A stretch of DNA of 64,000 nt, from assembly GCA_030378005.1 (NCBI GenBank), contig JAUCGF010000089.1, forward strand, positions 1-64,000, given 5' to 3'. This DNA is from Desulfococcaceae bacterium HSG9 (GTDB lineage Bacteria > Desulfobacterota > Desulfobacteria > Desulfobacterales > JAUCGF01). The position numbers and the translations under genes were made by a program. The notes below the pieces were generated by a model. That model saw nothing but the letters and a program-made list of their open reading frames with translations, ran no database searches and was not told where the DNA came from. Of this stretch, positions 1-64,000 are shown piece after piece. The stretch's first letter is position 1, and every line of letters starts with the position of its first letter.

Positions 1-2
1 TG

Positions 3-530
3 CTTGAAAAAATCGGACGGCTACGACAAAAATATCCGAAGGCCTCGAAAGTGTATGAGATCACCGTGACACCTGATGGTGATCAATTGAATTCGAAGAC
101 CGAAGCCGGGGAGATTGTATGGAAAAAAAAGGCGCTGTATGATGCGCGAGTAAAATACGAAGGTTGTTATGTACTTCGGACCGATCTCGTGGAGCTGTCG
201 GATGAAGAGGTATGGAAGACGTATGTAATGCTGACCCGGATTGAAAGAGCGTTTCGGTGCTTGAAAACGAGTTTGGGTTTTCGACCGGTCTTTCATCAAC
301 TGGAAATGCGGTCGGATTTTCATCTGTTTATATCTGTGCCGGCATACCATATTCCGCATACGATAGAATCCAGGCTGCGTAGTCCTGGTGATCACCGATA
401 GTGGGAAACGATTCGAACTGTTCTTTCCACTCACCGACGTTTAACGATAGAATACAATTATGAAGAAGAGGAGATAATACGTCATGGACATATAGGCTGT
501 GCAGCTTACCGGAGACGGATCACAAAATAA
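3..530 (+). pseudogene. IS4/IS1634-like transposase, C-terminal remnant
   Basis: The reading frame enters from the left edge and encodes the end of a DDE transposase. The segment ...RIERAFRCLKTSLG.RPVFHQ followed by RSDFHLFIS and a hydrophobic stretch is the usual C-terminal block of IS1634-type IS4-superfamily enzymes, with the last catalytic Glu in the IERAF motif. The frame is stopped by TAG at 399-401. The same frame then continues for about 42 codons (WETIRTVLSTHRRLTIEYN...) to TAA at 528-530, which reads like the family's natural tail. A nonsense mutation has therefore probably truncated the protein. The 5' part lies outside the window, so the element may be broken elsewhere too. No terminal inverted repeat could be assigned. 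Confidence 0.72.
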
Positions 531-1344
531 TTTACCATCGATTAGGGCTGTCAGACCTGCCTCTCGGCAGGCGGTACACAATCGAAAATTTGCAGTGACG
601 AAAAAATTGGCCGGGGGGCCTGGACACCGGGACTTCGCAATTCTATATGGCGAACTTGGGATAGGTGAGGTATGCCCTGACAACTCAAAAAATTGATAAT
701 TAAGTGGTTGAATACCGGCATGTCGGGAAAATTTTCCTGATAAATTGAGATTGGAGTCCGTTTTTTTGAAAAAATTGAAATAGCGAGCAGAAAGAGGTAG
801 TTATTTTTGCTCTCTGTATAGCGATTGCAGTTTTTAGGTTTGATGATTTTTTACCAAAATGGAATTATGTTGCTGTTCCTGATAGAATTCAAAGTTTGGG
901 ATATAATTAAATCCTAATTCCTTAGCCTGGATTATTCATAAATTTTGCCACGAAGACATGAAGTCACGAAGAATATTGATGTTCTAAAGATTTTTATACA
1001 AAACATGGTTTTTTTCTCTACATTCATAAAAATCGCTTCCAAACCTGATATTTTCAATTCTTCGTGTCTTTGTGACTTCGTGGCTATGAATTATTTAGGT
1101 TAGACGGATTGACATTTTTTAGTCGTGATTGCCTAATCCAACCATTTTCGACAATTTTGTCGATAAAAAGCACGGATTGTCGAAAGCCTAAAAAGTAAAT
1201 TTTATGTAACACATTGATAATAAAGCTAAATGTGAAATCATTAGTAATGGCATGAAAATTGCTATTATAATGCTATAAAGAAGCGTTTTTTAACAAATCA
1301 TTGGCTTTTACCGCATTATATCTTGATTATGGATAAATGATAAC
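531..1344. other. Intergenic spacer with one inverted repeat, no convincing gene
   Basis: This AT-rich spacer separates the transposase relic from the metal-efflux locus. A short GC-rich palindrome (CCTGCC/GGCAGG) lies near 557-572 and a longer inverted repeat at 947-1084. A TATAAT-like hexamer at 1266-1271 is in a plausible place for a promoter of the gene at 1345, but no good -35 partner is visible. Short open frames here lack ribosome binding sites and family features. Confidence 0.6.
947..1084. repeat. Inverted repeat of CACGAAG-type arms
   Basis: Two 28-nt arms (947-974 and 1057-1084) are inverted copies of GCCACGAAG...CACGAAGAAT with about four mismatches, separated by about 80 bp. Each arm is itself made of repeated CACGAAG-like words. 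This looks like a dispersed intergenic palindrome, not part of the transposase. Confidence 0.7.
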
Positions 1345-1767
1345 ATGACAGTAAACAAAAGCAAATTTTTATCAATATTTTTTATTCTGCTTTTTATTTT
1401 AAGCCAGAATATTACAATGGCGCAGACCGAAATTTGTTCCCATGTCGCTGATTGTTCAAGCTGTATGCCTATGCCGATGGCACATGAATCCACATCACCT
1501 GCGCCTATCGATCACGATATGCCTCAATGCCCCGAAAATGACGATAACTCCTGTTGTGATTTTAAATGCTGCCCAGATAAGGCCCAATCCTATCCTCCTG
1601 TCTTATTAGGACATACAAATCATACAGATGCTTCAATTACCCTTTGCAACGCAAACATAGAATGTTTCAGAACTTTGTCGCCAGACTGTTTCCGTTTACA
1701 GCTTGTTAAAACACCTCCCGACCGATCCACGCCCATCTTTCTTCTCAACCTCACTATACGCTGTTGA
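1345..1767 (+). CDS. Exported Cys/Met/His-rich small protein of the metal-efflux locus
   Basis: A 140-aa protein with an N-terminal signal peptide or membrane segment (about residues 5-26, ending near MAQ). Its mature part is unusually rich in Cys, Met, His and Asp, with clusters CSHVADCSSCMPMPM, HDMPQC and CCDFKCC, as expected of a soft-metal ligand. Small exported proteins of this kind (CopL-like or DUF2946-like) often precede copper-resistance operons. Membership of those families is inferred from composition and position, not from a recognised domain. It lies about 290 bp upstream of the outer-membrane factor gene on the same strand, with a nested palindrome between. Role: probably periplasmic sensing or buffering of Cu/Ag. 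Confidence 0.6.
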   Translation: MTVNKSKFLSIFFILLFILSQNITMAQTEICSHVADCSSCMPMPMAHESTSPAPIDHDMPQCPENDDNSCCDFKCCPDKAQSYPPVLLGHTNHTDASITLCNANIECFRTLSPDCFRLQLVKTPPDRSTPIFLLNLTIRC

Positions 1768-1824
1768 TCCTATTCACGCATTTTCGGCCATGATCATCGT
1801 TTAGTTCAATCTGTTGAAAATTTC

Positions 1825-1958
1825 TCTCGCAAAGGCGCTAAGGAATGAGGACGAAGTAACTTCCCTATTTTCAGACGAGGAGTGCAAACTTCAGTTTGCA
1901 CTCCGGAACTAAGGGATAAATGAATCCCGATTTCTGCGGGCTTTGCGCCTTTGCGAGA
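1825..1958. repeat. Nested palindromic repeat
   Basis: Outer 14-nt inverted arms (1825-1838 and 1945-1958; TCTCGCAAAGGCGC) enclose a perfect 12-bp palindrome (1879-1890 / 1893-1904; GGAGTGCAAACT with a 2-nt loop). The inner GGAGTGC...GCACTCC family recurs at 16439-16535 and 35596-35628, and the outer CTTTGCGCCTTTGCG word recurs near 27655. One dispersed family appears to sit inside another. Confidence 0.75.
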
Positions 1959-2059
1959 TAAACAATGGCCGCCACAATTCTCAATTCCTATTATAGCTAC
2001 TTTTGAAGTTCAGCCTTTATTGTAAACCTCTATACTCGTATTGTGTAAAGGAACTGATA

Positions 2060-3424
2060 ATGAAGATATTAAAAATAACTGTTTCTTTCAAAGCCCTATA
2101 TGCGTACCATATTTGTAGCGTGTTGTTTATTTTGCTGATTGCTTTTAGCACTAATGTGTATGCCGCGTCTGAAAACGCATCTGCTGAACCGGTCGCCAAA
2201 TTCGCTTTGCCGGAAGAAAAGGTGAAGATCGGGGATATGCTTCGTTATGCTTACGAAAACAATCCGTCGATTCAGGCCGCGCGTCAGGGCTGGAAAGCTG
2301 TTTTAGAGAACTACCGGGTGGCCACAGGTTACCCTGATCCTCAAATCATGGTCACCTATTTCCCTCAGCCGATTGAAACGCGCTTAGGCCCGCAGGATTG
2401 GAATGCCAGCATTTCTCAAACGATCCCTTTTCCTGGGAAATTGCGTACAGCCGGTGATATGGTAAAAGCGGATGTACGCATTGCCCGTTTGAACTTAGAT
2501 AAAACGGTTCGTAATATTACGACGTCCATACTCGAATCATACTATGAATTAGGCTACATTCGGGAAGCCAAGCGGATTGCGGCTAAAAACAGCGATCTGT
2601 TGAAACTTCTCAGAAAAACAGGTGAAACCGCATACACCCAGAATCGGGCGGCTTTTGCCGATGTTGTCAAAGCGCAATCCCAGACTGCCCAATTGCGTTA
2701 TGATGCGCTTCTTTTAAATGAGTTGGAGCTAACTGAAAGCACCCGGCTCAACGGCTTTTTAAACCGATCTCCGGATGCGCCTATCGGCCTTATGGAGATG
2801 ACGCCGTTTCAACCTGTTGCTTACAAACTGGAAGATATTTACCGACTATCTGAGGAAGGCCAGGAAGAAATCCGGATTGCGGCGATTAAAGAGGAAAAAG
2901 CTGAACTAAAGGCCGAATTGGCCCGCTATCAAAATTTACCCCATTTTAAAATGGGTCTTTTTTATGCTTCTATCGGAAATCCCGATTACGCAACCATGCC
3001 GGACGAACCCGGACGCGATGCCATCGGGGTTCAGTTCGGCATGACGATTCCGCTATGGCTGGGCAAAAACAGCGGACGCAAACAAAGCGCTCTTGCCGCC
3101 ACGGAAAAAGCCAAAGCTCTCAAAACCGCGCGGATTATCGAAACCCGGACAAATATCCGCAATCTGTTTTTCCGTTTGCAAAATTCGCAAAGACTTATCG
3201 CCCTTTATCAAGATGAGATGTTGCCCCAAGCGGTGAACGCTATGGAAACGGCGGAAACCTGGTTCCGTGAGGGTGAAGGCAGTTTTACTGATTTTGTCGA
3301 AACCCAATCAGCGTTATATAATTTTGAACTCTCCTTAGCCCGCGCTTATGCAGACTATGGCAAACACCTTTCCCGTCTTGAAAAGCTGTGCGGAAAGCGC
3401 CTGACTGTAAAGGAGGAAAAATGA
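2060..3424 (+). CDS. TolC-family outer-membrane efflux protein (first of two)
   Basis: A 454-aa outer-membrane factor that should form the exit duct of the RND pump encoded downstream. The start at ATG 2060 is preferred over the upstream in-frame TTG at 2003 because AAAGGA lies 7-8 nt before it and the product then begins with a clean signal peptide (about 35 residues, ending NVYA). The body shows the duplicated helical pattern of CusC/CzcC-type proteins: long amphipathic coiled-coil helices with NPSIQAARQGWKA near the start, SQTIPFPGKL, and a second half with GMTIPLWLGK. Length is normal for the family. The stop overlaps the next start by 4 nt (ATGA), so the two are translationally coupled. 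CusC- or CzcC-like function is inferred from the neighbouring pump. Confidence 0.85.
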   Translation: MKILKITVSFKALYAYHICSVLFILLIAFSTNVYAASENASAEPVAKFALPEEKVKIGDMLRYAYENNPSIQAARQGWKAVLENYRVATGYPDPQIMVTYFPQPIETRLGPQDWNASISQTIPFPGKLRTAGDMVKADVRIARLNLDKTVRNITTSILESYYELGYIREAKRIAAKNSDLLKLLRKTGETAYTQNRAAFADVVKAQSQTAQLRYDALLLNELELTESTRLNGFLNRSPDAPIGLMEMTPFQPVAYKLEDIYRLSEEGQEEIRIAAIKEEKAELKAELARYQNLPHFKMGLFYASIGNPDYATMPDEPGRDAIGVQFGMTIPLWLGKNSGRKQSALAATEKAKALKTARIIETRTNIRNLFFRLQNSQRLIALYQDEMLPQAVNAMETAETWFREGEGSFTDFVETQSALYNFELSLARAYADYGKHLSRLEKLCGKRLTVKEEK

Positions 3425-5001
3425 ATCGCCACACTTTGATTTACATCCTTATTTTCAGCCTGATGATTACACTATTTACTTCTTATGTTCATGCGAATTA
3501 TCAAAAAATGCGCGAGGAATTTGAAGATTACGCACCGACCCCCTATTTCACCTCCCATCAGCGCGGTACCGACCAATTTGTTAAGGCAAAATCTTCGGGA
3601 ACTTCTGATTTCACACTGGCAAAAGAGAACATCCGTAAGGCTCAGACGAATTGGAAACGATCTTTATTAGAGAACACCGAGTCAGGCAACACCGGAAATG
3701 ACACTGCTTTTATCCGGATCACACCGGCACGAATGAAAAAATATCGTGAGATAGCTTCTGGTGACGATTCGATAAAGCGTGTCCTTCAAGCGCCATTTTC
3801 ATTAGAAGCTCTGGAAGCGCTAACGCTTCTTCGCAATCCGGGCGTTAAAGCACAAGAAAACCATCTTAAAGCAGCCATTGAAACATTCGGCCAGGCATCT
3901 GACTTGGATGATATTTTGCGTCAATACAGCGCTTTTACGGAAGGTTTGATGCCCGGTGTCGGCCCGATGAAGGGCAAGGAACCGGTTAAAGCCAAATTTC
4001 CATTTCCCGCTGTTTTGGCTCTCAAAGGCCAAATAGCGCAGCAGGAGGTCAAAGCCGCCAGCGAATATCTTGAATCAGTTCGTCGCGATACAGTCACAAA
4101 GGCTCGTAAAACCTTTTGGAATCTTGTTTTTATCCGCAAATCTCGGCTGATTACGCGTGAAACCGTCGATTTTTTGCAACAATTAGAAACTGTTGCAACC
4201 ACGCGTTACAAAGCGGGCAAAACAAGTTTTCAAGATGTTATCAAAGTGGAAATAAGACGCAAAATTTTAGAAGAAACCTTGCCGACTCTCCGGGAAAAAC
4301 AGCTTAATTTGGAATTAAAAATTCTCCAACTGGTCAATTTATCTCCCCACGTTAGGTTAGGAGAGCCGAAAATACAGGAACCTCAGTGGGAAACGCCCTC
4401 GCTTGAATCGCTTTATAAACTGGCACTGGAAAGGCGCCAGGAACTTCGCCGTATGCGGGCAATGGTTGGAAAAATGGAACGCATGACCGCAATGGTTGAA
4501 ATTATGATTTTACCCCAATATACGATGAATTTTTCGGTTTACAATGACGAAGCGGCAATCCAAACCGGGTCAATTGCAATGAAAGAGACGTTCGCCGCAT
4601 CTGTTCCGGCTTCAAGAGGTGCCGGATTGCCGAAAAAACCCTGGTACGGAACTGGCAATGCGTTTCTTCGCCAAACCAAACAAAAACTGATGGCGTTAAA
4701 GAATGAACTCAATAACGCCGAAAAATCGACTGCTGCAATGGTTCAAAAAGCCTGGTACAAGACCGACCAAGCCAAACGAGAGGCCAGGTTGTATCGTGAT
4801 ACGGTTGTCGGTCTGGCGCGTTCCGCTCTGGATGTATCCACCCGCGGCTACGAGTCAGGCCGGGTTTCTTTTGCTGACGTGATCGGTTCTCATACCGACT
4901 GGCTCAAGGCACGTCTGGCATTGGCGCGTAAACTTAGCGATATTGGTGTTGCCAGAGCTGAGTTGGCGCGAACCGTTGGAAGCGATTTAAACATTCAATA
5001 G
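3421..5001 (+). CDS. TolC-like outer-membrane factor (second of two)
   Basis: A 526-aa exported protein. The start is the ATG overlapping the previous stop, with AAGGAGG 5-6 nt upstream. An N-terminal hydrophobic signal (about residues 5-24) is followed by about 100 poorly conserved residues. The remainder is a long helical protein with the TolC signature pattern: LTLLRNPGVKAQENHLKAAI, later QKAWYKTDQAKREARLYRDT, and RGYESGRVSFADVIGSHTDW. It is unusual to find two different outer-membrane factors in tandem before one adaptor/pump pair. They may form alternative ducts, or this one may have become a periplasmic accessory. Family assignment is good; the division of labour is unknown. Confidence 0.75.
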   Translation: MNRHTLIYILIFSLMITLFTSYVHANYQKMREEFEDYAPTPYFTSHQRGTDQFVKAKSSGTSDFTLAKENIRKAQTNWKRSLLENTESGNTGNDTAFIRITPARMKKYREIASGDDSIKRVLQAPFSLEALEALTLLRNPGVKAQENHLKAAIETFGQASDLDDILRQYSAFTEGLMPGVGPMKGKEPVKAKFPFPAVLALKGQIAQQEVKAASEYLESVRRDTVTKARKTFWNLVFIRKSRLITRETVDFLQQLETVATTRYKAGKTSFQDVIKVEIRRKILEETLPTLREKQLNLELKILQLVNLSPHVRLGEPKIQEPQWETPSLESLYKLALERRQELRRMRAMVGKMERMTAMVEIMILPQYTMNFSVYNDEAAIQTGSIAMKETFAASVPASRGAGLPKKPWYGTGNAFLRQTKQKLMALKNELNNAEKSTAAMVQKAWYKTDQAKREARLYRDTVVGLARSALDVSTRGYESGRVSFADVIGSHTDWLKARLALARKLSDIGVARAELARTVGSDLNIQ

Positions 5002-5044
5002 ATCGAAAAGTTTTTGAAAGGTGACGAACGGCATGTCTGTTTTC

Positions 5045-5200
5045 AGCTCCGTAGGAGCGGCATATTTGTAGAATCCGAATCCTCAGTGTCAGCTAAGTCC
5101 CATAGGGACGGCATATTCCGATGCGGACATGCCGTCCCTATGGGACTCAAAAAGGGGACGGGGTTGACATCTGCTACAAACATGTCGCTCCTACGGAGCT
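5045..5200. repeat. Nested palindromic repeat in the efflux operon
   Basis: Outer 27-nt inverted arms (5045-5071 and 5174-5200, beginning AGCTCCGTAGGAGC) enclose a second inverted pair of 19-nt arms (5096-5114 and 5129-5147, AGTCCCATAGGGACGGCAT, exact). The two pairs belong to different sequence families. The structure fills most of the 318-bp gap between the second outer-membrane factor and the adaptor gene, and could affect read-through or mRNA stability. Confidence 0.8.
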
Positions 5201-5319
5201 TTTAAAGAACTTTTCGATAAGACTAATATCGAAGTTTGAAGCGTTTGAGATTTATGGCTTTTCTGAGGATAACTTCAAACTTTACACTTCAAACTTGAAA
5301 CTTGAAAAAGGTGGCAATT

Positions 5320-6729
5320 ATGAATGATACGACTCAATCTAAAAAAACGTCTTTCCCTTTTAAAGCAGTCGTTTTAACGATCATCGGCACCCTTGCGCTG
5401 ACCGGCGCGGGCATCTGGTTTTCCGGATGGCGGTTGCTGCCCGGCAACGCAACGAATTCTACCGGAAGCACACCGAATCTGTCTGCTGATATTGCTCCGG
5501 TAAAACTCTACACCTGCGGAATGCATCCCCAAATTCTCAGTGAAGAACCCGGTGATTGTCCGATCTGCGGGATGAAACTCACTCCAAAACGAGATACGGG
5601 TTCGGAAGGCGACAATATTAACGGGGTTAATATTAAAATCGATCCGGTGACTCAGCAAAATATGGGTATGCGCACCGCTTCTGTTGAAAAAGGCCCTTTG
5701 AAGCATACGATTCGTACTTACGGGCATATCACGTATGACGAAACCCGCACGGCCCAGATCAGTCCCAAATTCAGCGGCTGGTTTGAAAAATTGTATGCCG
5801 ATTTTACCGGCCGATTCGTCAAAAAAGGAGACCCGCTGTTTGATATATATTCTCCCGAACTTTTGGCGGCTCAAGAAGAATATCTCATCGCTTTGCGCAC
5901 GGCCAAAGGGAGAAAAGAGATGCTGGACTCCGCACGCCGCCGACTTTCCTATTTTGACGTGGGTGCGGATGAAATTCGGGCAATTGAAAAATCCGGCACT
6001 GTGAAAAAAATCGTAACGATTCGCTCGCCGTTCACAGGCGTGATCACTCATAAAAATGCGGTGAATGGCGGTTTTGTCAAACCCGGAACCGTCATTTACA
6101 AAATTGCCGATCTGTCGCGGGTCTGGGTTGAAGCGCATGTCTATGAATACGAACTCAGCCGGATCGCTTTGGGACAGGATGCCGAAATGACGCTTCCCTA
6201 CCTGCCAGGCAAGATTTATTCCGGCAAGGTGGCCTATATCTACCCCTATCTTCAGCAGAAAACCCGTGATGTTGTTATTCGTCTGGAATTTGAAAACCCG
6301 GAATTCAAGCTCAAGCCGGATATGTATGCGGATGTCCATATCAAGAGCGTATCCCCTGAACCGGGGTTGATCATTCCTTCGGAAGCGGTGATTCGTTCCG
6401 GTGAGCGCAATGTGGTTTTCGTAACACGGGAAGAGAACAAATTCAAAGCTTGCGAAGTCACTCTCGGCATGGCCTTAGACGACGGCATGCAAGAGATTCT
6501 GGCCGGACTTAAACAAGATGATCGGGTGGTGACTTCAGGCCAATTCCTCCTTGATTCGGAGTCCAAGCTGAAAGAAGCGGTGCAAAAAATGATGGATATA
6601 CGCAAGGGCGCAGGCAAAGCCCAAAGCGGCTCGGCCCCAAGTGGCTCGGATGGAGATGACGATTTTTTCGATGATATGGAATCCGAAGATGATTTTTTCA
6701 AAGATATGGAAAGCGAGGCCCGGCAATGA
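5320..6729 (+). CDS. cusB: RND efflux periplasmic adaptor with heavy-metal-binding domain (CusB-like)
   Basis: A 469-aa membrane-fusion protein linking the inner-membrane pump to the outer-membrane duct. ATG 5320 is chosen over TTG 5302 because AAAGGTGG precedes it. Order of features: N-terminal membrane anchor (about residues 15-40); a short heavy-metal-binding domain (YTCGMHPQILSEEPG, then CPICGMKL) at about 65-95; then the HlyD/CusB core with barrel-sandwich hybrid (ISPKFSGWFEKLYADFTG), a helical hairpin, and beta-barrel/membrane-proximal regions. An odd acidic Phe/Asp tail (DDDFFDDMESEDDFFKDMES) contains an internal near-duplication. The stop overlaps the pump start by 4 nt (ATGA). The metal-binding domain and the pump's methionines point to Cu(I)/Ag(I). 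Confidence 0.88.
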   Translation: MNDTTQSKKTSFPFKAVVLTIIGTLALTGAGIWFSGWRLLPGNATNSTGSTPNLSADIAPVKLYTCGMHPQILSEEPGDCPICGMKLTPKRDTGSEGDNINGVNIKIDPVTQQNMGMRTASVEKGPLKHTIRTYGHITYDETRTAQISPKFSGWFEKLYADFTGRFVKKGDPLFDIYSPELLAAQEEYLIALRTAKGRKEMLDSARRRLSYFDVGADEIRAIEKSGTVKKIVTIRSPFTGVITHKNAVNGGFVKPGTVIYKIADLSRVWVEAHVYEYELSRIALGQDAEMTLPYLPGKIYSGKVAYIYPYLQQKTRDVVIRLEFENPEFKLKPDMYADVHIKSVSPEPGLIIPSEAVIRSGERNVVFVTREENKFKACEVTLGMALDDGMQEILAGLKQDDRVVTSGQFLLDSESKLKEAVQKMMDIRKGAGKAQSGSAPSGSDGDDDFFDDMESEDDFFKDMESEARQ

Positions 6730-9700
6730 TCGAAAAAATAATCGAATGGTCTGTCAAAAACAAATTTATGGTTGTTCTGGCCTGCCTGTTCACCGTTGTC
6801 GGCGGTGTGCTGGCAATGCGAAATATGCCGTTAGATGCCATTCCCGATCTTTCGGATGTGCAAGTGATCATCTATACCGAATATCCGGGACAGGCGCCGC
6901 GAGTTGTGGAAGACCAGGTTACGTATCCGCTCACAACCGCCATGTTAAGTGTGCCTTTTGCTAAAAATGTGCGTGGCTACTCTTTTTTCGGGATTTCCTT
7001 TGTATATATCATTTTTGAAGACGGCACCGACCTGTATTGGGCGCGTTCCCGTGTTCTGGAATACCTGAATTTTGTTTCAGGAAGACTGCCTCTGGGAATT
7101 ACGCCCAGTCTCGGCCCGGATGCCACCGGAGTAGGATGGGTGTATGAATATATTCTCAAAGATACGACCGGAAAATACGATCTTCAACAACTCAGAAGCT
7201 TGCAGGACTGGTACATCCGTTATGAGCTGACGGCTGTTCACGGCGTTTCCGAAGTGGCCGGCATCGGCGGTTTTGTCAAGCAATATCAGGTGGAAGTCGA
7301 TCCCAACAAACTGCTGGCCTATAATTTGTCTGTGCGGAAAATCAGACGCGCCATCCAGCGATCCAACAACGATGTGGGCGGCAAACTGATCGAAATGGGT
7401 GAGACCGAGTTTATGGTGCGCGGACTCGGATATATCCGTTCGCTTCAGGATTTGGAAAATATCGCGGTCGGGATTGATAAGATGGGCACGCCTGTTCTGC
7501 TTAAAAGCATTGCCAATATTCAAATCGGGCCTGAACTGCGCCGGGGAATTTTGGAATGGAACGGTGAAGGCGAAGTCGTGGGCGGCATTGTGGTGATGCG
7601 CTACGGCGAGAACGCGCTGGAGGTGATCCGCGCGGTCAAAGCAAAGTTAAAAGAGCTGGAAAAAGGGCTGCCAGAGGGCGTCACCATCGAAATGGGCTAT
7701 GATCGCGCCAATCTCATTCAAAGAGCGGTACGTAACCTTACAGGCAAACTCTTGGAAGAGATGGCGGTGGTCGCCCTTATCTGCATTATTTTTCTTCTCC
7801 ACCTGCGGTCCGCTTTTGTAACGATTTTCACATTACCTGTGGGCATTTTAATCTCTTTTATGATTATGTATTTTCTGGGCATCAATGCCAATATTATGAG
7901 CCTGGGAGGCATCGCCATCGCCATTGGCGTGATGGTGGATGCTTCGGTCGTTTTGGTGGAAAACGCCCACAAACATCTGGAAAAAGATCGCGGCAAAAAA
8001 CCCCATACGGAGATTATCATGGCCGCGTCCAAAGAGGTCGGGCCGGCCCTTTTTTACAGCCTGCTGATAATCACGGTTTCGTTTTTACCGGTGTTTTCGC
8101 TTGAGGAACAATCCGGCCGTCTGTTCAAACCTCTGGCTTACACCAAAACTTTTGCCATGGCCGCTTCGTCCGTGCTGGCTATTACCGTGATCCCGGTGCT
8201 GATGACATTTTTTATCCGGGAAGCGCCTATTTCCGCGGATATTTCTCGCAAACGCCGGTGGTTGCTTCGGGTTATCGTTATCGCAGGACCGGCGCTGCTT
8301 GTGACGGTTGCCGGCCTGCTGGGATTTGATTTGCCTGATTACAGTTTGGCGGCGGCTCTGGGGCTGTCGGTATTTATCCTTGTATGTCTCATCCGGCAGA
8401 AAATCATTCCTGAAAAGCGGAATCCGCTCAGTCGCTTTTTTATCCGGATTTATATGCCGTTAATCCGGTTGGTGCTGGAATGGCGCAAGACTGTTTTGCT
8501 GCTTGCTTTGGTCGTTCTGACCGCGACCTGGTATCCCGCTTCAAAATTAGGCAGCGAATTTATGCCGCCGTTGAATGAAGGCGATCTGCTTTACATGCCC
8601 ACAACCCTTCCGGGCATCTCAATCACCAAGGCCAAGGAACTGCTTCAACAGACCGATAAGATTATTCAGCGTTTTCCGGAAGTGCGCCACACTCTTGGAA
8701 AGATCGGACGGGCCGAAACCGCCACCGACCCTGCGCCGCTGTCCATGATCGAAACCACGATTATGCTGCGCCCTCAAGCGGAATATGAGATGGTACGCAC
8801 TGACCGTTTTTTCTCGCACTGGCCGGGCTGGCTCAAAGGACCGCTCACATGGATATGGCCGGAAGTCACACGGGGTAAAATCATCCACGAATGGCGTAAG
8901 AAAAAAATCAAGCGTTTTTTCTCGGATTGGCCCGATTGGCTTAAAACACATCTCACGCGGATATGGCCTGAAGAGCGTTATATCACGATTGATGAACTGG
9001 CCGAAGACCTTGACCGCGCCATTCAATTTCCGGGACTGACCAATGCCTGGACCATGCCGATCCGAACCCGCATCGACATGCTTTCCACGGGTATCAAAAC
9101 GCCGGTGGGAATCAAACTCATGGGGCCTGATTTGGATGTGTTGTCCGAATTGGGCGCTCGCTTCGAAGCGGTGATTCAGGATGTTCCCGGAACGCTTTCA
9201 GCCTATTCGGAACGCGTGACCGGCGGAAACTACCTTGATTTCAATATCAAACGTGAACATATCGCCCGCTACGGCCTGACGGTCGGCGATGTGCAAGACG
9301 TCATTATGACAGCCATCGGCGGCATGAATGTCACTTATACGACCGAGGGGCTGGAACGCTATCCGGTCAACCTGCGCTACAACCGTGAACTCAGGGACAA
9401 TATCGAGCGCCTTAAACGGGTTCTGATACCTGCGCCTACCGGCGCTCAAGTGCCGCTGGCGCAACTGGCCGATTTTTCAATTCACAAAGGACCGGCAGGC
9501 ATCAAAAGTGAAAATTCACGCCTGACCGCATGGATATATGTTGATATCAAGGGAGTTGATGTCGGGTCTTTTGTTAAAAATGCTAAGGCGACTGTAGATC
9601 GGGAGATTGATATCCCCACAGGTTATTCGGTGGTGTGGTCAGGTCAATTTGAGTACATGGAGAAAGCACGCAAAACTTTGAATGTTATCATTCCCATGAC

Positions 9701-10211
9701 CCTGATGGTGATATTTATTCTGCTTTATATCCATTTTCACAGTATCATCGAGGCGACTGTGGTGATGGCGAGTCTTCCATTTGCATTGGTGGGCGGCGTG
9801 TGGCTGCTGTTTTTGTTGGATTACAATGTTTCGGTCGCCGTTGTGGTGGGCTTTATCGCTTTGGCCGGACTGGCCGCTGAAACCGGCGTGGTGATGCTGG
9901 TCTATTTGGATGAAACTTATAACCGAAAACGCCGGCAGGGTTCTATGAACACGGCCGCCGACCTGCACGCCGCTGTTATCGAAGGCGCGGTGGAGCGGGT
10001 GCGTCCCAAGCTGATGACGGTCGCTACCACGCTGATAGCTCTCTTACCGGTGATGTGGGGATCCGAAGCCGGATCACTGGTGATGAAACGCATCGCCGCG
10101 CCTATGGTGGGCGGCCTGATCTCATCCACAATATTGACGCTTATAATCATACCGGCGGTTTATGATATTTGGAAACGCTGGGAACTGGGAAAAATGAGGA
10201 ATGACGAATGA
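6726..10211 (+). CDS. cusA: CusA-type RND heavy-metal efflux pump
   Basis: A 1161-aa inner-membrane proton-driven exporter of the HME-RND family. Standard features are present: a first TM helix right after the start, two large periplasmic loops, and the TM4 proton-relay motif GVMVDASVVLVENAHK. The three methionines that bind Cu(I)/Ag(I) in E. coli CusA appear to be conserved in their motifs: M624 in LLYMPTTLPGIS, M674 in APLSMIETT and M785 in IDMLSTGIKTPVGIK. This favours monovalent copper/silver over Zn/Co/Cd. It is longer than usual because a Trp-rich segment in the periplasmic porter region (FFSHWPGWLK..WIWPE, from residue 693) is repeated 36 residues later (FFSDWPDWLK..RIWPE, from 729). 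It is translationally coupled to the adaptor. Confidence 0.92.
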   Translation: MIEKIIEWSVKNKFMVVLACLFTVVGGVLAMRNMPLDAIPDLSDVQVIIYTEYPGQAPRVVEDQVTYPLTTAMLSVPFAKNVRGYSFFGISFVYIIFEDGTDLYWARSRVLEYLNFVSGRLPLGITPSLGPDATGVGWVYEYILKDTTGKYDLQQLRSLQDWYIRYELTAVHGVSEVAGIGGFVKQYQVEVDPNKLLAYNLSVRKIRRAIQRSNNDVGGKLIEMGETEFMVRGLGYIRSLQDLENIAVGIDKMGTPVLLKSIANIQIGPELRRGILEWNGEGEVVGGIVVMRYGENALEVIRAVKAKLKELEKGLPEGVTIEMGYDRANLIQRAVRNLTGKLLEEMAVVALICIIFLLHLRSAFVTIFTLPVGILISFMIMYFLGINANIMSLGGIAIAIGVMVDASVVLVENAHKHLEKDRGKKPHTEIIMAASKEVGPALFYSLLIITVSFLPVFSLEEQSGRLFKPLAYTKTFAMAASSVLAITVIPVLMTFFIREAPISADISRKRRWLLRVIVIAGPALLVTVAGLLGFDLPDYSLAAALGLSVFILVCLIRQKIIPEKRNPLSRFFIRIYMPLIRLVLEWRKTVLLLALVVLTATWYPASKLGSEFMPPLNEGDLLYMPTTLPGISITKAKELLQQTDKIIQRFPEVRHTLGKIGRAETATDPAPLSMIETTIMLRPQAEYEMVRTDRFFSHWPGWLKGPLTWIWPEVTRGKIIHEWRKKKIKRFFSDWPDWLKTHLTRIWPEERYITIDELAEDLDRAIQFPGLTNAWTMPIRTRIDMLSTGIKTPVGIKLMGPDLDVLSELGARFEAVIQDVPGTLSAYSERVTGGNYLDFNIKREHIARYGLTVGDVQDVIMTAIGGMNVTYTTEGLERYPVNLRYNRELRDNIERLKRVLIPAPTGAQVPLAQLADFSIHKGPAGIKSENSRLTAWIYVDIKGVDVGSFVKNAKATVDREIDIPTGYSVVWSGQFEYMEKARKTLNVIIPMTLMVIFILLYIHFHSIIEATVVMASLPFALVGGVWLLFLLDYNVSVAVVVGFIALAGLAAETGVVMLVYLDETYNRKRRQGSMNTAADLHAAVIEGAVERVRPKLMTVATTLIALLPVMWGSEAGSLVMKRIAAPMVGGLISSTILTLIIIPAVYDIWKRWELGKMRNDE

Positions 10212-10221
10212 CGATAAATGT

Positions 10222-10246
10222 AGGGGCAATCCCTTGTGGTTGCCCT
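10222..10246. repeat. Short dispersed palindrome after cusA
   Basis: GGGCAA (10224-10229) and TTGCCC (10240-10245) form a hairpin inside a GTAGGGGCAATCCCTTGTGG-type sequence, followed by TTT. It starts about 10 nt after the pump stop codon. It could act as a weak terminator or simply be one copy of a dispersed repeat. Confidence 0.5.
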
Positions 10247-10361
10247 TTAACGACCTTTATCTTAAAATACTTTACTTATCCGCAATCCATGCAGATTGAT
10301 GACAAACAGTAAATTTTTAACCCCTTTAACCTGACTCAAACTTTAATTGAAAGGAACTGTT

Positions 10362-10856
10362 ATGAAGAAGTTAATGAACATTCAGACAATTGTAATCGCG
10401 TTGATGATCGCGCTGGCTCCGTTCGGATTCGCGGCTGATGACAGCAATAAAAAAGACGCTCCCAAGATGGACCATTCAGCTCATAAAACAGACCATTCCT
10501 CCCATAATATGGGAGGTTATTTTCACCAATCCACTGTGGACGGCTTCGCTTTCACCTACAAACTGATTGACATGATGGCTAAAATGAAAGATATGGCTGA
10601 TAAACCGAAAATGAAAGACACTCATCACTTGATGGTGTATGTCAGAGACGCTCATGGCCATCTAATGAAACAGGCGAAAGTCGGCTTTATGATTCAAGGC
10701 CCTGACAACGCCAAACAAAAAAAGATGTGCATGGCCATGGGCGGCGGGTTCGGCGCGGATGTCAATTTTAAATCAAAAGGTGTTTATACCATCATGGTCA
10801 AAGTGGTGGCCGGAGATAAAACCCTGATGGATAAATTTGAACATGAAGTGAAATAA
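10362..10856 (+). CDS. Periplasmic Met/His-rich protein of the copper locus
   Basis: A 164-aa exported protein with a signal peptide of about 25 residues (start ATG 10362, with AAAGGA 6 nt upstream; an in-frame TTG at 10347 is less likely). The mature N-terminus is a metal-ligand-rich linker (DHSAHKTDHSSHNMGG), followed by a Met/Lys-rich stretch (MMAKMKDMADKPKMKD) and a predicted beta-sandwich (HHLMVYVRDAHGHLMKQAKV ... GVYTIMVKVVAGDKTLM), similar in pattern to FixH/YtkA-like domains. It lies 150 bp after the pump on the same strand. A periplasmic copper-binding or chaperone role is inferred from composition and location. It is not CusF by sequence pattern. Confidence 0.65.
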   Translation: MKKLMNIQTIVIALMIALAPFGFAADDSNKKDAPKMDHSAHKTDHSSHNMGGYFHQSTVDGFAFTYKLIDMMAKMKDMADKPKMKDTHHLMVYVRDAHGHLMKQAKVGFMIQGPDNAKQKKMCMAMGGGFGADVNFKSKGVYTIMVKVVAGDKTLMDKFEHEVK

Positions 10857-11246
10857 CTAAAAGTTTAGCATGAACATGGATTGTGGATAAGTAAAAGATT
10901 TTGAGAGAAGGTGTCAGTACGTTGTTCCTGACACCTTAACACTGAAACACACATAAAGTCTTTTAAATACAAAATATTACAGACACGTTTTATTGTTCTT
11001 TTGCTTTTGCCGGACAAAAAATATTGTGCCAACAAGCTCAATGCGTCTTTTTGAATAACGGGGTTTCGATTGAAAAACCAGCAATTGGATCACCACGCTT
11101 TTCATTCGAGCAATATATTTTTAAATTTTTTACTAAATCTTTATTTTTTCGTTCAACAATTGTATCGTTAATGCGATTGTCGTTTTGAAACTGTAAGTTC
11201 AGCACTCCTTCAGCCAACACACAAAAGCCAAACAGGAACATAAAAA
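10857..11246. other. Spacer between the copper locus and the defence locus
   Basis: About 390 bp, AT-rich, with no convincing gene. It holds the hairpin at 10908-10937. The 5' end of the helicase transcript must start here, but no clear promoter pair could be picked. Weak open frames on the minus strand lack ribosome binding sites. Confidence 0.5.
10908..10937. terminator. Possible terminator hairpin (no U-tract)
   Basis: AAGGTGTCAG (10908-10917) and CTGACACCTT (10928-10937) form a perfect 10-bp stem with a 10-nt loop, about 50 nt after the stop of the preceding gene. There is no T-run on either side, so it is not a canonical intrinsic terminator. Its position at the end of the copper locus still suggests a transcript-end or stability role. 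Confidence 0.4.
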
Positions 11247-14200
11247 ATGAACACACCCTCTGCGAACAAAGAACAAACCATGCAAGCATCCATCGATATT
11301 TTTAATATTCATCAAAAGATAATGGATGATTATGAGCATTTTGTCGGCAGCTTTATCAATATTAAAGATGCCCAGATTAAAGCCGCTGTGGAAGCCGAGA
11401 TCGATCAGGGAAAATTCTGGCCTGAACCTCTGATACAGTTCAATCCTTCCTTTGAACAGGGCGAAGCGGCCCAGGCGCTTTGCGACAGTGGTGGGTTGCA
11501 TCCCGATATAGCCAAAATTTTTAAAAATTACGACCTGTTCAAACATCAGGTTAAAGCAATCAAAAAGGGCGTCCAAGGCTTGGATTTTGTTGTCACGTCG
11601 GGCACAGGCTCAGGCAAGTCGCTCACTTTTCTTGCTACTGTTTTTGATTATCTGCTAAAAAACAAAGCCGCAAAAGGAATCAAAGCCGTTATTGTTTATC
11701 CGATGAACGCTTTGATCAATTCGCAGTCAGAGGAGATAACCAAATTCAAGGATAACTACGAATCCGAACCAGGCCAGACGTTTCCGATCAGTTTTGCAAA
11801 ATATACGGGGCAGGAAGGCGAAGACCGGCGCAAAGCGGTGAAAGAGGAACTTCCTGATATTATTCTGACCAATTATATGATGCTGGAGTTGATCCTGACA
11901 CGCTCAAAAGAAAACAGTATCCGCAATTCGTTGTTTGATAATTTAAAATTCCTTGTATTTGATGAACTGCACACTTACAGAGGCAAACAGGGGTCGGATA
12001 TTGCGCTGTTGATTCGAAGGATTAAAGCGCAAGCGGCACAGCCTGTTTTATGTATCGGAACATCCGCCACAATGGCATCCGAAGGCTCTGTTTCCGATCA
12101 AAAAAAGAGCGTTGCCCAAGCAGCCTCTGAAATATTCGCCGCTTCGTTTTCAGAAGAACAGATCATTAATGAATACTTGACCAGGTGTTTCGATTATGAT
12201 GGCGCATTACCGACCCAACAAACCCTGGCTGATGCTTTACAAGCGAAAATTGATCCGGCTGTCCCTGAAGCCCATTTAAAAATGCATCCTCTGAGTATAT
12301 GGCTTGAAAACCGAATCGCCCTTGATGAAAATGATGGGATGCTGGTAAGAAACAAGCCCATGCGGTTTTCCGAAATTGTGAGCCGCCTGGCCCTGGATTC
12401 CGGTGTGGATGATCGCTTATGCACCAAACAATTACGGCGGTTTTTAAGATGGCTGGCCAATGTCAATGCCATACAAGCGGATAAAAGATACACCTTTCTG
12501 CCGTATAAAATCCACCAGCTCATATCCCAAACCGGAACGGTGCATGTTTCCTTAGACAACAGCGCTGACCGCATCATCAGCCTTGATCCGGCCACACATA
12601 AAGGCCGGGGAGAGTCGCGCGTCCCCATATTTCCGGCAGTGTTCAGCCGAATTTCGGGCGATACGTTTATTTGTGTGAATAAATCTATTGATGATCAAAA
12701 ATTAAAACCGCGCGAGTTCAGAGAGATTTTAAGCGATGAAGAAGATATCACCTCCGGTTATATTATTCAGGATATGGATGTATGGAATCCGGCTACTGAC
12801 TTGGAGCAGTTGCCTGATGCCTGGATTCAGACAGACAAACAGGGCCGTTATAAACCGCAAAAAAAATACAAGGACAGGTTGCCCCGGAAAATCTATTTTG
12901 ATCGCCAAGGAAATTTTTCTGGCAGAAATGAATATGAATACCAAGGCTGGTTTATGCCGGCCAAGCTTTTATTTGATCCCACCTGTGGCGCTCAATACGA
13001 TCCCAAGACCAGCGAAGCCACCAAACTGACCCGCCTGGGCAGCGAAGGCCGCAGCACATCCACTACGGTGTTAGCTTATTCGATCTTAAAGCAATTGGAA
13101 GAACACGGCTTTCAAGAAAAAGACCAAAAGCTGCTTAGTTTCACCGATAATCGCCAGGATGCGGCCCTGCAATCAGGCCATTTCAACGATTCTTTAAAAG
13201 TGATCCGTCTTCGGGCGGCGATCTATCAAGCCCTTGTTAAATACAAGGAGTTAGATTTTACAAATCTGGATCAAGCCATCTTCGAGGCGCTTGATTTGTC
13301 CCCGGAAGAATACGCGGCCAAACCGGAAACCGCCTTTCCTGGCGCAATTAAGGACAATGAAGACGCCTTTAAACATTATCTGATGTATCGCGCTTTATAT
13401 GATTTAAGACGCGGCTGGCGTGTGGTGCTGCCCAATCTTGAACAGTGCGCCCTGTTGACGATTGATTATAAATACCTTAAAGAAAATTGCGCGTCCGATG
13501 CACTCTGGCAAAAGGTCCCTTTTCTAAATATTCTGTCACCCCTGGAGCGCGCTGAAGTCATGTATCAGATTTTGGATTTTTTTAGAAAGTCGTATGCCTT
13601 GCACAGTGAAGTGTATTTATCGAATAATGCCATTCATGCCAAAAGCAAAGTGATCCGGGAAAGGTTAAAACAGGCCTGGAAATTTGATGAAAATGAAAAA
13701 ATCGACGTTCCAGTTAAAATGGGGTATGAGCCTTTAAAAAGAGGTTCCCGGGTTTTTTGGAAAAGTGTCGGCCCTGCCAGCGCTTTGGGCAAATACCTTA
13801 AATATGAAGCCAAACAAAAAGATATTGATTTAAACCGCCAAGCGTATAATAAATTAATTCAGGTTTTATTGAAGCAATTAGGCAATGCCGGATGGCTGCA
13901 CCCAACCACAGGAAAAAATAAGGCTGATAAGGAAACCCCTTTATACCAACTGCGCGTTGACCAGATTATCTGGAAACTCGGTGATGGCAAGCGGGTTAAG
14001 CAGGATTTCGTTAAAATCAGGTCATACAAAAACTATGAGCAGAAACCCAATACGTTTTATCAGAAATTTTATAAAACCGATTTTAGCTGCCAAAAGAAAC
14101 TGATTGGAAAAGAACACACCGGACAGCTTGGCAATGCTGATCGAATTGAGCGGGAAGAAAAATTCAAGGAAGGTGAATACAGCGCCCTGTTTTGTTCCCC

Positions 14201-16367
14201 CACAATGGAGCTTGGAATCGATATATCCGAATTAAGTGTTGTCCACATGCGTAATGTTCCGCCCAACCCCGCCAATTATGCGCAAAGAAGCGGCCGCGCC
14301 GGGCGAAGCGGCCAAGCCGCGCTCGTATTCACCAGTTGTTCGGCGTATTCTCCCCATGACAGCCACTACTTCAAACATGCCCAAGACCTGGTTGCGGGCG
14401 CGGTGGCTCCGCCCCTGATCGATCTGACCAATAAGGAGCTGTTAGAAACCCACTTAAACGCGGTCTGTTTGGCACAAATCCGCCTAAACGAACTCAACCA
14501 AAGCCTGATTGATCTGATGGATAAGGATAATAAAGCAAAACTGCCGCTTTTGCCCGAGATCAAGGAAACGCTGAATCTGGGTCAGCAATCCAAAAAGGCG
14601 ATCTGGCATATTTTTAAGAAAGTGATATCCGATTTCAAGTCTTTGAAATCACCCGCAATGGCTTGGATGGATGATGAGCAGATCGACCGCATTATCAACA
14701 CGTTTTCCCAAAATTTCAACCGTGCCTTGGACCGCTGGCGAAGGTCATACACATCAGTTCAAAATCAATTGGCCAGGGCCAATCAGATAATCGAAAGCGG
14801 CATCTATTTGAGCAATTCCAATGAAATGAAAGAAGCCAAAAGAAATGTCGCTCAGGCCATTCGGCAACGAGACCTACTCGAAAACAGAGTGTTCTACGGC
14901 AGCCTTTCGGAATTTTACCCCTATCGCTATCTTGCGGCCGAAGGTTTCTTGCCCGGTTATAATTTCACCCGCCTGCCTATCCGAACCTTTATTCCGGCAG
15001 GCGATTCCGGTGAGTATATATCCCGGCCCCGTTTCATCGCGTTAAGAGAGTTCGGGCCGCGCAATATCATTTATCACAAAGGTTCCAAATACCAAATTGA
15101 GCAGTTATCCGCCCAGGAAGTCGAACTGAATTTGCAGAAAGCCAAAGTCAGCAAAAATTCCGGCTATATTATGATGGGGGATGAGTTTTCTTATGAAATC
15201 TGTCCTTTCAGCGATGTCTCTCTCAGCGGCGAGGCGAGCGAAATATATACCCACCTTCTTGAAATGGCGGAAACCCGCACACGCCAAATGGACCGGATAT
15301 CGTGTGAAGAGGAGGAAAGATTGTCGCGCGGCTTTGACGTAAAGACCTATTTTTCCATGCCTGCCGGAGGGCTTGACACGGTCCGCAAAGCCAAGATAAA
15401 AAATGAAGGGGAAGAATTTTTATTTATCCGCTATCTCCCTCGCGCCCGTTTGATTCAGATCAATCGCAAATGGATACGGTCCAAAGAAAAAGGGTTTCTC
15501 ATGGGGTTGAACTCCTGCCAATGGAAAAAAGAGACCTATAACGCTGATGCGGAAACCGCCGAACCGGTCGAAAGAGTCAAACTGATCGCTTATGACACCG
15601 CCGACGCCTTGTACATCGAACCCATCAAAGCCCTGGACATCACCCCCGCCGGCGTAATTACATTGCAATATGCCTTAAAACGTGCGATTGAAAAGGTGTT
15701 TCAGGCTGAACCTCGTGAAATCGGCGCGGAACTGATGGGCGATGAACAGCAGCCCAACATTTTTATTTATGAGGCGGCTGAGGGCAGTTTGGGAATTTTG
15801 TCGCAATTTATTGAAGATAAAGCTGTGTTTGGCAAGGTCATTGACCAGGCCATCGCGATATGCCGATATGATGACCCTGATTATAAGGACGAAGCCTCTT
15901 ATGATGATCTGCTGAGTTATTATAACCAGCGCTATCATGATGTGATCAACCGTTATGAAATTCAGGAGGCCTTGGCAAAACTGAAAATATGTGACGTTGA
16001 AATCATTACCAACCAAACTTTTGGTGATTATGAACAGCATTATCAGCAGCTTTTAAATCGGATTGATCCTGATTCCATTACCGAGTTGAAATTTTTGAAT
16101 TATCTTTATGACAATGGCTTGAAACTCCCGGATGCCGCCCAAAAAACCGTTGAAGGCGTCTTGTGCCAACCGGATTTTTTCTACGAACCGGATGTTTGGG
16201 TGTTTTGTGACGGCAAACCGCATGACAAACCGACCGTCAAGGCCAAAGATAAGTTGCAGCGCGCCGCTATCCTGAACCGTGGCGATCAGGTTTGGGTGTA
16301 TTATTATATGGATAAGCTTGATCAAATAATTGGCAAAAGACCGGATATTTTTAAAAAGGTAAAGTAA
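11247..16367 (+). CDS. Large DEAD-box helicase with DUF1998-like and C-terminal nuclease-like domains (DISARM DrmA/Druantia DruE-like)
   Basis: A 1706-aa superfamily 2 helicase. Visible motifs: Walker A TSGTGSGKS at residues 117-125, DELH at 239-242, GTSATM soon after, and a helicase C-lobe with CSPTMELGIDISEL and QRSGRAGRSG near 1013. This motif set is that of the YprA/MrfA helicases. A DUF1998-like region follows at about 1450-1560, with FIYEAAEGSLGIL from about 1507. The last 90 residues (CQPDFFYEPDVWVFCDG, then LNRGDQVWVYYYM) have the spacing of a Vsr-like PD-(D/E)xK nuclease. Helicase plus DUF1998 in one chain recalls DrmA+DrmB of DISARM and DruE of Druantia. The gene heads a same-strand set with an SNF2 helicase and an adenine methyltransferase, so defence is inferred from context. 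Confidence 0.8.
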   Translation: MNTPSANKEQTMQASIDIFNIHQKIMDDYEHFVGSFINIKDAQIKAAVEAEIDQGKFWPEPLIQFNPSFEQGEAAQALCDSGGLHPDIAKIFKNYDLFKHQVKAIKKGVQGLDFVVTSGTGSGKSLTFLATVFDYLLKNKAAKGIKAVIVYPMNALINSQSEEITKFKDNYESEPGQTFPISFAKYTGQEGEDRRKAVKEELPDIILTNYMMLELILTRSKENSIRNSLFDNLKFLVFDELHTYRGKQGSDIALLIRRIKAQAAQPVLCIGTSATMASEGSVSDQKKSVAQAASEIFAASFSEEQIINEYLTRCFDYDGALPTQQTLADALQAKIDPAVPEAHLKMHPLSIWLENRIALDENDGMLVRNKPMRFSEIVSRLALDSGVDDRLCTKQLRRFLRWLANVNAIQADKRYTFLPYKIHQLISQTGTVHVSLDNSADRIISLDPATHKGRGESRVPIFPAVFSRISGDTFICVNKSIDDQKLKPREFREILSDEEDITSGYIIQDMDVWNPATDLEQLPDAWIQTDKQGRYKPQKKYKDRLPRKIYFDRQGNFSGRNEYEYQGWFMPAKLLFDPTCGAQYDPKTSEATKLTRLGSEGRSTSTTVLAYSILKQLEEHGFQEKDQKLLSFTDNRQDAALQSGHFNDSLKVIRLRAAIYQALVKYKELDFTNLDQAIFEALDLSPEEYAAKPETAFPGAIKDNEDAFKHYLMYRALYDLRRGWRVVLPNLEQCALLTIDYKYLKENCASDALWQKVPFLNILSPLERAEVMYQILDFFRKSYALHSEVYLSNNAIHAKSKVIRERLKQAWKFDENEKIDVPVKMGYEPLKRGSRVFWKSVGPASALGKYLKYEAKQKDIDLNRQAYNKLIQVLLKQLGNAGWLHPTTGKNKADKETPLYQLRVDQIIWKLGDGKRVKQDFVKIRSYKNYEQKPNTFYQKFYKTDFSCQKKLIGKEHTGQLGNADRIEREEKFKEGEYSALFCSPTMELGIDISELSVVHMRNVPPNPANYAQRSGRAGRSGQAALVFTSCSAYSPHDSHYFKHAQDLVAGAVAPPLIDLTNKELLETHLNAVCLAQIRLNELNQSLIDLMDKDNKAKLPLLPEIKETLNLGQQSKKAIWHIFKKVISDFKSLKSPAMAWMDDEQIDRIINTFSQNFNRALDRWRRSYTSVQNQLARANQIIESGIYLSNSNEMKEAKRNVAQAIRQRDLLENRVFYGSLSEFYPYRYLAAEGFLPGYNFTRLPIRTFIPAGDSGEYISRPRFIALREFGPRNIIYHKGSKYQIEQLSAQEVELNLQKAKVSKNSGYIMMGDEFSYEICPFSDVSLSGEASEIYTHLLEMAETRTRQMDRISCEEEERLSRGFDVKTYFSMPAGGLDTVRKAKIKNEGEEFLFIRYLPRARLIQINRKWIRSKEKGFLMGLNSCQWKKETYNADAETAEPVERVKLIAYDTADALYIEPIKALDITPAGVITLQYALKRAIEKVFQAEPREIGAELMGDEQQPNIFIYEAAEGSLGILSQFIEDKAVFGKVIDQAIAICRYDDPDYKDEASYDDLLSYYNQRYHDVINRYEIQEALAKLKICDVEIITNQTFGDYEQHYQQLLNRIDPDSITELKFLNYLYDNGLKLPDAAQKTVEGVLCQPDFFYEPDVWVFCDGKPHDKPTVKAKDKLQRAAILNRGDQVWVYYYMDKLDQIIGKRPDIFKKVK

Positions 16368-16397
16368 ACCGATGGAATTTCTATGTATTCGGAAATG

Positions 16398-16591
16398 TAG
16401 GGTGGGTGAAGCGCAGCGCAACCCACCATCGTCCCCCGAGGAGTGCGAAAGTTAAGTGGAGCGGAGGAACGGAGCGGAACGGTCTTTCGCTGATTATTTT
16501 AGCGAAAGACCGCTTCGCTTAACTTCCGCACTCCTAAACGGCATTCAAACTCGTAAAAATGGTGGGTCTCGCTGCGCTTCACCCTGCCTAC
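16398..16591. repeat. Nested palindromic repeat between the two helicase genes
   Basis: Outer 32-nt inverted arms (16398-16429 and 16559-16590) carry TAGGGTGGGTGAAGCGCAGC and end in ACCCACC, so each arm is itself partly palindromic. Inside lies a second imperfect palindrome (about 16439-16491 / 16501-16535) of the GGAGTGCG...CGCACTCC family with an AGCGAAAGACCG core. Its left arm carries about 16 extra bases. The structure occupies nearly the whole 240-bp gap. Confidence 0.8.
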
Positions 16592-16607
16592 AAAACAAAT
16601 TAAGCCT

Positions 16608-19454
16608 ATGAAATATCAAGCAGGTTCTTTGGTCACCGCCCGAAACAGAGACTGGGTGGTGCTTCCTTCTGAAGATGACAAACTGGTTTTATTAAAACCG
16701 CTGGGTGGCTCGGAAGATGAAATAACGGGCATCTATCTGCCGCTGGGTTTTGCCTTGGATAAAATCGAATCCGCGGATTTCCCCTTGCCTGGCGCAAATG
16801 ACTTGGGCGACATCGCTTCGGCACGGGTGCTGTACAATGCCGCGCGTTTATCCTTTCGTAACGGTGCCGGGCCGTTTCGGTCGCTGGCAAAACTGTCTTT
16901 CCGGCCGCGACCCTACCAAATGGTACCTCTGATCATGGCGCTTAAACAGCCAGGCCCTGTACGCCTGTTAATTGCCGATGATGTGGGCGTGGGCAAAACT
17001 GTTGAAGCCCTGATCATCTTAAAAGAGCTTCTGGAGCGCAGACAAATCAAACGCTTTGCCGTTATTGTGTTGCCGCATTTATGTGAACAGTGGCAGACCG
17101 AGTTGAAAGCCAAATTCAGTATTGATGCCGTGATTATCCGGTCAAATACCCAGGCCCGGCTTGACCGCGAAATCCCCGGTGATGAAAGTGTTTTCCACCA
17201 TTATCCCTATCAAGTCATTTCAATCGATTATATCAAATCGGACCAGCGCAGGCAGGTTTTTATTCAGGAATGCCCTGAACTGGTGATTGTGGATGAGGCT
17301 CATACATGTTCCGCGGCAATCGGTGTAAAAACCGTCCGGCAGCAGCGCTATCAGCTTATCAAGGATATTGCGAAAAAACCCGACCAAAATATGATCTATC
17401 TGACCGCAACCCCTCACAGCGGCAAGCAAGGCCAGTTCAGCGCCCTTTTGGGATTGATCAAACCGGATTACCAACTGCTCGATTTGTCCAAGGCCGACAG
17501 GAATCAGCGCCGCGACCTGGCCAAGTATTATGTTCAGCGAAGACGGGCGGATGTTGAAAAGTGGATGAACAAAGACACCCCGTTTCCCAAACGCGATGCC
17601 GGTGAATTTCAATATGACCTGTCAACCCGCTATTCCGCTTTTTATGATGACATGCTTGACTTTGCCCTGGGCTTAACTCGCAGCGGCGATCTTCACCAAG
17701 GCCGCCGGCGTTTAAGATATTGGTCGGCCCTGGCCCTGCTTCGCGGCGTGATGTCCAGCCCGGCCGCGGGTATTGATATGCTTAAAAACCGCATTAAAAA
17801 GCAAACCGCTTGCGGCGATACGGATGACGACCTTGAAACCCTTGCCAACCCGATGATGGATGGCGATTATGACAGCGCCCGGGATTACACGCCCACCGGC
17901 ATTATCAACAAAACCGATTGGAGCGGCAGCGAAAATAAAAAGCTGAATCTGCTTGCCGACCAGCTTGGCCGATTGCGCGGTGTCAAGCACGATTTCAAAG
18001 CCGCAAGGGCGCTTGAGATCATTAAAAAATGGCTTAAACAAGGATTTAATCCGGTGGTTTTTTGCCGGTTTATCAGAACCGCCAATTATCTTGGAGAGCT
18101 GTTCAAAGGCGCTATGAAGACCGTAAATATTCAGGCGGTTACCAGTGAAGACCCGGATGAGGTTCGCAAAGCCCGCATTGATGATATGCGAGCATCAGCC
18201 AAGAAAGTTCTGATTGCCACGGACTGCCTGAGCGAAGGCATCAATCTTCAAGATCAGTTCACCGCCGTGCTGCACTATGATCTTCCCTGGAACCCCAACC
18301 GCTTGGAGCAGCGCGAAGGCCGCATCGACCGCTATGGCCAAATAGCTGAAACCGTCAAGGCGTATCTTTTGTACGGCGCTGACAACCCCATCGACGGTGT
18401 GGTGTTAAAGGTTCTTTTACGCAAAGTCCGCGAAATCCGAAGGTCAACCGGAATTTCAATTCCGTTTCCCGAAGACAGCCAATCGCTGATGGACACGGTT
18501 CTTCAAGCGGTGATATCCAATTCACAGGCCGCAACCCAAAGGCGCAACGCCAAACAACTGACCTTTGATTTCAGCCAGGCGGATGAGGTTAAACAAAAAG
18601 AGCTTATCGCCACCAAGGCCATTGAAAAAGCCGCCGACCGTGAACATGCCGTTAGAAGTGTTTTTGCCCAACATGCCATCAAAGCCTATCAAATCGAGCA
18701 GGATTTAAAACAATCCGATGAGGCTATCGGAAACCCTGAAGCAGTAGAGTCTTTTGTAACCCTGGCCTTGCGTAATATTTTAGGGGTTCAGATCACCCAG
18801 GATAAAAAAAAGAAAGGATATACGCTTTATACTGCCAACCTTCCACCGGTTTTACAAAGCGCAATCACGCCCCTGAAACAGCTTAAAGTCAGTTTTTTCT
18901 CACCCTGTGCGGAAGGCTATATCTACCTGGGCCGCAATCATCTTTTTGTGGAACAGCTTTGCCAATATCTGATGGCTGATTCATTAAACCGCCCCACCCA
19001 AGACGGCCCGGCCAGAGCGGCGGTTATCAAATGCCGGGATGTTGCTGTCAAAACGGTTCTTTTGATGTTCCGCGTCCGCAACGTGATTGAGGAAAAGCGC
19101 GTCCGCAATCAGTTTGTGGCCGAAGAAATGCTTTTATGGGGTTATGCTGGCAGCCCCCAGGATAATAATTTTTTAGATCAAGATCAGGTTAAACTGCTGA
19201 TGTCCCATGTCGCGCCATCAGCCAATCTTACCGACCCGGCCAAAGCCGCTTTTCTTGAAAACGAGCTGGAAAATATCGCCGAACTCCGTCAAGAGTTCGA
19301 TAAAATCGCTTTGCAAAGAGCTGAAATCCTGATCCAAGCCCATGAAAGATTCCGCAAAGTGATGGGCGGTAAAAGATATAAAGCAGTTGAACCGGTGCTT
19401 CCCATGGATTTGATGGGGGTTTATATTTTGCTGCCGGATCGAACCAACGCATAA
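16608..19454 (+). CDS. SNF2-family helicase, DISARM DrmD-like
   Basis: A 948-aa SNF2/RapA-type ATPase. The N-terminal 100 residues hold a conserved leader (YQAGSLVTARNRDWVVLPSE). Motif I is ADDVGVGKT at residues 123-131, the DEAH box lies at 229-232, and TATPHSG follows. The C-lobe has VLIATDCLSEGINLQ and LEQREGRIDRYGQ, both classic for SNF2. The leader, length and C-terminal region match DrmD-type helicases of class 1 DISARM. In such systems the helicases are thought to track or remodel foreign DNA beside an N6-adenine methyltransferase, and that partner follows here. No strong Shine-Dalgarno precedes ATG 16608. DrmD membership is a recognition by architecture and should be tested by HMM. 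Confidence 0.8.
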   Translation: MKYQAGSLVTARNRDWVVLPSEDDKLVLLKPLGGSEDEITGIYLPLGFALDKIESADFPLPGANDLGDIASARVLYNAARLSFRNGAGPFRSLAKLSFRPRPYQMVPLIMALKQPGPVRLLIADDVGVGKTVEALIILKELLERRQIKRFAVIVLPHLCEQWQTELKAKFSIDAVIIRSNTQARLDREIPGDESVFHHYPYQVISIDYIKSDQRRQVFIQECPELVIVDEAHTCSAAIGVKTVRQQRYQLIKDIAKKPDQNMIYLTATPHSGKQGQFSALLGLIKPDYQLLDLSKADRNQRRDLAKYYVQRRRADVEKWMNKDTPFPKRDAGEFQYDLSTRYSAFYDDMLDFALGLTRSGDLHQGRRRLRYWSALALLRGVMSSPAAGIDMLKNRIKKQTACGDTDDDLETLANPMMDGDYDSARDYTPTGIINKTDWSGSENKKLNLLADQLGRLRGVKHDFKAARALEIIKKWLKQGFNPVVFCRFIRTANYLGELFKGAMKTVNIQAVTSEDPDEVRKARIDDMRASAKKVLIATDCLSEGINLQDQFTAVLHYDLPWNPNRLEQREGRIDRYGQIAETVKAYLLYGADNPIDGVVLKVLLRKVREIRRSTGISIPFPEDSQSLMDTVLQAVISNSQAATQRRNAKQLTFDFSQADEVKQKELIATKAIEKAADREHAVRSVFAQHAIKAYQIEQDLKQSDEAIGNPEAVESFVTLALRNILGVQITQDKKKKGYTLYTANLPPVLQSAITPLKQLKVSFFSPCAEGYIYLGRNHLFVEQLCQYLMADSLNRPTQDGPARAAVIKCRDVAVKTVLLMFRVRNVIEEKRVRNQFVAEEMLLWGYAGSPQDNNFLDQDQVKLLMSHVAPSANLTDPAKAAFLENELENIAELRQEFDKIALQRAEILIQAHERFRKVMGGKRYKAVEPVLPMDLMGVYILLPDRTNA

Positions 19455-19498
19455 GCCCAAGACCATGAATATAAACACAACGATCTCTCATGCCCCCT

Positions 19499-19522
19499 CG
19501 TAATCGTAATCGTAATCGTAAT
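19499..19522. repeat. Hexanucleotide microsatellite (CGTAAT)4
   Basis: Four exact CGTAAT units. A related tract in the opposite sense, (GATTAA)n ending GATTACGA, lies at 19791-19856. The two tracts bracket the inverted-repeat element at 19577-19750 as roughly inverted outer arms. Confidence 0.85.
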
Positions 19523-19576
19523 CGTGTTTTTAAACCCAAAACACAAAATGTTGCTGTATTTATGAAAATTAGATTT

Positions 19577-19750
19577 AACCTTATTTCAGTTTTTTAAAAC
19601 CTTAGTAGAATATGGAAAAACAAATTAAAACCTTATTACCTTATTGATTACAGGCGGTTCGGCTATGTTACAGGAAAATAAGATAATAAGGTAAAAAGAT
19701 AGATTGGCAGATTGTTTGCTACTAAGGTTTCAAAATCAAAAAATAAGGTT
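19577..19750. repeat. Composite inverted repeat, copy 1 (upstream of methyltransferase gene)
   Basis: The ends are AACCTTATTT and its inverse AAATAAGGTT. Inner words are also mirrored: AAAACCTTAGTAG versus CTACTAAGGTTT, and ACCTTATTACCTTAT versus AATAAGGTAA-like sequence. A second copy with the same order of words lies at 23738-23918, so the methyltransferase gene is bracketed by two direct copies of one palindromic element of about 175-180 bp. Confidence 0.8.
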
Positions 19751-19790
19751 TGGCTTTATCGGTAACATGCTAATGTGGTTTTAAATTTTC

Positions 19791-19856
19791 GATTAAGATT
19801 AAGATTAAGATTAAGATTAAGATTAAGATTAAGATTAAGATTAAGATTAAGATTAC
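19791..19856. repeat. Hexanucleotide microsatellite (GATTAA)10-11
   Basis: About ten uninterrupted GATTAA units ending in GATTAC, 75 bp before the methyltransferase start codon. The tract could vary in length by slippage and so change promoter or leader spacing. No promoter could be placed with confidence. Confidence 0.85.
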
Positions 19857-19930
19857 GAATGCCAACCGGCTTAATCCAATCGAATCGGATTTTGCAGGGA
19901 TTTGATTTTTGAATAGGTTTTTAAAATATT

Positions 19931-22900
19931 ATGAAATACACCACCATAAGAATAGAAGGCGCCATCCTATCAGCCGATATTTTAGATAAAATCAAGCAAG
20001 GGGATATCCCCGGCCAGCTTGCCAAAGACTTTGGCTTTGACGCCAAAACCAAGGTCAAAGACGAAATCGCCCGCACCTGGGCGGACGCTCAAGACCTTTG
20101 GCGGATTTTCAAAAGGCAAAAAGCCAAAGTAAGCGCAAGCAAGCACGGGGCCACGGAAACCCGAAGATATTGGATCGTTCCCTTGTTAGGGTTATTGGGC
20201 TATGACGCGGAGTTGTCCAAAGCCCAAAGCGTTCACGGCAAATCGTATGCGATCAGCCATTGCGCCGCCAATCGCGACCGCTTTCCCATCCATATTGCCG
20301 GGTTTAATGACAGCCTTGATAAAAAAAGGACCGGCAGCGGCCCCAGGATGTCGCCCCATGCGCTGCTTCAGGAATATATCAACCTGACCGAACATCTTTA
20401 CACCCTGGTAACCAACGGCATTTATTTAAGACTTTTGCGGGACAGCAGCCGGCTGATCAAGCTTTCATTTATCGAGTTTGATCTTGAGACCATGATGGAA
20501 GAAGCCCATTACGCCGATTTTGCCATTATGTATCGCCTTGTGCATAGCAGCCGTATGCCGCTGAAAACAGACCTCGGAGCGGAAAGTCTAATTGAAAAGT
20601 ATCATCAGGATGCCCTGGATTCCGGTTCACGCATTCGCGCCGGATTAAGCCAGGCGGTTGAAAGATCGATTCTGGCTCTGGCCAATGGTTTTCTTGAAAA
20701 TCCCGACAATGGGCCGCTTCGGGAAAAAATAGATCAGAATGAAATATCCGCAACGGCCTATTATCAATTTCAACTGCGCCTGATCTACCGGCTTTTGTTT
20801 TTGATGGTTATCGAAGAAAGAAATCTGATCTTTGCCCATAATGCGGATAAGGCCAAACGGGAAATCTATTATGCCTTTTACAGCATCGACCGAATCAGGA
20901 AACTGAGTGAAAAACCGTATCTAACCGACCGCAGATTCAGCGATCTGTGGGTAGCTTTAAAAAATACGTTTCATCTGTTTGAAAGCCAAGCCAAAGGCAA
21001 ACATCTGGGCATCCGGCCGCTGGCCGGCGATCTTTTCGGCTACAATGCCATCGGCATATTAAACAGTTGCGATCTTGATAACCAAGTGCTTTTGGGATGT
21101 TTAAGGAATTTAAGCGTTTTTTTCAATAAAACCACTGGCCAGAAAATGCGCATCAATTACGCGGCTTTAAATGTGGAAGAGTTCGGTTCGGTTTATGAGC
21201 GTTTATTGGAGTATGATCCCCAATTTTCAATGGCAAACAGCGCCTGGCGGTTTGATTTTGTCAAAGGCCGCGGCCGTTCCGCATCCGGCTCGCATTACAC
21301 GCCCGACGAGCTGGTTCAGCCCCTGATCAAGCATTCCCTGGATTATATCATTCAGGACCGGTTGAATTCATCCGACCAAACGTCCGCCAAGGAAAACGCC
21401 CTGCTGTCTATCAAAGTTTGCGATGTCGCCTGCGGAAGCGGTCATATCCTGCTGAACGCGGCCCGCAAAATCGGCGCAGAACTGGCCAAGGTCAGAACCG
21501 GCGAAGACCAGCCGTCACCCGCGCCCCTGCGCCGGGCGATCCGGGATGTGATTAAAAACTGTATTTACGGTGTGGATAAAAACCCGTTGGCCGTGGAGTT
21601 ATGCAAGGTGGCCTTGTGGCTCGAAGCGCATAATCCCGGCGAACCGTTAAATTTTCTGGATCATCATATCAAATGCGGGGATGCCATTGTGGGGTTGGCC
21701 CATAAGGAAGAGCTTGCAAGCGGTATCCCTGATCAGGCATTTAAAAAGATGCCGGAAGATGACAAGGATATAAGAGCCGAGCTGGCCAAGCGCAACAAAA
21801 GGGAAATAAAAGAGCGCCGGCAGATTCATTTTAACTTTGAAGATGCGCTCAAAGGCTCGCTCAAAAATATCTTGCAACTCTTTGACCGCTTTAACCGTCT
21901 TCCTGAAAACAGCATTGATGAGATCCAAGACAAGCGCCGGGAATACAATAAGATGACCTCCGGCTCGAATTGGATGCGCCTGAAAACATTAGCTGATATT
22001 CAAGTCGCCCAGTTTTTTATCCCCAAGAATGCGCTAAATGTAAGCAAGATCGTTACCTATGAAGAATATATGGATTATTTAAGCGGCACAAAAGCGGTTC
22101 ATCCCATGAAAGCGGGCAAGGCCGGCGGGGTGGCCGCAGAAAAACGCTTTTTTCATTATTTTCTTGAATTTCCGGAGATTTTTGCCCAAGAAGGGTTTGA
22201 TTGTATTTTGGGGAATCCGCCGTATCTGGGCGGACGAAATTTAACGGTTAATTACGGATTCCGGTATTCAAATTTTCTTAAAACTAATTATCCATCGTGT
22301 ACAGGAAATACTGACTTAGTCGCGTTTTTCTTGATGAGAGCTTATTCGATTTTAGATGAGAAAAGTTTTATGAGTTTTATATGCACAAAAAGCATTTATC
22401 AGGGTGATACTCGTATAGCATGTTTAGAAGAACTTATTAAGCATAAAAAAGCAACTATTAACTTTGGAGTAAGGTCAGTAAGATGGCCAGGTAAAGCGAT
22501 GGTTGTTGTATGCCTTTTGTCTGTTAGCAGAAAAGACTTTGTATTACAGAAAATGTTAGATGGGAAAAAAATAAGCCATATAAACTCATTTCTCGAAAAT
22601 AGCACTATGACATTTAATCCTTTTCGGCTTAACAGTAATAAAGGAATATGCTTCAAAGGATCAGAGCCAGCTATAGGTTTTATGATAAGTAAAAACGAAG
22701 CTAAGGAATTAATTGACAAAAGTAAAATAAACAGAGAGGTAATTTACCCCTATCTAAATGGTGATGATCTAAATTCTGAAGTAACACAGTTACCTACAAG
22801 GTATGTTATCAATTTCTTTGACTGGTCAATTGAAAAAGCCCAAAAATATAAAGGCCCATTCAACATAGTTAAGCAAAGGGTTAAAACTATTTGGGACGAG

Positions 22901-23710
22901 AAAAAAGATAGTTGCAATACATCAAATTGGTGGTGGCATAGAAGAAGATCAGAAAAATTATATCATGGTCTTTATAATTTTGACCGAGCAATATGTGTTG
23001 GCTTTACTAGTAAATACGCGAAATTTTCTTTTGCTCCTGTCAATATAATTTATTCAAATTCTGTTGTTGTTGTATGTAGGCAAGATGCTAAATATTTTGC
23101 AATTCTTAATTCAAGCTTTCATGAGTATTGGTCCTGGAAAAATTGCTCTACCATGGGAGACAGCACACTCCGTTATACTCCATCAAGTGCTTTTAGCACA
23201 TATCCATTCCCAGATTTATCTCATTTTGACCTACAACTTGAACAATTTGGCAATAGTTATTCCAAACTTCGAAGTAGAATTATGGCCGAACTAAGCATCG
23301 GGCTAACTAAAGTTTACAATCTGTTCAACTCAAAAAAACTATCAGTTGAAGATATCGTTAATAAAAGCAAACAATGCGAGGAACAATGTAAAGAAACGTA
23401 TATAAATATTCTTAGTCTCCGTGAACTACACAAAAATATGGATCAAACGGTTCTCAAATCCTACGGCTGGGAGGATTTAGACCTGGCGCATGATTTTTAC
23501 GAAGTGGATTACCTGCCGGAAAACGACCGCATCCGCTATACAATCACACCGGCTGCCCGCAAAGAAGTCTTAAAGCGCTTGTTAAAACTGAACCACGCCA
23601 TTCATGACCGGGAACTGAAAGAGGGGCTATCCTCAAAAAGAAAAACCGGCAGGAAAAGAACTGACAAGCATTTCAAGCCGGGCGCATCCCAGCAAATAAA
23701 AATTTGTTGA
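19931..23710 (+). CDS. N6-adenine DNA methyltransferase, PglX/DISARM DrmMI-like
   Basis: A 1259-aa Eco57I-like class I SAM-dependent methyltransferase. The SAM-binding motif DVACGSGH starts at residue 498, the acidic motif follows (YGVDKNPLAVELCKVALW), and the catalytic NPPY lies at 762-765. About 480 residues precede the catalytic core, with no obvious PD-(D/E)xK motif, so cleavage by this protein is not predicted. Residues about 770-1170 should hold target recognition. Their DNA (about 22240-23440) is clearly AT-rich compared with both flanks: 32% GC on one 60-base line (22381-22440) against 63% on another (21421-21480). This suggests replacement of the recognition domain by recombination. 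Size and architecture fit DrmMI/PglX proteins. As last gene of the three-gene locus it likely marks self DNA. Confidence 0.85.
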   Translation: MKYTTIRIEGAILSADILDKIKQGDIPGQLAKDFGFDAKTKVKDEIARTWADAQDLWRIFKRQKAKVSASKHGATETRRYWIVPLLGLLGYDAELSKAQSVHGKSYAISHCAANRDRFPIHIAGFNDSLDKKRTGSGPRMSPHALLQEYINLTEHLYTLVTNGIYLRLLRDSSRLIKLSFIEFDLETMMEEAHYADFAIMYRLVHSSRMPLKTDLGAESLIEKYHQDALDSGSRIRAGLSQAVERSILALANGFLENPDNGPLREKIDQNEISATAYYQFQLRLIYRLLFLMVIEERNLIFAHNADKAKREIYYAFYSIDRIRKLSEKPYLTDRRFSDLWVALKNTFHLFESQAKGKHLGIRPLAGDLFGYNAIGILNSCDLDNQVLLGCLRNLSVFFNKTTGQKMRINYAALNVEEFGSVYERLLEYDPQFSMANSAWRFDFVKGRGRSASGSHYTPDELVQPLIKHSLDYIIQDRLNSSDQTSAKENALLSIKVCDVACGSGHILLNAARKIGAELAKVRTGEDQPSPAPLRRAIRDVIKNCIYGVDKNPLAVELCKVALWLEAHNPGEPLNFLDHHIKCGDAIVGLAHKEELASGIPDQAFKKMPEDDKDIRAELAKRNKREIKERRQIHFNFEDALKGSLKNILQLFDRFNRLPENSIDEIQDKRREYNKMTSGSNWMRLKTLADIQVAQFFIPKNALNVSKIVTYEEYMDYLSGTKAVHPMKAGKAGGVAAEKRFFHYFLEFPEIFAQEGFDCILGNPPYLGGRNLTVNYGFRYSNFLKTNYPSCTGNTDLVAFFLMRAYSILDEKSFMSFICTKSIYQGDTRIACLEELIKHKKATINFGVRSVRWPGKAMVVVCLLSVSRKDFVLQKMLDGKKISHINSFLENSTMTFNPFRLNSNKGICFKGSEPAIGFMISKNEAKELIDKSKINREVIYPYLNGDDLNSEVTQLPTRYVINFFDWSIEKAQKYKGPFNIVKQRVKTIWDEKKDSCNTSNWWWHRRRSEKLYHGLYNFDRAICVGFTSKYAKFSFAPVNIIYSNSVVVVCRQDAKYFAILNSSFHEYWSWKNCSTMGDSTLRYTPSSAFSTYPFPDLSHFDLQLEQFGNSYSKLRSRIMAELSIGLTKVYNLFNSKKLSVEDIVNKSKQCEEQCKETYINILSLRELHKNMDQTVLKSYGWEDLDLAHDFYEVDYLPENDRIRYTITPAARKEVLKRLLKLNHAIHDRELKEGLSSKRKTGRKRTDKHFKPGASQQIKIC

Positions 23711-23737
23711 GCCGTCGGCCGTGTTTGCATTAATTAA

Positions 23738-23918
23738 AACCTTATTTAAGTTTTTAAAACCTTAGTAGAATATGAAAATCTGATAAACGGAAACCTTATT
23801 ACCTTATCAGATGCCGCTGTTTTGTTATGAAACAGGATATTTTGTACAAAAATAAGGTAATAAGGTAAAGGATAGGACAGTATTTCAGCTACTAAGGTTT
23901 AAAATTCTAAAATAAGGT
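23738..23918. repeat. Composite inverted repeat, copy 2 (downstream of methyltransferase gene)
   Basis: Same word order as the element at 19577-19750: AACCTTATTT end, AAAACCTTAGTAGAATATG, ACCTTATTACCTTAT, then inverse words AATAAGGTAATAAGGTAAA, CTACTAAGGTTT and AAATAAGGT. It begins 27 nt after the methyltransferase stop. Conservation is in the words, while the middle differs, which suggests RNA- or DNA-hairpin constraint. Confidence 0.8.
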
Positions 23919-23951
23919 CAGATGTCAGCCGATAATCTAACAAAGTAGTAA

Positions 23952-24098
23952 GGGGATTCCCAATAAATAAACTACCCATTTTAGTCGTGATGTAGGGTGG
24001 GTGTAGGGAAGCGAAACCCACCGAATGCTTATTAATGGTAGGTTTCGTTGCTCTACACCCACCCTACATTTTGGGTATATTATTTTTTGGGAAATCCC
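23952..24098. mobile_element. MITE-like element, long copy (147 bp)
   Basis: Twelve-base terminal inverted repeats (GGGGATTCCCAA left, TTGGGAAATCCC right, one mismatch) are flanked by TAA on both sides, consistent with a 3-bp target duplication as made by some IS5-group elements. The interior holds a long hairpin with TGTAGGGTGGGTGTAG / CTACACCCACCCTACA arms. A shorter copy lacking this hairpin lies at 34863-34935. There is no coding capacity, so mobility would need a transposase in trans. Confidence 0.75.
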
Positions 24099-24226
24099 TA
24101 ATAGAAAGTTCAGATATTTTCCATCTACAATACGGCTGTTAAGTATTTTTTCATGCAATTATCCTGCAATTATCAGTTTGCTATTTTAGCAACGTTACGA
24201 TATAATATCAGTAGATGGAAAGTTCA

Positions 24227-24327
24227 GGAGCGCAAAAATTAAGCGCAGCGATTTTTTGCATCGCCACCCGGAAAGGCTGCGGATTCAGAGGCCGGCAAAA
24301 AACCGCTGCACTTAATTTTTGCGCTCC
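24227..24327. repeat. Long hairpin, 33-bp arms
   Basis: Arms 24227-24259 and 24295-24327 (GGAGCGCAAAAATTAAG...) pair over 33 bp with only two mismatches around a 35-nt loop. It lies about 100 bp before the pseudopilin gene. It resembles the GGAGTGC-type palindromes elsewhere in general form, but its core sequence differs. Confidence 0.8.
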
Positions 24328-24423
24328 ATGTCGTATTTTCAGGCATTTTCGATCTACTGAATATGGATAAGATACAATTCGTTTCTACTTTTTGGGAATG
24401 CACCCAATGCAGATGACACAATA

Positions 24424-24966
24424 ATGAATAAACGTGGTTTTACCTATCTTGGTGCTTTGATTATGATCGTGGTTTGTGGAATTTCCCTGAGTGGTGCGAG
24501 TGCCTATCATAAAACAATTGTAAAACGCTCAAAAGAGGCCGAATTGCTGTTCCGTGGCGACCAAATCCGACGGGCGCTCCAATCTTTTTATGAACATCCG
24601 CCAGCAGGGAAACCTCACGCATATCCGCGTTCTATGCAAGACCTGCTGAAAGACCCCCGCTATTTGGGTGTTCGTCGGCATCTCAGGAAGAATTATCCCG
24701 ATCCGATGACAAGCCATGGGGAATGGGCGTTCATTCGAGATTCTAAAGGGCGTATCAAAGGCGTTTTTAGCCCAAGCCAGGACAAACCCCTTAAAACAGG
24801 CAACTTCCCAAATGAATATAAACATTTTGAAATTTTAGAAAAACCTGAAATGAGTGAAACCGGTTACTTTTCAGAAGATGCAGATGTCAAAAAGAGTTCA
24901 AAATATTCGGATTGGAAGTTTATTTTCCTTCCCAAGACGGTTAAAAAAAACGCCGGGCAGGGTTGA
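24424..24966 (+). CDS. Type II secretion/type IV pilus pseudopilin-like protein
   Basis: A 180-aa protein with a class III prepilin-type leader: MNKRG followed by FTYLGALIMIVVCGISLSG. Cleavage by prepilin peptidase would fall after Gly5, leaving an N-terminal Phe and a hydrophobic helix. The glutamate usual at mature position 5 is replaced by Gly, as in some minor pseudopilins with GFTYLG-type starts, so methylation or assembly may be atypical. The rest has a predicted helix (EAELLFRGDQIRRALQSFYE) and a soluble domain with PRSMQDLLKDPR. No other secretion gene is adjacent, so it is an orphan or a minor component of a system encoded elsewhere. It lies 52 bp upstream of a small exported protein on the same strand. 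Confidence 0.7.
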   Translation: MNKRGFTYLGALIMIVVCGISLSGASAYHKTIVKRSKEAELLFRGDQIRRALQSFYEHPPAGKPHAYPRSMQDLLKDPRYLGVRRHLRKNYPDPMTSHGEWAFIRDSKGRIKGVFSPSQDKPLKTGNFPNEYKHFEILEKPEMSETGYFSEDADVKKSSKYSDWKFIFLPKTVKKNAGQG

Positions 24967-25018
24967 CGATTGCCTGGCGATGATTTGTAAGCAAAACCAT
25001 AAAGGAGGAACTGCAACA

Positions 25019-25369
25019 ATGTGTAAAAAAAGAATGGTTTTATTGGTTTTACTTGCCGCGGTCTTATGGCCCGGCATGAGCGTAGCGCAAGATTCCATAA
25101 ATACGCTGATGGAACAATTCGAGCAGCAATATGAAGCGTTGACGCCGCAACCTAATAGCTCTGTGAATGATGATTATAAGATGGGGCAAACCGCGTTAGG
25201 GATCCGTTACACCAATCAGATTTTAAGTCTGATGCACGCTCAGAATCAGGAGATGCTTGCCAAACACAATAAAATTTTATCCAAATACGATGAAATTATC
25301 AAACAAAACAAAGAAGTAATCCGCCTTTTGACCAAGATTGCCAAGAAAGACGTCAAAGAAAAAGAATAG
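25019..25369 (+). CDS. Small exported helical protein of unknown function
   Basis: A 116-aa protein. The start is ATG 25019, with an excellent AAAGGAGG about 10 nt upstream. A signal peptide covers about residues 1-24 (VLLVLLAAVLWPGMSVAQ). The mature protein is mostly helical and highly charged, with a coiled-coil-like segment near its end (LAKHNKILSKYDEIIKQNKEVI). I do not recognise a family. It follows the pseudopilin-like gene closely on the same strand and probably shares its transcript, so a periplasmic accessory role to that protein is possible. It converges on the transglycosylase gene with only 8 bp between. Confidence 0.65.
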   Translation: MCKKRMVLLVLLAAVLWPGMSVAQDSINTLMEQFEQQYEALTPQPNSSVNDDYKMGQTALGIRYTNQILSLMHAQNQEMLAKHNKILSKYDEIIKQNKEVIRLLTKIAKKDVKEKE

Positions 25370-25377
25370 AGTATAAT

Positions 25378-25926
25378 TCACTTTTTAAGCTCCTTATAAT
25401 ATCTTGACACCTTTTTTACATAGTTGCGTGTTTCTTTGAAAGGCGGAATACACTGGCAGCGTTCAACTGGTTTGATTCCCGCATTATAAGCGGCTAACGC
25501 CAGGGACAGGTCGCCGGCAAAATGATTGAAAAGATATTTAAAATGGCGGGTGCCTCCGATAATATTTTCAGCCGGATCAAAAGGGTTTTGGATTTTAAGA
25601 TGTTTTATATTTTCAGGCATAATTTGCATCAAGCCCAATGCACCTTTTGGTGAAATTGCGCGGGGATTGAAATCAGATTCCGTTTTTATAATCGCTTTAA
25701 TCAGTGCGAACGCAACATCATATTTCCCGGAAGCAGCCTTAATATACGGATCATATCTATCTGGATAGGAATGTTTTTGTTCGGTTATATTTTCGTTAGG
25801 CGATGCTTTGCGCTTTTGATCAGGTCGGATAACACCGTCTGAATCAACATATAAATAAATCTCCGCATTTAAAGGCAGAGTCAATCCAAGCAATAAAAAT
25901 AAGAGGGTGATGCCGATTTTTTTCAT
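25378..25926 (-). CDS. Lytic transglycosylase (SLT domain), exported
   Basis: A 182-aa exported peptidoglycan lytic transglycosylase that cleaves the MurNAc-GlcNAc bond. A signal peptide covers about residues 1-21. A short DUF4124-like strand (IYLYVDSDGVIRP) follows, then a complete SLT domain: IKTESDFNPRAISPKGA holds the catalytic Glu, then GLMQIMPE and LALAAYNAGIKPVE. All three signature motifs are intact and the length suits a stand-alone SLT protein. It is convergent with the small exported gene and separate from other loci. Such small enzymes often accompany secretion or pilus machinery, which fits the adjacent pseudopilin-like gene, but this is only contextual. Confidence 0.88.
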   Translation of the reverse strand: MKKIGITLLFLLLGLTLPLNAEIYLYVDSDGVIRPDQKRKASPNENITEQKHSYPDRYDPYIKAASGKYDVAFALIKAIIKTESDFNPRAISPKGALGLMQIMPENIKHLKIQNPFDPAENIIGGTRHFKYLFNHFAGDLSLALAAYNAGIKPVERCQCIPPFKETRNYVKKVSRYYKELKK

Positions 25927-26217
25927 TTATAGAGGGTCATTCTGAATTTTAGCAGGATAAAAATCACCTGATTTGTTCCCTTACACTTTAATCCAGGTGC
26001 TAAAGAGGAAGCATATATGAAAAATTTTATTTGTAAGCCCCGAATAGCACTTGACAATATTTCAGTATTTAAACTAATCTGAATGGTTGATGTCGGATTC
26101 TAATAACCTGTTTTGCTCGAAAGTTACAAGTTATTTCATAACATGTCACCTCAAATCAGATGATGTTATAAAACGATTTGTAACTTAAAACTTTAAACTT
26201 CAATCGGAGCTGCAATA
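25927..26217. promoter_or_regulatory. Divergent spacer; probable promoter region for the CoA/mutase genes
   Basis: A 291-bp spacer between divergently transcribed genes. TTGACA occurs at 26051-26056 with an imperfect -10-like TAATCT 18 nt later, in the right direction for the gene at 26218, which has GGAG 8 nt before its ATG. The match is weak and is offered as a candidate only. No riboswitch, including a B12 box, was seen. Confidence 0.3.
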
Positions 26218-27408
26218 ATGGAACAATTTAAAAATATCACGATACTGTCTCTTGAACAGGCTACGGTAGTCCCTTATCTGACCTACCGGCTGGCCCAGGA
26301 TGGTATGGAAGTGATTCGTCTTGAACATCCTGTTTATGGTGATCCCAACCGGATGATCGGTGAAAATGTACTCAATGAAGAACGGATGAACGCTTATTTT
26401 TTGTGTATCAATGCCGGAAAACAAGCGCTGACTCTCAATCTGGCCGCGCCTGAAGGAAAAACGCTTTTTCGGGAACTGCTTAAAAAGCTTGATGTTGATG
26501 TCTTCATAACCAATCAACTCCCTAAAAATTATACCAAACTCGGCATTGATTATGATTCGATGCGTGAAGTGAAAGATGATATTATATGGCTCGGTGTGAC
26601 CGGTTTCGGGCCGGACAGCAATGAAGGCGCTTATGATCCGATTTTGCAAGCCCGCTCCGGTCTGATGGAATTAACCGGTGAAGCGGATTCGGAACCGCAA
26701 GTGACCGGCATTCCGCTGCCTGATATGGGAACAAGCGAACATGGTTACGGATTACTGATGAAAGCGTTGTTTAAACGCGCTGTTACGGGCGAAGGCACAC
26801 GTATTGATATGTCAATGTTTGAATCTTCCGTTTCATGGCTGACTACACCTATTACATTGGGCGTCAGTTTTGGCAAAACGATCACGCGCCGAGGTAACAC
26901 GCATGAATTTTTCTGTCCGGTTTCCGTTTATCAGACATCTGATGGATATGTTTATCTGGCAGTCGGCAATGATCGTCAATGGAAAGCCATGGTCTCTCAG
27001 GAAATGTTTCAATCTTTGGCTAAACCCGAATATGAAAAAAATGCCGGACGCATCCGGGATGTGGACAATTTGAACAAAGCAATCACGGCAATCACTCAAA
27101 ATTACAGTTCGGATGAATTAATTGAACTGTTCACTTCAATTACGGTTCCGATCAGTAAAATCAAAAATGTAAAGGATGTGGTCCGCGACCCGTTGGTGGA
27201 TAGACGTCTGCTGTATGCTAAGGATGCTGTTACAGACACAAAAATAACCTTGGCACCGCCGCCGAATATGACGCCCTTTCTGGAACATGCTGAACGCCAG
27301 CTCTCTTTCCCGCCTCGTTTCGGTGAACAAAATCAGGAAATATACGGGCAAAAGTTGGGTTATTCTGAAGAAGATTTGAAGCGATTTCAAGAAGCAGGCG
27401 TTATCTGA
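26218..27408 (+). CDS. Class III CoA-transferase / acyl-CoA racemase-like protein (CaiB/BaiF family)
   Basis: A 396-aa CaiB/BaiF family protein of normal length. Visible family features: an N-terminal block LSLEQATVVPYLTYRLAQDGMEVIRLE, then LNLAAPEGKTLFRELLKKLDV, GFGPDSNEGAYDPILQARSG and the GEGTRIDMSMFESSV motif. At the place where CoA-transferases carry a catalytic Asp (VSMxDA-type motif) this protein appears to have Glu (E202). Some alpha-methylacyl-CoA racemases also show Glu here, so racemase activity is possible. It heads a same-strand set with the two subunits of a B12-dependent acyl-CoA mutase, suggesting it supplies or epimerises the branched acyl-CoA substrate. The exact reaction is not known. 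Confidence 0.82.
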   Translation: MEQFKNITILSLEQATVVPYLTYRLAQDGMEVIRLEHPVYGDPNRMIGENVLNEERMNAYFLCINAGKQALTLNLAAPEGKTLFRELLKKLDVDVFITNQLPKNYTKLGIDYDSMREVKDDIIWLGVTGFGPDSNEGAYDPILQARSGLMELTGEADSEPQVTGIPLPDMGTSEHGYGLLMKALFKRAVTGEGTRIDMSMFESSVSWLTTPITLGVSFGKTITRRGNTHEFFCPVSVYQTSDGYVYLAVGNDRQWKAMVSQEMFQSLAKPEYEKNAGRIRDVDNLNKAITAITQNYSSDELIELFTSITVPISKIKNVKDVVRDPLVDRRLLYAKDAVTDTKITLAPPPNMTPFLEHAERQLSFPPRFGEQNQEIYGQKLGYSEEDLKRFQEAGVI

Positions 27409-27439
27409 TATTTTCCGATTTATGCGGTTGCTGTTACAT

Positions 27440-27613
27440 GTAGGGTGGGTATCGCCGGAAACCAAACTTGAAATTTAGCACCAATATTTGTCGGCGATGC
27501 CCACCGTTTAAAATAAAACCGGTGGGCAAAAGCTGTTTCCTTTAACAAAGTCCGATGCTTTGCCCAATCATTTGCTATAAATCGGATGAGTGCAAAAACG
27601 TTGCCCACCCTAC
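27440..27613. repeat. Nested palindromic repeat before the mutase genes
   Basis: Outer arms GTAGGGTGGG (27440-27449) and CCCACCCTAC (27604-27613) enclose a second palindrome TGCCCACCG / CGGTGGGCA (27498-27506 and 27520-27528). The same GTAGGGTGGG word forms the arms of repeats at 16398, 23990, 34900 and 35260. A CTTTGCGCCTTTGC word follows at about 27655. Confidence 0.75.
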
Positions 27614-27727
27614 GATAATTAAACAGTACAGGTTGCAATTTTACATAAAAACCTTTGCGCCTTTGCACCTTTGCGAGAGGAAATATTTAGTCACAGACAC
27701 TTAATCAAGTACTAGGAATCAATAACC

Positions 27728-28135
27728 ATGACACAAAAAAAAATTCGCGTTCTATTGGCAAAACCCGATTTGGACGGACACGACCGCGGCGCCAAAGTTG
27801 TCGCATTGGCATTGCGCGATGCCGGCATGGAAATCACTTACACCGGCCTGCATAACAGCATCGATCAAATTGTAAATGCGGCAATTCAAGAAGATGTGGA
27901 TGTTATCGGACTCAGCATTATGACCGGTGCGCATCTTTCGATTGCCAAAACATTGTTGCACCGATTAAAACGGGAAAGCATCGAAGATATGTGTGTTATT
28001 ATCGGAGGCGTTATTCCCAAACAGGATATTCCGAAATTGGAAGCTTTGGGTATTGACGGCGTGTTTCCCGGCGGTGCGCAATTTGATGAAATTACCACTT
28101 CCATAAAAAAAATGATTGCAGAGCGAGGTGAATAG
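27728..28135 (+). CDS. Cobalamin-binding subunit of an acyl-CoA mutase
   Basis: A 135-aa stand-alone B12-binding domain, the small subunit of a two-subunit adenosylcobalamin-dependent mutase. The KPDLDGHDRGAKVVA motif contains the DxHxxG signature, whose His is the lower axial cobalt ligand. SIMTGAH and GGVIPKQDIPKLEALG follow in the places where the family binds the nucleotide tail. Length matches small subunits such as those of 2-hydroxyisobutyryl-CoA or isobutyryl-CoA mutases and the C-terminal domain of methylmalonyl-CoA mutase. It ends 6 bp before the catalytic subunit, so the two are surely one transcript. Confidence 0.93.
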   Translation: MTQKKIRVLLAKPDLDGHDRGAKVVALALRDAGMEITYTGLHNSIDQIVNAAIQEDVDVIGLSIMTGAHLSIAKTLLHRLKRESIEDMCVIIGGVIPKQDIPKLEALGIDGVFPGGAQFDEITTSIKKMIAERGE

Positions 28136-28141
28136 AAAACA

Positions 28142-29770
28142 ATGGGCGTTGCCAAATATATTAAAAATGAAAAAGATGCGATAGAGGAAGTGATTTATCA
28201 ATCCGGAATTAAAGTCAAGCCATCTTACGGGCCGGATGACCTTAAAGAAGTCGGATTTGATTACGAAAAAGACCTTGCCGATCCGGGTCAGTATCCGTTC
28301 ACCCGCAGCATTCATCCCCAAGGCTACCGCAGCCGGGCGTGGACAACGCGCCAATACACCGGTTTCGGCACACCCGCGGAAACCAATGGGCGCTTTAAAA
28401 TGATGATCGCCCACGGCCAGAACGGATTGAATGTGGCCTTTGATCTGCCCACTCAGATGGGATTGGATTCCGATGATCCCAAAGCCAAAGGCGAAGTCGG
28501 GCGCGTGGGTATGGCGGTGGATTCTTTAAAGGACTTTGAGATCGCTTTCAAAGATATTCCTTTTGACCGTATTGGAGCGGGGTTGACAATCAACGCCAAC
28601 GCCACCGTGATGCTGGCCATGTATCAGGCCGTTGCCAAAAAATACGGTTATCCCAAAGAAAAAATCAGCGCCACGCCGCAAAATGACATTTTAAAAGAGA
28701 TGATCGGCCGCGGCGCCTGGATTTTTCCGGTGGAACACGGCGTTCGCCTAGTGGGCGACAGCATCGAATATGCGGTTAAAGAGTTGCCGCGTTGCAGCCC
28801 GGTCAGTTTATGCGGGTATCATATCCGTGAATCCGGTGCTACTCCGGCTCAGGAGATCGGCTACTCCTTTGAAATTGCACGAGCCTATATTGAAAACGTG
28901 GTTGCAAGAGGGCTGAAACCGGAAGAGTTCGTGGGAGGGTTTTCCTTTAATTTGAACGTGTATGGCAACCTTTGGGAACAAGTGGCCAAATTCCGCGCCG
29001 CTCGCAAACTCTGGGCCCAAATGTTGAAAGAGGAATACGGCGTTACCGAGCCCAAAAAACTTTTTCTCAGGGGGCTTTTTGGCGGCGGCGGAAGCGGCCT
29101 GACCAAAGCCCAGCCGGAAAACAATATTATCCGCAGTTCCTATTATGCCCTGGCCGCAGCTCTGGGCGGCGCTCAAACCACAGCGTTATGCTCTTTTGAT
29201 GAAGCGTTTACAATTCCCACGCCGCGTGCCGCGCTGTTATCTTTGCGCACGCTGGAAATTCTGATGGATGAGGTGGGATTGCGGGATACAGTCGATCCGC
29301 TGGCCGGCTCCTATTTTATCGAAACTCTGACCAAACAAATGGAAGCCAAAATTCGGGAAGAAATGCAAAAAATCAAAGATTTGGGCGGTATGATCAACGC
29401 TGTATCAACCGGCGCAATTCAAAGCGAGGTCGCCAATCAGGCATACACCTTTGAAAAAGGGATGCAAAATAATGAATTGATAAAAGTGGGTGTCAATAAA
29501 TATGCTGAAGAAGAGGAACCCGAAGTTGAGCTTCACGAATACAATGAAACTTGGGCCGAAGATCAAATCGCCAGCGTTCAAGAGGTTCGCCGCACTCGTA
29601 ACAACCGTGACGCAGTGCGATGCCTCCAGAAATTGGAACAGATTACGCGTGACGGTCTGAATGTGATGCCCTGCTTAGTTGAATGCTGCGAAGCATACGC
29701 CACGGTCGGCGAAATGACCGGGGTTTTTCGGGAAGTGTTTGGGGAATGGCGGGAACCTAATATTTTTTAA
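28142..29770 (+). CDS. Acyl-CoA mutase catalytic (large) subunit, substrate uncertain
   Basis: A 542-aa (beta/alpha)8-barrel subunit that, with the preceding B12 domain, should rearrange the carbon skeleton of an acyl-CoA. Conserved blocks are clear: WTTRQYTGFGTPAETN, GLNVAFDLPTQMG, TPQNDILKE, and GYHIRESGATPAQE with the catalytic His. In canonical methylmalonyl-CoA mutase the region before the first block reads TMYxFRPWT. Here it is HPQGYRSRAWT (Q60-W67), nearer to the RGR-type motif of isobutyryl-, ethylmalonyl- and hydroxyisobutyryl-CoA mutases. A substrate other than methylmalonyl-CoA is therefore likely. No MeaB-like chaperone gene is adjacent. A Septu-like pair follows. Confidence 0.9.
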   Translation: MGVAKYIKNEKDAIEEVIYQSGIKVKPSYGPDDLKEVGFDYEKDLADPGQYPFTRSIHPQGYRSRAWTTRQYTGFGTPAETNGRFKMMIAHGQNGLNVAFDLPTQMGLDSDDPKAKGEVGRVGMAVDSLKDFEIAFKDIPFDRIGAGLTINANATVMLAMYQAVAKKYGYPKEKISATPQNDILKEMIGRGAWIFPVEHGVRLVGDSIEYAVKELPRCSPVSLCGYHIRESGATPAQEIGYSFEIARAYIENVVARGLKPEEFVGGFSFNLNVYGNLWEQVAKFRAARKLWAQMLKEEYGVTEPKKLFLRGLFGGGGSGLTKAQPENNIIRSSYYALAAALGGAQTTALCSFDEAFTIPTPRAALLSLRTLEILMDEVGLRDTVDPLAGSYFIETLTKQMEAKIREEMQKIKDLGGMINAVSTGAIQSEVANQAYTFEKGMQNNELIKVGVNKYAEEEEPEVELHEYNETWAEDQIASVQEVRRTRNNRDAVRCLQKLEQITRDGLNVMPCLVECCEAYATVGEMTGVFREVFGEWREPNIF

Positions 29771-29919
29771 TGTCAGTGTGGGAATAGAAAATCGGACTAC
29801 GCACAAAATTTGATTGCTGCCAATAATACGGTTGATTCGAGTTTAACCCCAAGTATCACTAATTGTAATAGAGGAATCAGTCTTAAACAACTACCATTAG
29901 GGCCAAAGGATTTACGATA

Positions 29920-31866
29920 ATGAAAAAAATTATACGTTCCCCTGCACCTTCATGGTTTCCAGGCGAATTAAAAAAATGGAAGCAAGAGAATAACATACTA
30001 AACGAATTCAGATTTAGTCGCCGTCAATACCAAATGTTATTAAATGCGCTGTCTTCAATGACCCAGCATCATTGTTCTTTTTGTGACGAATATCTCAGTG
30101 ATAAAGAAAAAATGATTGTCCATTTCAAACCGGTGTCCTTATTTCCCTTATTTCCCTTAGAAGCCAAGGAATGGGAAAACTTGTTCTTGTGTTGTACAGA
30201 TTGCCATGCCGCTAAAAGCACTCAATTTGATAAACGTCTGATCAAACCTGATGACCCCAATTATCAATTTGATAAATTTTTTGAAATTGATTTGAAAACC
30301 GGGGAATTGCATCCAAGAGGGAGTGAAGAAAACTACATACGCATGGGGGCCACATTTAAAATTAATTTGGCAACCGGTAAACTGAATCCAAGAGGGAGTG
30401 AAGAAAACCGCAAACGTGCTGCGATTACAATTTCAATTTTTAAACTCAATGGATATGAAAGACCGCAAGCACGGCTAAACGCATTGCGAGCTTATCAACA
30501 GAAATATAGTGAATATGAGCCATTAAAAGTTAATGAATATTCTTATCGCTTTTTCATTGAAGAAAGTTGTAATCTTCCGAGACCTTTTCAACCTAAATTT
30601 GAGGAAAAAAATGGAATAGTTGATATTAATATTTATGCTATGCTAAAAGTCGATAAAATACGCATTAAAAATATCAAAATATCAAACATCAAATGTTTTT
30701 CCGCTGCCGAAATAAATTTTAATGCGCATGATGACAATGCCCTGATTATCGGTGTGAACGGAGTCGGCAAATCAACCATACTGCAATTATTGGCCATCGG
30801 TTTGAGGGGCATAAAACGGATGCCTTTTCCTTACAATTGGAAAAAAGTGGTAAAAACAGGACATCAGACTGGTCAATTTCAAATAACATTGCAAGAATCC
30901 TATCAGACAGTTAATCAGCCTTTGACAACCTTTGCATTTGAAATTGATGAAAAAGATACGATTACATGTGTTGAAGGCCAAGATTATTTAAGTGTCAGAA
31001 AGAATGATTTATTGATTGCGGGATATGGTGCCGGACGCCATATCAAACTTGAAGATGTCAGTGCTTTTGAAGATATTGAACCGGTCGCTACGCTGTTTGG
31101 TGAAAACGGTTATCTGAAGCATATCAAATCAAGCGCGACTTATAAATCCGTCAGTGAAAATTTTGATGAAATTCGACCGCTAATCAATGCCGTTCTTGAT
31201 CGGGCGGATGATCATTTCAAAGTATTTTGGGTTAATTATGATTCTGACAGTTTATATTTTAAAACACCTTTTAATACAGATGACACGATTCCCATTGAAG
31301 CCTTATCCGAAGGTTTTAAATCGACTTTTATTTGGCTATTCGATATGATTATACGCATCGTTGAAACTGGCGGTGATATAAGCAACGCGCATCAAATAAT
31401 GGGAATTGTGCTTATTGATGAAATTGATTTGCATTTGCATCCGGTTTGGCAGCGCACTATTTTGATGGGTTTGGAAGATGTTTTCCCCAATATTCAGTTT
31501 ATTGCCACAACCCATAGCCCGCTTGTGGCTCAAACTGTAAAAAAAGATAATTGGGTTATCCTGGATACGGATGATGTTGGTCATGATGTCAAAGTGATCG
31601 ATAAAAATATCACTTCGGAACTGAGTTACAGCGCAATCATCAGAGAAATTTTCGACATCCGTTCCCCTTTCAGCAAGAAAATCGAACTTGAATTGCACAA
31701 GTTCCGGAAAATGCGTGACGCACTCCTGAAAAATGAAGATATTGATGAAGCCGAATTTAAAAACCTGATCAATAAAATTGCTCATAAAGGCGTTGAAACA
31801 GAAGGCGTGATGCGCCGGGAAGTTGCCCAACTGGAACGGCAAACAGGCCGGGAATTTAATCTATGA
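29920..31866 (+). CDS. ptuA: Septu PtuA-like AAA ATPase with fused N-terminal HNH-like domain
   Basis: A 648-aa protein in two parts. Residues 1-215 are homologous to the HNH protein encoded next: APSWF start, C52-x2-C55, HFKP at 68-71, WENLFLCC at 85-92, C95 and a YRFFIE end. Key HNH residues look degraded: the usual Glu before the His is Val67, and the Asn-type residue after the last Cys is His96. A tandem duplication inside this domain repeats TGELHPRGSEEN as TGKLNPRGSEEN. Residues 225-648 are an ABC/OLD-type ATPase: Walker A GVNGVGKST from 278, Walker B GIVLIDEID with D500-E501, then TTHSPLVAQTV. The ATPase plus HNH pair is the composition of Septu defence. The fusion is unusual, and the stop overlaps the next start (ATGA). 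Confidence 0.75.
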   Translation: MKKIIRSPAPSWFPGELKKWKQENNILNEFRFSRRQYQMLLNALSSMTQHHCSFCDEYLSDKEKMIVHFKPVSLFPLFPLEAKEWENLFLCCTDCHAAKSTQFDKRLIKPDDPNYQFDKFFEIDLKTGELHPRGSEENYIRMGATFKINLATGKLNPRGSEENRKRAAITISIFKLNGYERPQARLNALRAYQQKYSEYEPLKVNEYSYRFFIEESCNLPRPFQPKFEEKNGIVDINIYAMLKVDKIRIKNIKISNIKCFSAAEINFNAHDDNALIIGVNGVGKSTILQLLAIGLRGIKRMPFPYNWKKVVKTGHQTGQFQITLQESYQTVNQPLTTFAFEIDEKDTITCVEGQDYLSVRKNDLLIAGYGAGRHIKLEDVSAFEDIEPVATLFGENGYLKHIKSSATYKSVSENFDEIRPLINAVLDRADDHFKVFWVNYDSDSLYFKTPFNTDDTIPIEALSEGFKSTFIWLFDMIIRIVETGGDISNAHQIMGIVLIDEIDLHLHPVWQRTILMGLEDVFPNIQFIATTHSPLVAQTVKKDNWVILDTDDVGHDVKVIDKNITSELSYSAIIREIFDIRSPFSKKIELELHKFRKMRDALLKNEDIDEAEFKNLINKIAHKGVETEGVMRREVAQLERQTGREFNL

Positions 31867-32459
31867 ATAAAATAGAAAGAACGCCGGCACCGCAGTGGTT
31901 GGAAAAAAAATGGGAAGAATGGGGGAAACGCTGGGCGCAACGTTATGCCAAAACACAACTTGGCAGCAGCTTCACATGGTACACTAATCAGAAGAAAAGC
32001 CGTCCGGAACTGGTTGAAAAATTGGCGGCCATGACGAAAAACCATTGTTCCTTTTGTGATGCCTTTCCGATGGGACGTCGTATTCCATACACGATTGAAC
32101 ATTTCAGACCGAAAACAAAGTTCCCCTTGCTTGCTTATAAATGGAACAATCTGTTTTTATGTTGTGGATTATGCCAGCAAAAAGGCGATGCCTTTGATGA
32201 ACAATTATTGAAACCTGATGAAGATGAGTATCATTTTGATCATTATTTCGTTATAAATTGGGATTCCGGCGAACTGATGCCCAATGAAGGCCAAAGCGCT
32301 GACAATCAGATGCGTGCGCAAATTACAATACAGCTTTATCGCCTTAATGCAAATGGCAAACCTGAAGACAGACTTGAGGAATTGAACAGATGGCTGGATT
32401 CTGCAAAGCCGAATATTGATGAATGGGCATACCGCTTTTTTATCGAAAGAGGCGTGTGA
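31863..32459 (+). CDS. ptuB: Septu PtuB-like HNH endonuclease
   Basis: A 198-aa HNH protein of the PtuB/TIGR02646 type. It has C62-x2-C65 (NHCSFCD), IEHFRPK with E79-H80 as core catalytic residues, WNNLFLCC at 94-101 and C104, followed by the conserved QLLKPDEDEYHFDHYF and a QLYRLNANG...EWAYRFFIE end. The catalytic Glu-His pair is intact, in contrast to the paralogous domain fused to the ATPase upstream. In Septu, PtuA and PtuB form a complex that cleaves nucleic acid on phage infection. The same is inferred here from pairing, 4-nt translational coupling and motifs. The two genes sit between an acyl-CoA mutase gene and a hydantoinase-like gene, which looks like an insertion into a metabolic cluster. 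Confidence 0.78.
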   Translation: MNKIERTPAPQWLEKKWEEWGKRWAQRYAKTQLGSSFTWYTNQKKSRPELVEKLAAMTKNHCSFCDAFPMGRRIPYTIEHFRPKTKFPLLAYKWNNLFLCCGLCQQKGDAFDEQLLKPDEDEYHFDHYFVINWDSGELMPNEGQSADNQMRAQITIQLYRLNANGKPEDRLEELNRWLDSAKPNIDEWAYRFFIERGV

Positions 32460-32534
32460 ATTGTTATAGCAAAATATATCACTGTTTATCAATGTAACCA
32501 TTTAACCCGTACAAAAACAATTGGTATAAAAAAC

Positions 32535-34637
32535 ATGCAAAAAACAACTGAAAAAAAATACCGTTTAGGATGCGATATTGGCGGCACATTCACCGATTTC
32601 GTTTTGGTGAATGATGAAACCGGTCAATTTAATATTCATAAATGCTTGACCACCCCGCAAGACCCTTCTGATGCGGTGGAAGAGGGCATCAGGGCGCTTC
32701 AGGCGCAACAACCCGGATTCACCTCTGAATTGGATGAAATTATCCACGGCACCACGTTGGTGATTAACGCCATTATCGAAAGAAAAGGCGCTGTTACCGG
32801 TTTAATCACCACTAAAGGTTTCAGAGATGTATTGGAATTGGGGCGTGAGCTGCGCTATGATGCCTACAATATCTTTTCGGAATATCCCAAGCCGCTGGTT
32901 CCGCGTTTTTTTCGCAAAGAAATTGATGAACGCATTGCCAGTGATGGGCGTGTGCTGAAACCTGTTGATACTGATGAAGTCAAAGGTGTTTTGGATGAAC
33001 TGCGCGAAATGGGTGCGGAATCATTGGCAATCTGCCTGTTGAATTCTTATGAAAATGCGGACCACGAAAAAGAGATTGAAGCTGTTGTCGCCCAGGCCGC
33101 GCCGGATCTGTTTTTATCGACATCTTATGAGGTGCTTCCCCAGATTCGCGAATATGAAAGAACTTCCACCACGGTCACCAACGCTTATGTCAAGCCGATC
33201 ACCGACCACTATCTGAGTCAGCTTTCAGATCGTCTCAAAGCATTAGGATTTAACGGTTCCCTGTTTATCATGCTCTCTTCGGGAAGTATCACATCCGTGG
33301 AAACCGCGCGCGCTTTTCCGGTGCGCATTATCGAATCCGGCCCCACCGCCGCTGTCATCGCCTCCCAGCATTACGGACAGATGTTTAATATTGAAGATAT
33401 ATTCTGTTTCGACATGGGCGGCACCACTGCCAAATCCTGTCTGATTCAAAAAGGCCAGGCCGGTTTGGTGTCCACATTTGAAGTTGGAAGAGTGCAGCGT
33501 TTTAAAAAAGGCAGCGGCCTGCCAATCCAGGTTCCGGTGGTGGATTTAATGGAAATCGGAGCCGGCGGCGGCAGCATTGCGCGTGTGAATAAAATGGGGT
33601 TGCTTCAGGTCGGCCCCCAGAGTGCCGGCGCTGACCCCGGACCGGCCTGCTATGATCGCGGCGGAGAAAATCCCTGTGTGACAGATGCCGATTTGGTGCT
33701 AGGCTATCTTGATCCGGATTATTTTTTGGGCGGCACCATGCCGCTGTCTAAATCCGCCTCCGAAAACGCAATTGCTTTAAAACTGGCCAAACCACTGGGA
33801 ACGACCATGATTGAAGCGGCATTCGGCATCCATGATCTGATCAACGAAACTATGGCCAGCGCCGCCAAGACCCATATTGCTGAAAAAGGCGGCAACCCCT
33901 CAACAATTACGGTGGCCGCTTTCGGAGGCGCCGGGCCGGTGCATTGTTACGGGCTGGCTAAAAAAATCGGCGCACGCCGTATTTTGGTGCCGCCATTGGC
34001 CGGAGTCGGTTCCGCTCTGGGCTTTTTTACGGCCCCCATCGCCTTTGACCTGGCCCGTAGCCATCGCGTAGCGTTAGACAACGCCGATTTTAAGAACATC
34101 GAAGCCCTTTTTCAAGAACTGGAACAACAAGGCGCAGCTATCCTGAAATCCGCTCAGAAAGATGCTGATATTCGTTACGAACGTACTCTGGATATGCGCT
34201 TTGTGGGGCAGGGTTCGGAGACCGCTTTGGAGATTGACAACAAACCGTTTGAGCAATTTACCAAACAGGAAATCAGAAACCATTTTGATGAAGTTTATAA
34301 ACGCTTGTACGGGCGCACCTATCCTGAAACACCGGTTGAATTTATCACGTTTAAAGTACGCGCTCGTCTTCCGGAACGGCCTTTCCGAATCCCGCCCATG
34401 GGTGCGGCGACAGGCAAGTTGGAAGATGCTTTCAAAGGTGAACGTCAGGCGTTTTCAATTATCAGCAAAACATTTATCCCATTCAAAGTCTATGACCGCA
34501 ACAAATTGTATCCCGGTGTCAAACTGAACGGGCCGGTGATTATTGAAGAACGCGAGTCAACAATTGTGGCGGGTGAGGATGCAACGGTCAGCGTAGATCA
34601 ATATGGATTTGTTTGGATCGAAATAGGTGAAGCGTGA
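32535..34637 (+). CDS. Hydantoinase A / oxoprolinase family protein (acetone-carboxylase beta-like)
   Basis: A 700-aa ATP-dependent enzyme of the HyuA/acetone carboxylase beta family, at full family length. It carries the ASKHA nucleotide-binding blocks: RLGCDIGGTFTDFVLV at the start, HGTTLVINAIIERKGA, FDMGGTTAKSCLI, and GAGGGSIARV followed by GADPGPACYDRGG. Members phosphorylate carbonyl or lactam substrates for hydrolysis or carboxylation. A HyuB or acetone-carboxylase alpha partner normally follows and none is present in this window, so it either works alone or pairs with a distant gene. Association with the CoA-transferase and mutase genes on the same strand, interrupted by the Septu-like pair, suggests a role in the same short- or branched-chain acid pathway. 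Confidence 0.88.
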   Translation: MQKTTEKKYRLGCDIGGTFTDFVLVNDETGQFNIHKCLTTPQDPSDAVEEGIRALQAQQPGFTSELDEIIHGTTLVINAIIERKGAVTGLITTKGFRDVLELGRELRYDAYNIFSEYPKPLVPRFFRKEIDERIASDGRVLKPVDTDEVKGVLDELREMGAESLAICLLNSYENADHEKEIEAVVAQAAPDLFLSTSYEVLPQIREYERTSTTVTNAYVKPITDHYLSQLSDRLKALGFNGSLFIMLSSGSITSVETARAFPVRIIESGPTAAVIASQHYGQMFNIEDIFCFDMGGTTAKSCLIQKGQAGLVSTFEVGRVQRFKKGSGLPIQVPVVDLMEIGAGGGSIARVNKMGLLQVGPQSAGADPGPACYDRGGENPCVTDADLVLGYLDPDYFLGGTMPLSKSASENAIALKLAKPLGTTMIEAAFGIHDLINETMASAAKTHIAEKGGNPSTITVAAFGGAGPVHCYGLAKKIGARRILVPPLAGVGSALGFFTAPIAFDLARSHRVALDNADFKNIEALFQELEQQGAAILKSAQKDADIRYERTLDMRFVGQGSETALEIDNKPFEQFTKQEIRNHFDEVYKRLYGRTYPETPVEFITFKVRARLPERPFRIPPMGAATGKLEDAFKGERQAFSIISKTFIPFKVYDRNKLYPGVKLNGPVIIEERESTIVAGEDATVSVDQYGFVWIEIGEA

Positions 34638-34709
34638 AACATGATGCGTGAAATTGTGAATTCACGCATCACGTCACACACTTCGCGTTTCATGCTTCAT
34701 GTTTCGCGC
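34631..34709. repeat. Palindrome at the end of the hydantoinase gene
   Basis: An inner perfect 10-bp stem (GATGCGTGAA 34643-34652 / TTCACGCATC 34661-34670) lies within a wider imperfect inverted repeat (GCGTGAAACATGA near 34632-34644 against TCATGTTTCGCGC at 34697-34709). It begins at the stop codon and may help end the transcript. No T-run follows. Confidence 0.6.
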
Positions 34710-34862
34710 ATAACTTTTTATTTTAACGAAACGCATACCTCTGAAATCAAACTGGCTCCCTATTTGGCAAAAATGATGCGAAGATTGTTTCCATTGAAAG
34801 AAGAACAAAATGATTCTGATAATAATGTTGAAAATGGAATAAGGATAGCGATTTATCAATAA

Positions 34863-34935
34863 GGGGATTCCCAATAAGTAAACTACCCATTTTAGCCGTG
34901 ATGTAGGGTGGGTATATTATTTTTTGGGAAATCCC
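34863..34935. mobile_element. MITE-like element, short copy (73 bp)
   Basis: Terminal inverted repeats GGGGATTCCCAA (34863-34874) and TTGGGAAATCCC (34924-34935) are flanked by TAA on both sides, as in the 147-bp copy at 23952-24098. The outer sequence is nearly identical to that copy (CCCAATAAGTAAACTACCCA, GTAGGGTGGGTATATTA), but the internal 74-bp hairpin is missing. The hairpin has therefore been deleted here or inserted in the other copy. Confidence 0.75.
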
Positions 34936-35595
34936 TAAAAGCAGTGCAACTTATCAGTTAATCGAACAATTATTATTATCATAATTCAGTTGCAAAATAG
35001 CATAACGGCCATTGCATCAGGGCTATGACCATGCCGATTCTATGAAAATCATTTTCATACAATCCGCATGACTAAAATCCTTTCTAAAAAAAATCCTTGT
35101 AGATACCGGTTTTAACCACGGCCATTGTTTTAAACCAATTTTTCCGTTGTAACGATAGGGTTTATCTCCTAAATGGTGGGCAACGGCCAATTCATTTAAC
35201 AGCATTTATATTTTGCCGTCTTGTTCAGCAATAAATATCAATTGAATCATGCGGTTGCCCACCCTACGTTCTGAAAAATCCGTGTAATCCGCGTAATCTG
35301 TGTGAATCAGCGGTTCTGACAATATGCACCTCGCAAACGGCAGGCAACAACCGATTCATTTGACAGCATTGGTGTATTGCCGTCCCCTACCCACAAGGAT
35401 TTTATTTAAGCAAGGATTATGTTGCCTATTTTAACTTATGCAATCACAATAAATTCTTTAAAAATCCTTGCTTATCTGAAATCCTTGTAGTTCACTCATC
35501 CGTCTTGTCAGACAATAAACATCAATTGAATCAAGATGTTGCCAGCCTTTGCGCTGCAAAATTATTTTATTATTTCTTGAGATTTAATGTCAGAC
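34936..35595. other. Gene-free spacer of degenerate repeats
   Basis: About 660 bp with no believable gene. It contains diverged copies of a unit with CAATTCATTTAACAGCATT / CGATTCATTTGACAGCATT and ATCAATTGAATCA, CCACCCTACG near 35260, and several AAATCCTTG(T)AG words. It looks like a graveyard of the same palindromic repeat families found elsewhere in the window. Confidence 0.55.
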
Positions 35596-35628
35596 AAGGA
35601 GTGCTGTACTTACAGTTTAGCACTCCTT
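35596..35628. terminator. Hairpin with T-run, probable terminator or repeat
   Basis: AAGGAGTGCT (35596-35605) pairs perfectly with AGCACTCCTT (35619-35628). On the + strand it is followed by TTTT, as in an intrinsic terminator. It lies 14 bp beyond the stop of the minus-strand STN gene, where it could also block convergent transcription. The stem belongs to the GGAGTGC...GCACTCC family seen near 1880 and 16440. Confidence 0.55.
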
Positions 35629-35641
35629 TTTATTGATCGTT

Positions 35642-36961
35642 CTATTCAAGGCCATACAAATATTTTGATAAGCACATTTCAATCTGTATATCATCAAGCA
35701 AAGCGATTTCAGGCTCTGTCTCGTTTTCAAGATTTTCGGTTTCTGTAATAACCTGTTGCTCATCGGATGACACCAATTCTTCTGAATTGCCGGAGGGATT
35801 ATCCTCAGTCAAAAAATTGGATGAAGTTTCTGTGTTTGGAAGTGCTACGGCGCCGTAGGTTTGAGCATCCGGGGCAGCGGAGCCGGTTGTTGTTTCATCA
35901 GTTCCTGAAGAATCAGAGGCGGACGTAGCGGACGTAGATGAACCGGAGATGTTGGAATTCGCATTGGAAACATAAGAAGATGAACCGGAGGTGTTTGAAT
36001 TCGCATTGGAAACATAAGAAGATGAACCGGAGGTGTTTGAACTTGAATTGGAAACATAAGAAGATGAACCGGAGGTGTTTGAATTCGAATTGGAAACATA
36101 AGAAGATGAACCGGAGGTGTTTGAATTCGAATTGGAAACATAAGAAGATGAACCGGAGGTGTTTGAATTCGCGTTGGAAACATAAGAAGACGAACCGGAG
36201 TTGTTTGAATTCGCATTGGAAACATAAGAAGATGAACCGGAGTTGTTTGAATTTGAATTGGAAACATAAGGAGACGAACCGGAATTGTTTGAAGTAGATT
36301 TGGAAACATAAGAAGATGAACTGGATGAGTAAGAAGTCGAACTGGAAGGGTATGAAACCTCAGCAGACCTATCAGTTGCCGGTGAATCGGATACAACTGG
36401 AGCGTTACTCGGGCTGACCGCTGATGGCTGATAATATCCGGCTTTTGAACGCATCGGACGTCGCTTTCTTTTACCAATCGACGCGGCCTTGCTTCTCACA
36501 GGAGCTTTGAAATTGGCAGTTGACGAACCGTTGCCGGGGACAATCCGGGCAGGTGAACGCATCATTGAAGACGATGCGCCATGACGGAACGTCCGTCCGG
36601 TTTCCTGCGCTGTCTGAAAAATCCATATTCGAACATGGTTCAGCCGTTCATTTTTATACGACCAAATCATAGCGCAATTGTCATATCGAAAAATATCTGT
36701 AATGATTCGTTCCAGCGGTTTGTCAACATAAAATTGGGATATGGCTCTGCTGCTTAACTCGCCTTCCACGATGTCTTCATCAATTGAAAAATTAACGCCG
36801 GCCTGCTTTCTGATATTTAAAAGGGCGTCTTTCATTGATATATTTTCAAAAGTGAATGACCATAGTTGGGACGGATGTTTTGAAGCGCGAATATCAGCAC
36901 TCAGGCTCAATACCAGTAAAATTGCGGTACTAATAATCATACTTTGTATTTTTAGCATCAT
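35642..36961 (-). CDS. Exported STN-domain protein with nine 14-residue Ser/Asn repeats
   Basis: A 439-aa exported protein. ATG 36961 is taken as start because the GTGAGG just before it serves as ribosome binding site (a GTG 9 nt earlier is in frame but is part of that site). A signal peptide (about residues 1-25) is followed by a secretin/TonB short N-terminal-like domain (about 30-115): LWSFTFENISMKDALLNI, then VDKPLERIITDIF. A basic linker leads into nine perfect-length copies of SSYVSNANSNTSGS-like units, then an acidic tail of about 90 residues. Secretin N0/STN domains bind periplasmic partners or peptidoglycan-linked proteins. The repeats look like a flexible, expandable stalk. No secretin pore domain is present. 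Confidence 0.7.
   Translation of the reverse strand: MMLKIQSMIISTAILLVLSLSADIRASKHPSQLWSFTFENISMKDALLNIRKQAGVNFSIDEDIVEGELSSRAISQFYVDKPLERIITDIFRYDNCAMIWSYKNERLNHVRIWIFQTAQETGRTFRHGASSSMMRSPARIVPGNGSSTANFKAPVRSKAASIGKRKRRPMRSKAGYYQPSAVSPSNAPVVSDSPATDRSAEVSYPSSSTSYSSSSSSYVSKSTSNNSGSSPYVSNSNSNNSGSSSYVSNANSNNSGSSSYVSNANSNTSGSSSYVSNSNSNTSGSSSYVSNSNSNTSGSSSYVSNSSSNTSGSSSYVSNANSNTSGSSSYVSNANSNISGSSTSATSASDSSGTDETTTGSAAPDAQTYGAVALPNTETSSNFLTEDNPSGNSEELVSSDEQQVITETENLENETEPEIALLDDIQIEMCLSKYLYGLE
35939..36316. repeat. 42-bp minisatellite, nine copies, coding
   Basis: Exactly 378 bp, nine tandem 42-bp units encoding 14 residues each (SSYVSNxNSNxSGS). Units differ mainly at a few positions (A/S, N/T), and neighbouring units are often identical at DNA level, indicating recent expansion and homogenisation. 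Two other frames across the array are also open only because the unit lacks stops. Confidence 0.9.
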
Positions 36962-37183
36962 ATTCCTCACTAAGATTTCTGATTGTCAGACATCAGTTTA
37001 CACTTTTCTATACTTTTAGCCTTACGTTATTGTCTGAATCAGAATTTACCAGATTTCAGAATAGTCAGAATCCTGTTCATTCTTTAATTTTGCAAATTCT
37101 GATTCAGACATTTTACAAATTCTACAAGATATATGTCTAATTACTTGATTGATTGTTATTAAAAATTGTATCAATCTTTTTTA

Positions 37184-38926
37184 TTATGGACACGAACCAG
37201 GTTCCCCACTTACTCTTTGATCCGTGCAGACTTCAGAATAAGTGAACGAATAAGAAGGCCCATTTAGCAAATTCAGGAGTTTATCTAAATACGATTCCAC
37301 ATTGTTCATGTTAGGCTCATAATTTAGCGAAAGCCAAGAATTTCCATAAATCTCCTTGTCAAGAAATTCAAAGTGATAATGACCGTAAGACGCACCATTT
37401 TCAAATGTCTTCAATAAAAAACATTTAGTACGTTTTAATCGCCTCGGAAAATCTTCACAAGAATTATTATCTTTACCAAAAGTTTGAGTCATGTCACCAT
37501 CATTACTGATAATAACAGGTAGGGGATCTGAATTGTAGTCACCCGAATCACGAGGGTCTTTGACATGATATGCTATCACATCTACATTATGAATAGCCCA
37601 TGTTTTTAATTTTACATCCTCTTCAACATTTACAGCAATAATTTTGCTTCCACTGTGACCCGCCAGTTTAGATTTTAAATGCTTTACAACCTTTTCATGA
37701 AAAGAATACTTGCCATCTTTTTCATAACCATGTGAAGTCGGTTCATTCATCACCTCATAAATCACATTTCCAAAATCTCCGAGTCGATTAACAACTTCAG
37801 AAATCAATCGTTCATGAATATTCCATATAGAAGACGTAGTATCAAAAAATTCATCTGGGTGTGAAATATATCCATTATTATTGTTGGCTTGGTTATAAGG
37901 ACAATACTTCCAACGATTATCCTTTTTCTTATCAAGAGCGACAGCATCAAACAGTGTCACCATTACAATAATATCTCTGTCAGCCGCATACTCAACAAAC
38001 CCTTTAAGACGATTATAGAAAATGGAATTTGGTTTAGTGAGATCATATTTGCCGCTCCCATTTTCTACAAAAGGTGTCAAACTATTAGTCCAATGATAAT
38101 TCACCCATATACGAACAAAGTTAATTCCCTTTGAGTCAAGTCTGTCAAGAAAAGGCTTGAATTTAAACTCCTTCTCAGCAACAAGCCCATAAGCCCCATA
38201 ACCAACCAGTCGTATCGGTTTGTCATCATAGATTAAAATACTGCCATTTCGTTCCAGTTTCTTTTTCACATCCGGAAGAACATCAATTAGTACTTCTATC
38301 GGCGGCTCACAAGAATCAACCACAACCGTCATATCATCCGGTTTCATCCATCCCGGAACATTGCTGAATTCAACTGTCTGAGTGCTGCCAAAGGCAACCA
38401 ACACGGTGTCCCCGCTGTTTTTCCATTCGCCGACAGCCGAACCCGTATGCAGACGCCATTTTACACTGGCATCAATCGCGGCTTGCGGCATGATGATAAC
38501 TTTAAGCGCGCCTTGTTTTTTATACTTGCCTTTAACGGTTTTAAGTTGATTGACAATGAGTGTTACCGGCGTATCTCCGGTATGCTTCCAACAGTCTAAA
38601 TCTTTGAATGTAACCGTGTAGTTATCCACCGGCAAATTGAGAATTTTGCCGCTTTTATGCCATGTCGCACCGTCGTCTATGCTCCAATGGGCATCTTTTT
38701 CAAGCTTATCAAGCTCTTTAATCGCTTCCTGCGGCGTGATGGTCACTTGAAGCTGACCCATCGGATCTTCAGTATATTCACCTGTTTTTTCAATTAAATC
38801 ACCTGAAACTGTTACAGGAATATCAGCCGGTTTAAACCAATCTGGAATATCTTTGAACGTAATGGTATAGTCACAGCCAGGTAAATCAAGTGTTTCTCCG
38901 CTGTCATGCCATCGTCTATGCTCCAC
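37184..38926 (-). pseudogene. Secreted glycosidase-like gene, 3' part: beta-domains and GH5-like barrel
   Basis: The last and largest intact stretch (580 codons) of a broken gene transcribed from 41166. It contains two or three copies of a beta-rich repeat domain of about 85 residues (e.g. WSIDDGATWHKSG, NYTVTFKDLDCWK), then a (beta/alpha)8-like catalytic domain: IRLVGYGAYGLVAEKEFKFK, FVRIWVNYHW, and YEVMNEPTSHG, whose Glu fits the acid/base of GH5-type clan A glycosidases. The frame begins inside a repeat domain and has no credible start of its own. The reading frame of the preceding fragment overlaps it, so a small deletion near 38910 joins them. Substrate unknown, probably a polysaccharide. 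Confidence 0.65.
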
Positions 38927-39501
38927 TGAGCACCGGTGTCAACCGCTTCTTGTGGAATAATTGTCACTTTCAAGGAGCCCGGTTCCATAAGTTCCATCAC
39001 TTCATTTACGATGACTTCTTCATCGCAAACTACCGTAACCGGTTTGCTTTCAGATTTTTCCCAACAATTCAGGGTTTTGAAGGTAACGGTATATTCGCCC
39101 GGAATCAATTCTATGGTTTCACCGCTGTCATGCCATGGTTCACCGTTGTCAACACTCCATTTGGCGCCGTCAGTAACCGCCTCCGTAGGTTTGATATTGA
39201 CAGTTAATTCGCCATAGCATATCGCTTCATATTCACCACTTAATGCAATTGCTCCGCAGTAACTTGAAATCGTCAAATCGTCAATATCTTCAGGTTTGTT
39301 CCATCCGTCAACTTCACTGAAACTGATGGTGTGTCCACCAAGGGGTACATTATATAATACGGCGCCGCCTTCTTGCCATGGCCCGTTATCAAGCCGCCAT
39401 CTTCCTTCAGGCGGTGTAATATCAACTTGTACATTAGTAAACGATTGCGGGTAGCCAAACACCAACAGATGGTCAATGTCATAATTGACAAGTTGTGGCA
39501 A
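38812..39501 (-). pseudogene. Secreted glycosidase-like gene, middle part: tandem beta-domains
   Basis: A 229-codon open stretch of the same broken gene, made of two to three copies of a domain of about 85 residues with the pattern W-R/S-x-D-N/D-G-x-W-x-x-G ... Y/H-T-I/V-x-F ... W-x-K-P/S ... V. Examples are WRLDNGPWQEGGAVL, WSVDNGEPWHDSGETI and QWSIDDG at the break. Compared with intact copies, the last one lacks the residues between WSIDDG and WHDSGE, consistent with a deletion of about 10 bp that shifts frame near 38910. The apparent start (TTG at 39501) is not real: the frame stays open further upstream as YQALNNNYYSSG. Confidence 0.6.
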
Positions 39502-39523
39502 ACCGCTACTGTAATAATTGTTA

Positions 39524-40759
39524 TTAAGGGCTTGGTAGAACAGATGAAACGCCGTATATGCGTTTGAGTTGTTTGGGATCTTGATTAGGGTAGAAATCCA
39601 GCGCCTGTCCCCCTACTCCTTTGGTTATTGCGCCTGAAGATGCTACACGGCCAGGTTGGTTTGGAAAAAAATCTTCAAAGCGATTTTGAGCCGGAAATGT
39701 GGGTGGCAGGCTTGGGTCCGGGTTACATTCCGACCAGGCTAACATCGGGGTTGACTTATAGTCAGGATGGCCCAAAGAGTGTTGCGAATCGCTTTTGGTG
39801 CTATAAATGAAATAGCGATTGTACATCGGACTCCATGCGATATCATTGCCATATCCGCTTTCTAATTTCTGACGTTCAGCATTTAAATAGGCACCAGCAT
39901 TTTCAATGTCCGTAGTTGGAATGCGAATGCGCCAGCGGCTGGCAGGTTTTCTGCAGTTCGCCCAAGAGTTCATCGAATTGTCATGGAAGTAAAGTTCCAG
40001 ATGGCCGTCCCGAACCGTTGCGCTTGGCCATAAAGCGCCTCCGTCAGTCAACATTGTTCTGACTTTACCATCCTGAGATTTGCAGCAATTCGAATTTATA
40101 TTAAAATAATTGGTGTCTTGATATTGAGGCGTGATGATGGAACCGCCGCTGTCCGCGCCTGCAAACCGGGTCCAGTGGATGCCGTCGTCAGACGTTGCCA
40201 TCAGAATTTTATACTGCAAACTGCCTTCCATACCGCCTGTGTTCGGTTGTGAATCGATGTATCCGAGAGGGTTTTGTCTTGGGAAACCGACTTGAGCACC
40301 ATGTCCTTCGCAATCTCCTCGATCAGTAACAAAAGTATCCATATTATCGTCAAAACACTGATATAACTCTTTTCGTCCCGGCCCCGGATTATCATACAAC
40401 CAGAAAACCGGTGCATTCCAATTCAACGATATCAACCCGTCATGTGGCAAAAAATTCCAGTAATCTATAGGAACCTTTGAAAGAAAACGGTTAGCTTTTC
40501 TACTACCATTGGGTAAAGGGTGATTAATTTGACCGGAATAAATTGGGTGCGTGCCACTCTTTTCCGCGCCGGGCGCAAAGCCCAGTGTTTTTTTATATCC
40601 ATTGCGATAGCGAGTATGCCAATCCGAAGGCACCATATAATCGCTGGTTGTCCATGTGTCGATATAGCCGCTGCTATAGCCGCTATAACGATTGATCACC
40701 CTGGCTGAATTGGCAATACCGGAATAAAACATATAGTATTTGCCGTTGACCTTGATCAC
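39524..40759 (-). pseudogene. Secreted glycosidase-like gene, beta-propeller part
   Basis: A 411-codon stretch continuing the N-terminal fragment after a frameshift. It contains KVNGKYYMFYSGIA, HDGLISLNWNAPVFW, TSDDGIHWTRFAG, AWSPMYNRYFIYSTKS and other short strands with W/Y-rich Asp-box-like turns. These are typical of five-bladed beta-propeller glycosidases (GH32/GH43/GH130-like in general form), but I cannot assign a family. At its 3' end the frame closes at 39524 while an alternative frame reads on (AFHLFYQALNNNYYSSGLPQ) into the next fragment, marking a second frameshift near 39540-39560. Confidence 0.6.
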
Positions 40760-41166
40760 TGACGGATGGGCAATAACGTGATGCGGGGTTCTGAGCCGAA
40801 CAAAGGGTCAAAAACGACTTTCGGCTCACTCCATTGAAAGCCGTATTCACTGGAACTGAAATAGATGCGGTTTTCCGAGTTAAACAGCTCATCAACTGGA
40901 GAAGGCCAATCCTTTTGGCCCTGCCACCACATTTTAAAACGTTGATTATCAGGCGCATTGGGTTCGTAGATAACCGTGGGTTCCAAATCATATAGATTAG
41001 ATCGAACTATTTCAGTGCCAAGCCATTGACCATCAGCCAGCCAAAAAGGCGAATTGGCAGGCCGATTGATCGGCTCGGCTGACACGGTTGGTGCTGACAC
41101 CAGGCAAAGCATCACTAAAACAGCGATGAATAATAATTTTACATTCAGACCATATTTTGTGCGCAT
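40756..41166 (-). pseudogene. Secreted glycosidase-like gene, 5' end with signal peptide
   Basis: This fragment carries the true start: ATG 41166 with GGAGG 6-7 nt upstream, then a signal peptide of about 30 residues ending SAPTVSA. The mature part (FWLADGQWLGTEIVRS, FKMWWQGQKDWPSP, YFSSSEYGFQWSEPKVV) is the first part of the beta-propeller. The frame fails after FGSEP at a CCCC run near 40793-40796. The alternative frame continues HHVIAHPSVIKVNGKYYM, so loss of one base (or a sequencing error) explains the break. The whole original gene would span about 37184-41166, roughly 1320 codons. Confidence 0.65.
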
Positions 41167-41412
41167 ATTTTCCTCCATATTCTTAAAAAATGATTATAAT
41201 TTAAAATTCTTCAGTTGAAATTTTTGCAAACCGGCATAACCGGAACAACGGATGGCATCAGCTTCTGTCTTTGCCGGCGATGCCGTTTTGCGTGATGAAC
41301 TGAAAAAAACACATATACCGAAAGGCGCATTTACAGGCGGCGGTTGCCTGACGATATATGTTTTTCTCTTAAATATTGATACATAGGCATCAATTTTGAT
41401 TCTCAGGCTGAT

Positions 41413-41989
41413 TTAAGCTGAAATACGTCTTTTCCTGAAAAACGCCAAACCGGTCATGCCCACACCTAAAAGCAGCCATGTGGACGGTTCAGGTACGGCT
41501 GAATTACTCATACTGACATCCAGATTATAACGTACATGACCGCTTCCGATATCATTCCACCCGCTGATAATGCCGTTAGCATCAAACAGGGGGGGGATTG
41601 TCAAACGTTGTTACGCCGACAAAATACACCCCGTCTTGCTTCACGAAAAAATCGTCTATCAGGGATTGAAAATTGTTGTCCGCAGCATCATCATTTTCAG
41701 CAAGCAACGCACCCCATTCATCAAAAAGGAATAGCTGGGTGTCGTCATCTTCATTTTCGCTGCCCGGTAAAATGGCGGTCACATCAATGTTCAATGTGAG
41801 CAAATCACCGGCAAAGGCTTCAAACCCGAAAATATTGTGTCCGTTGCTGACTTCCCCGGAAACGACAGCGTTACCATCTGTGATTTCAATTTCGGTATAA
41901 GATTGCAACGCCACCGGAAGCGCGCCGGCAGTTACACCGGTGGCTAAAACAAACGCGATTGCCAATAAAACAGATAATTTGTTTTTCAT
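41413..41989 (-). CDS. PEP-CTERM exported protein interrupted at a C8 tract
   Basis: Two overlapping frames (41582-41989 and 41413-41604) together form one protein of about 190 aa. It has a signal peptide (about residues 1-22), a pre-peptidase C-terminal-like beta domain (GFEAFAGDLLTLNID, DTQLFLFDEWGALLAEND, DGVYFVGVTTFDN), and a textbook PEP-CTERM sorting tail: VPEPSTWLLLGVGM..., then RKRR. The frames meet at a run of eight C on the coding strand (G8 at 41589-41596). With eight C the product ends FDNPPPV and loses its sorting signal. With seven C it reads through FDNPPLFDANG to the tail. This may be slipped-strand phase variation or a homopolymer error. A riboswitch candidate lies upstream. 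Confidence 0.75.
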
Positions 41990-42570
41990 CTTTTCCCCCT
42001 TCTAAATTTTTACTAAAACTAATTTACACTGTCGCAGTACCGCCCTTTGCGGTAACTGCTTTTGTTATGCCGCCTGGCAAGGTAACGAAACTGTTGATGC
42101 CAAGGTCGTTCAAGCTCGGTTTTATACCCATCTGATGCCAACGGCACGCATTATCATTCTTACTTATGATTTCAAATGCGACACCCCTAATGCCTGCCGA
42201 AACAAAAAAGTCAGATTGCCTCTTCAAATATCAGCAACTCGGCTTTCTTGACAATCAAGACCCGTGGCTTTCCGTCCTCGCCTCGCGACAGGTTTGGCTT
42301 TTCTTCAAAGCGTCTTTCTCCTTAACTTATAAGCAAAAAGCGTGCCAAACATGCCTGAATTACGCGACGTTATATAAATAAAGTCAGAACTATTTGAATT
42401 TATGTGAAATAAAAATTTGTTAAAGCTTCAAAAGAGGGCGGACGGGAAGAAAAATGGCGATAAATTTCAAGATGAGGATTGGTGTTAAAGTGTAGTATGC
42501 TATGCCTTGTCAGCGTATGCTACAGATTAAAAAACGCTACCTGCTCTGTGATTTGAATTGGTCTGCCAAT
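41990..42570. other. Long leader region of the PEP-CTERM gene
   Basis: About 580 bp without a convincing gene. Reading on the minus strand it holds the riboswitch candidate (42231-42300) and a strong hairpin (GCAGT(T)ACCGC / GCGGTACTGC, 42034-42059) before the ribosome binding site GGGGGA of the PEP-CTERM gene. The hairpin could belong to the switch's expression platform, though no U-run follows it on the minus strand. A 67-codon open frame (42024-42227, minus, TTG start) starts directly after the riboswitch and is of doubtful reality. Confidence 0.5.
42231..42300 (-). promoter_or_regulatory. Cyclic di-GMP-I (GEMM) riboswitch, probable
   Basis: On the minus strand the sequence runs GCCAAACCTGTCGCGAGG, then CGAGGACGGAAAGCCACGGG, then TCTTGATTGTCAAGAAAGCC and GAGTTGC. 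This follows the GEMM-I order: CAAACC, a short stem capped by a GCGA tetraloop, GGACG(C)AAAGCC, a second stem starting CACGGG, and an AGC(C)GxGTTGC closing segment. One core base departs from consensus (GGACGGAAAGCC in place of GGACGCAAAGCC). Such RNAs bind c-di-GMP and often control surface or exported proteins. The nearest downstream gene on this strand is the PEP-CTERM gene at 41989, with about 240 nt of leader between. Confidence 0.6.
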
Positions 42571-44016
42571 CTAAATCACGTTAAACTTTTTCAGTTTCAG
42601 CCGAAAGGTGGAATAGTTCATTTCGGCCCGGCGGGCGGCTTCGGCTTGGTTGCCGCGGGTGCGTTCCAGCAAGCTCTCCAAATAGTGTTTCATCAATTCG
42701 GCGTAGCTGAGATCGTAAATATGCGGTTCATCCGGCGGTTTCAAACCCTTCTTTTTGTTTTTACTGATATAGGCGCTAATGGCATTGAAGAGCGCTATAT
42801 TGCGGGATGAAGTTTTGAAGAAACGATTGATGGGATAAAAAGGGATATTGAAAGGGGTGTTCCGAATATCCAACAAATTGGTATTTGCATGTATAAGGCT
42901 CCAGAAAAGGTTAGTAAAAGCCTCTATTCCCTGATAAGCGGCGGTAAAGCTTTTGACAGGGGGACATAAAGCGACGTCAAAACGTTGATTCACAGAGATC
43001 GCGGTATGGAAATCATCCGGATTGAAATCACTGAAGGGGCGGGTTTCATTATTGAGCGCCAAACCGATATGATAGCGGTTTAATAATTTCTCCAGGTAAT
43101 CGGCGTCAATTCCGGCGTTGTTTAATTCGTTGTACAATTGAAAGGCCCGGTATCCTTGAATAGGTGCGGCTTCATAGTCAATGGCGCAAAGACCGGTTTG
43201 TGCCAGTTTCGCATTTTGCATGGCGGCATTGGCGGCCGGCAGCGCGAAAATTTCGGAATCCGCAAGATCGAAGGCATTCTCCCATAATTCCAGACAAGTA
43301 TCTTCCGTGTCAGGCTGTTTCTTACTCATCAGCAGGGTTCCGGTTCTTTCGACTTCGCGCACATTGTCCGGCCAGTTGTAAGCCAGCAGAACCGTGATTT
43401 CCCACGGATTAAGGGCAGGGATCAATTGAGGCATAAGATAGGCCAAATAATACAAAATATCCTGACGCCGTTTATACAGCGGGGGAACATAAAAGGGGAA
43501 AAAGCGGTGGCGAAAATCGGTGCGTAAATCCGCTTCGCGGTTGGTGGCGGCTACGATTTGCACATCAGCCCTTTCGGTTACGGTGCTGCCCACTTTATGA
43601 AACGTGCCGGTTTCGACAAACGTCAGTAAGCAGGCTTGGGTTGCTTTGGGCAGATCGCCGATCTCTTCCAGCACCAAAATGCCCTTGTCTGCACGTTTAA
43701 GCCACCCTGTCTTCTTCTTGACCGCGCCGGTGAACGCGCCTTGGATATGGCCGAACAGTTCCGAACGGGCCAAGTCTCCGCTGAAATGGGAGCAGTTGAC
43801 GGTTTCGATGCGGCAATCAGAACCGTATTTTTCCCGAACCAGCTTTTTGTAAATATGTAAAAAAAGCGATTTTCCCACGCCGGACGGGCCGCAAATCATA
43901 ATCGGACTGTTTTGGCCGATATCCAGATGTATTTCAAACTCCTTGATCGATTTGATCAAACCGGGGGGAACGATAAATTTTTTTGTAGAGAGGGGTTGAT
44001 TTGGTATTGATTTCAT
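42571..44016 (-). CDS. Sigma-54-type AAA+ transcriptional activator without an N-terminal sensor domain
   Basis: A 481-aa protein that starts almost directly with the AAA+ domain: Walker A CGPSGVGKS, HIQGAFTGAVKKKTG with an intact GAFTGA sigma-54 contact motif, Walker B region GILVLEEIGDLP (Glu where Asp is usual), TFVETGTFHKVG and NWPDNVREVE. A region of about 200 residues of unknown function follows, then a Fis-type helix-turn-helix at the end (ERTRGNQAEAARRAEMNYST). The lack of a receiver or GAF domain at the N-terminus resembles PspF-type activators, so control may come through the middle region or a partner protein. It lies between the PEP-CTERM gene and the solute-binding protein genes. 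Target promoters are unknown. Confidence 0.85.
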   Translation of the reverse strand: MKSIPNQPLSTKKFIVPPGLIKSIKEFEIHLDIGQNSPIMICGPSGVGKSLFLHIYKKLVREKYGSDCRIETVNCSHFSGDLARSELFGHIQGAFTGAVKKKTGWLKRADKGILVLEEIGDLPKATQACLLTFVETGTFHKVGSTVTERADVQIVAATNREADLRTDFRHRFFPFYVPPLYKRRQDILYYLAYLMPQLIPALNPWEITVLLAYNWPDNVREVERTGTLLMSKKQPDTEDTCLELWENAFDLADSEIFALPAANAAMQNAKLAQTGLCAIDYEAAPIQGYRAFQLYNELNNAGIDADYLEKLLNRYHIGLALNNETRPFSDFNPDDFHTAISVNQRFDVALCPPVKSFTAAYQGIEAFTNLFWSLIHANTNLLDIRNTPFNIPFYPINRFFKTSSRNIALFNAISAYISKNKKKGLKPPDEPHIYDLSYAELMKHYLESLLERTRGNQAEAARRAEMNYSTFRLKLKKFNVI

Positions 44017-44340
44017 TATTAAACGGACGACTTATTCACGTAGATTGCAAAAGGGTCAGTCTCCTTTTCCAGTGCCTTGAGGTTTTTGGCATAATCAGTA
44101 GAATGCAACTAAACTTTGGAACCAGATGATGCTAATTGTAAAATTATTATGCATTTGTTAGTCATTGCACAATATTACAAATTAAAAGTTCAGTTTTTTA
44201 CTACATTCTGAATTTACAGTAAAAAGTGCATTTATGAATAATTCAGGCTTAACAAATTGCCAAAACGCTCCAAAAGCGGCAAACTGAAGTCAGCACTCCT
44301 ACCCGTCAGCTAAATGTTGACACAACACTACTGAGTATTC
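44017..44340. other. Spacer, no gene
   Basis: A 324-bp AT-rich spacer between the sigma-54 activator and the NMT1-like gene, both on the minus strand. A partial repeat word (CTGAAGTCAGCACTCCT near 44284-44300) belongs to the GCACTCC family but has no partner arm nearby. No promoter could be chosen reliably. Confidence 0.45.
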
Positions 44341-45333
44341 TTATTTTATAGACTCCAGAACTTTGACAATCACCTTATTATTAAAAATTTCTTCCGGTTT
44401 GAACTCTTTTTTAAACTTTTTGTTATCAATCAAAAAGGTGTTAAGTTCTTTGAGATACTGATGAAGTCCGCCGCCATCCCGATTTCGTTCCAACTGTTTT
44501 GACACTTCATGAATGCGTACCCCATTCATCATTTCTTTGAGAGCTTCATCTGAATAGGGGGTGTCACCTTTAAAAGTACGGTTGTTAAGAATATCTTTAA
44601 ATTTTCGCCAATTGGACGGTTTTTTCATCCATTGCACCGCCTTAATCCAACCTTTGAATATTTTTTCAAGGTCTTGGGCAGGCATTTGGGCAAGTACGTC
44701 GGGTCGCATATACATGCCTTCGGGAATGCAGCCTTCATAAGTGGCACTAGTGGCAATCACTTCACCGTTGCCTTTTTGGGCGGCGTGCAATGCGTGGGGA
44801 TCGTAAAGAACGATGACGTTAAAAAGACCGGCAATGAATTTATCAGCCAAACGATCAGGGTCTAATTGAATCACGCGTGCGTCGGAAATCCGCATTCCCA
44901 TTGTAGAAAGATATTTATTGAGAAAAAAGGTAACCGAAGGTTTATTTAAATAAACGCCAAAGGGTCTGCCTTTAAATTGTTGCACATGCAGGCCTTTTTT
45001 AATGATTATTTTATCGCCTCCGTGAGACCAGTCGGTTTCCGCAATAACTGTAAGAGACACGCCGCGCATATAAAAACCGACAATAGTGCCAACCATATCA
45101 AAACCGATATCGATCCGTTTTTTACGTACATCACTTAAAATTTTGGTGCTGTCATAATAATTGATAACTTCAACATCAACACCTTGCTCCTTCCAAAATC
45201 CTTTGGCGTCGGCAACATGCATCGGTGACCACCCCGCCCATGGAACAACGCCGATTTTATATGTGCGGGCTTGAACGGTTGAGACCAGTAGAAAGCAAAA
45301 ACCTATAAAATAAAACCATCGCAAGTTTTTCAT
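44341..45333 (-). CDS. NMT1/THI5-like periplasmic solute-binding protein
   Basis: A 330-aa exported binding protein of the nitrate/sulfonate/taurine/thiamine-precursor type. ATG 45333 has AAGGAG 8 nt upstream. A signal peptide covers about residues 1-22, then YKIGVVPWAGWSPMHVADAKGFWKEQG opens the first lobe, and DIGFDMVGTIVGFYMRG, GRPFGVYLNK and NVIVLYDPHALHAAQKG follow as expected for the fold. No permease or ATPase gene lies nearby. Together with two further solute-binding proteins it sits just downstream of a chemoreceptor gene on the same strand, so it may present ligands to a sensor and not serve transport. The ligand is unknown. Confidence 0.85.
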   Translation of the reverse strand: MKNLRWFYFIGFCFLLVSTVQARTYKIGVVPWAGWSPMHVADAKGFWKEQGVDVEVINYYDSTKILSDVRKKRIDIGFDMVGTIVGFYMRGVSLTVIAETDWSHGGDKIIIKKGLHVQQFKGRPFGVYLNKPSVTFFLNKYLSTMGMRISDARVIQLDPDRLADKFIAGLFNVIVLYDPHALHAAQKGNGEVIATSATYEGCIPEGMYMRPDVLAQMPAQDLEKIFKGWIKAVQWMKKPSNWRKFKDILNNRTFKGDTPYSDEALKEMMNGVRIHEVSKQLERNRDGGGLHQYLKELNTFLIDNKKFKKEFKPEEIFNNKVIVKVLESIK

Positions 45334-45444
45334 CTGAAAGCTCCTTTATGAAATGATTGTCAAATTTGCTGTTCAAAAATGTAATTGTTGTACTCTGAAG
45401 CGCAAGGGTAGCGATTCAGAAGAGCTTTAACGCCAAGCCCTTTT

Positions 45445-46194
45445 TTACTTTTTAACCCCGAATTCAGAAATGATCTGCTTTAGTTCACCATTATTTTTAA
45501 TACTTTGCAGGCCGGTGTTAAACGCTTGAATTTTGTGTTGAATGGCAGGAGCTTTTTTAGAAAATAAAATATATAATTTATTGATCGCCAATGGTGGTGT
45601 GATTGGTTCAAAACGATTTTTTTCATGGCCAGGCAGTTTTGTTTGAAGGATATAATAACCGACAAATTTTTCAGAAACAATCAGATCTACTTGCTTTAAA
45701 AGCAATTTTTTAAAATTAAGCACAGGGTCACGAGCGACGCGTTTGGTTAAGAAGTCAGCTTTTTCAAATTCAGGCGGATTGGCGTAACCTCGATTGACAC
45801 CAATTCGATATGGTTTTAGATCCTCATAATTTTGCCATGTGATCTGTTGATCTTTTCTTCTGAAAAAGACAATCGGACATTCAAGGTAAGACTCCGAATA
45901 ATTATACACTTTAGCACGTTCTTCAGTGAAGTAAGCGGTGCCCGCGCCATCGAACTCTCCTTTTTTAACCAGCTCCATACATTGCACCCATGCTCTGAAA
46001 TGGAAATTCACTTTGTAGCCCTGAGCGGCATAAGCGGCAGAGATGATTTTACATGATAATCCATAGTCTGGCAGATATTGGTCATAGTATGGCGGCCATG
46101 GTACTGAAACGATATTGACTGTTTTTTCCTGAGCCATCGTTCCGATTACGCTGATAAATAATAGATATATTGTGATAATGACGATTTTTTTCAT
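45445..46194 (-). CDS. Family 3 extracellular solute-binding protein (orphan)
   Basis: A 249-aa exported protein of the amino-acid-binding SBP_bac_3 type. A signal peptide (about residues 1-21, ending GTMAQ) is followed by VNIVSVPWPPYYDQYLPDYG, FRAWVQCMELVKKGEFDGAG, YLECPIVFFRRKDQQ and YRIGVNRGYANPPEFEKAD, with a C-terminal ISEFGVKK. The pattern matches transporter-less family 3 binding proteins that are common in deltaproteobacteria and often act as sensors. It lies between the two other binding-protein genes with gaps of about 110 bp. No transporter component is present. Ligand unknown. Confidence 0.85.
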   Translation of the reverse strand: MKKIVIITIYLLFISVIGTMAQEKTVNIVSVPWPPYYDQYLPDYGLSCKIISAAYAAQGYKVNFHFRAWVQCMELVKKGEFDGAGTAYFTEERAKVYNYSESYLECPIVFFRRKDQQITWQNYEDLKPYRIGVNRGYANPPEFEKADFLTKRVARDPVLNFKKLLLKQVDLIVSEKFVGYYILQTKLPGHEKNRFEPITPPLAINKLYILFSKKAPAIQHKIQAFNTGLQSIKNNGELKQIISEFGVKK

Positions 46195-46309
46195 AGCAAT
46201 TCCCCTTTACCGGTTTTAAGTGCATGTTCATAAATTTTTGTATATTATTATATCTCCGAGGTTTACAAAGCCTTGAAGGTCTGTGACACAAAAGCTGTTG
46301 TGCATGTAC

Positions 46310-47380
46310 TTATTTGGCAGAACCAATTTTATCATATACTGTTGCGGCTGACATTAAATCGGATGGAATAGTGATTCCCAACATTTCCGCTCTGGCACGG
46401 TTAATACATGTTTCTCCTTTTTGCGGCCTTCCTACCGGAAATTCGCCCACATTTGCCCCGTTGATTACTTTTAATGCTGTAATTGCGGCCTCGTAACCAT
46501 GTTGAAACCCTGAAATCGCTTCGGAACAGAGAATGCCTCCTTCCACGGCCCAACTCCAAAATCCGATATCCGGCAATTTGCTATGTTTGATTGTCCAATT
46601 TAACACTTCATCCGCTGGGACATGGCTGCCATCCATTCTTTTGAGTGTGTGATAAACAATAATAACCAGAGCATCCGCATTATCTTGTATTTGTTTGACA
46701 AAGGTTTGCCATTTATCGAAACTTCCGGTGCGTAGGGAATCTGTCACCGTAAGACCGAGCTTGCCGGCACTGGTTTTTATACGTGAAATAATAGGAACAC
46801 CGGTCGGACCGTTATCGCAAATAATGGCGATTCGGCTAATCCCCGATTTCAGTTTTCTTAAAAGCGCCACTGTTTGTTCAAAGCGCTCTCTTTCGATAAA
46901 ACCGGTTACATTATGACCGGGGGTATCCACGCTGTTTAAATAACCATATTTTTTCGGGTCTGCGTTGACACCAATAAAAATAAATGGGAAAGGTTCATCC
47001 TTCATTTTACTGACAACATGTTTCTGAGCATTATCATCCGCGGCAAGGATTATCTCCGGTTTTTGCTCTCTGATTCGATTGATGGCTTCCTTGCCGATTT
47101 TAATCTTATAATTTTCGGAGGTCTGGCGTTTGGTGTCCATGTAAAAAATATCCAGAGCGGCATTCTTGCCAATTTCCACACCGCTATCCGATAATCCCTG
47201 TTTTACACCCTTTGTAATATCAGCTACCCATGGATATTCCGCATGATAGCTGTGTAGCAGCATAATTTTTTTCCCCGCCGTGTTTTTCTCATCCGCTTGT
47301 TTGGTACTGTCACAACTCCATAAAATGGATACTATCAATAGGCCGCAAAAAAACAGTGTCAATCTGATAACTTTTTTCAT
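46310..47380 (-). CDS. ABC-type substrate-binding lipoprotein (PF04392-like, orphan)
   Basis: A 356-aa lipoprotein. The signal peptide ends in a lipobox-like LWSC with the acylated Cys at about residue 23. KIMLLHSYHAEYPWVADITKG opens the fold, followed by INRIREQKPEIILAADDNAQ, FPFIFIGVNADP and IAIICDNGPTGVPIISRI. This is the periplasmic-binding-protein type I fold of the ABC_sub_bind family. ATG 47380 has AAGGAGG 7 nt upstream. The gene follows the chemoreceptor gene by about 90 bp on the same strand and has no permease partner, which makes it a candidate ligand-presenting partner for the receptor. Confidence 0.85.
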   Translation of the reverse strand: MKKVIRLTLFFCGLLIVSILWSCDSTKQADEKNTAGKKIMLLHSYHAEYPWVADITKGVKQGLSDSGVEIGKNAALDIFYMDTKRQTSENYKIKIGKEAINRIREQKPEIILAADDNAQKHVVSKMKDEPFPFIFIGVNADPKKYGYLNSVDTPGHNVTGFIERERFEQTVALLRKLKSGISRIAIICDNGPTGVPIISRIKTSAGKLGLTVTDSLRTGSFDKWQTFVKQIQDNADALVIIVYHTLKRMDGSHVPADEVLNWTIKHSKLPDIGFWSWAVEGGILCSEAISGFQHGYEAAITALKVINGANVGEFPVGRPQKGETCINRARAEMLGITIPSDLMSAATVYDKIGSAK

Positions 47381-47470
47381 TTTTATTCCTCCTTTTTATC
47401 ATCAGGTTGTAAAATAAAAAAATCTGATGTTTTCCATTTCATAAACTTTAATTCTCTCCTTTATTTATTA

Positions 47471-50400
47471 TCAGGCCGCTTCCTCAGCAAGCATCTCCTT
47501 TTCATCCTCCAAACGGAACGCTTCAACGGATACGCTCAACTGTTCAGATGTTTGCGCCAAATTCTGCATAGAAAGAGCGGTTTGCCGACTGGCGGATGAA
47601 GTATGGGTGCTGATTTCGCCAACTTCTCCCATGGTTTTGGCAATATCATCAGAAGTTCTGGCTTGCTGTTTGGAAGATACGGATATGGATTGAATTAATT
47701 CGGCCAGACGATTTGAAACAGTTTCGATTTCCTGTAGCCTGATATATGCGTCATCGGCCAGTTTGGAGCCGTCCACGACGCGTTGAATACTTTCTTCCAT
47801 ACTGGTTCCGGCCTCATTAATTTCACCTTGAATATTTTTAATCAATGTATCAATTTGTTGGGTTGCATTGGTGGAGCGTTCGGCCAGACGTTGAACTTCC
47901 TCGGCTACTACCGCGAATCCGCGTCCGGCTTCACCTGCCATGGCTGCTTGAATGGAAGCATTCAACGCTAGGATAGAAGTTCGGTCAGCAATATCATTGA
48001 TCAATTGGACAATGTTGCCGATTTCCTGAGAACTTTCACCAAGACGTTTAATTGTACGGGCGGTTTCCTGAACATGTTCACGGATTGCATCCATTGCCGC
48101 GTTGGTGTTGCGTACCGCTTCGGCACCGTCACTGGCATTTTTAGATGCCTGTTCCGATACTTGGGTTGACTGGCTGGCGTTTTCCGACACTTTTCGGATG
48201 GATTTTGCCATTGTATTAATGGACGCGATGGCGTCCGAGACCTGAACAGCTTGCATTTCACTGGTGTCAGCCAGGCTTTCTGTTGATATGGATACTTCAT
48301 GGGATGTGGTACTTAACTGCAAAGTGGATGCCTTTACGTTCTTTACAACCTGGCTCAACTCTTCGGCCATATTATTAAATGAGTCGGCGATGGCACCGGT
48401 GAAATCTTCGGTCACTTCGGCGCGCACGGTCAAATCGCCGTCTGCCAGTCCGCTGATTTCCTCTAACAACTTCATAACGGATGACTGCATGGCATCCCGC
48501 TCTTCACTGGTCTGGATAAGGGTCAATGTATTGTCAAGCATTGCGTTAAGCGATGTGGCCATCACGCCCAGTTCGTCTTCACTGGTGACCTCGGTACGTG
48601 CGTCAAAATCACCGATGCCTATATCACCGAAAAGATTCATAATGTGTTCCACCTGAGTCGTGAGGCCGCCGGCGAACCAGCGGGAAAAAAAGAACAGCAC
48701 AATGACACCGATTACGAATAAAATAAAAATGTACCATGCGATCTTTATGACTGGTTGCCGTATTTCAGAATAGTCCATTTCAGCGAGAAGCGCCCATACC
48801 ACCCCTTTGGGATTGGCTTCGGTCGGTTCCATAACAGTAACCGGCGTCCATGAACTCAGTACGGAAACACCGCGATAACCATCTGTTTTTTCTTTCGAAC
48901 CTTGTTGACCGGTCAAAGCGCTTTGGGAAGCCGCCGTATTCACTGCTATTTTAGGGTTCAGAATCGTGGTGGCCACACCCAGGTCTTTGGTGAAACGCGA
49001 CTCGGAACGCCACATCTTATCAGGGCCTATCAAATAGGTTTCACCGGTCTCTCCCAAACCGATACGATCTTGCATGATTGAATCAATCTGATCAAGAGGC
49101 ACTTGCAAGGCAACAATAATCGCCACTTCATTTTCAAACAGCACCGGTCGGGCGATAAAAGCCGCTGGCGCATTTTCAATCGGCGCATATTTTTCGAAAT
49201 CAGCCATAGCGGTGTCTTTGGCAGTTAAAACAGTTCCCACCAATCGGCCAAAATTGGAATCTTTATAAGGGCCGGTCAGCATATTTGTCTGAAAATCAGG
49301 GTCATGATTGACTGAATAAAACATGTAACCATCCGGATTAAGTAAATATAAGTCAAAATAGCCATACCCTTCCTTATATTTGCTGAAAAAGTCATGAGCT
49401 TCCTGTTCCAAAGACGGAACAAATGCTTCGGTAACATCCACATCGGCAATGATTGCCCATGTCAGATTATGAATATTCACTGGTTGCCAGGATGACAAAA
49501 CATATTCACCCCGATAGTTGATCACAATTCCTTCTCCTTTATTGCCGGCGATTGCGTCACTGACGCCTTCAACATCTACGATGTAAACGGGGTCTAATAC
49601 GGTGCTCTCTTCCACATTAACAGAAGCGGAACGAAACAGATTATCCTCACCCACCAGGTATGTTTCACCGGTTTTGCCAAGGCCGGGCTGGCGCTCCTGC
49701 ATGATTGCATTGATCTGATCGGTGGAGATTTGAAACATAACAACGCCTTGGATGCGAGAGTCAATTTTAACCGGAGCGGCAATAAAGCCTACCGGTTCAT
49801 CACCCACCGGTTCATATATACCAAAATCCTGGACAGTCAGTTCTTTCATCCCTTTCTGAAACGCCATACCGGCCGGGCTGTCTTTGAGTTTACCTGTCTT
49901 TAAATTGGTTCCAAGATCAGATTCCTGAGCCGCAGTATAGACCACTCGGCCATCTTCAGCTACCAAAAGCAGATCATAGTACCCATAAAGTTCTTTAAAT
50001 TTCACCAAATAGGAGGCATGTTTACGTTCCACGGCCATCCACTCTTCTGAGCCAGTGCTGACATCAGAAAAGGCTTTCAAAGCATCTTTCAAAATCGGGT
50101 TTTCTGTAAGGACACTGATATCGGATAAGCGTTCATTGAAATACGTTTCCACTTGTTGCTTTTTAACGTCCGCTATTGATTTCAGTTTGCGAAAAGCATC
50201 CAGTCGCAAGGTATCCACCATATCCACCAATACATTGAGGTCAACGAAGCGGTCTTCAAAATAAGATTGAACAATTTGGGCTTTGTTGGTTTTTACAGAA
50301 TCCATCTTTTCTTTAGCGCTATCCATCAGTTCCGTTGACAATGTCTGGTATGAAAGATAACTGAGAATGATAATTGGTGACAAAGCCAGCACCAGGAAGG

Positions 50401-50506
50401 ACGCGAGCAATTTACTGCGGATGCTGCGTCGAATACGTTTGAAAAATTTTAATTGTGACAATCTTTCTTTTAAAGGACTGCTATCTGAATCTGTTGTACT
50501 TGCCAT
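47471..50506 (-). CDS. Methyl-accepting chemotaxis protein, PilJ-like signalling domain, tandem Cache-like sensors
   Basis: A 1011-aa membrane chemoreceptor. The first TM is at about residues 33-55 and the second at about 590-612. Between them lie two copies of a sensor module of about 220 residues: YGYYDLLLVAEDG ... TGETYLVGEDNLFRS ... YVLSSWQPV, and again YGYFDLYLLNPDG ... TGETYLIGPDKMWRS ... VLSSWTPV. They are clearly related by tandem duplication. Two HAMP-like segments follow (about 613-665 and 675-720), then the coiled-coil signalling domain with tip ALNASIQAAMAGEAGRGFAV, which is the PilJ form, so a type IV pilus/Tfp pathway is likely. It is last in the chemosensory gene set and ends 90 bp before a binding-protein gene. 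Confidence 0.9.
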   Translation of the reverse strand: MASTTDSDSSPLKERLSQLKFFKRIRRSIRSKLLASFLVLALSPIIILSYLSYQTLSTELMDSAKEKMDSVKTNKAQIVQSYFEDRFVDLNVLVDMVDTLRLDAFRKLKSIADVKKQQVETYFNERLSDISVLTENPILKDALKAFSDVSTGSEEWMAVERKHASYLVKFKELYGYYDLLLVAEDGRVVYTAAQESDLGTNLKTGKLKDSPAGMAFQKGMKELTVQDFGIYEPVGDEPVGFIAAPVKIDSRIQGVVMFQISTDQINAIMQERQPGLGKTGETYLVGEDNLFRSASVNVEESTVLDPVYIVDVEGVSDAIAGNKGEGIVINYRGEYVLSSWQPVNIHNLTWAIIADVDVTEAFVPSLEQEAHDFFSKYKEGYGYFDLYLLNPDGYMFYSVNHDPDFQTNMLTGPYKDSNFGRLVGTVLTAKDTAMADFEKYAPIENAPAAFIARPVLFENEVAIIVALQVPLDQIDSIMQDRIGLGETGETYLIGPDKMWRSESRFTKDLGVATTILNPKIAVNTAASQSALTGQQGSKEKTDGYRGVSVLSSWTPVTVMEPTEANPKGVVWALLAEMDYSEIRQPVIKIAWYIFILFVIGVIVLFFFSRWFAGGLTTQVEHIMNLFGDIGIGDFDARTEVTSEDELGVMATSLNAMLDNTLTLIQTSEERDAMQSSVMKLLEEISGLADGDLTVRAEVTEDFTGAIADSFNNMAEELSQVVKNVKASTLQLSTTSHEVSISTESLADTSEMQAVQVSDAIASINTMAKSIRKVSENASQSTQVSEQASKNASDGAEAVRNTNAAMDAIREHVQETARTIKRLGESSQEIGNIVQLINDIADRTSILALNASIQAAMAGEAGRGFAVVAEEVQRLAERSTNATQQIDTLIKNIQGEINEAGTSMEESIQRVVDGSKLADDAYIRLQEIETVSNRLAELIQSISVSSKQQARTSDDIAKTMGEVGEISTHTSSASRQTALSMQNLAQTSEQLSVSVEAFRLEDEKEMLAEEAA

Positions 50507-50670
50507 TTGAAAACCTCCTGTGAAACGAAGTTATAATTTATAATGCCTTTAGCGTTGATCTGCCATCGGTCTGTTTTTACAAAACGGGCAAATCAGGCCG
50601 GTCCGAGTCAGCTAAAGCTGACGGCTCAATCCATAGTGTCAAATGCATTTTACATTTAACACTTAGAAAA

Positions 50671-50826
50671 TTATTTTTTAATATATTTATCAATACCCTC
50701 TTTCTTCCATACACCCAATGTACGTTTATCATTCGGATTTATTTTAACACCGATGGCATTCACCGGAACATCCGATTTTTTTTGGATTTCAATCCAGTTT
50801 TTTTTTATAGCAGGCGAAATAGCCAT
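50671..50826 (-). CDS. 51-residue protein of unknown function in the chemosensory operon
   Basis: A small gene between the CheW-like and receptor genes: ATG at 50826 with GAGGTG 5-6 nt upstream, 51 codons, TAA at 50671-50673. The product begins MAISPAIKKNWIEIQKK and ends WKKEGIDKYIKK. It is basic, has no signal peptide, and contains a WIEIQ...VNAIGVKINPNDKRTLG core that looks like a folded mini-domain and not random sequence. I do not recognise the family. Two long A-runs inside it are potential slippage sites. Position in the operon suggests a regulatory or adaptor role in signalling. Confidence 0.6.
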   Translation of the reverse strand: MAISPAIKKNWIEIQKKSDVPVNAIGVKINPNDKRTLGVWKKEGIDKYIKK

Positions 50827-50858
50827 TCAGTCACCTCTTACAAGTTATAAGTTTCAAG

Positions 50859-51371
50859 TTAGTTAAAAATCGTATTAATATCGGTAACGATTAAAAATCC
50901 CTCATCCCATTCATAAGCGCCTCTGACGAATTCCCGATTAGGAATCCATGGAGCCTCCACAGGTGCGCATTTAATCGGAAGTGTTGATAGACGGATGCTG
51001 CGATGCACTTTGATAATTGAACGCATGGCTCCTACGCTGCCGGCCGGTTGCCCCGATTCAAGCCCGATTTGAAGTTGTGCAGCACTGCGTATAAGCATAA
51101 ATCGTGGGTCTTTGCGGGAAGATTTTATTTCTAATCCTAAACAGGCTTCTAAGGAGATGACAGGCAGTGTTTGCTCCCGCCACCAACCAAGGCCTTCGGT
51201 GTAGGAAGGTGCGAAAGGTACCGGACATATATTGATTTCTTGAATAATGTCTTCCACCTGCCTTATGCTAAAAAGAAAATAGATCTGATTATTTCCGACG
51301 GTGGGCGTCATTGCCGGAAAAATCAGCACTTTACGCTCTCCGACATTTGAGGATATATTTCCTGACATCAT
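50859..51371 (-). CDS. CheW-like coupling protein
   Basis: A 170-aa single-domain CheW-like protein. VLIFPAMTPTVGNNQIYFLFSIRQVEDIIQE gives the first strands, GLGWWREQTLPVISLEACLGLE the central conserved region where CheW proteins normally read GxxxxRGxxxPVxDL, and GFLIVTDINTIFN the C-terminal strand. The usual Arg-Gly of CheW is replaced (WWREQ), so contact with the receptor may differ. It lies 258 bp downstream of the long CheW-repeat gene and 32 bp before the 51-aa gene. Such divergent CheW proteins are typical of Tfp-type systems that hold several coupling proteins. Confidence 0.7.
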   Translation of the reverse strand: MMSGNISSNVGERKVLIFPAMTPTVGNNQIYFLFSIRQVEDIIQEINICPVPFAPSYTEGLGWWREQTLPVISLEACLGLEIKSSRKDPRFMLIRSAAQLQIGLESGQPAGSVGAMRSIIKVHRSIRLSTLPIKCAPVEAPWIPNREFVRGAYEWDEGFLIVTDINTIFN

Positions 51372-51629
51372 AATGTCCTGTTCTATTACCGTTCGGCATG
51401 GATACTCAGCACTCTGCTGACTGCCTTAAATTGCATTTTGAAATTTAAAGGTTCGCAATCATTGATACGCAATAATCGTGCGGAACGATATTCTAATGGT
51501 TGTATTAAGGAAACGGGGAATCAATAACTTCTCTACCTGTAATTTGATTGTGAATTCTTAATCGTAATCATTTCGATTCGGATTAAAAGCAAGAAAAACC
51601 GGTAAATTATTTAGTCATCGTTCTAACTT

Positions 51630-54600
51630 TCAGTTTCCCTTGAAATCTTTGACACCTTTAAGGATGCACTCTTCAAAAACGTTGGCCAGTTTATTCCCCA
51701 CTTTTTTCTGAGCCATTTTTTTTTGGACCATCCGTGTGACAACTTTTTCCAATTTGATATCGAATTTTTCATTTCCAATGATATTTTTAAGTGAATGGTC
51801 CAATGTTTGTAAAAAAATTTCCTGTTCAGATTTTTGGCGTGAACTTAAATCCTCATTCGGAGGACGGTGACGGTTTGTTTGAGCTTTATTATCCGTCTTC
51901 TGTTTTTCTACAAATCTGTCATCTTTACGTGGTTCTGACGGTACTTCCGTTGATAATTCTACAAATCTGTCATCTTTACGTGGTTCTGATGGTACTTCCG
52001 TTGATAATTCTACAAATCTGTCATCTTTACGTGGTTCTGCCGGTACTTCTGTTGATAATTCTACAAATCTGTCATCTTCATGTGGTTCTGCCGGTACTTC
52101 CGTTGATAATTCTACAAATCTGTCATCTTTACGTGGCTCTGTCGGTGTCTCCGTTAGTAATCCCTCTTTAACAGCGCTTTTTTGTGCAGGCCTGACAACA
52201 ATCTCCTTGTCAACAGTCTCGGCACTGTCTGTATCTTTGCCTTTGGAAGTAACCGGTTCAACGATCTCATCAATAGTGTCAGATGTATCCTCATCGGTCG
52301 GTGCATGATAGAGAGCAATTGCGCTAAAAAGGTCTTCAGCTGCCGATACTTTCTTTTTTACCAATTTACGATTCGGAAGAAGATTATCGTCGATATTTTT
52401 TTTATCCGCAAGGCCACTCTTTTTTAACGCTTTAAAATCTTTGGGGAAATCAATATCAGCATCAAAATCAAAGTCTCTGATAAGAGAAATCATTCGATTC
52501 ATACCGTCATCTGTTTGGTATTGATCTTCAGTACTCACTTCAATATCCGGCATGGTTTCGGCGATGACGGTTTCTTCTTCTGATTCCGTCTCAGGAAATA
52601 ATTCAACATCAGCGCCCTTAATGTCGAAATCATCAATTCCTGTTATATCGTTTATTTGAGAGGAGACAATCTCATCTTCATCTTCGATGATGCCGTTCTG
52701 ATGTTCCAAGTCATCAGAAATGATAATATTATCGCTGTCTGCGATTTCATTGACATCATCGACATCATCTTTGGCGGTAATGGTAGCGATCAAATCATCA
52801 AGATCGGCGGTGTCATCAACACTGACAGTAGTTTCGACTGTATCATCTTCGATGGTGTCGTTCTGATGCTCCAAGTCAATGGCATCATCTTTAGCGGCGG
52901 CGACAATGATGAAATCATCAAGATCGGCAGTGTCATCAATATCAGCAACGGCAGCGATCAAATCATCAAGATCGGCGGTGTCATCAATGCTGGCAGTGGT
53001 TTCGACTGTATCATCTTCGATGGCGCTGTCCTGATGCTCTAAGTCATCGGAAATGATAATATCATCGTTGTCTGTGATTTCATTGACATCGGCAACGGCA
53101 GCGATTAAATCATCAAGATCGGCGGTGTCATCAATGCTGGCAGTGGTTTCGACTGTATCATCTTCCGCATCGGCAATGGTATCAATGGCATCATCTTTGG
53201 CGGCAACGGTAACAACCAAATCATCAGTATCAGCGGTGTCATCAATATCGGCAGTGGTTTCAATGGTATCATCTTTGGCGATGGCGGCAATGATTAAATC
53301 ATCAAGATCGGCGGTGTCATCAACAGTTTCAATTTCGTCATCTTCGGCATCGATGATAATTATATCGTCGATATCGGCAGCCTCCTCAATCTCAGATATA
53401 TTTTCAACCGCGTCTTCTTCATCGTCGAATTCACCGATAGTGATTATATCGTCAATATCAGGAGCGGTTTCAATGGCGGCGTCCCCTATATCGTCGATAT
53501 CGGCAGCCTCCTCAATCTCAGATATATTTTCAACCGCGCCTTCTTCATCGTCGAATTCACCGATAGTGATTATATCGTCAATATCAGGAGCGGTTTCAAT
53601 GGCGGCGTCCCCTATATCGTCTATATCGTCGATATCGGCAGCCTCCTCAATCTCAGATATATTTTCAACCGCGCCTTCTTCAGCGTCGAATTCACCGATA
53701 GTGATTATATCGTCAATATCAGGAGCGGTTTCAAGGGCGGCGTCCCCTATATCGTCTATATCGTCGATATCGGCAGCCTCCTCAATCTCAGATATATTTT
53801 CAACCGCGCCTTCTTCAGCGTCGAATTCACCGATAGTGATTATATCGTCAATATCAGGAGCGGTTTCAATGGCGGCGTCCCCTACATCGTCGATACCGGA
53901 GGTCTCCTCAATCTCAGATATATTTTCAACCGCGCCTTCTTCAGCGTCGAATTCACCGATAGTGATTATATCGTCGGTGTCAAAAGCATCCGCAATATCA
54001 TGAGCGGTTTCAATGGCGGCGTCTCCTATATCGTCGATACCGGCAGCCTCTTCAATCTCAGATATATTTTCAACCGCACCTTCTTCATCGTCGAATTCAC
54101 CGATAGTGATTATATTGTCAATATCAGGAGCGGTTTCAATGGCGGCGTCCCCTATATCGTCAATACCGGCAGCCTCCTCAATCTCAGATATATTTTCAAC
54201 CGCGTCTTCTTCATCGTCGAATTCACCGATAGCGATTATATCCGCAATATCATGAGCGGTTTCAATGGCGGCGTCTCCTATATCGTCGATATCGGCAGCC
54301 TCCTCAATCTCAGATATATTTTCAACCGCGTCTTCTTCATCGTCGAATTCACCGATAGTGATTATATTGTCAATATCAGGAGCGGTTTCAATGGCGGCGT
54401 CCCCTATATCGTCAATACCGGCAGCCTCCTCAATCTCAGATATATTTTCAACCGCGCCTTCTTCATCGTCGAATTCACCGATAGCGATTATATCGTCAAT
54501 ATCATGAGCGGTTTCAATGGCGGCGTCCCCTACATCGTCGATACCGGCGGTCTCCTCAATCTCAGATATATTTTCAACCGCGTCTTCTTCATCGTCGAAT

Positions 54601-55349
54601 TCACCGATAGCGATTATATCGTCGGTGTCAAAAGCATCCTCAATATCATGAGCGGTTTCAATGGCGATATCCTCAGATTCAACTTTATCGCTGATGATGA
54701 TATCATCAAAATCAACAGCATCCGTAATGACAGGATCAACGTTAATATCCACGACCGTACCACTTACCAAATCGTCACTTGCGAATTCAGTTCTATCTGT
54801 GCTATCATCAACCAGTTCTGTTTCGAGTGTAGTAGTGTTAACACTATTTGGCACATCGACCCGGTCTGCTCCGAAATCAACCTCTGACATCAATTCCGGT
54901 TTGATTTGTGAATCGGCGTACTCCAATTCAGACACAGTCTCTTCGATAGCCCGCGGATTTAAGATCAGCGTCAGAGCCCCCCGAATGCTTAAAACATAAG
55001 GAAAACAGGCTTGTGATCTTTTTTTAAAAATTGATGGCATAGGTGTTAGTTGATCAGGTGTAACATGAGCGGGGCCGTCAATCAAATCAACTTTAAAAGT
55101 GATAAAATGATCGTCACTTCCTACACGAATCAAACGCGTTTCGTATGTATGCTGCTCCGGATTTTTTTCGCCAAGTATGACAGACAAATTATAGAAAGTC
55201 GTTTCCTTACCATCAATGATTTGCAACGATCGGTAATCACTTTGGGGTATCTCCGTCAAAAGGGGGTTAATTTGATGAATACCACTGACGCATGGCATAT
55301 CCAAACCAAATTGACGTTTTCCGACTTTAAAAAGCAACAGTTCTTGCAT
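51630..55349 (-). CDS. CheW-domain protein with a very long acidic repeat region
   Basis: A 1239-aa protein. Residues 1-150 are a CheW-like domain (LLLFKVGKRQFGLDMPCVSG, ... FPYVLSIRGALTLILNP). From about 235 to 655 come ten units of about 42 residues of the form IGEFDDEEGAVENISEIEE...DIGDAAIETAPDIDDIIT, almost entirely Asp/Glu/Ile/Ala. Further irregular acidic repeats follow to about 900. Five 17-residue units (DDRFVELSTEVPAEPRK) lie at about 1063-1148, and the last 75 residues (LDHSLKNIIGNEKFDIKLEK...) form a conserved-looking helical end. The repeat region should be disordered and extremely negative. It lies between the hybrid CheA and a second CheW-like gene, so it may be a scaffold that spaces or clusters signalling arrays. 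I know of no described protein with this design. Confidence 0.75.
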   Translation of the reverse strand: MQELLLFKVGKRQFGLDMPCVSGIHQINPLLTEIPQSDYRSLQIIDGKETTFYNLSVILGEKNPEQHTYETRLIRVGSDDHFITFKVDLIDGPAHVTPDQLTPMPSIFKKRSQACFPYVLSIRGALTLILNPRAIEETVSELEYADSQIKPELMSEVDFGADRVDVPNSVNTTTLETELVDDSTDRTEFASDDLVSGTVVDINVDPVITDAVDFDDIIISDKVESEDIAIETAHDIEDAFDTDDIIAIGEFDDEEDAVENISEIEETAGIDDVGDAAIETAHDIDDIIAIGEFDDEEGAVENISEIEEAAGIDDIGDAAIETAPDIDNIITIGEFDDEEDAVENISEIEEAADIDDIGDAAIETAHDIADIIAIGEFDDEEDAVENISEIEEAAGIDDIGDAAIETAPDIDNIITIGEFDDEEGAVENISEIEEAAGIDDIGDAAIETAHDIADAFDTDDIITIGEFDAEEGAVENISEIEETSGIDDVGDAAIETAPDIDDIITIGEFDAEEGAVENISEIEEAADIDDIDDIGDAALETAPDIDDIITIGEFDAEEGAVENISEIEEAADIDDIDDIGDAAIETAPDIDDIITIGEFDDEEGAVENISEIEEAADIDDIGDAAIETAPDIDDIITIGEFDDEEDAVENISEIEEAADIDDIIIIDAEDDEIETVDDTADLDDLIIAAIAKDDTIETTADIDDTADTDDLVVTVAAKDDAIDTIADAEDDTVETTASIDDTADLDDLIAAVADVNEITDNDDIIISDDLEHQDSAIEDDTVETTASIDDTADLDDLIAAVADIDDTADLDDFIIVAAAKDDAIDLEHQNDTIEDDTVETTVSVDDTADLDDLIATITAKDDVDDVNEIADSDNIIISDDLEHQNGIIEDEDEIVSSQINDITGIDDFDIKGADVELFPETESEEETVIAETMPDIEVSTEDQYQTDDGMNRMISLIRDFDFDADIDFPKDFKALKKSGLADKKNIDDNLLPNRKLVKKKVSAAEDLFSAIALYHAPTDEDTSDTIDEIVEPVTSKGKDTDSAETVDKEIVVRPAQKSAVKEGLLTETPTEPRKDDRFVELSTEVPAEPHEDDRFVELSTEVPAEPRKDDRFVELSTEVPSEPRKDDRFVELSTEVPSEPRKDDRFVEKQKTDNKAQTNRHRPPNEDLSSRQKSEQEIFLQTLDHSLKNIIGNEKFDIKLEKVVTRMVQKKMAQKKVGNKLANVFEECILKGVKDFKGN
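51907..52161. repeat. 51-bp tandem repeat, five copies, coding
   Basis: Five exact-length 51-bp units encode 17-residue RFVELSTEVPxEPxxDD-like repeats near the C-terminus of the CheW-repeat protein. The units differ by only one to three bases each, so the array is recent or kept uniform by recombination. Confidence 0.9.
53390..54650. repeat. 126-bp tandem repeat array, ten copies, coding
   Basis: The landmark GTCGAATTCACCGATAG occurs ten times, spaced 126, 135, 135, 126, 144, 126, 126, 126 and 126 bp. The longer steps are in-frame additions of 9 or 18 bp. Each unit encodes 42 acidic residues. DNA identity between units is very high, and the opposite strand is also open across the array as a by-product of the repeat. 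Confidence 0.92.
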
Positions 55350-55446
55350 TTGCGGTCCTTTTTGAGGTTTTAAGTTACAAGTTATCAGCCTACATCAGTG
55401 TATCATACCGATAGTTTTGAATTATACACCTTGAAACTTAAAACGT

Positions 55447-58431
55447 TTAACTTGTAACTTCAGTGATCAAATTAATAAAGTCATCATCATTGTAAGGCTT
55501 GACGATAAACCCTTTGACGCCTAACGCCGTTGCTTTTTCACGGTGCTTGGCAGTAGTTCTGGAAGTAAGCATGACAACGGGAATATCTCCATATCCGGGT
55601 TGCGCTTTTAGCGCATTGATAAATTCATATCCGTTCATACGCGGCATTTCGATATCCAGAACAATTAAATCCGGATGCAGATCACGCAATTTTTCTAACG
55701 CATCAATACCATCTTTAGCGGTTTGTACACTCCATCCCTGGTCTTCCATTAATCGACTGACGACCTGACGGATGCTCACCGAATCATCCACAATCATTAT
55801 TTCAAGCGATTTGGCAGAGGGTTGGTTTAAGAACGAAAAATCAGAAGGAACAGTTTCCGCTACAACGGGGTCTGTACCAAGTAGCCCATCAATATTCAAA
55901 ATAGGTACGACACTACCATCTCCCATGATGGTAACGCCGGAAATCCCTTTCACATAGCGCAGATGTGATCCGGTGCTTTTAATCACTATTTCTCTTTGGC
56001 CGATCAGGTGATCAATCACCAAAACATTTCGTTGGCCGGTGCTGTTGATAATCAAAACTAACGGTTCATCTTTTGGAGACGCCATTTTTTTATCATGTTC
56101 CGGAATGTTTAATATAGAGGCCATGTAATAAAAAGGCAGCACTTCATCACCGATACGCACGGCGGGTTGAGGATGAGTTACAATATTATCCGGTTTAATG
56201 CGCATAATTTCGCTGATATCGTTCAAAGGAAGTGCCAATATGCGTCCTTTGACTGAAAATAAAAGCGCGCGCACCGCGGCCAACGTTAGTGGTATTCTGA
56301 TAATAAATTCAGTTCCGCGGCCCTGTTCGGAAGCAATACGGATAACGCCTTTAAGCTCACGTATATTTTCGCGAACAACATCCATGCCGACACCACGCCC
56401 CGATATTGTGCTGATTTCACGGCATGTACTGAATCCAGACTGAAATATAAATTTATTCAGTTCCTCGTCATCCATCAGATCGACATTCTCAGTGAGTTTT
56501 TTTTCCATAGCCACTTCTCTGATCACCGGGTAATTTAAACCGGCACCATCGTCTTGAACACGGATAGCCACCTGATTGCCCTCTCGTGAGGCCGTCAATT
56601 TGATCACAGCGATTTCCGGCTTTGCCTGCGTTTTTCTGATTTCGGCTGATTCAATACCATGATCAACGGCATTGCGAAGCAGGTGCATCAGCGGATCAAT
56701 GATTTTTTCCCAAATTTGGCGGTCAAGTTCGATATCTTCACCTTCGATTATGAGACGCACCTTTTTATTTAATTCACCGGCCATTTCCCGGATAGTGCGC
56801 CGCAGTCGATTACTGATAACAGCCATCGGCGTCATCCGTATCCGCATTGTTTTATCCTGAAGTTCGGAGAGCAGCACTCGTTGTCTGTTAATATTGCCTT
56901 CAAAATCACTATGTGCGGTGGTCAGTTGCGCGTAAATCGCTCCTACATCAACGGTGGATTCGTTTAATGTCCGAATTATAAGATTCAATTGGGAATAGCG
57001 ATCCAGTTCCAGTGTGTCAAATTCTTCAAATTCAGACAGTGATTCCGGGGTTCCGGCCTGACCGGGCATAGTTCCTGTTGTAGAGCCAGGCATCATACCA
57101 AATGTCCCCAGATTTTCAAGCGCCTTCACCTCATAGCCAATTTCCATATCGCGGGCGATGTTGCGAAGCCGCTCACGGGCAAGTTCCAATTCGTAGAGCG
57201 CCTCTTTGAAAAGTTCCATTTTTTGATCAAAACCACTACCGGCGATTATCAATTCCCCCACCAAGTTGACCAGTTCGTCAACCCGCAACGTTTCAATTCG
57301 CAAAGTTTTTCCAGATCCGCTGAACACACTCACAGATGTTTTCGTATCATGTGCATCGGGCAAGAAATCGGATTTTTTGGAAAAATCCGATTTCTTAGGG
57401 ACGCTTGGTTCTGAAGTGAAAAAACTAGCAAGCTCTTTTTTTAATTGATTCGCTTTCTTAGAATGGGTTACGGAAGGATCATCCACTGACATTGTCAGAA
57501 GGTCGGCGGATTCTGACAAAACAGCAACCATTTGCGGCGTGATTGTTTGTGTTGCGGAATACATCCAGTCAAGTAGATCTTCTATATGATGAGCCCAACT
57601 GGCGCAATCCTGAAAACCGATACTCGCTGCGGCACCCTTGAGGGTGTGAACATATCTACGAATTTCACGGATATTTTCATGTTGCGCCGGCGATATATCC
57701 ATCGGGGCGTCCACTTCAGAATCAAGAGTATTTAGCGCATGCCCCAAGTTGTCCAAAAGCTCTTCCGCTTCACCATAAAATGTGGCCAGAAATTCAGGGG
57801 AAATCACCGCTTGCGTCGGTTTCGGAGGCTCTATATCCGGCGCGATGAATAATCCTTCCATCTTATCTTCAGCTTCATCGTCTGGAATTTCAGCAAACTT
57901 ATCGGCTGCATGTGTCTTATTTCCGACGATGGCTTCCGACGATGGCATCGTTATTTCATCATCCGAATCTTGTTCACCGCCTTCTTTTTCAGGGACAGAT
58001 TCCAAGAGTGCCTTAAATGTAAGATCATTTTCATCGGATACCAAGCCGCGTACCCTGCGCACGGTCAAAGCTGTTTCTCTGAACAATTCCCGTGCGTTCA
58101 CACCTTCTGCAAGCATATCCCGGCAATAGGTTTCAAAATGTTTTAGCGTAGCGTGAAAAACCTGAAAAACGTTTTCATCGAATGTCAGTTTACCTGCAAT
58201 GATTTCTTCCAGCGTTTCCTCCATTTCAAAAGCGATGCAACTGAGTCCGGTGATGCCGAGCATAGCAGCCGCGCCTTTGATCGTATGAACCAAGCGGTGA
58301 ACCTCTTCTAAGAGATCGTTCTGATGAGGATTTGTTTTGAGTGAGTTAACACCTTTGAAAAGGGTGGGCAGATAAGTGTTCACTTCTTCGACAAAACCAC
58401 TGATAACTGCACGGGGATAGGCTGGGGGCAT
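55447..58431 (-). CDS. Hybrid CheA-type histidine kinase with two HPt domains and a receiver
   Basis: A 994-aa cytosolic chemosensory kinase. HPt domain 1 has VHTIKGAAAM (H49) and HPt domain 2 VHTLKGAAAS (H262). The dimerisation/P3 region follows (LRVDELVNLVGELIIAGSG), then the ATPase domain with HLLRNAVDHGIE (about 580-592), DDGAGLN and GRGVGMDVV, a CheW-like P5 domain (about 700-850), and a C-terminal receiver with LIVLDIEMPRMNGYEF (phospho-Asp about 925). The CheA-receiver fusion and two HPt domains are typical of Tfp/Pix-type systems controlling type IV pili, not flagella. It lies 66 bp after a CheW gene and 97 bp before the CheW-repeat gene. Confidence 0.93.
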   Translation of the reverse strand: MPPAYPRAVISGFVEEVNTYLPTLFKGVNSLKTNPHQNDLLEEVHRLVHTIKGAAAMLGITGLSCIAFEMEETLEEIIAGKLTFDENVFQVFHATLKHFETYCRDMLAEGVNARELFRETALTVRRVRGLVSDENDLTFKALLESVPEKEGGEQDSDDEITMPSSEAIVGNKTHAADKFAEIPDDEAEDKMEGLFIAPDIEPPKPTQAVISPEFLATFYGEAEELLDNLGHALNTLDSEVDAPMDISPAQHENIREIRRYVHTLKGAAASIGFQDCASWAHHIEDLLDWMYSATQTITPQMVAVLSESADLLTMSVDDPSVTHSKKANQLKKELASFFTSEPSVPKKSDFSKKSDFLPDAHDTKTSVSVFSGSGKTLRIETLRVDELVNLVGELIIAGSGFDQKMELFKEALYELELARERLRNIARDMEIGYEVKALENLGTFGMMPGSTTGTMPGQAGTPESLSEFEEFDTLELDRYSQLNLIIRTLNESTVDVGAIYAQLTTAHSDFEGNINRQRVLLSELQDKTMRIRMTPMAVISNRLRRTIREMAGELNKKVRLIIEGEDIELDRQIWEKIIDPLMHLLRNAVDHGIESAEIRKTQAKPEIAVIKLTASREGNQVAIRVQDDGAGLNYPVIREVAMEKKLTENVDLMDDEELNKFIFQSGFSTCREISTISGRGVGMDVVRENIRELKGVIRIASEQGRGTEFIIRIPLTLAAVRALLFSVKGRILALPLNDISEIMRIKPDNIVTHPQPAVRIGDEVLPFYYMASILNIPEHDKKMASPKDEPLVLIINSTGQRNVLVIDHLIGQREIVIKSTGSHLRYVKGISGVTIMGDGSVVPILNIDGLLGTDPVVAETVPSDFSFLNQPSAKSLEIMIVDDSVSIRQVVSRLMEDQGWSVQTAKDGIDALEKLRDLHPDLIVLDIEMPRMNGYEFINALKAQPGYGDIPVVMLTSRTTAKHREKATALGVKGFIVKPYNDDDFINLITEVTS

Positions 58432-58497
58432 TATTTTTCCTTAAATCATTCATTATATCTACGATGTTTCCAAAACCTCGTAGCGCTACCGGTTTTC

Positions 58498-59148
58498 CTA
58501 TTCGGTTTGAAACGCATTCATGCGGGGTGACATTAACAATCCGTCAATATCCAGAATATTGATTAATTTTTCACGGTTAGAAATGACACCCGTGATAAAA
58601 GACACCATACGGGACATTTGCGAGGTCTCATCCGTATTTTCAGAATTTTCAGACTGATACGGGCTTGCCTGAATGATCGCACCAAGCTGGTTTAATGATA
58701 AAATACCTGTGATCCGATCTACAAGCAAACCGACTTTCATATTTTGATGACAGGCGATAATAAAACGGCGGCCGCTTTGTATCGGAAGTACGGGCATTCC
58801 AAAAAATCCCTTTAAATCAATCATTGAAACAATTTCTCCACGAATGTTACTTACCCCGTAAATCCAGGGGGGTAAATTGGGAAGCGGTGTGATCGCTGGC
58901 TGGCGTCCGATTTCCAGCGCATTGGCTAGCGGAAGACACAGTACAATATTATTCAGAAAAAATTCAATGTACTGCCGTGTTCCTGGTTTATTCAACGCGG
59001 GAGATGGCTTTATTTTAACGGTTTCAGGAGCCTCGGCGTCTGCTGATTGCTCTGTTTCCTGATCAATCGTTGCAATCAATTCGTCCAAAGACGGCATTTT
59101 CGGTGTATTTGATTTCATATCGTCAAGAGGTAATCCCTGTTGCACCAT
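58498..59148 (-). CDS. CheW coupling protein
   Basis: A 216-aa protein. About 65 disordered acidic residues precede a good CheW domain: YIEFFLNNIVLCLPLANALEI, PPWIYGVSNIRGEIVSMIDL (the conserved GxxNxRGxxxxxxDL), RFIIACHQNMKVGLLVDRI, and a C-terminal NILDIDGLL. A Ser/Glu/Asn-rich insertion (SENSENTDETSQ) lies near the end. It follows the single-receiver gene by 3 bp and precedes the hybrid kinase, a PixH-PixI-PixL-like order. Role: links the receptor to the CheA kinase. Confidence 0.9.
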   Translation of the reverse strand: MVQQGLPLDDMKSNTPKMPSLDELIATIDQETEQSADAEAPETVKIKPSPALNKPGTRQYIEFFLNNIVLCLPLANALEIGRQPAITPLPNLPPWIYGVSNIRGEIVSMIDLKGFFGMPVLPIQSGRRFIIACHQNMKVGLLVDRITGILSLNQLGAIIQASPYQSENSENTDETSQMSRMVSFITGVISNREKLINILDIDGLLMSPRMNAFQTE

Positions 59149-59151
59149 GGT

Positions 59152-59526
59152 TTAAGACCTTTCCGCTAATAATTTTACGGCGACAGATAGCAATTCCTGG
59201 CTGTCAAACGGTTTCGTCATATAAGCATCGGCTCCTTGTTTCATTCCCCAATACTTATCACTTTCCTGTGACTTGCTGGTTAGCAGAATGATCTTAATCT
59301 CTTTCAGCACCGCATCTTTTTTCATCTTCCGGCACACCTGAAATCCATTATATTTGGGCATGATCACATCAAGCACGGCCAGTTCCGGTCGCTCGGAAGA
59401 TGCTTTTTCCAGTGCTTCCTGGCCATCTTTAGCGGTAATAACATCATAATTGTCTAAAAATGGCTGCGTCATCACGTTCAATTGGGTGGGGCTGTCATCC
59501 GCTACAAGCACTTTGATTTTATGCAT
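59152..59526 (-). CDS. Single-domain response regulator (PilG/PixH-like)
   Basis: A 124-aa CheY-like receiver. The start is ATG 59526 because AAAGGAG lies 8 nt upstream (an in-frame ATG 24 nt earlier would include that site in the protein). VLVADDSPTQL gives the acidic pocket, LAVLDVIMPKYNGFQV the phospho-Asp, IILLTSKSQ the switch Thr, and YMTKPF the conserved Lys-Pro. There is no output domain, so it should act by protein contact, as PilG/PilH or PixH do on pilus motors. It lies 68 bp after the REC-PATAN-REC gene. Confidence 0.92.
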   Translation of the reverse strand: MHKIKVLVADDSPTQLNVMTQPFLDNYDVITAKDGQEALEKASSERPELAVLDVIMPKYNGFQVCRKMKKDAVLKEIKIILLTSKSQESDKYWGMKQGADAYMTKPFDSQELLSVAVKLLAERS

Positions 59527-59594
59527 CGTTACATCTCCTTTAATCAGCATTGTATCAGGGCTTTCTAAAAAATAATTTACGCTGAATGTAAACG

Positions 59595-61319
59595 TTAAGG
59601 CAAATTCTTTTTGATTGTCTCAATTAATTTTTGAGGTTCAAACGGCTTGGTCAGATATGCCGTTGAACCGGCGATACGCCCTTTCATTTTATCTATAAAA
59701 CCGTCTTTGCTTGTCAGCATGATAACGGGCGTTTCTTTGAAATCGGAATTGCTTTTAATAATGGAAAGAATTTTAAAACCATCCATTTTAGGCAAAATAA
59801 TGTCCAAAATAATCAGATCGGGTTTGTGTTCATTCAGACGGCTTAACGCTTCAATGCCGTCACAGGCTTCGATTACATGATAATCATTCTGGCTTAGAGT
59901 GATAGCGATTACTTTGCGCGTTGTCGAACTGTCTTCCACCACCAGGATTTTTTTGCGATCAGGCCCCAGATAAGCTTTCCGCGAAGAATGATTTGTATCA
60001 GGTGCGGCTTCGGAAGCCGGCCTTATTGATGCAATGTGGTTTAATACAAATCGAAGTTGTTCGGCAAATTGTTTTTTTTTAGGTGCCAGTTTGACAGTTT
60101 GGTGCAAAAATGTAATCGCTTTTTCCCACTGTGCCAAATTCAGATGCGCCAATCCCAGATAATAATTGGCCGTAATATTTTTTTCACAACTGATGACTTC
60201 GGAATATCTTTTAATTGCGTTCTTAAAAATAATTATCTGATATGATTCTGGAGCAGAATTTCGTTGGCTAAATATTTGCTTGTTGATAAAAAAATGTGCT
60301 TTGCAATAATAGCATTGGCGCGCATTGATTTCCGCCGGAGTCCAACAAAAAGGGCAACGTCGGACAGATTTTTTAGCTTGGGCATTCGTTTGGTTTTTAG
60401 AATTGATTATCAGGCTGATTGCATTAAATTTTTTGATTTCATCAATAATTTCTATATCTTCTGGTGCCAATTTACGCGCATTGGTCAATGATGCTTCAAT
60501 AGTTTTCATGTTTCCCGCAATCCGTGAATACCATAACCAAGCTTTGGCATTACGCGGTGAATTTTTTAGCAGTTGGGTTAAAATCGACCGCGCTTTTTTA
60601 AAATGACATCCCTGGACCAAATGAATTGCGTTATCAAGCAAATAATTTTCCGAAGGCATGGATTCATCTTTGGTCTGGGTTGCTTTGAGCAAGATGTGCA
60701 TCAGAGATGATGTGATGCGTTTTTCTTTATGAACTTGGGGTAGCAGCTCGATCTCCGTATTGTCCCATCCAATAATCTCAATCGCCGCATCTTCACCTTG
60801 CAGGTTAAGTGCGGCAGCGTCAATAATTGCACCCTTTTTAATATACAGATAACCTAATTTGTTTTTAGATGTGACTTTAAGTGTTTTGGTTTTTTGTTCG
60901 ATTTCAAATAATTGAAGAAAACTGACCAGACTGAAACCGTGAATAGTATTACGAACTTTATTTTTAAGTATTTTTGTAATTTCATTTAATAATATCCTGA
61001 AATCAATCGGTTTTTCCAGATAAACGGTTCCCTGTTGAATCAGGCGGTCCTTTATTTCGGCAGACCCGTATGCGGTTAGCACAATCACAGGTATTTCCTG
61101 ATGGCGCCGGCTCATCCGGGCAATCAATTCATAGCCATCCATGACGGGCATGCGCAAGTCGCTGACAACCAGATCGATTGATGATGAAGCCAGTATCTCA
61201 AGCGCATCTTTTCCATTATAAGCGGTGCTGACGCGCAACTCTTTATCAATAAGTTCCAGCATTTCCTTGCCTGCCTGAAGAAATGCTTTTTCGTCGTCCA
61301 CCATTAGGATATTGCGCAT
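59595..61319 (-). CDS. REC - PATAN/DUF4388 - TPR - zinc ribbon - REC protein (PixG-like)
   Basis: A 574-aa multi-domain response regulator heading the chemosensory operon. Receiver 1 (about 1-120) has LVVSDLRMPVMDGYEL. A PATAN/DUF4388-like domain follows at about 130-230 (FLQLFEIEQKTKTLKVTS, GYLYIKKGAIIDA). TPR-like helices flank a C-x2-C-x10-C-x2-C zinc ribbon at about 325-342 (CPFCW...CYYC). A second receiver at about 455-574 has LIILDIILPKMDGFKI. PATAN-receiver proteins in cyanobacterial Pix/Pil systems control direction of type IV pilus motility, and a like role is inferred. The zinc ribbon between TPRs and the second receiver are uncommon additions. Confidence 0.82.
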   Translation of the reverse strand: MRNILMVDDEKAFLQAGKEMLELIDKELRVSTAYNGKDALEILASSSIDLVVSDLRMPVMDGYELIARMSRRHQEIPVIVLTAYGSAEIKDRLIQQGTVYLEKPIDFRILLNEITKILKNKVRNTIHGFSLVSFLQLFEIEQKTKTLKVTSKNKLGYLYIKKGAIIDAAALNLQGEDAAIEIIGWDNTEIELLPQVHKEKRITSSLMHILLKATQTKDESMPSENYLLDNAIHLVQGCHFKKARSILTQLLKNSPRNAKAWLWYSRIAGNMKTIEASLTNARKLAPEDIEIIDEIKKFNAISLIINSKNQTNAQAKKSVRRCPFCWTPAEINARQCYYCKAHFFINKQIFSQRNSAPESYQIIIFKNAIKRYSEVISCEKNITANYYLGLAHLNLAQWEKAITFLHQTVKLAPKKKQFAEQLRFVLNHIASIRPASEAAPDTNHSSRKAYLGPDRKKILVVEDSSTTRKVIAITLSQNDYHVIEACDGIEALSRLNEHKPDLIILDIILPKMDGFKILSIIKSNSDFKETPVIMLTSKDGFIDKMKGRIAGSTAYLTKPFEPQKLIETIKKNLP

Positions 61320-61900
61320 ATTTAGCCCTATCTGACATCACCGGCCGCTCCGGTTTTTAATCCCGGATTCTCAGATTGATTCAGCAACCACAATAAAATT
61401 GCACACGATTCTTAATAACATAAGATCATAGTATCACATTTGAATAATAATTGCAATTCCTGATTTTATTGTACAAAGTCAGCAATTCTAATTATGGCGA
61501 TTTTCCTTTAAACTGGGAACTTCAGATTGAAGATTCAGAGCCGAAAGTGATATTTTTTTCTTACAAAAGATGGATTTACATGAAAAACAGACGGAATTTT
61601 GATTTTCAGACGATTTTTCTGACTGCAAAATCTGTTCTGTCATACAGTTATTTTCATAATTAGAATTGCTGGTGCAAAGTATTTCTGCTTGACACGCTTT
61701 TAACTTTGAAGCATATTTGTAGGTATAAAATAGATCAGGTCAGGATCGATGATTAAATAATTTCCTCGTTTCTAAGAGCTAAATTATAGATATTCATCGA
61801 ATGATACAAGTAAGATTAAGAAGTGGAAAAATGGTAAGTTATATTTTAGAGACCGTTCCTTATCCAAAGTGGTTGCTAAACCGGTCTGAAGGCGATGACA
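61320..61900. other. Divergent intergenic region between the chemosensory operon and the coiled-coil/GAF genes
   Basis: About 580 bp, very AT-rich, with no convincing gene: a short + strand frame at 61451-61663 has no ribosome binding site or family. It should hold the promoter of the chemosensory operon (leftward), for which no sigma-70 pair could be chosen, and the + strand promoter listed separately. Confidence 0.5.
61689..61717 (+). promoter_or_regulatory. Candidate sigma-70 promoter for the coiled-coil gene
   Basis: TTGACA (61689-61694, perfect -35) is followed after 17 nt by CATATT (61712-61717, four of six -10 matches), about 185 bp upstream of the start codon. A TATAAA word lies slightly further on at 61724. 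Confidence 0.4.
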
Positions 61901-63229
61901 ATGCAGAAAAAATTTAAGTGCGATAATATCGAACACAACAACTTGATAAAGAAAATTAAATATTTAAAAGAGACGATTGAAGCACAGTATGAAATTTTGA
62001 AGCAAACCAAACAAGAGAAAGATAGCCAATTGGCCAGGGTACAACTTGATTGGAAAACAGAGACGGATGATCTTAAAAATACAATTGTGGTACTGAATGA
62101 AAAATTGGTACAAGAGGAGGCTGTTAAACAGGAAGAAATTGCCGAGGCTAAATATGAAGCCCAAAAAAAAGCCAAACATTACTTAACAACTATAGACAGG
62201 CTTCGACATAACATGGAAACACAGGCTCTGGAATTCCAGGACCGCTTTCAACATGCTGAAACCGCTTACAAGAAAGATGTTCAGCAATATCAAGATGAAA
62301 TCAACCAAATGCGTTTGGATTTGGAATCGCTGGAAAATGGCTGGGAAATCAAATTGCAACAGCTCTCTCAGGAAAACGATGTTAAAATCAAACAATACAA
62401 AGCAACCATTAACGCTCAACGCACACAAATGGAAGAAAAACAAGAAGAGTATTATCGTCAGATTCAAGAGTTTGGTAACGAATCACTTAGTGAAATCAAA
62501 CAATACAAAGATACAATAAATGCACAACGTAAATACCTTGAAGAAAACCAGAGAAAGTTTGAATATAAGATTGAAAGCATTAAAAAAGAAGCCTTGGCTG
62601 AAAAAAAGCAAGACCAGGCGATGATCAATGCGTTACGTAAGGAACTGGAACAGATCGAAGAAACTTATGAAAACAAGCTCCGGAAGGTAGAAAAAAAAGC
62701 ATCCGATGTAAGCAAGCTGGATAGAGCCGCAGTTGAAGCGCAACGTCAGCGTCTGGAACAAAATGAAGATGACTTTGAAAAGAAACTCGAAGCGGCCCAA
62801 AAAAAAACGCTTGACGAAAGCACACAAGATAGATTGACAATTGCAGCGCAACGTCAGAAACTGGAGCAAAACAAAGAGGTATTTGAGAATAAACTCAGCA
62901 ATATCCGCAAAAAAACGGCTAATGAAAGAGAACATGATAAGGCAACCATCAGCAAACTGCGTAAGCTGTCAGAACAAATGAAAAATGATTATGAAAAAGA
63001 GATGGAAGTCTTTCAAATACAGACGCGAAATGAAATGGAAGAACTAAAACAAACGATTGATATCCAACGTAAACAGCTGGAATTGAATCAATACAACTAT
63101 GAAACCAATCTGGCCGAACTTCATAGAAACGCTTTAAAAGAAAAACAATATCTACAAAAAACAATCAAAACGATGCGTACTAAAATAGAGGCTTGTTATG
63201 AACAAGAACACCACGGTAAAACAAATTGA
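61901..63229 (+). CDS. Coiled-coil protein built of 36-residue repeats
   Basis: A 442-aa soluble protein. ATG 61901 is preferred over ATG 61895, as GAAGG then lies 8 nt upstream. It is almost entirely predicted coiled coil without Pro or Gly breaks. From about residue 160 it shows about eight units of 36 residues with the pattern xKQYKATINAQRTQMEEKQ...YEyxixxxxkexLsE, e.g. IKQYKDTINAQRKYLEEN and RAAVEAQRQRLEQNEDDFEKK. No catalytic domain is seen. The next gene starts 32 nt before its stop, so it is coupled to a GAF-domain protein and next to a chemosensory operon. A structural or scaffold role in that signalling complex is an inference. Confidence 0.75.
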   Translation: MQKKFKCDNIEHNNLIKKIKYLKETIEAQYEILKQTKQEKDSQLARVQLDWKTETDDLKNTIVVLNEKLVQEEAVKQEEIAEAKYEAQKKAKHYLTTIDRLRHNMETQALEFQDRFQHAETAYKKDVQQYQDEINQMRLDLESLENGWEIKLQQLSQENDVKIKQYKATINAQRTQMEEKQEEYYRQIQEFGNESLSEIKQYKDTINAQRKYLEENQRKFEYKIESIKKEALAEKKQDQAMINALRKELEQIEETYENKLRKVEKKASDVSKLDRAAVEAQRQRLEQNEDDFEKKLEAAQKKTLDESTQDRLTIAAQRQKLEQNKEVFENKLSNIRKKTANEREHDKATISKLRKLSEQMKNDYEKEMEVFQIQTRNEMEELKQTIDIQRKQLELNQYNYETNLAELHRNALKEKQYLQKTIKTMRTKIEACYEQEHHGKTN

Positions 63230-64000
63230 AACATCATCAGACACAAATGCCGGTTCAGACCGGGTTGACGCTTATGACTTAAGCCACTTGCTTCTGAGAG
63301 CATCCCGCACTTTAGCTTCCTGTGAAACGCTGGATGAAATGCTTGAAGCGCTGATGGTTATTGTTACAGACGAAGCAGACGCTTACCGCTGCACTGTTTT
63401 TCTCAGTGATCCCAGCTCTAATGAACTGTATTCCCGTGTCGCGGTAGGAAAATTTACGCGTGAGATTCGTATTCCGGAAAAAAGCGGTGTGGCCGGTTAT
63501 GTATTTACTTCAGGTAAAAGTACGATTGTACACGACGCTTACAGTGACGACCGGTTTGATAAAAGCGTTGATGAAAAGACCGGTTTTAAAACTGAAAGCA
63601 TCCTATGCACCCCCATTAAAACAGTGCGCGGGGATATAATAGGGGTTGCCCAAGTATTGAATAAAAGACGCGGCCGGTTTACTGACAAGGACCTTGAAAC
63701 ACTGAATGAACTGCTGACACACGCAGCTATTGTACTTCAGAGTACGCAAGTTGTCGAGCGTATGAAAGCCTTGCGCGAAGAAGAACAGGAGTTTTTTAAA
63801 GTTGTTTCCGAAGTTGTCGCTGAGATTGATCTGGGACAAATTTTAAATAAGGTCATGTCGCAGGCGACCAAAATGATCAATTGTAACCGCACGACCCTCT
63901 TTTTAAATGATGAACGTACGAACGAACTGTTTTCACAGGTAGGCGAGGGACTGGGCGCTTTCCAAATTCGTTTGCCCAATACGGCCGGCATCGCCGGAAC
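63198..64000 (+). CDS. Tandem GAF-domain signalling protein, N-terminal part (runs off the window)
   Basis: The frame opens at ATG 63198, inside the end of the coiled-coil gene, and stays open to the window edge (at least 267 codons). After about 25 polar residues there is a complete GAF domain: LASCETLDEMLEALMVIVTD, CTVFLSDPSSNELYSRVAVG, IRIPEKSGVAGYVFTSGK, ILCTPIKTVRGDIIGVAQVL. A short helix leads to a second GAF domain that begins VVAEIDLGQILNKVMSQATK and is cut off at LPNTAGIAG. Such N-terminal tandem GAFs usually precede a cyclase, phosphatase, kinase or GGDEF output domain outside the window. The 32-nt overlap indicates translational coupling. Confidence 0.8.
   Translation, partial: MNKNTTVKQIETSSDTNAGSDRVDAYDLSHLLLRASRTLASCETLDEMLEALMVIVTDEADAYRCTVFLSDPSSNELYSRVAVGKFTREIRIPEKSGVAGYVFTSGKSTIVHDAYSDDRFDKSVDEKTGFKTESILCTPIKTVRGDIIGVAQVLNKRRGRFTDKDLETLNELLTHAAIVLQSTQVVERMKALREEEQEFFKVVSEVVAEIDLGQILNKVMSQATKMINCNRTTLFLNDERTNELFSQVGEGLGAFQIRLPNTAGIAG

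What the first reader, a model, noticed from the sequence alone, without database searches (positions are those of the whole stretch)
11247..23710. Three-gene helicase-helicase-methyltransferase locus that is neither standard DISARM nor Druantia
Sequence shows a 1706-aa DEAD helicase + DUF1998-like + Vsr-like C-terminus, a DrmD-like SNF2 helicase and a DrmMI/PglX-like adenine methyltransferase, all on one strand. Class 1 DISARM needs separate drmA, drmB and a PLD nuclease drmC; Druantia centres on a DruE helicase without this set. Here one giant protein could combine DrmA and DrmB functions and supply its own nuclease. I infer a compact three-gene defence system with self-marking by N6-adenine methylation.
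Basis: partly seen in the sequence, partly recalled or inferred. Interest (0 to 1): 0.78.

Follow-up and report, generated by a model that had tools for sequence, protein, structure and literature searches.

The report
Zinc-free, DISARM-hybrid ARMADA phage defence
The three genes are an anti-phage defence system already described in 2025 as ARMADA Type I, but this copy belongs to an apparently undescribed branch whose giant helicase has lost all its zinc-binding sites and whose DNA methyltransferase carries the DNA-recognition half of a different defence system, DISARM.

Summary
In detail: three intact co-directional ORFs encode a 1706-aa DUF1998 helicase ending in a Vsr/DUF559-like nuclease, a 948-aa DpdE/DrmD/RapA-like helicase and a 1259-aa adenine methyltransferase. 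The claim of a new system fails. Gene set, order and fused nuclease match ARMADA Type I (Bell et al. 2025, PMC12458937), whose Type II relative was shown to block phages. I found the trio on plasmids of four phyla and across Desulfobacterota; neither drmB nor drmC was seen beside it.

New here is a variant. In 46 other ARMADA-I helicases, wherever the sites are covered, five CxxC pairs (three zinc clusters, including the family-defining DUF1998 one) are intact; in all 12 independent members of the window's clade (Desulfobacterota, Burkholderiales plasmids, one viral contig) every pair is broken. The clade's methyltransferase is a chimera: residues 1-765 are ARMADA-type, 771-1259 match only DISARM class 1 methyltransferases, switching at the NPPY motif. 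Both traits coincide with one fully supported clade, so each may be a single event and their functional link is a hypothesis. Proposed action: the methyltransferase and RapA-like helicase recognise DNA; the YprA helicase processes it and the nuclease cuts (inferred).

The parts
11247..16367 (+). YprA-like DEAD helicase with fused OB/CON/DUF1998-type region and C-terminal Vsr/DUF559-like nuclease (ARMADA Type I helicase; ArmC equivalent), 1706 aa
   Evidence: closest solved relatives DruE-like 9tu7 (2.9e-42) and MrfA 6znp (2.9e-21); predicted structure of 1088-1706 has one PDB match at E<=0.001, MrfA 9.8e-7
11595..11621 (+). Walker A, TSGTGSGKS (residues 117-125); DELH at 239-242, motifs V and VI also intact
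   Evidence: alignment
12645..12656 (+). Vestigial zinc site 1a: residues 467/470 are S/S (CxxC in all zinc-bearing ARMADA I covering it, ArmC-II and DruE-III)
12975..12986 (+). Vestigial zinc site 1b: residues 577/580 are D/C (CxxC elsewhere)
15150..15161 (+). Vestigial zinc site 2a: residues 1302/1305 are S/S (CxxC elsewhere)
15201..15212 (+). Vestigial zinc site 2b: residues 1319/1322 are C/S (CxxC elsewhere)
15897..15908 (+). Vestigial DUF1998/MZB zinc site: residues 1551/1554 are S/D (CxxC elsewhere)
16044..16364 (+). C-terminal Vsr/DUF559-like PD-(D/E)xK nuclease domain, catalytic-type residues E1613, D1643, D1655, H1659 kept
16608..19454 (+). BrxHII/RapA/DpdE-like SNF2 helicase (ArmA equivalent), 948 aa
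19931..23710 (+). PglX/DrmMI-like adenine-N6 methyltransferase (ArmB equivalent), 1259 aa
19931..22225 (+). ARMADA-I-type N-terminal half (residues 1-765), through the NPPY motif (762-765, 22214-22225)
22241..23707 (+). DISARM class 1-type C-terminal half (residues 771-1259), target-recognition side (MmeI_TRD 917-1096)
16393..16590 (.). Palindromic intergenic repeat between helicase genes
19573..19770 (.). Interspersed palindromic repeat between SNF2 and methyltransferase genes; related copy at 23738-23918; 47 matches in the genome

Best explanation
An ARMADA Type I anti-phage system of a distinct, zinc-free clade with a chimeric ARMADA/DISARM methyltransferase. Shown here: gene set, order, intact catalytic motifs, loss of all five CxxC pairs in the helicase, and the switch of relatedness inside the methyltransferase. 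Inferred: the methyltransferase, with a DISARM-type recognition half, reads a DNA motif and its methylation state together with the RapA/BrxHII-like helicase; on foreign DNA the complex lets the YprA helicase load (by analogy with DruE, on 3' single-stranded ends), translocate, and cut with its C-terminal Vsr-like nuclease, giving non-abortive restriction. The helicase presumably keeps its fold without zinc, so the zinc modules would be dispensable in this lineage; they may have been re-fitted when the methyltransferase half was replaced.
For: Gene order YprA-like, BrxHII-like, PglX-like with a fused Vsr-type nuclease is the description of ARMADA Type I, including the reversed order in cyanobacteria, which I also see. 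Complete trio in all nine plasmid loci inspected, in Pseudomonadota, Chloroflexota, Cyanobacteriota and Deinococcota, and SNF2 gene beside the helicase in 17 of 20 Desulfobacterota loci. Zinc: 10 Cys columns are C wherever covered in the zinc-bearing set and replaced in 12 independent members of the window clade; clade support SH-aLRT 100, one change of state, zinc columns excluded from the tree. Chimera: windowed identity to ARMADA I falls from about 20-60% to 5-20% after about residue 765 while identity to DISARM methyltransferases rises from mostly 10-30% to 30-40%; N-half groups with ARMADA I; C-half has no hit in any other ARMADA I methyltransferase. Type II defends non-abortively and needs every gene (PMC12458937).
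Against: No ARMADA Type I has been tested against phage in the papers I could read. The paper's Type I reference protein was not available, so membership rests on architecture and gene order, not on a tree with the published reference. The BrxA-like insert was not confirmed. The window's own C-terminal domain has no direct family hit. Zinc loss and methyltransferase swap map to the same single clade, so their association has no independent replicates; DISARM DrmB proteins beside the same type of C-half keep CxxC motifs, so a DISARM-type half does not by itself make zinc unnecessary. The paper's supplementary tables could not be read and may already include this clade.
Confidence: 0.85

Rival explanations
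1. A genuinely new three-gene defence class, unrelated to described systems.
For: No PADLOC 2023 or NCBIfam model names the set as one system; helicase and SNF2 proteins fall below NCBIfam cut-offs for DrmA and DrmD.
Against: Gene content, order and domain fusion match published ARMADA Type I; proteins align full length at 33-52% with the same trio in other phyla.
Confidence: 0.03
2. A DISARM class 1 system that lost drmB and drmC.
For: Methyltransferase C-half and PADLOC DrmMI hits are DISARM-like; SNF2 protein is DrmD-like.
Against: The helicase is DruE/ARMADA-type with a fused DUF1998 region and matches DrmA only at 1.9e-12; close relatives show no drmB/drmC neighbours; SNF2 and methyltransferase N-half are ARMADA-type.
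Confidence: 0.03
3. An ordinary ARMADA Type I whose zinc loss is neutral drift and whose recognition half was exchanged at random, as restriction specificity domains often are; the two changes are unrelated. (This shares the main identification and disputes only the link.)
For: Each change can be one event on one long branch (about 1.1 changes per column); recognition domains are known to be swapped among restriction enzymes (general knowledge).
Against: All three zinc clusters are lost with no intermediate seen, and the zinc-free state is kept in 12 members across Desulfobacterota and Burkholderiales plasmids with largely fixed replacements (S/S, D/-, S/S or A, C/S, S/D), suggesting a selected, stable state.
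Confidence: 0.5
4. A decayed, non-functional ARMADA locus: Cys loss marks a dying gene and the repeats between genes have broken the operon.
For: Genome-wide repeats lie in both intergenic gaps; some Desulfobacterota relatives are fragments or carry stops (L009/L068, L083).
Against: ORFs are intact, ATPase, methylase and nuclease motifs are kept, and the same Cys replacements occur in tightly packed trios elsewhere (L010, L013, L021).
Confidence: 0.07

Closest known systems
ARMADA Type I (Bell et al. 2025, PMC12458937)
   Same: Same three genes, same order, DUF1998 region and Vsr-type nuclease fused to the helicase, wide phyletic spread often on mobile elements, no drmB/drmC.
   Different: All zinc-binding clusters of the helicase lost; methyltransferase C-terminal half of DISARM type. 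The main text reports loss of the DUF1998 cluster only for Dpd.
ARMADA Type II (E. coli ATCC 8739 / NCTC 12900)
   Same: [quoted passage not shown] experimentally anti-phage.
   Different: 21% helicase identity, different gene order, fourth gene (RelE-GajB-like ArmD) absent here, 9 CxxC motifs in ArmC.
DISARM class 1
   Same: DrmD-like SNF2 helicase and DrmMI-like methyltransferase; methyltransferase C-half homologous end to end.
   Different: Helicase and DUF1998 split into drmA/drmB and nuclease is the PLD protein drmC; none of these is here.
Druantia (DruE) Type III
   Same: Helicase family and fold (PADLOC DruE3 9e-81).
   Different: Druantia III is DruH+DruE with PLD nucleases; no DruH here and the nuclease is Vsr/DUF559-like.
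Dpd
   Same: DpdE is the best full-length model for the SNF2 protein; canonical Dpd YprA homologue also lost the DUF1998 cluster (PMC12458937).
   Different: No 7-deazapurine pathway was recognised next to the trio; helicase is DruE-type, not DpdJ.

Membership tests
[quoted passage not shown]
   order as in PMC12458937
ARMADA Type I | Vsr-type (PD-(D/E)xK) nuclease fused to helicase C-terminus, predicted active | tested here: met
   22 of 29 homologous domains hit DUF559, Vsr weakly; catalytic positions kept; the window's own domain has no direct hit
ARMADA Type I | BrxA-like helical insert and beta-barrel plus MarR-like domains before/inside RecA2 | tested here: inconclusive
   Model of 288-962 (pLDDT 72) has a helical block then beta-rich block; Foldseek found only weak PadR/LmrR-type hits, E 0.33 or worse
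ARMADA Type I | Zinc-binding modules in the inserts and the 4-Cys DUF1998 cluster (typical of defensive YprA homologues, not formally required) | tested here: not met
   All five CxxC pairs broken in the window clade
ARMADA Type I | Phylogenetic placement with published Type I reference | not testable with these tools
   WP_108720193.1 not held; groups with the trio-bearing homologues, far from ArmC-II and DruE-III
ARMADA Type I | Anti-phage activity | not testable with these tools
   Only Type II was assayed in PMC12458937
ARMADA Type II | RelE-GajB-like helicase gene after the set | tested here: not met
   No such gene follows the trio; 24424-24966 has no family hit
DISARM class 1 | Separate drmA, drmB (DUF1998) and PLD drmC | tested here: not met
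   None recognised beside the trio in the window or its close relatives; compare true DISARM loci L125, L129
Druantia Type III | DruH partner and C-terminal PLD domains on DruE | tested here: not met
Dpd | 7-deazaguanine biosynthesis/insertion genes | tested here: not met
   None among the neighbouring genes scanned

The most novel reading that the evidence does not exclude
The clade is a functional hybrid, in effect a new ARMADA subtype: acquiring a DISARM-type recognition half changed which DNA (or which partner surface) the complex reads, and the helicase lost all three zinc clusters as part of the same re-fit. The zinc modules of ARMADA/Druantia helicases would then be the docking or sensing surface for the methyltransferase recognition half, rather than simple fold stabilisers.
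Probability: 0.25. Interest if true: 0.65.

Novelty: new variant of a known kind. Interest (0 to 1): 0.45.

Why it matters
Bell et al. noted that defensive YprA helicases carry many more predicted zinc modules than their housekeeping relatives and proposed that these serve target recognition, stability or complex formation. A clade that lost every one and is still maintained as a complete system is a natural experiment on that question. The same clade shows a visible recombination point between ARMADA and DISARM methyltransferases at the NPPY motif, direct evidence that these systems exchange specificity parts. Both features can be tested with domain swaps in a laboratory E. coli strain.

Tried and rejected
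Considered a new system class and a decayed DISARM: rejected by the ARMADA paper, the trio survey and the trees. Considered sulfidic habitat as the reason for zinc loss: unlikely, since the clade includes Burkholderiales plasmids (Caballeronia from soil). Looked for a conserved fourth gene: none; a DUF2326/SMC-like gene follows the trio only in Paraburkholderia/Caballeronia (with a partial hit in L113), and a Schlafen AlbA_2/HATPase/Fic-like_C gene sits beside it in L049, L107 and L062 but not in the window. Tried to define an empty site in the same-genus genome G001: both flanks exist there but on different contigs, and the genes on the far side lie elsewhere in G000, so no clean insertion point could be drawn. 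Foldseek on the middle region gave nothing significant. A direct PDB search with the window's C-terminal domain alone gave nothing; the family profile gave only weak endonuclease-like hits, best E 0.02. A few calls failed on coordinates or handles.

Full report
Observation. Three ORFs on the + strand at 11247-16367, 16608-19454 and 19931-23710 are exactly as described. Profile searches give a DruE-like DEAD helicase with an MZB/DUF1998 match, a DpdE/DrmD/RapA-like SNF2 helicase, and a DrmMI/Eco57I/MmeI-like adenine methyltransferase. Neighbours are a CusCBA-type metal efflux cluster upstream and, downstream, a small protein without family hits, a lytic transglycosylase and CoA metabolism genes. 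The window lies in a 6.6-Mb draft genome; the closest named relative found is a Desulfobacterales genome.

Identity. The arrangement is that of ARMADA Type I in Bell et al. [quoted passage not shown] I recover the trio in that order in Paraburkholderia, Caballeronia, Roseomonas, Chlorohelix and Deinococcus plasmids (in Chlorohelix with small genes between), and with the helicase last in Nostoc, Planktothrix, Euhalothece and Thermus plasmids. Of 20 Desulfobacterota loci opened, 17 have the SNF2 gene beside the helicase, and the methyltransferase is also present in 13 of those; several others stop at contig ends. The helicase is 50-72% identical to members of its own clade, 33-37% to other ARMADA I and 21% to E. 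coli ArmC (Type II) or DruE. DISARM and Druantia III fail on tested features (see membership table).

Nuclease. The last 107 residues carry E1613, P1642-D1643-F1644 and D1655-G1656...H1659; E, D, D, G and H are 49 of 52 or better in homologues. 22 of 29 homologous domains match DUF559 (best 2.4e-7) and 16 match MTES_1575; the profile finds an endonuclease-like PDB chain at E 0.02. A model of residues 1088-1706 (pLDDT 69) has one PDB match at E<=0.001, the DUF1998 helicase MrfA.

Zinc loss. In the helicase alignment, ten cysteine columns in five CxxC pairs (window positions 467/470, 577/580, 1302/1305, 1319/1322, 1551/1554) are cysteine in every zinc-bearing ARMADA I sequence that covers them. 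One exception is a broken alignment at 1551 in fragment L038, and fragment L087 covers none. They are cysteine in DruE-III and in ArmC-II except for one column where the alignment is uncertain. In the window clade they read SSDC/SSCS/SD or close variants. Clade members: window, L010 (the same contig as L070/L106), L074, L065, L066, L062, L071, L049, L013, L021, L072, and the viral contig L118: 12 independent records, four of them partial. None has an intact pair at any of these five places. A tree built without the zinc columns puts the full-length members in one clade with SH-aLRT 100 and one change of state. The published text describes loss of the DUF1998 cluster only for Dpd; supplementary tables could not be read.

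Chimeric methyltransferase. Residues 1-765 of the methyltransferase align with all ARMADA I methyltransferases examined (34-44%), and the N-half tree places the zinc-free clade within them, with DISARM outside. Residues 771-1259 have no BLAST hit in any of 19 zinc-bearing ARMADA I methyltransferases (several of which are truncated at contig ends) but align end to end at 32-33% with the methyltransferases of two DISARM loci. In 60-residue windows, identity to ARMADA I drops and identity to DISARM rises between about 720 and 840, at the NPPY motif (762-765). Outside the clade, the best plasmid hits of this half that I opened were four DISARM class 1 loci (drmD, methyltransferase, drmA, DUF1998 gene, PLD gene in three; in L128 recognised from gene order and product names only) and one partial methyltransferase. 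All clade members whose methyltransferase reaches this far share it: window, L010, L013, L021, L049, L108. The direction of transfer is not determined.

Mechanism. In Type II all four genes, the Walker motifs and the NPPW motif were needed (the ArmD Walker B change lost only part of the activity), and infected cells stayed alive (PMC12458937). DruE prefers 3'-tailed DNA and is a helicase-nuclease effector (PMC13192584). By analogy the trio here senses DNA through the methyltransferase and RapA-like helicase and processes it through the YprA helicase and its nuclease. Methylation as simple self-marking is not demonstrated, and the Type II data suggest the methyltransferase is part of the defence itself. 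All of this is inference for Type I.

Judgement. The system is known; the variant appears new. The link between zinc loss and the swapped half rests on one clade and is a hypothesis. DISARM DrmB proteins next to the same kind of methyltransferase half keep CxxC motifs, which argues against the simplest version of that link. Sampling was limited to Desulfobacterota genomes, plasmids and viral contigs, so intermediates in other phyla cannot be excluded.

Noticed in passing
window 29920-32459 +: A Septu (PtuA/PtuB) system: the 648-aa PtuA carries its own PtuB-like N-terminal domain (residues 1-137; PDLC00351 1.8e-42) and is followed by a separate 198-aa PtuB (6e-61); it sits between methylmalonyl-CoA mutase and hydantoinase genes.
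   Followed up: partly
window 19573-19770 and 23738-23918; also 16393-16590, 23949-24071, 34860-34916: Several families of palindromic interspersed repeats in and around the operon; the 19573 element has 47 matches in this genome, and another repeat family from 5042-5117 has dozens in the same-genus genome. They widen the gaps between the ARMADA genes, which are short or overlapping in relatives such as L010 and L013.
   Followed up: partly
window 19498-19525 and 19791-19855: Hexanucleotide tandem arrays, TCGTAA x4.7 and GATTAA x10.8, on either side of the repeat element in the SNF2-methyltransferase gap.
   Followed up: no
L069 8194-13713 - (same genome, contig C12): A second YprA-family helicase, Druantia-like (PADLOC DruE1 2.2e-160), next to a 770-aa protein without PADLOC hits; ARMADA and a Druantia-like helicase co-occur in this genome.
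   Followed up: partly
L049 3334-4893, L107 16081-17625, L062 5629-6537: Accessory Schlafen AlbA_2 / HATPase_c_4 / Fic-like_C protein adjacent to the SNF2 gene in some zinc-free ARMADA loci (the L062 copy lacks the AlbA_2 hit); possibly a regulator.
   Followed up: no
L057 7390-12426: A full-length zinc-bearing ARMADA-I helicase with no SNF2 or methyltransferase gene within about 7 kb in a large-contig genome; a KAP NTPase is upstream.
   Followed up: partly
window 51630-55349 - and 35642-36970 -: Long ORFs with in-frame repeats (126, 51 and 42 nt periods), probably repeat proteins.
   Followed up: no
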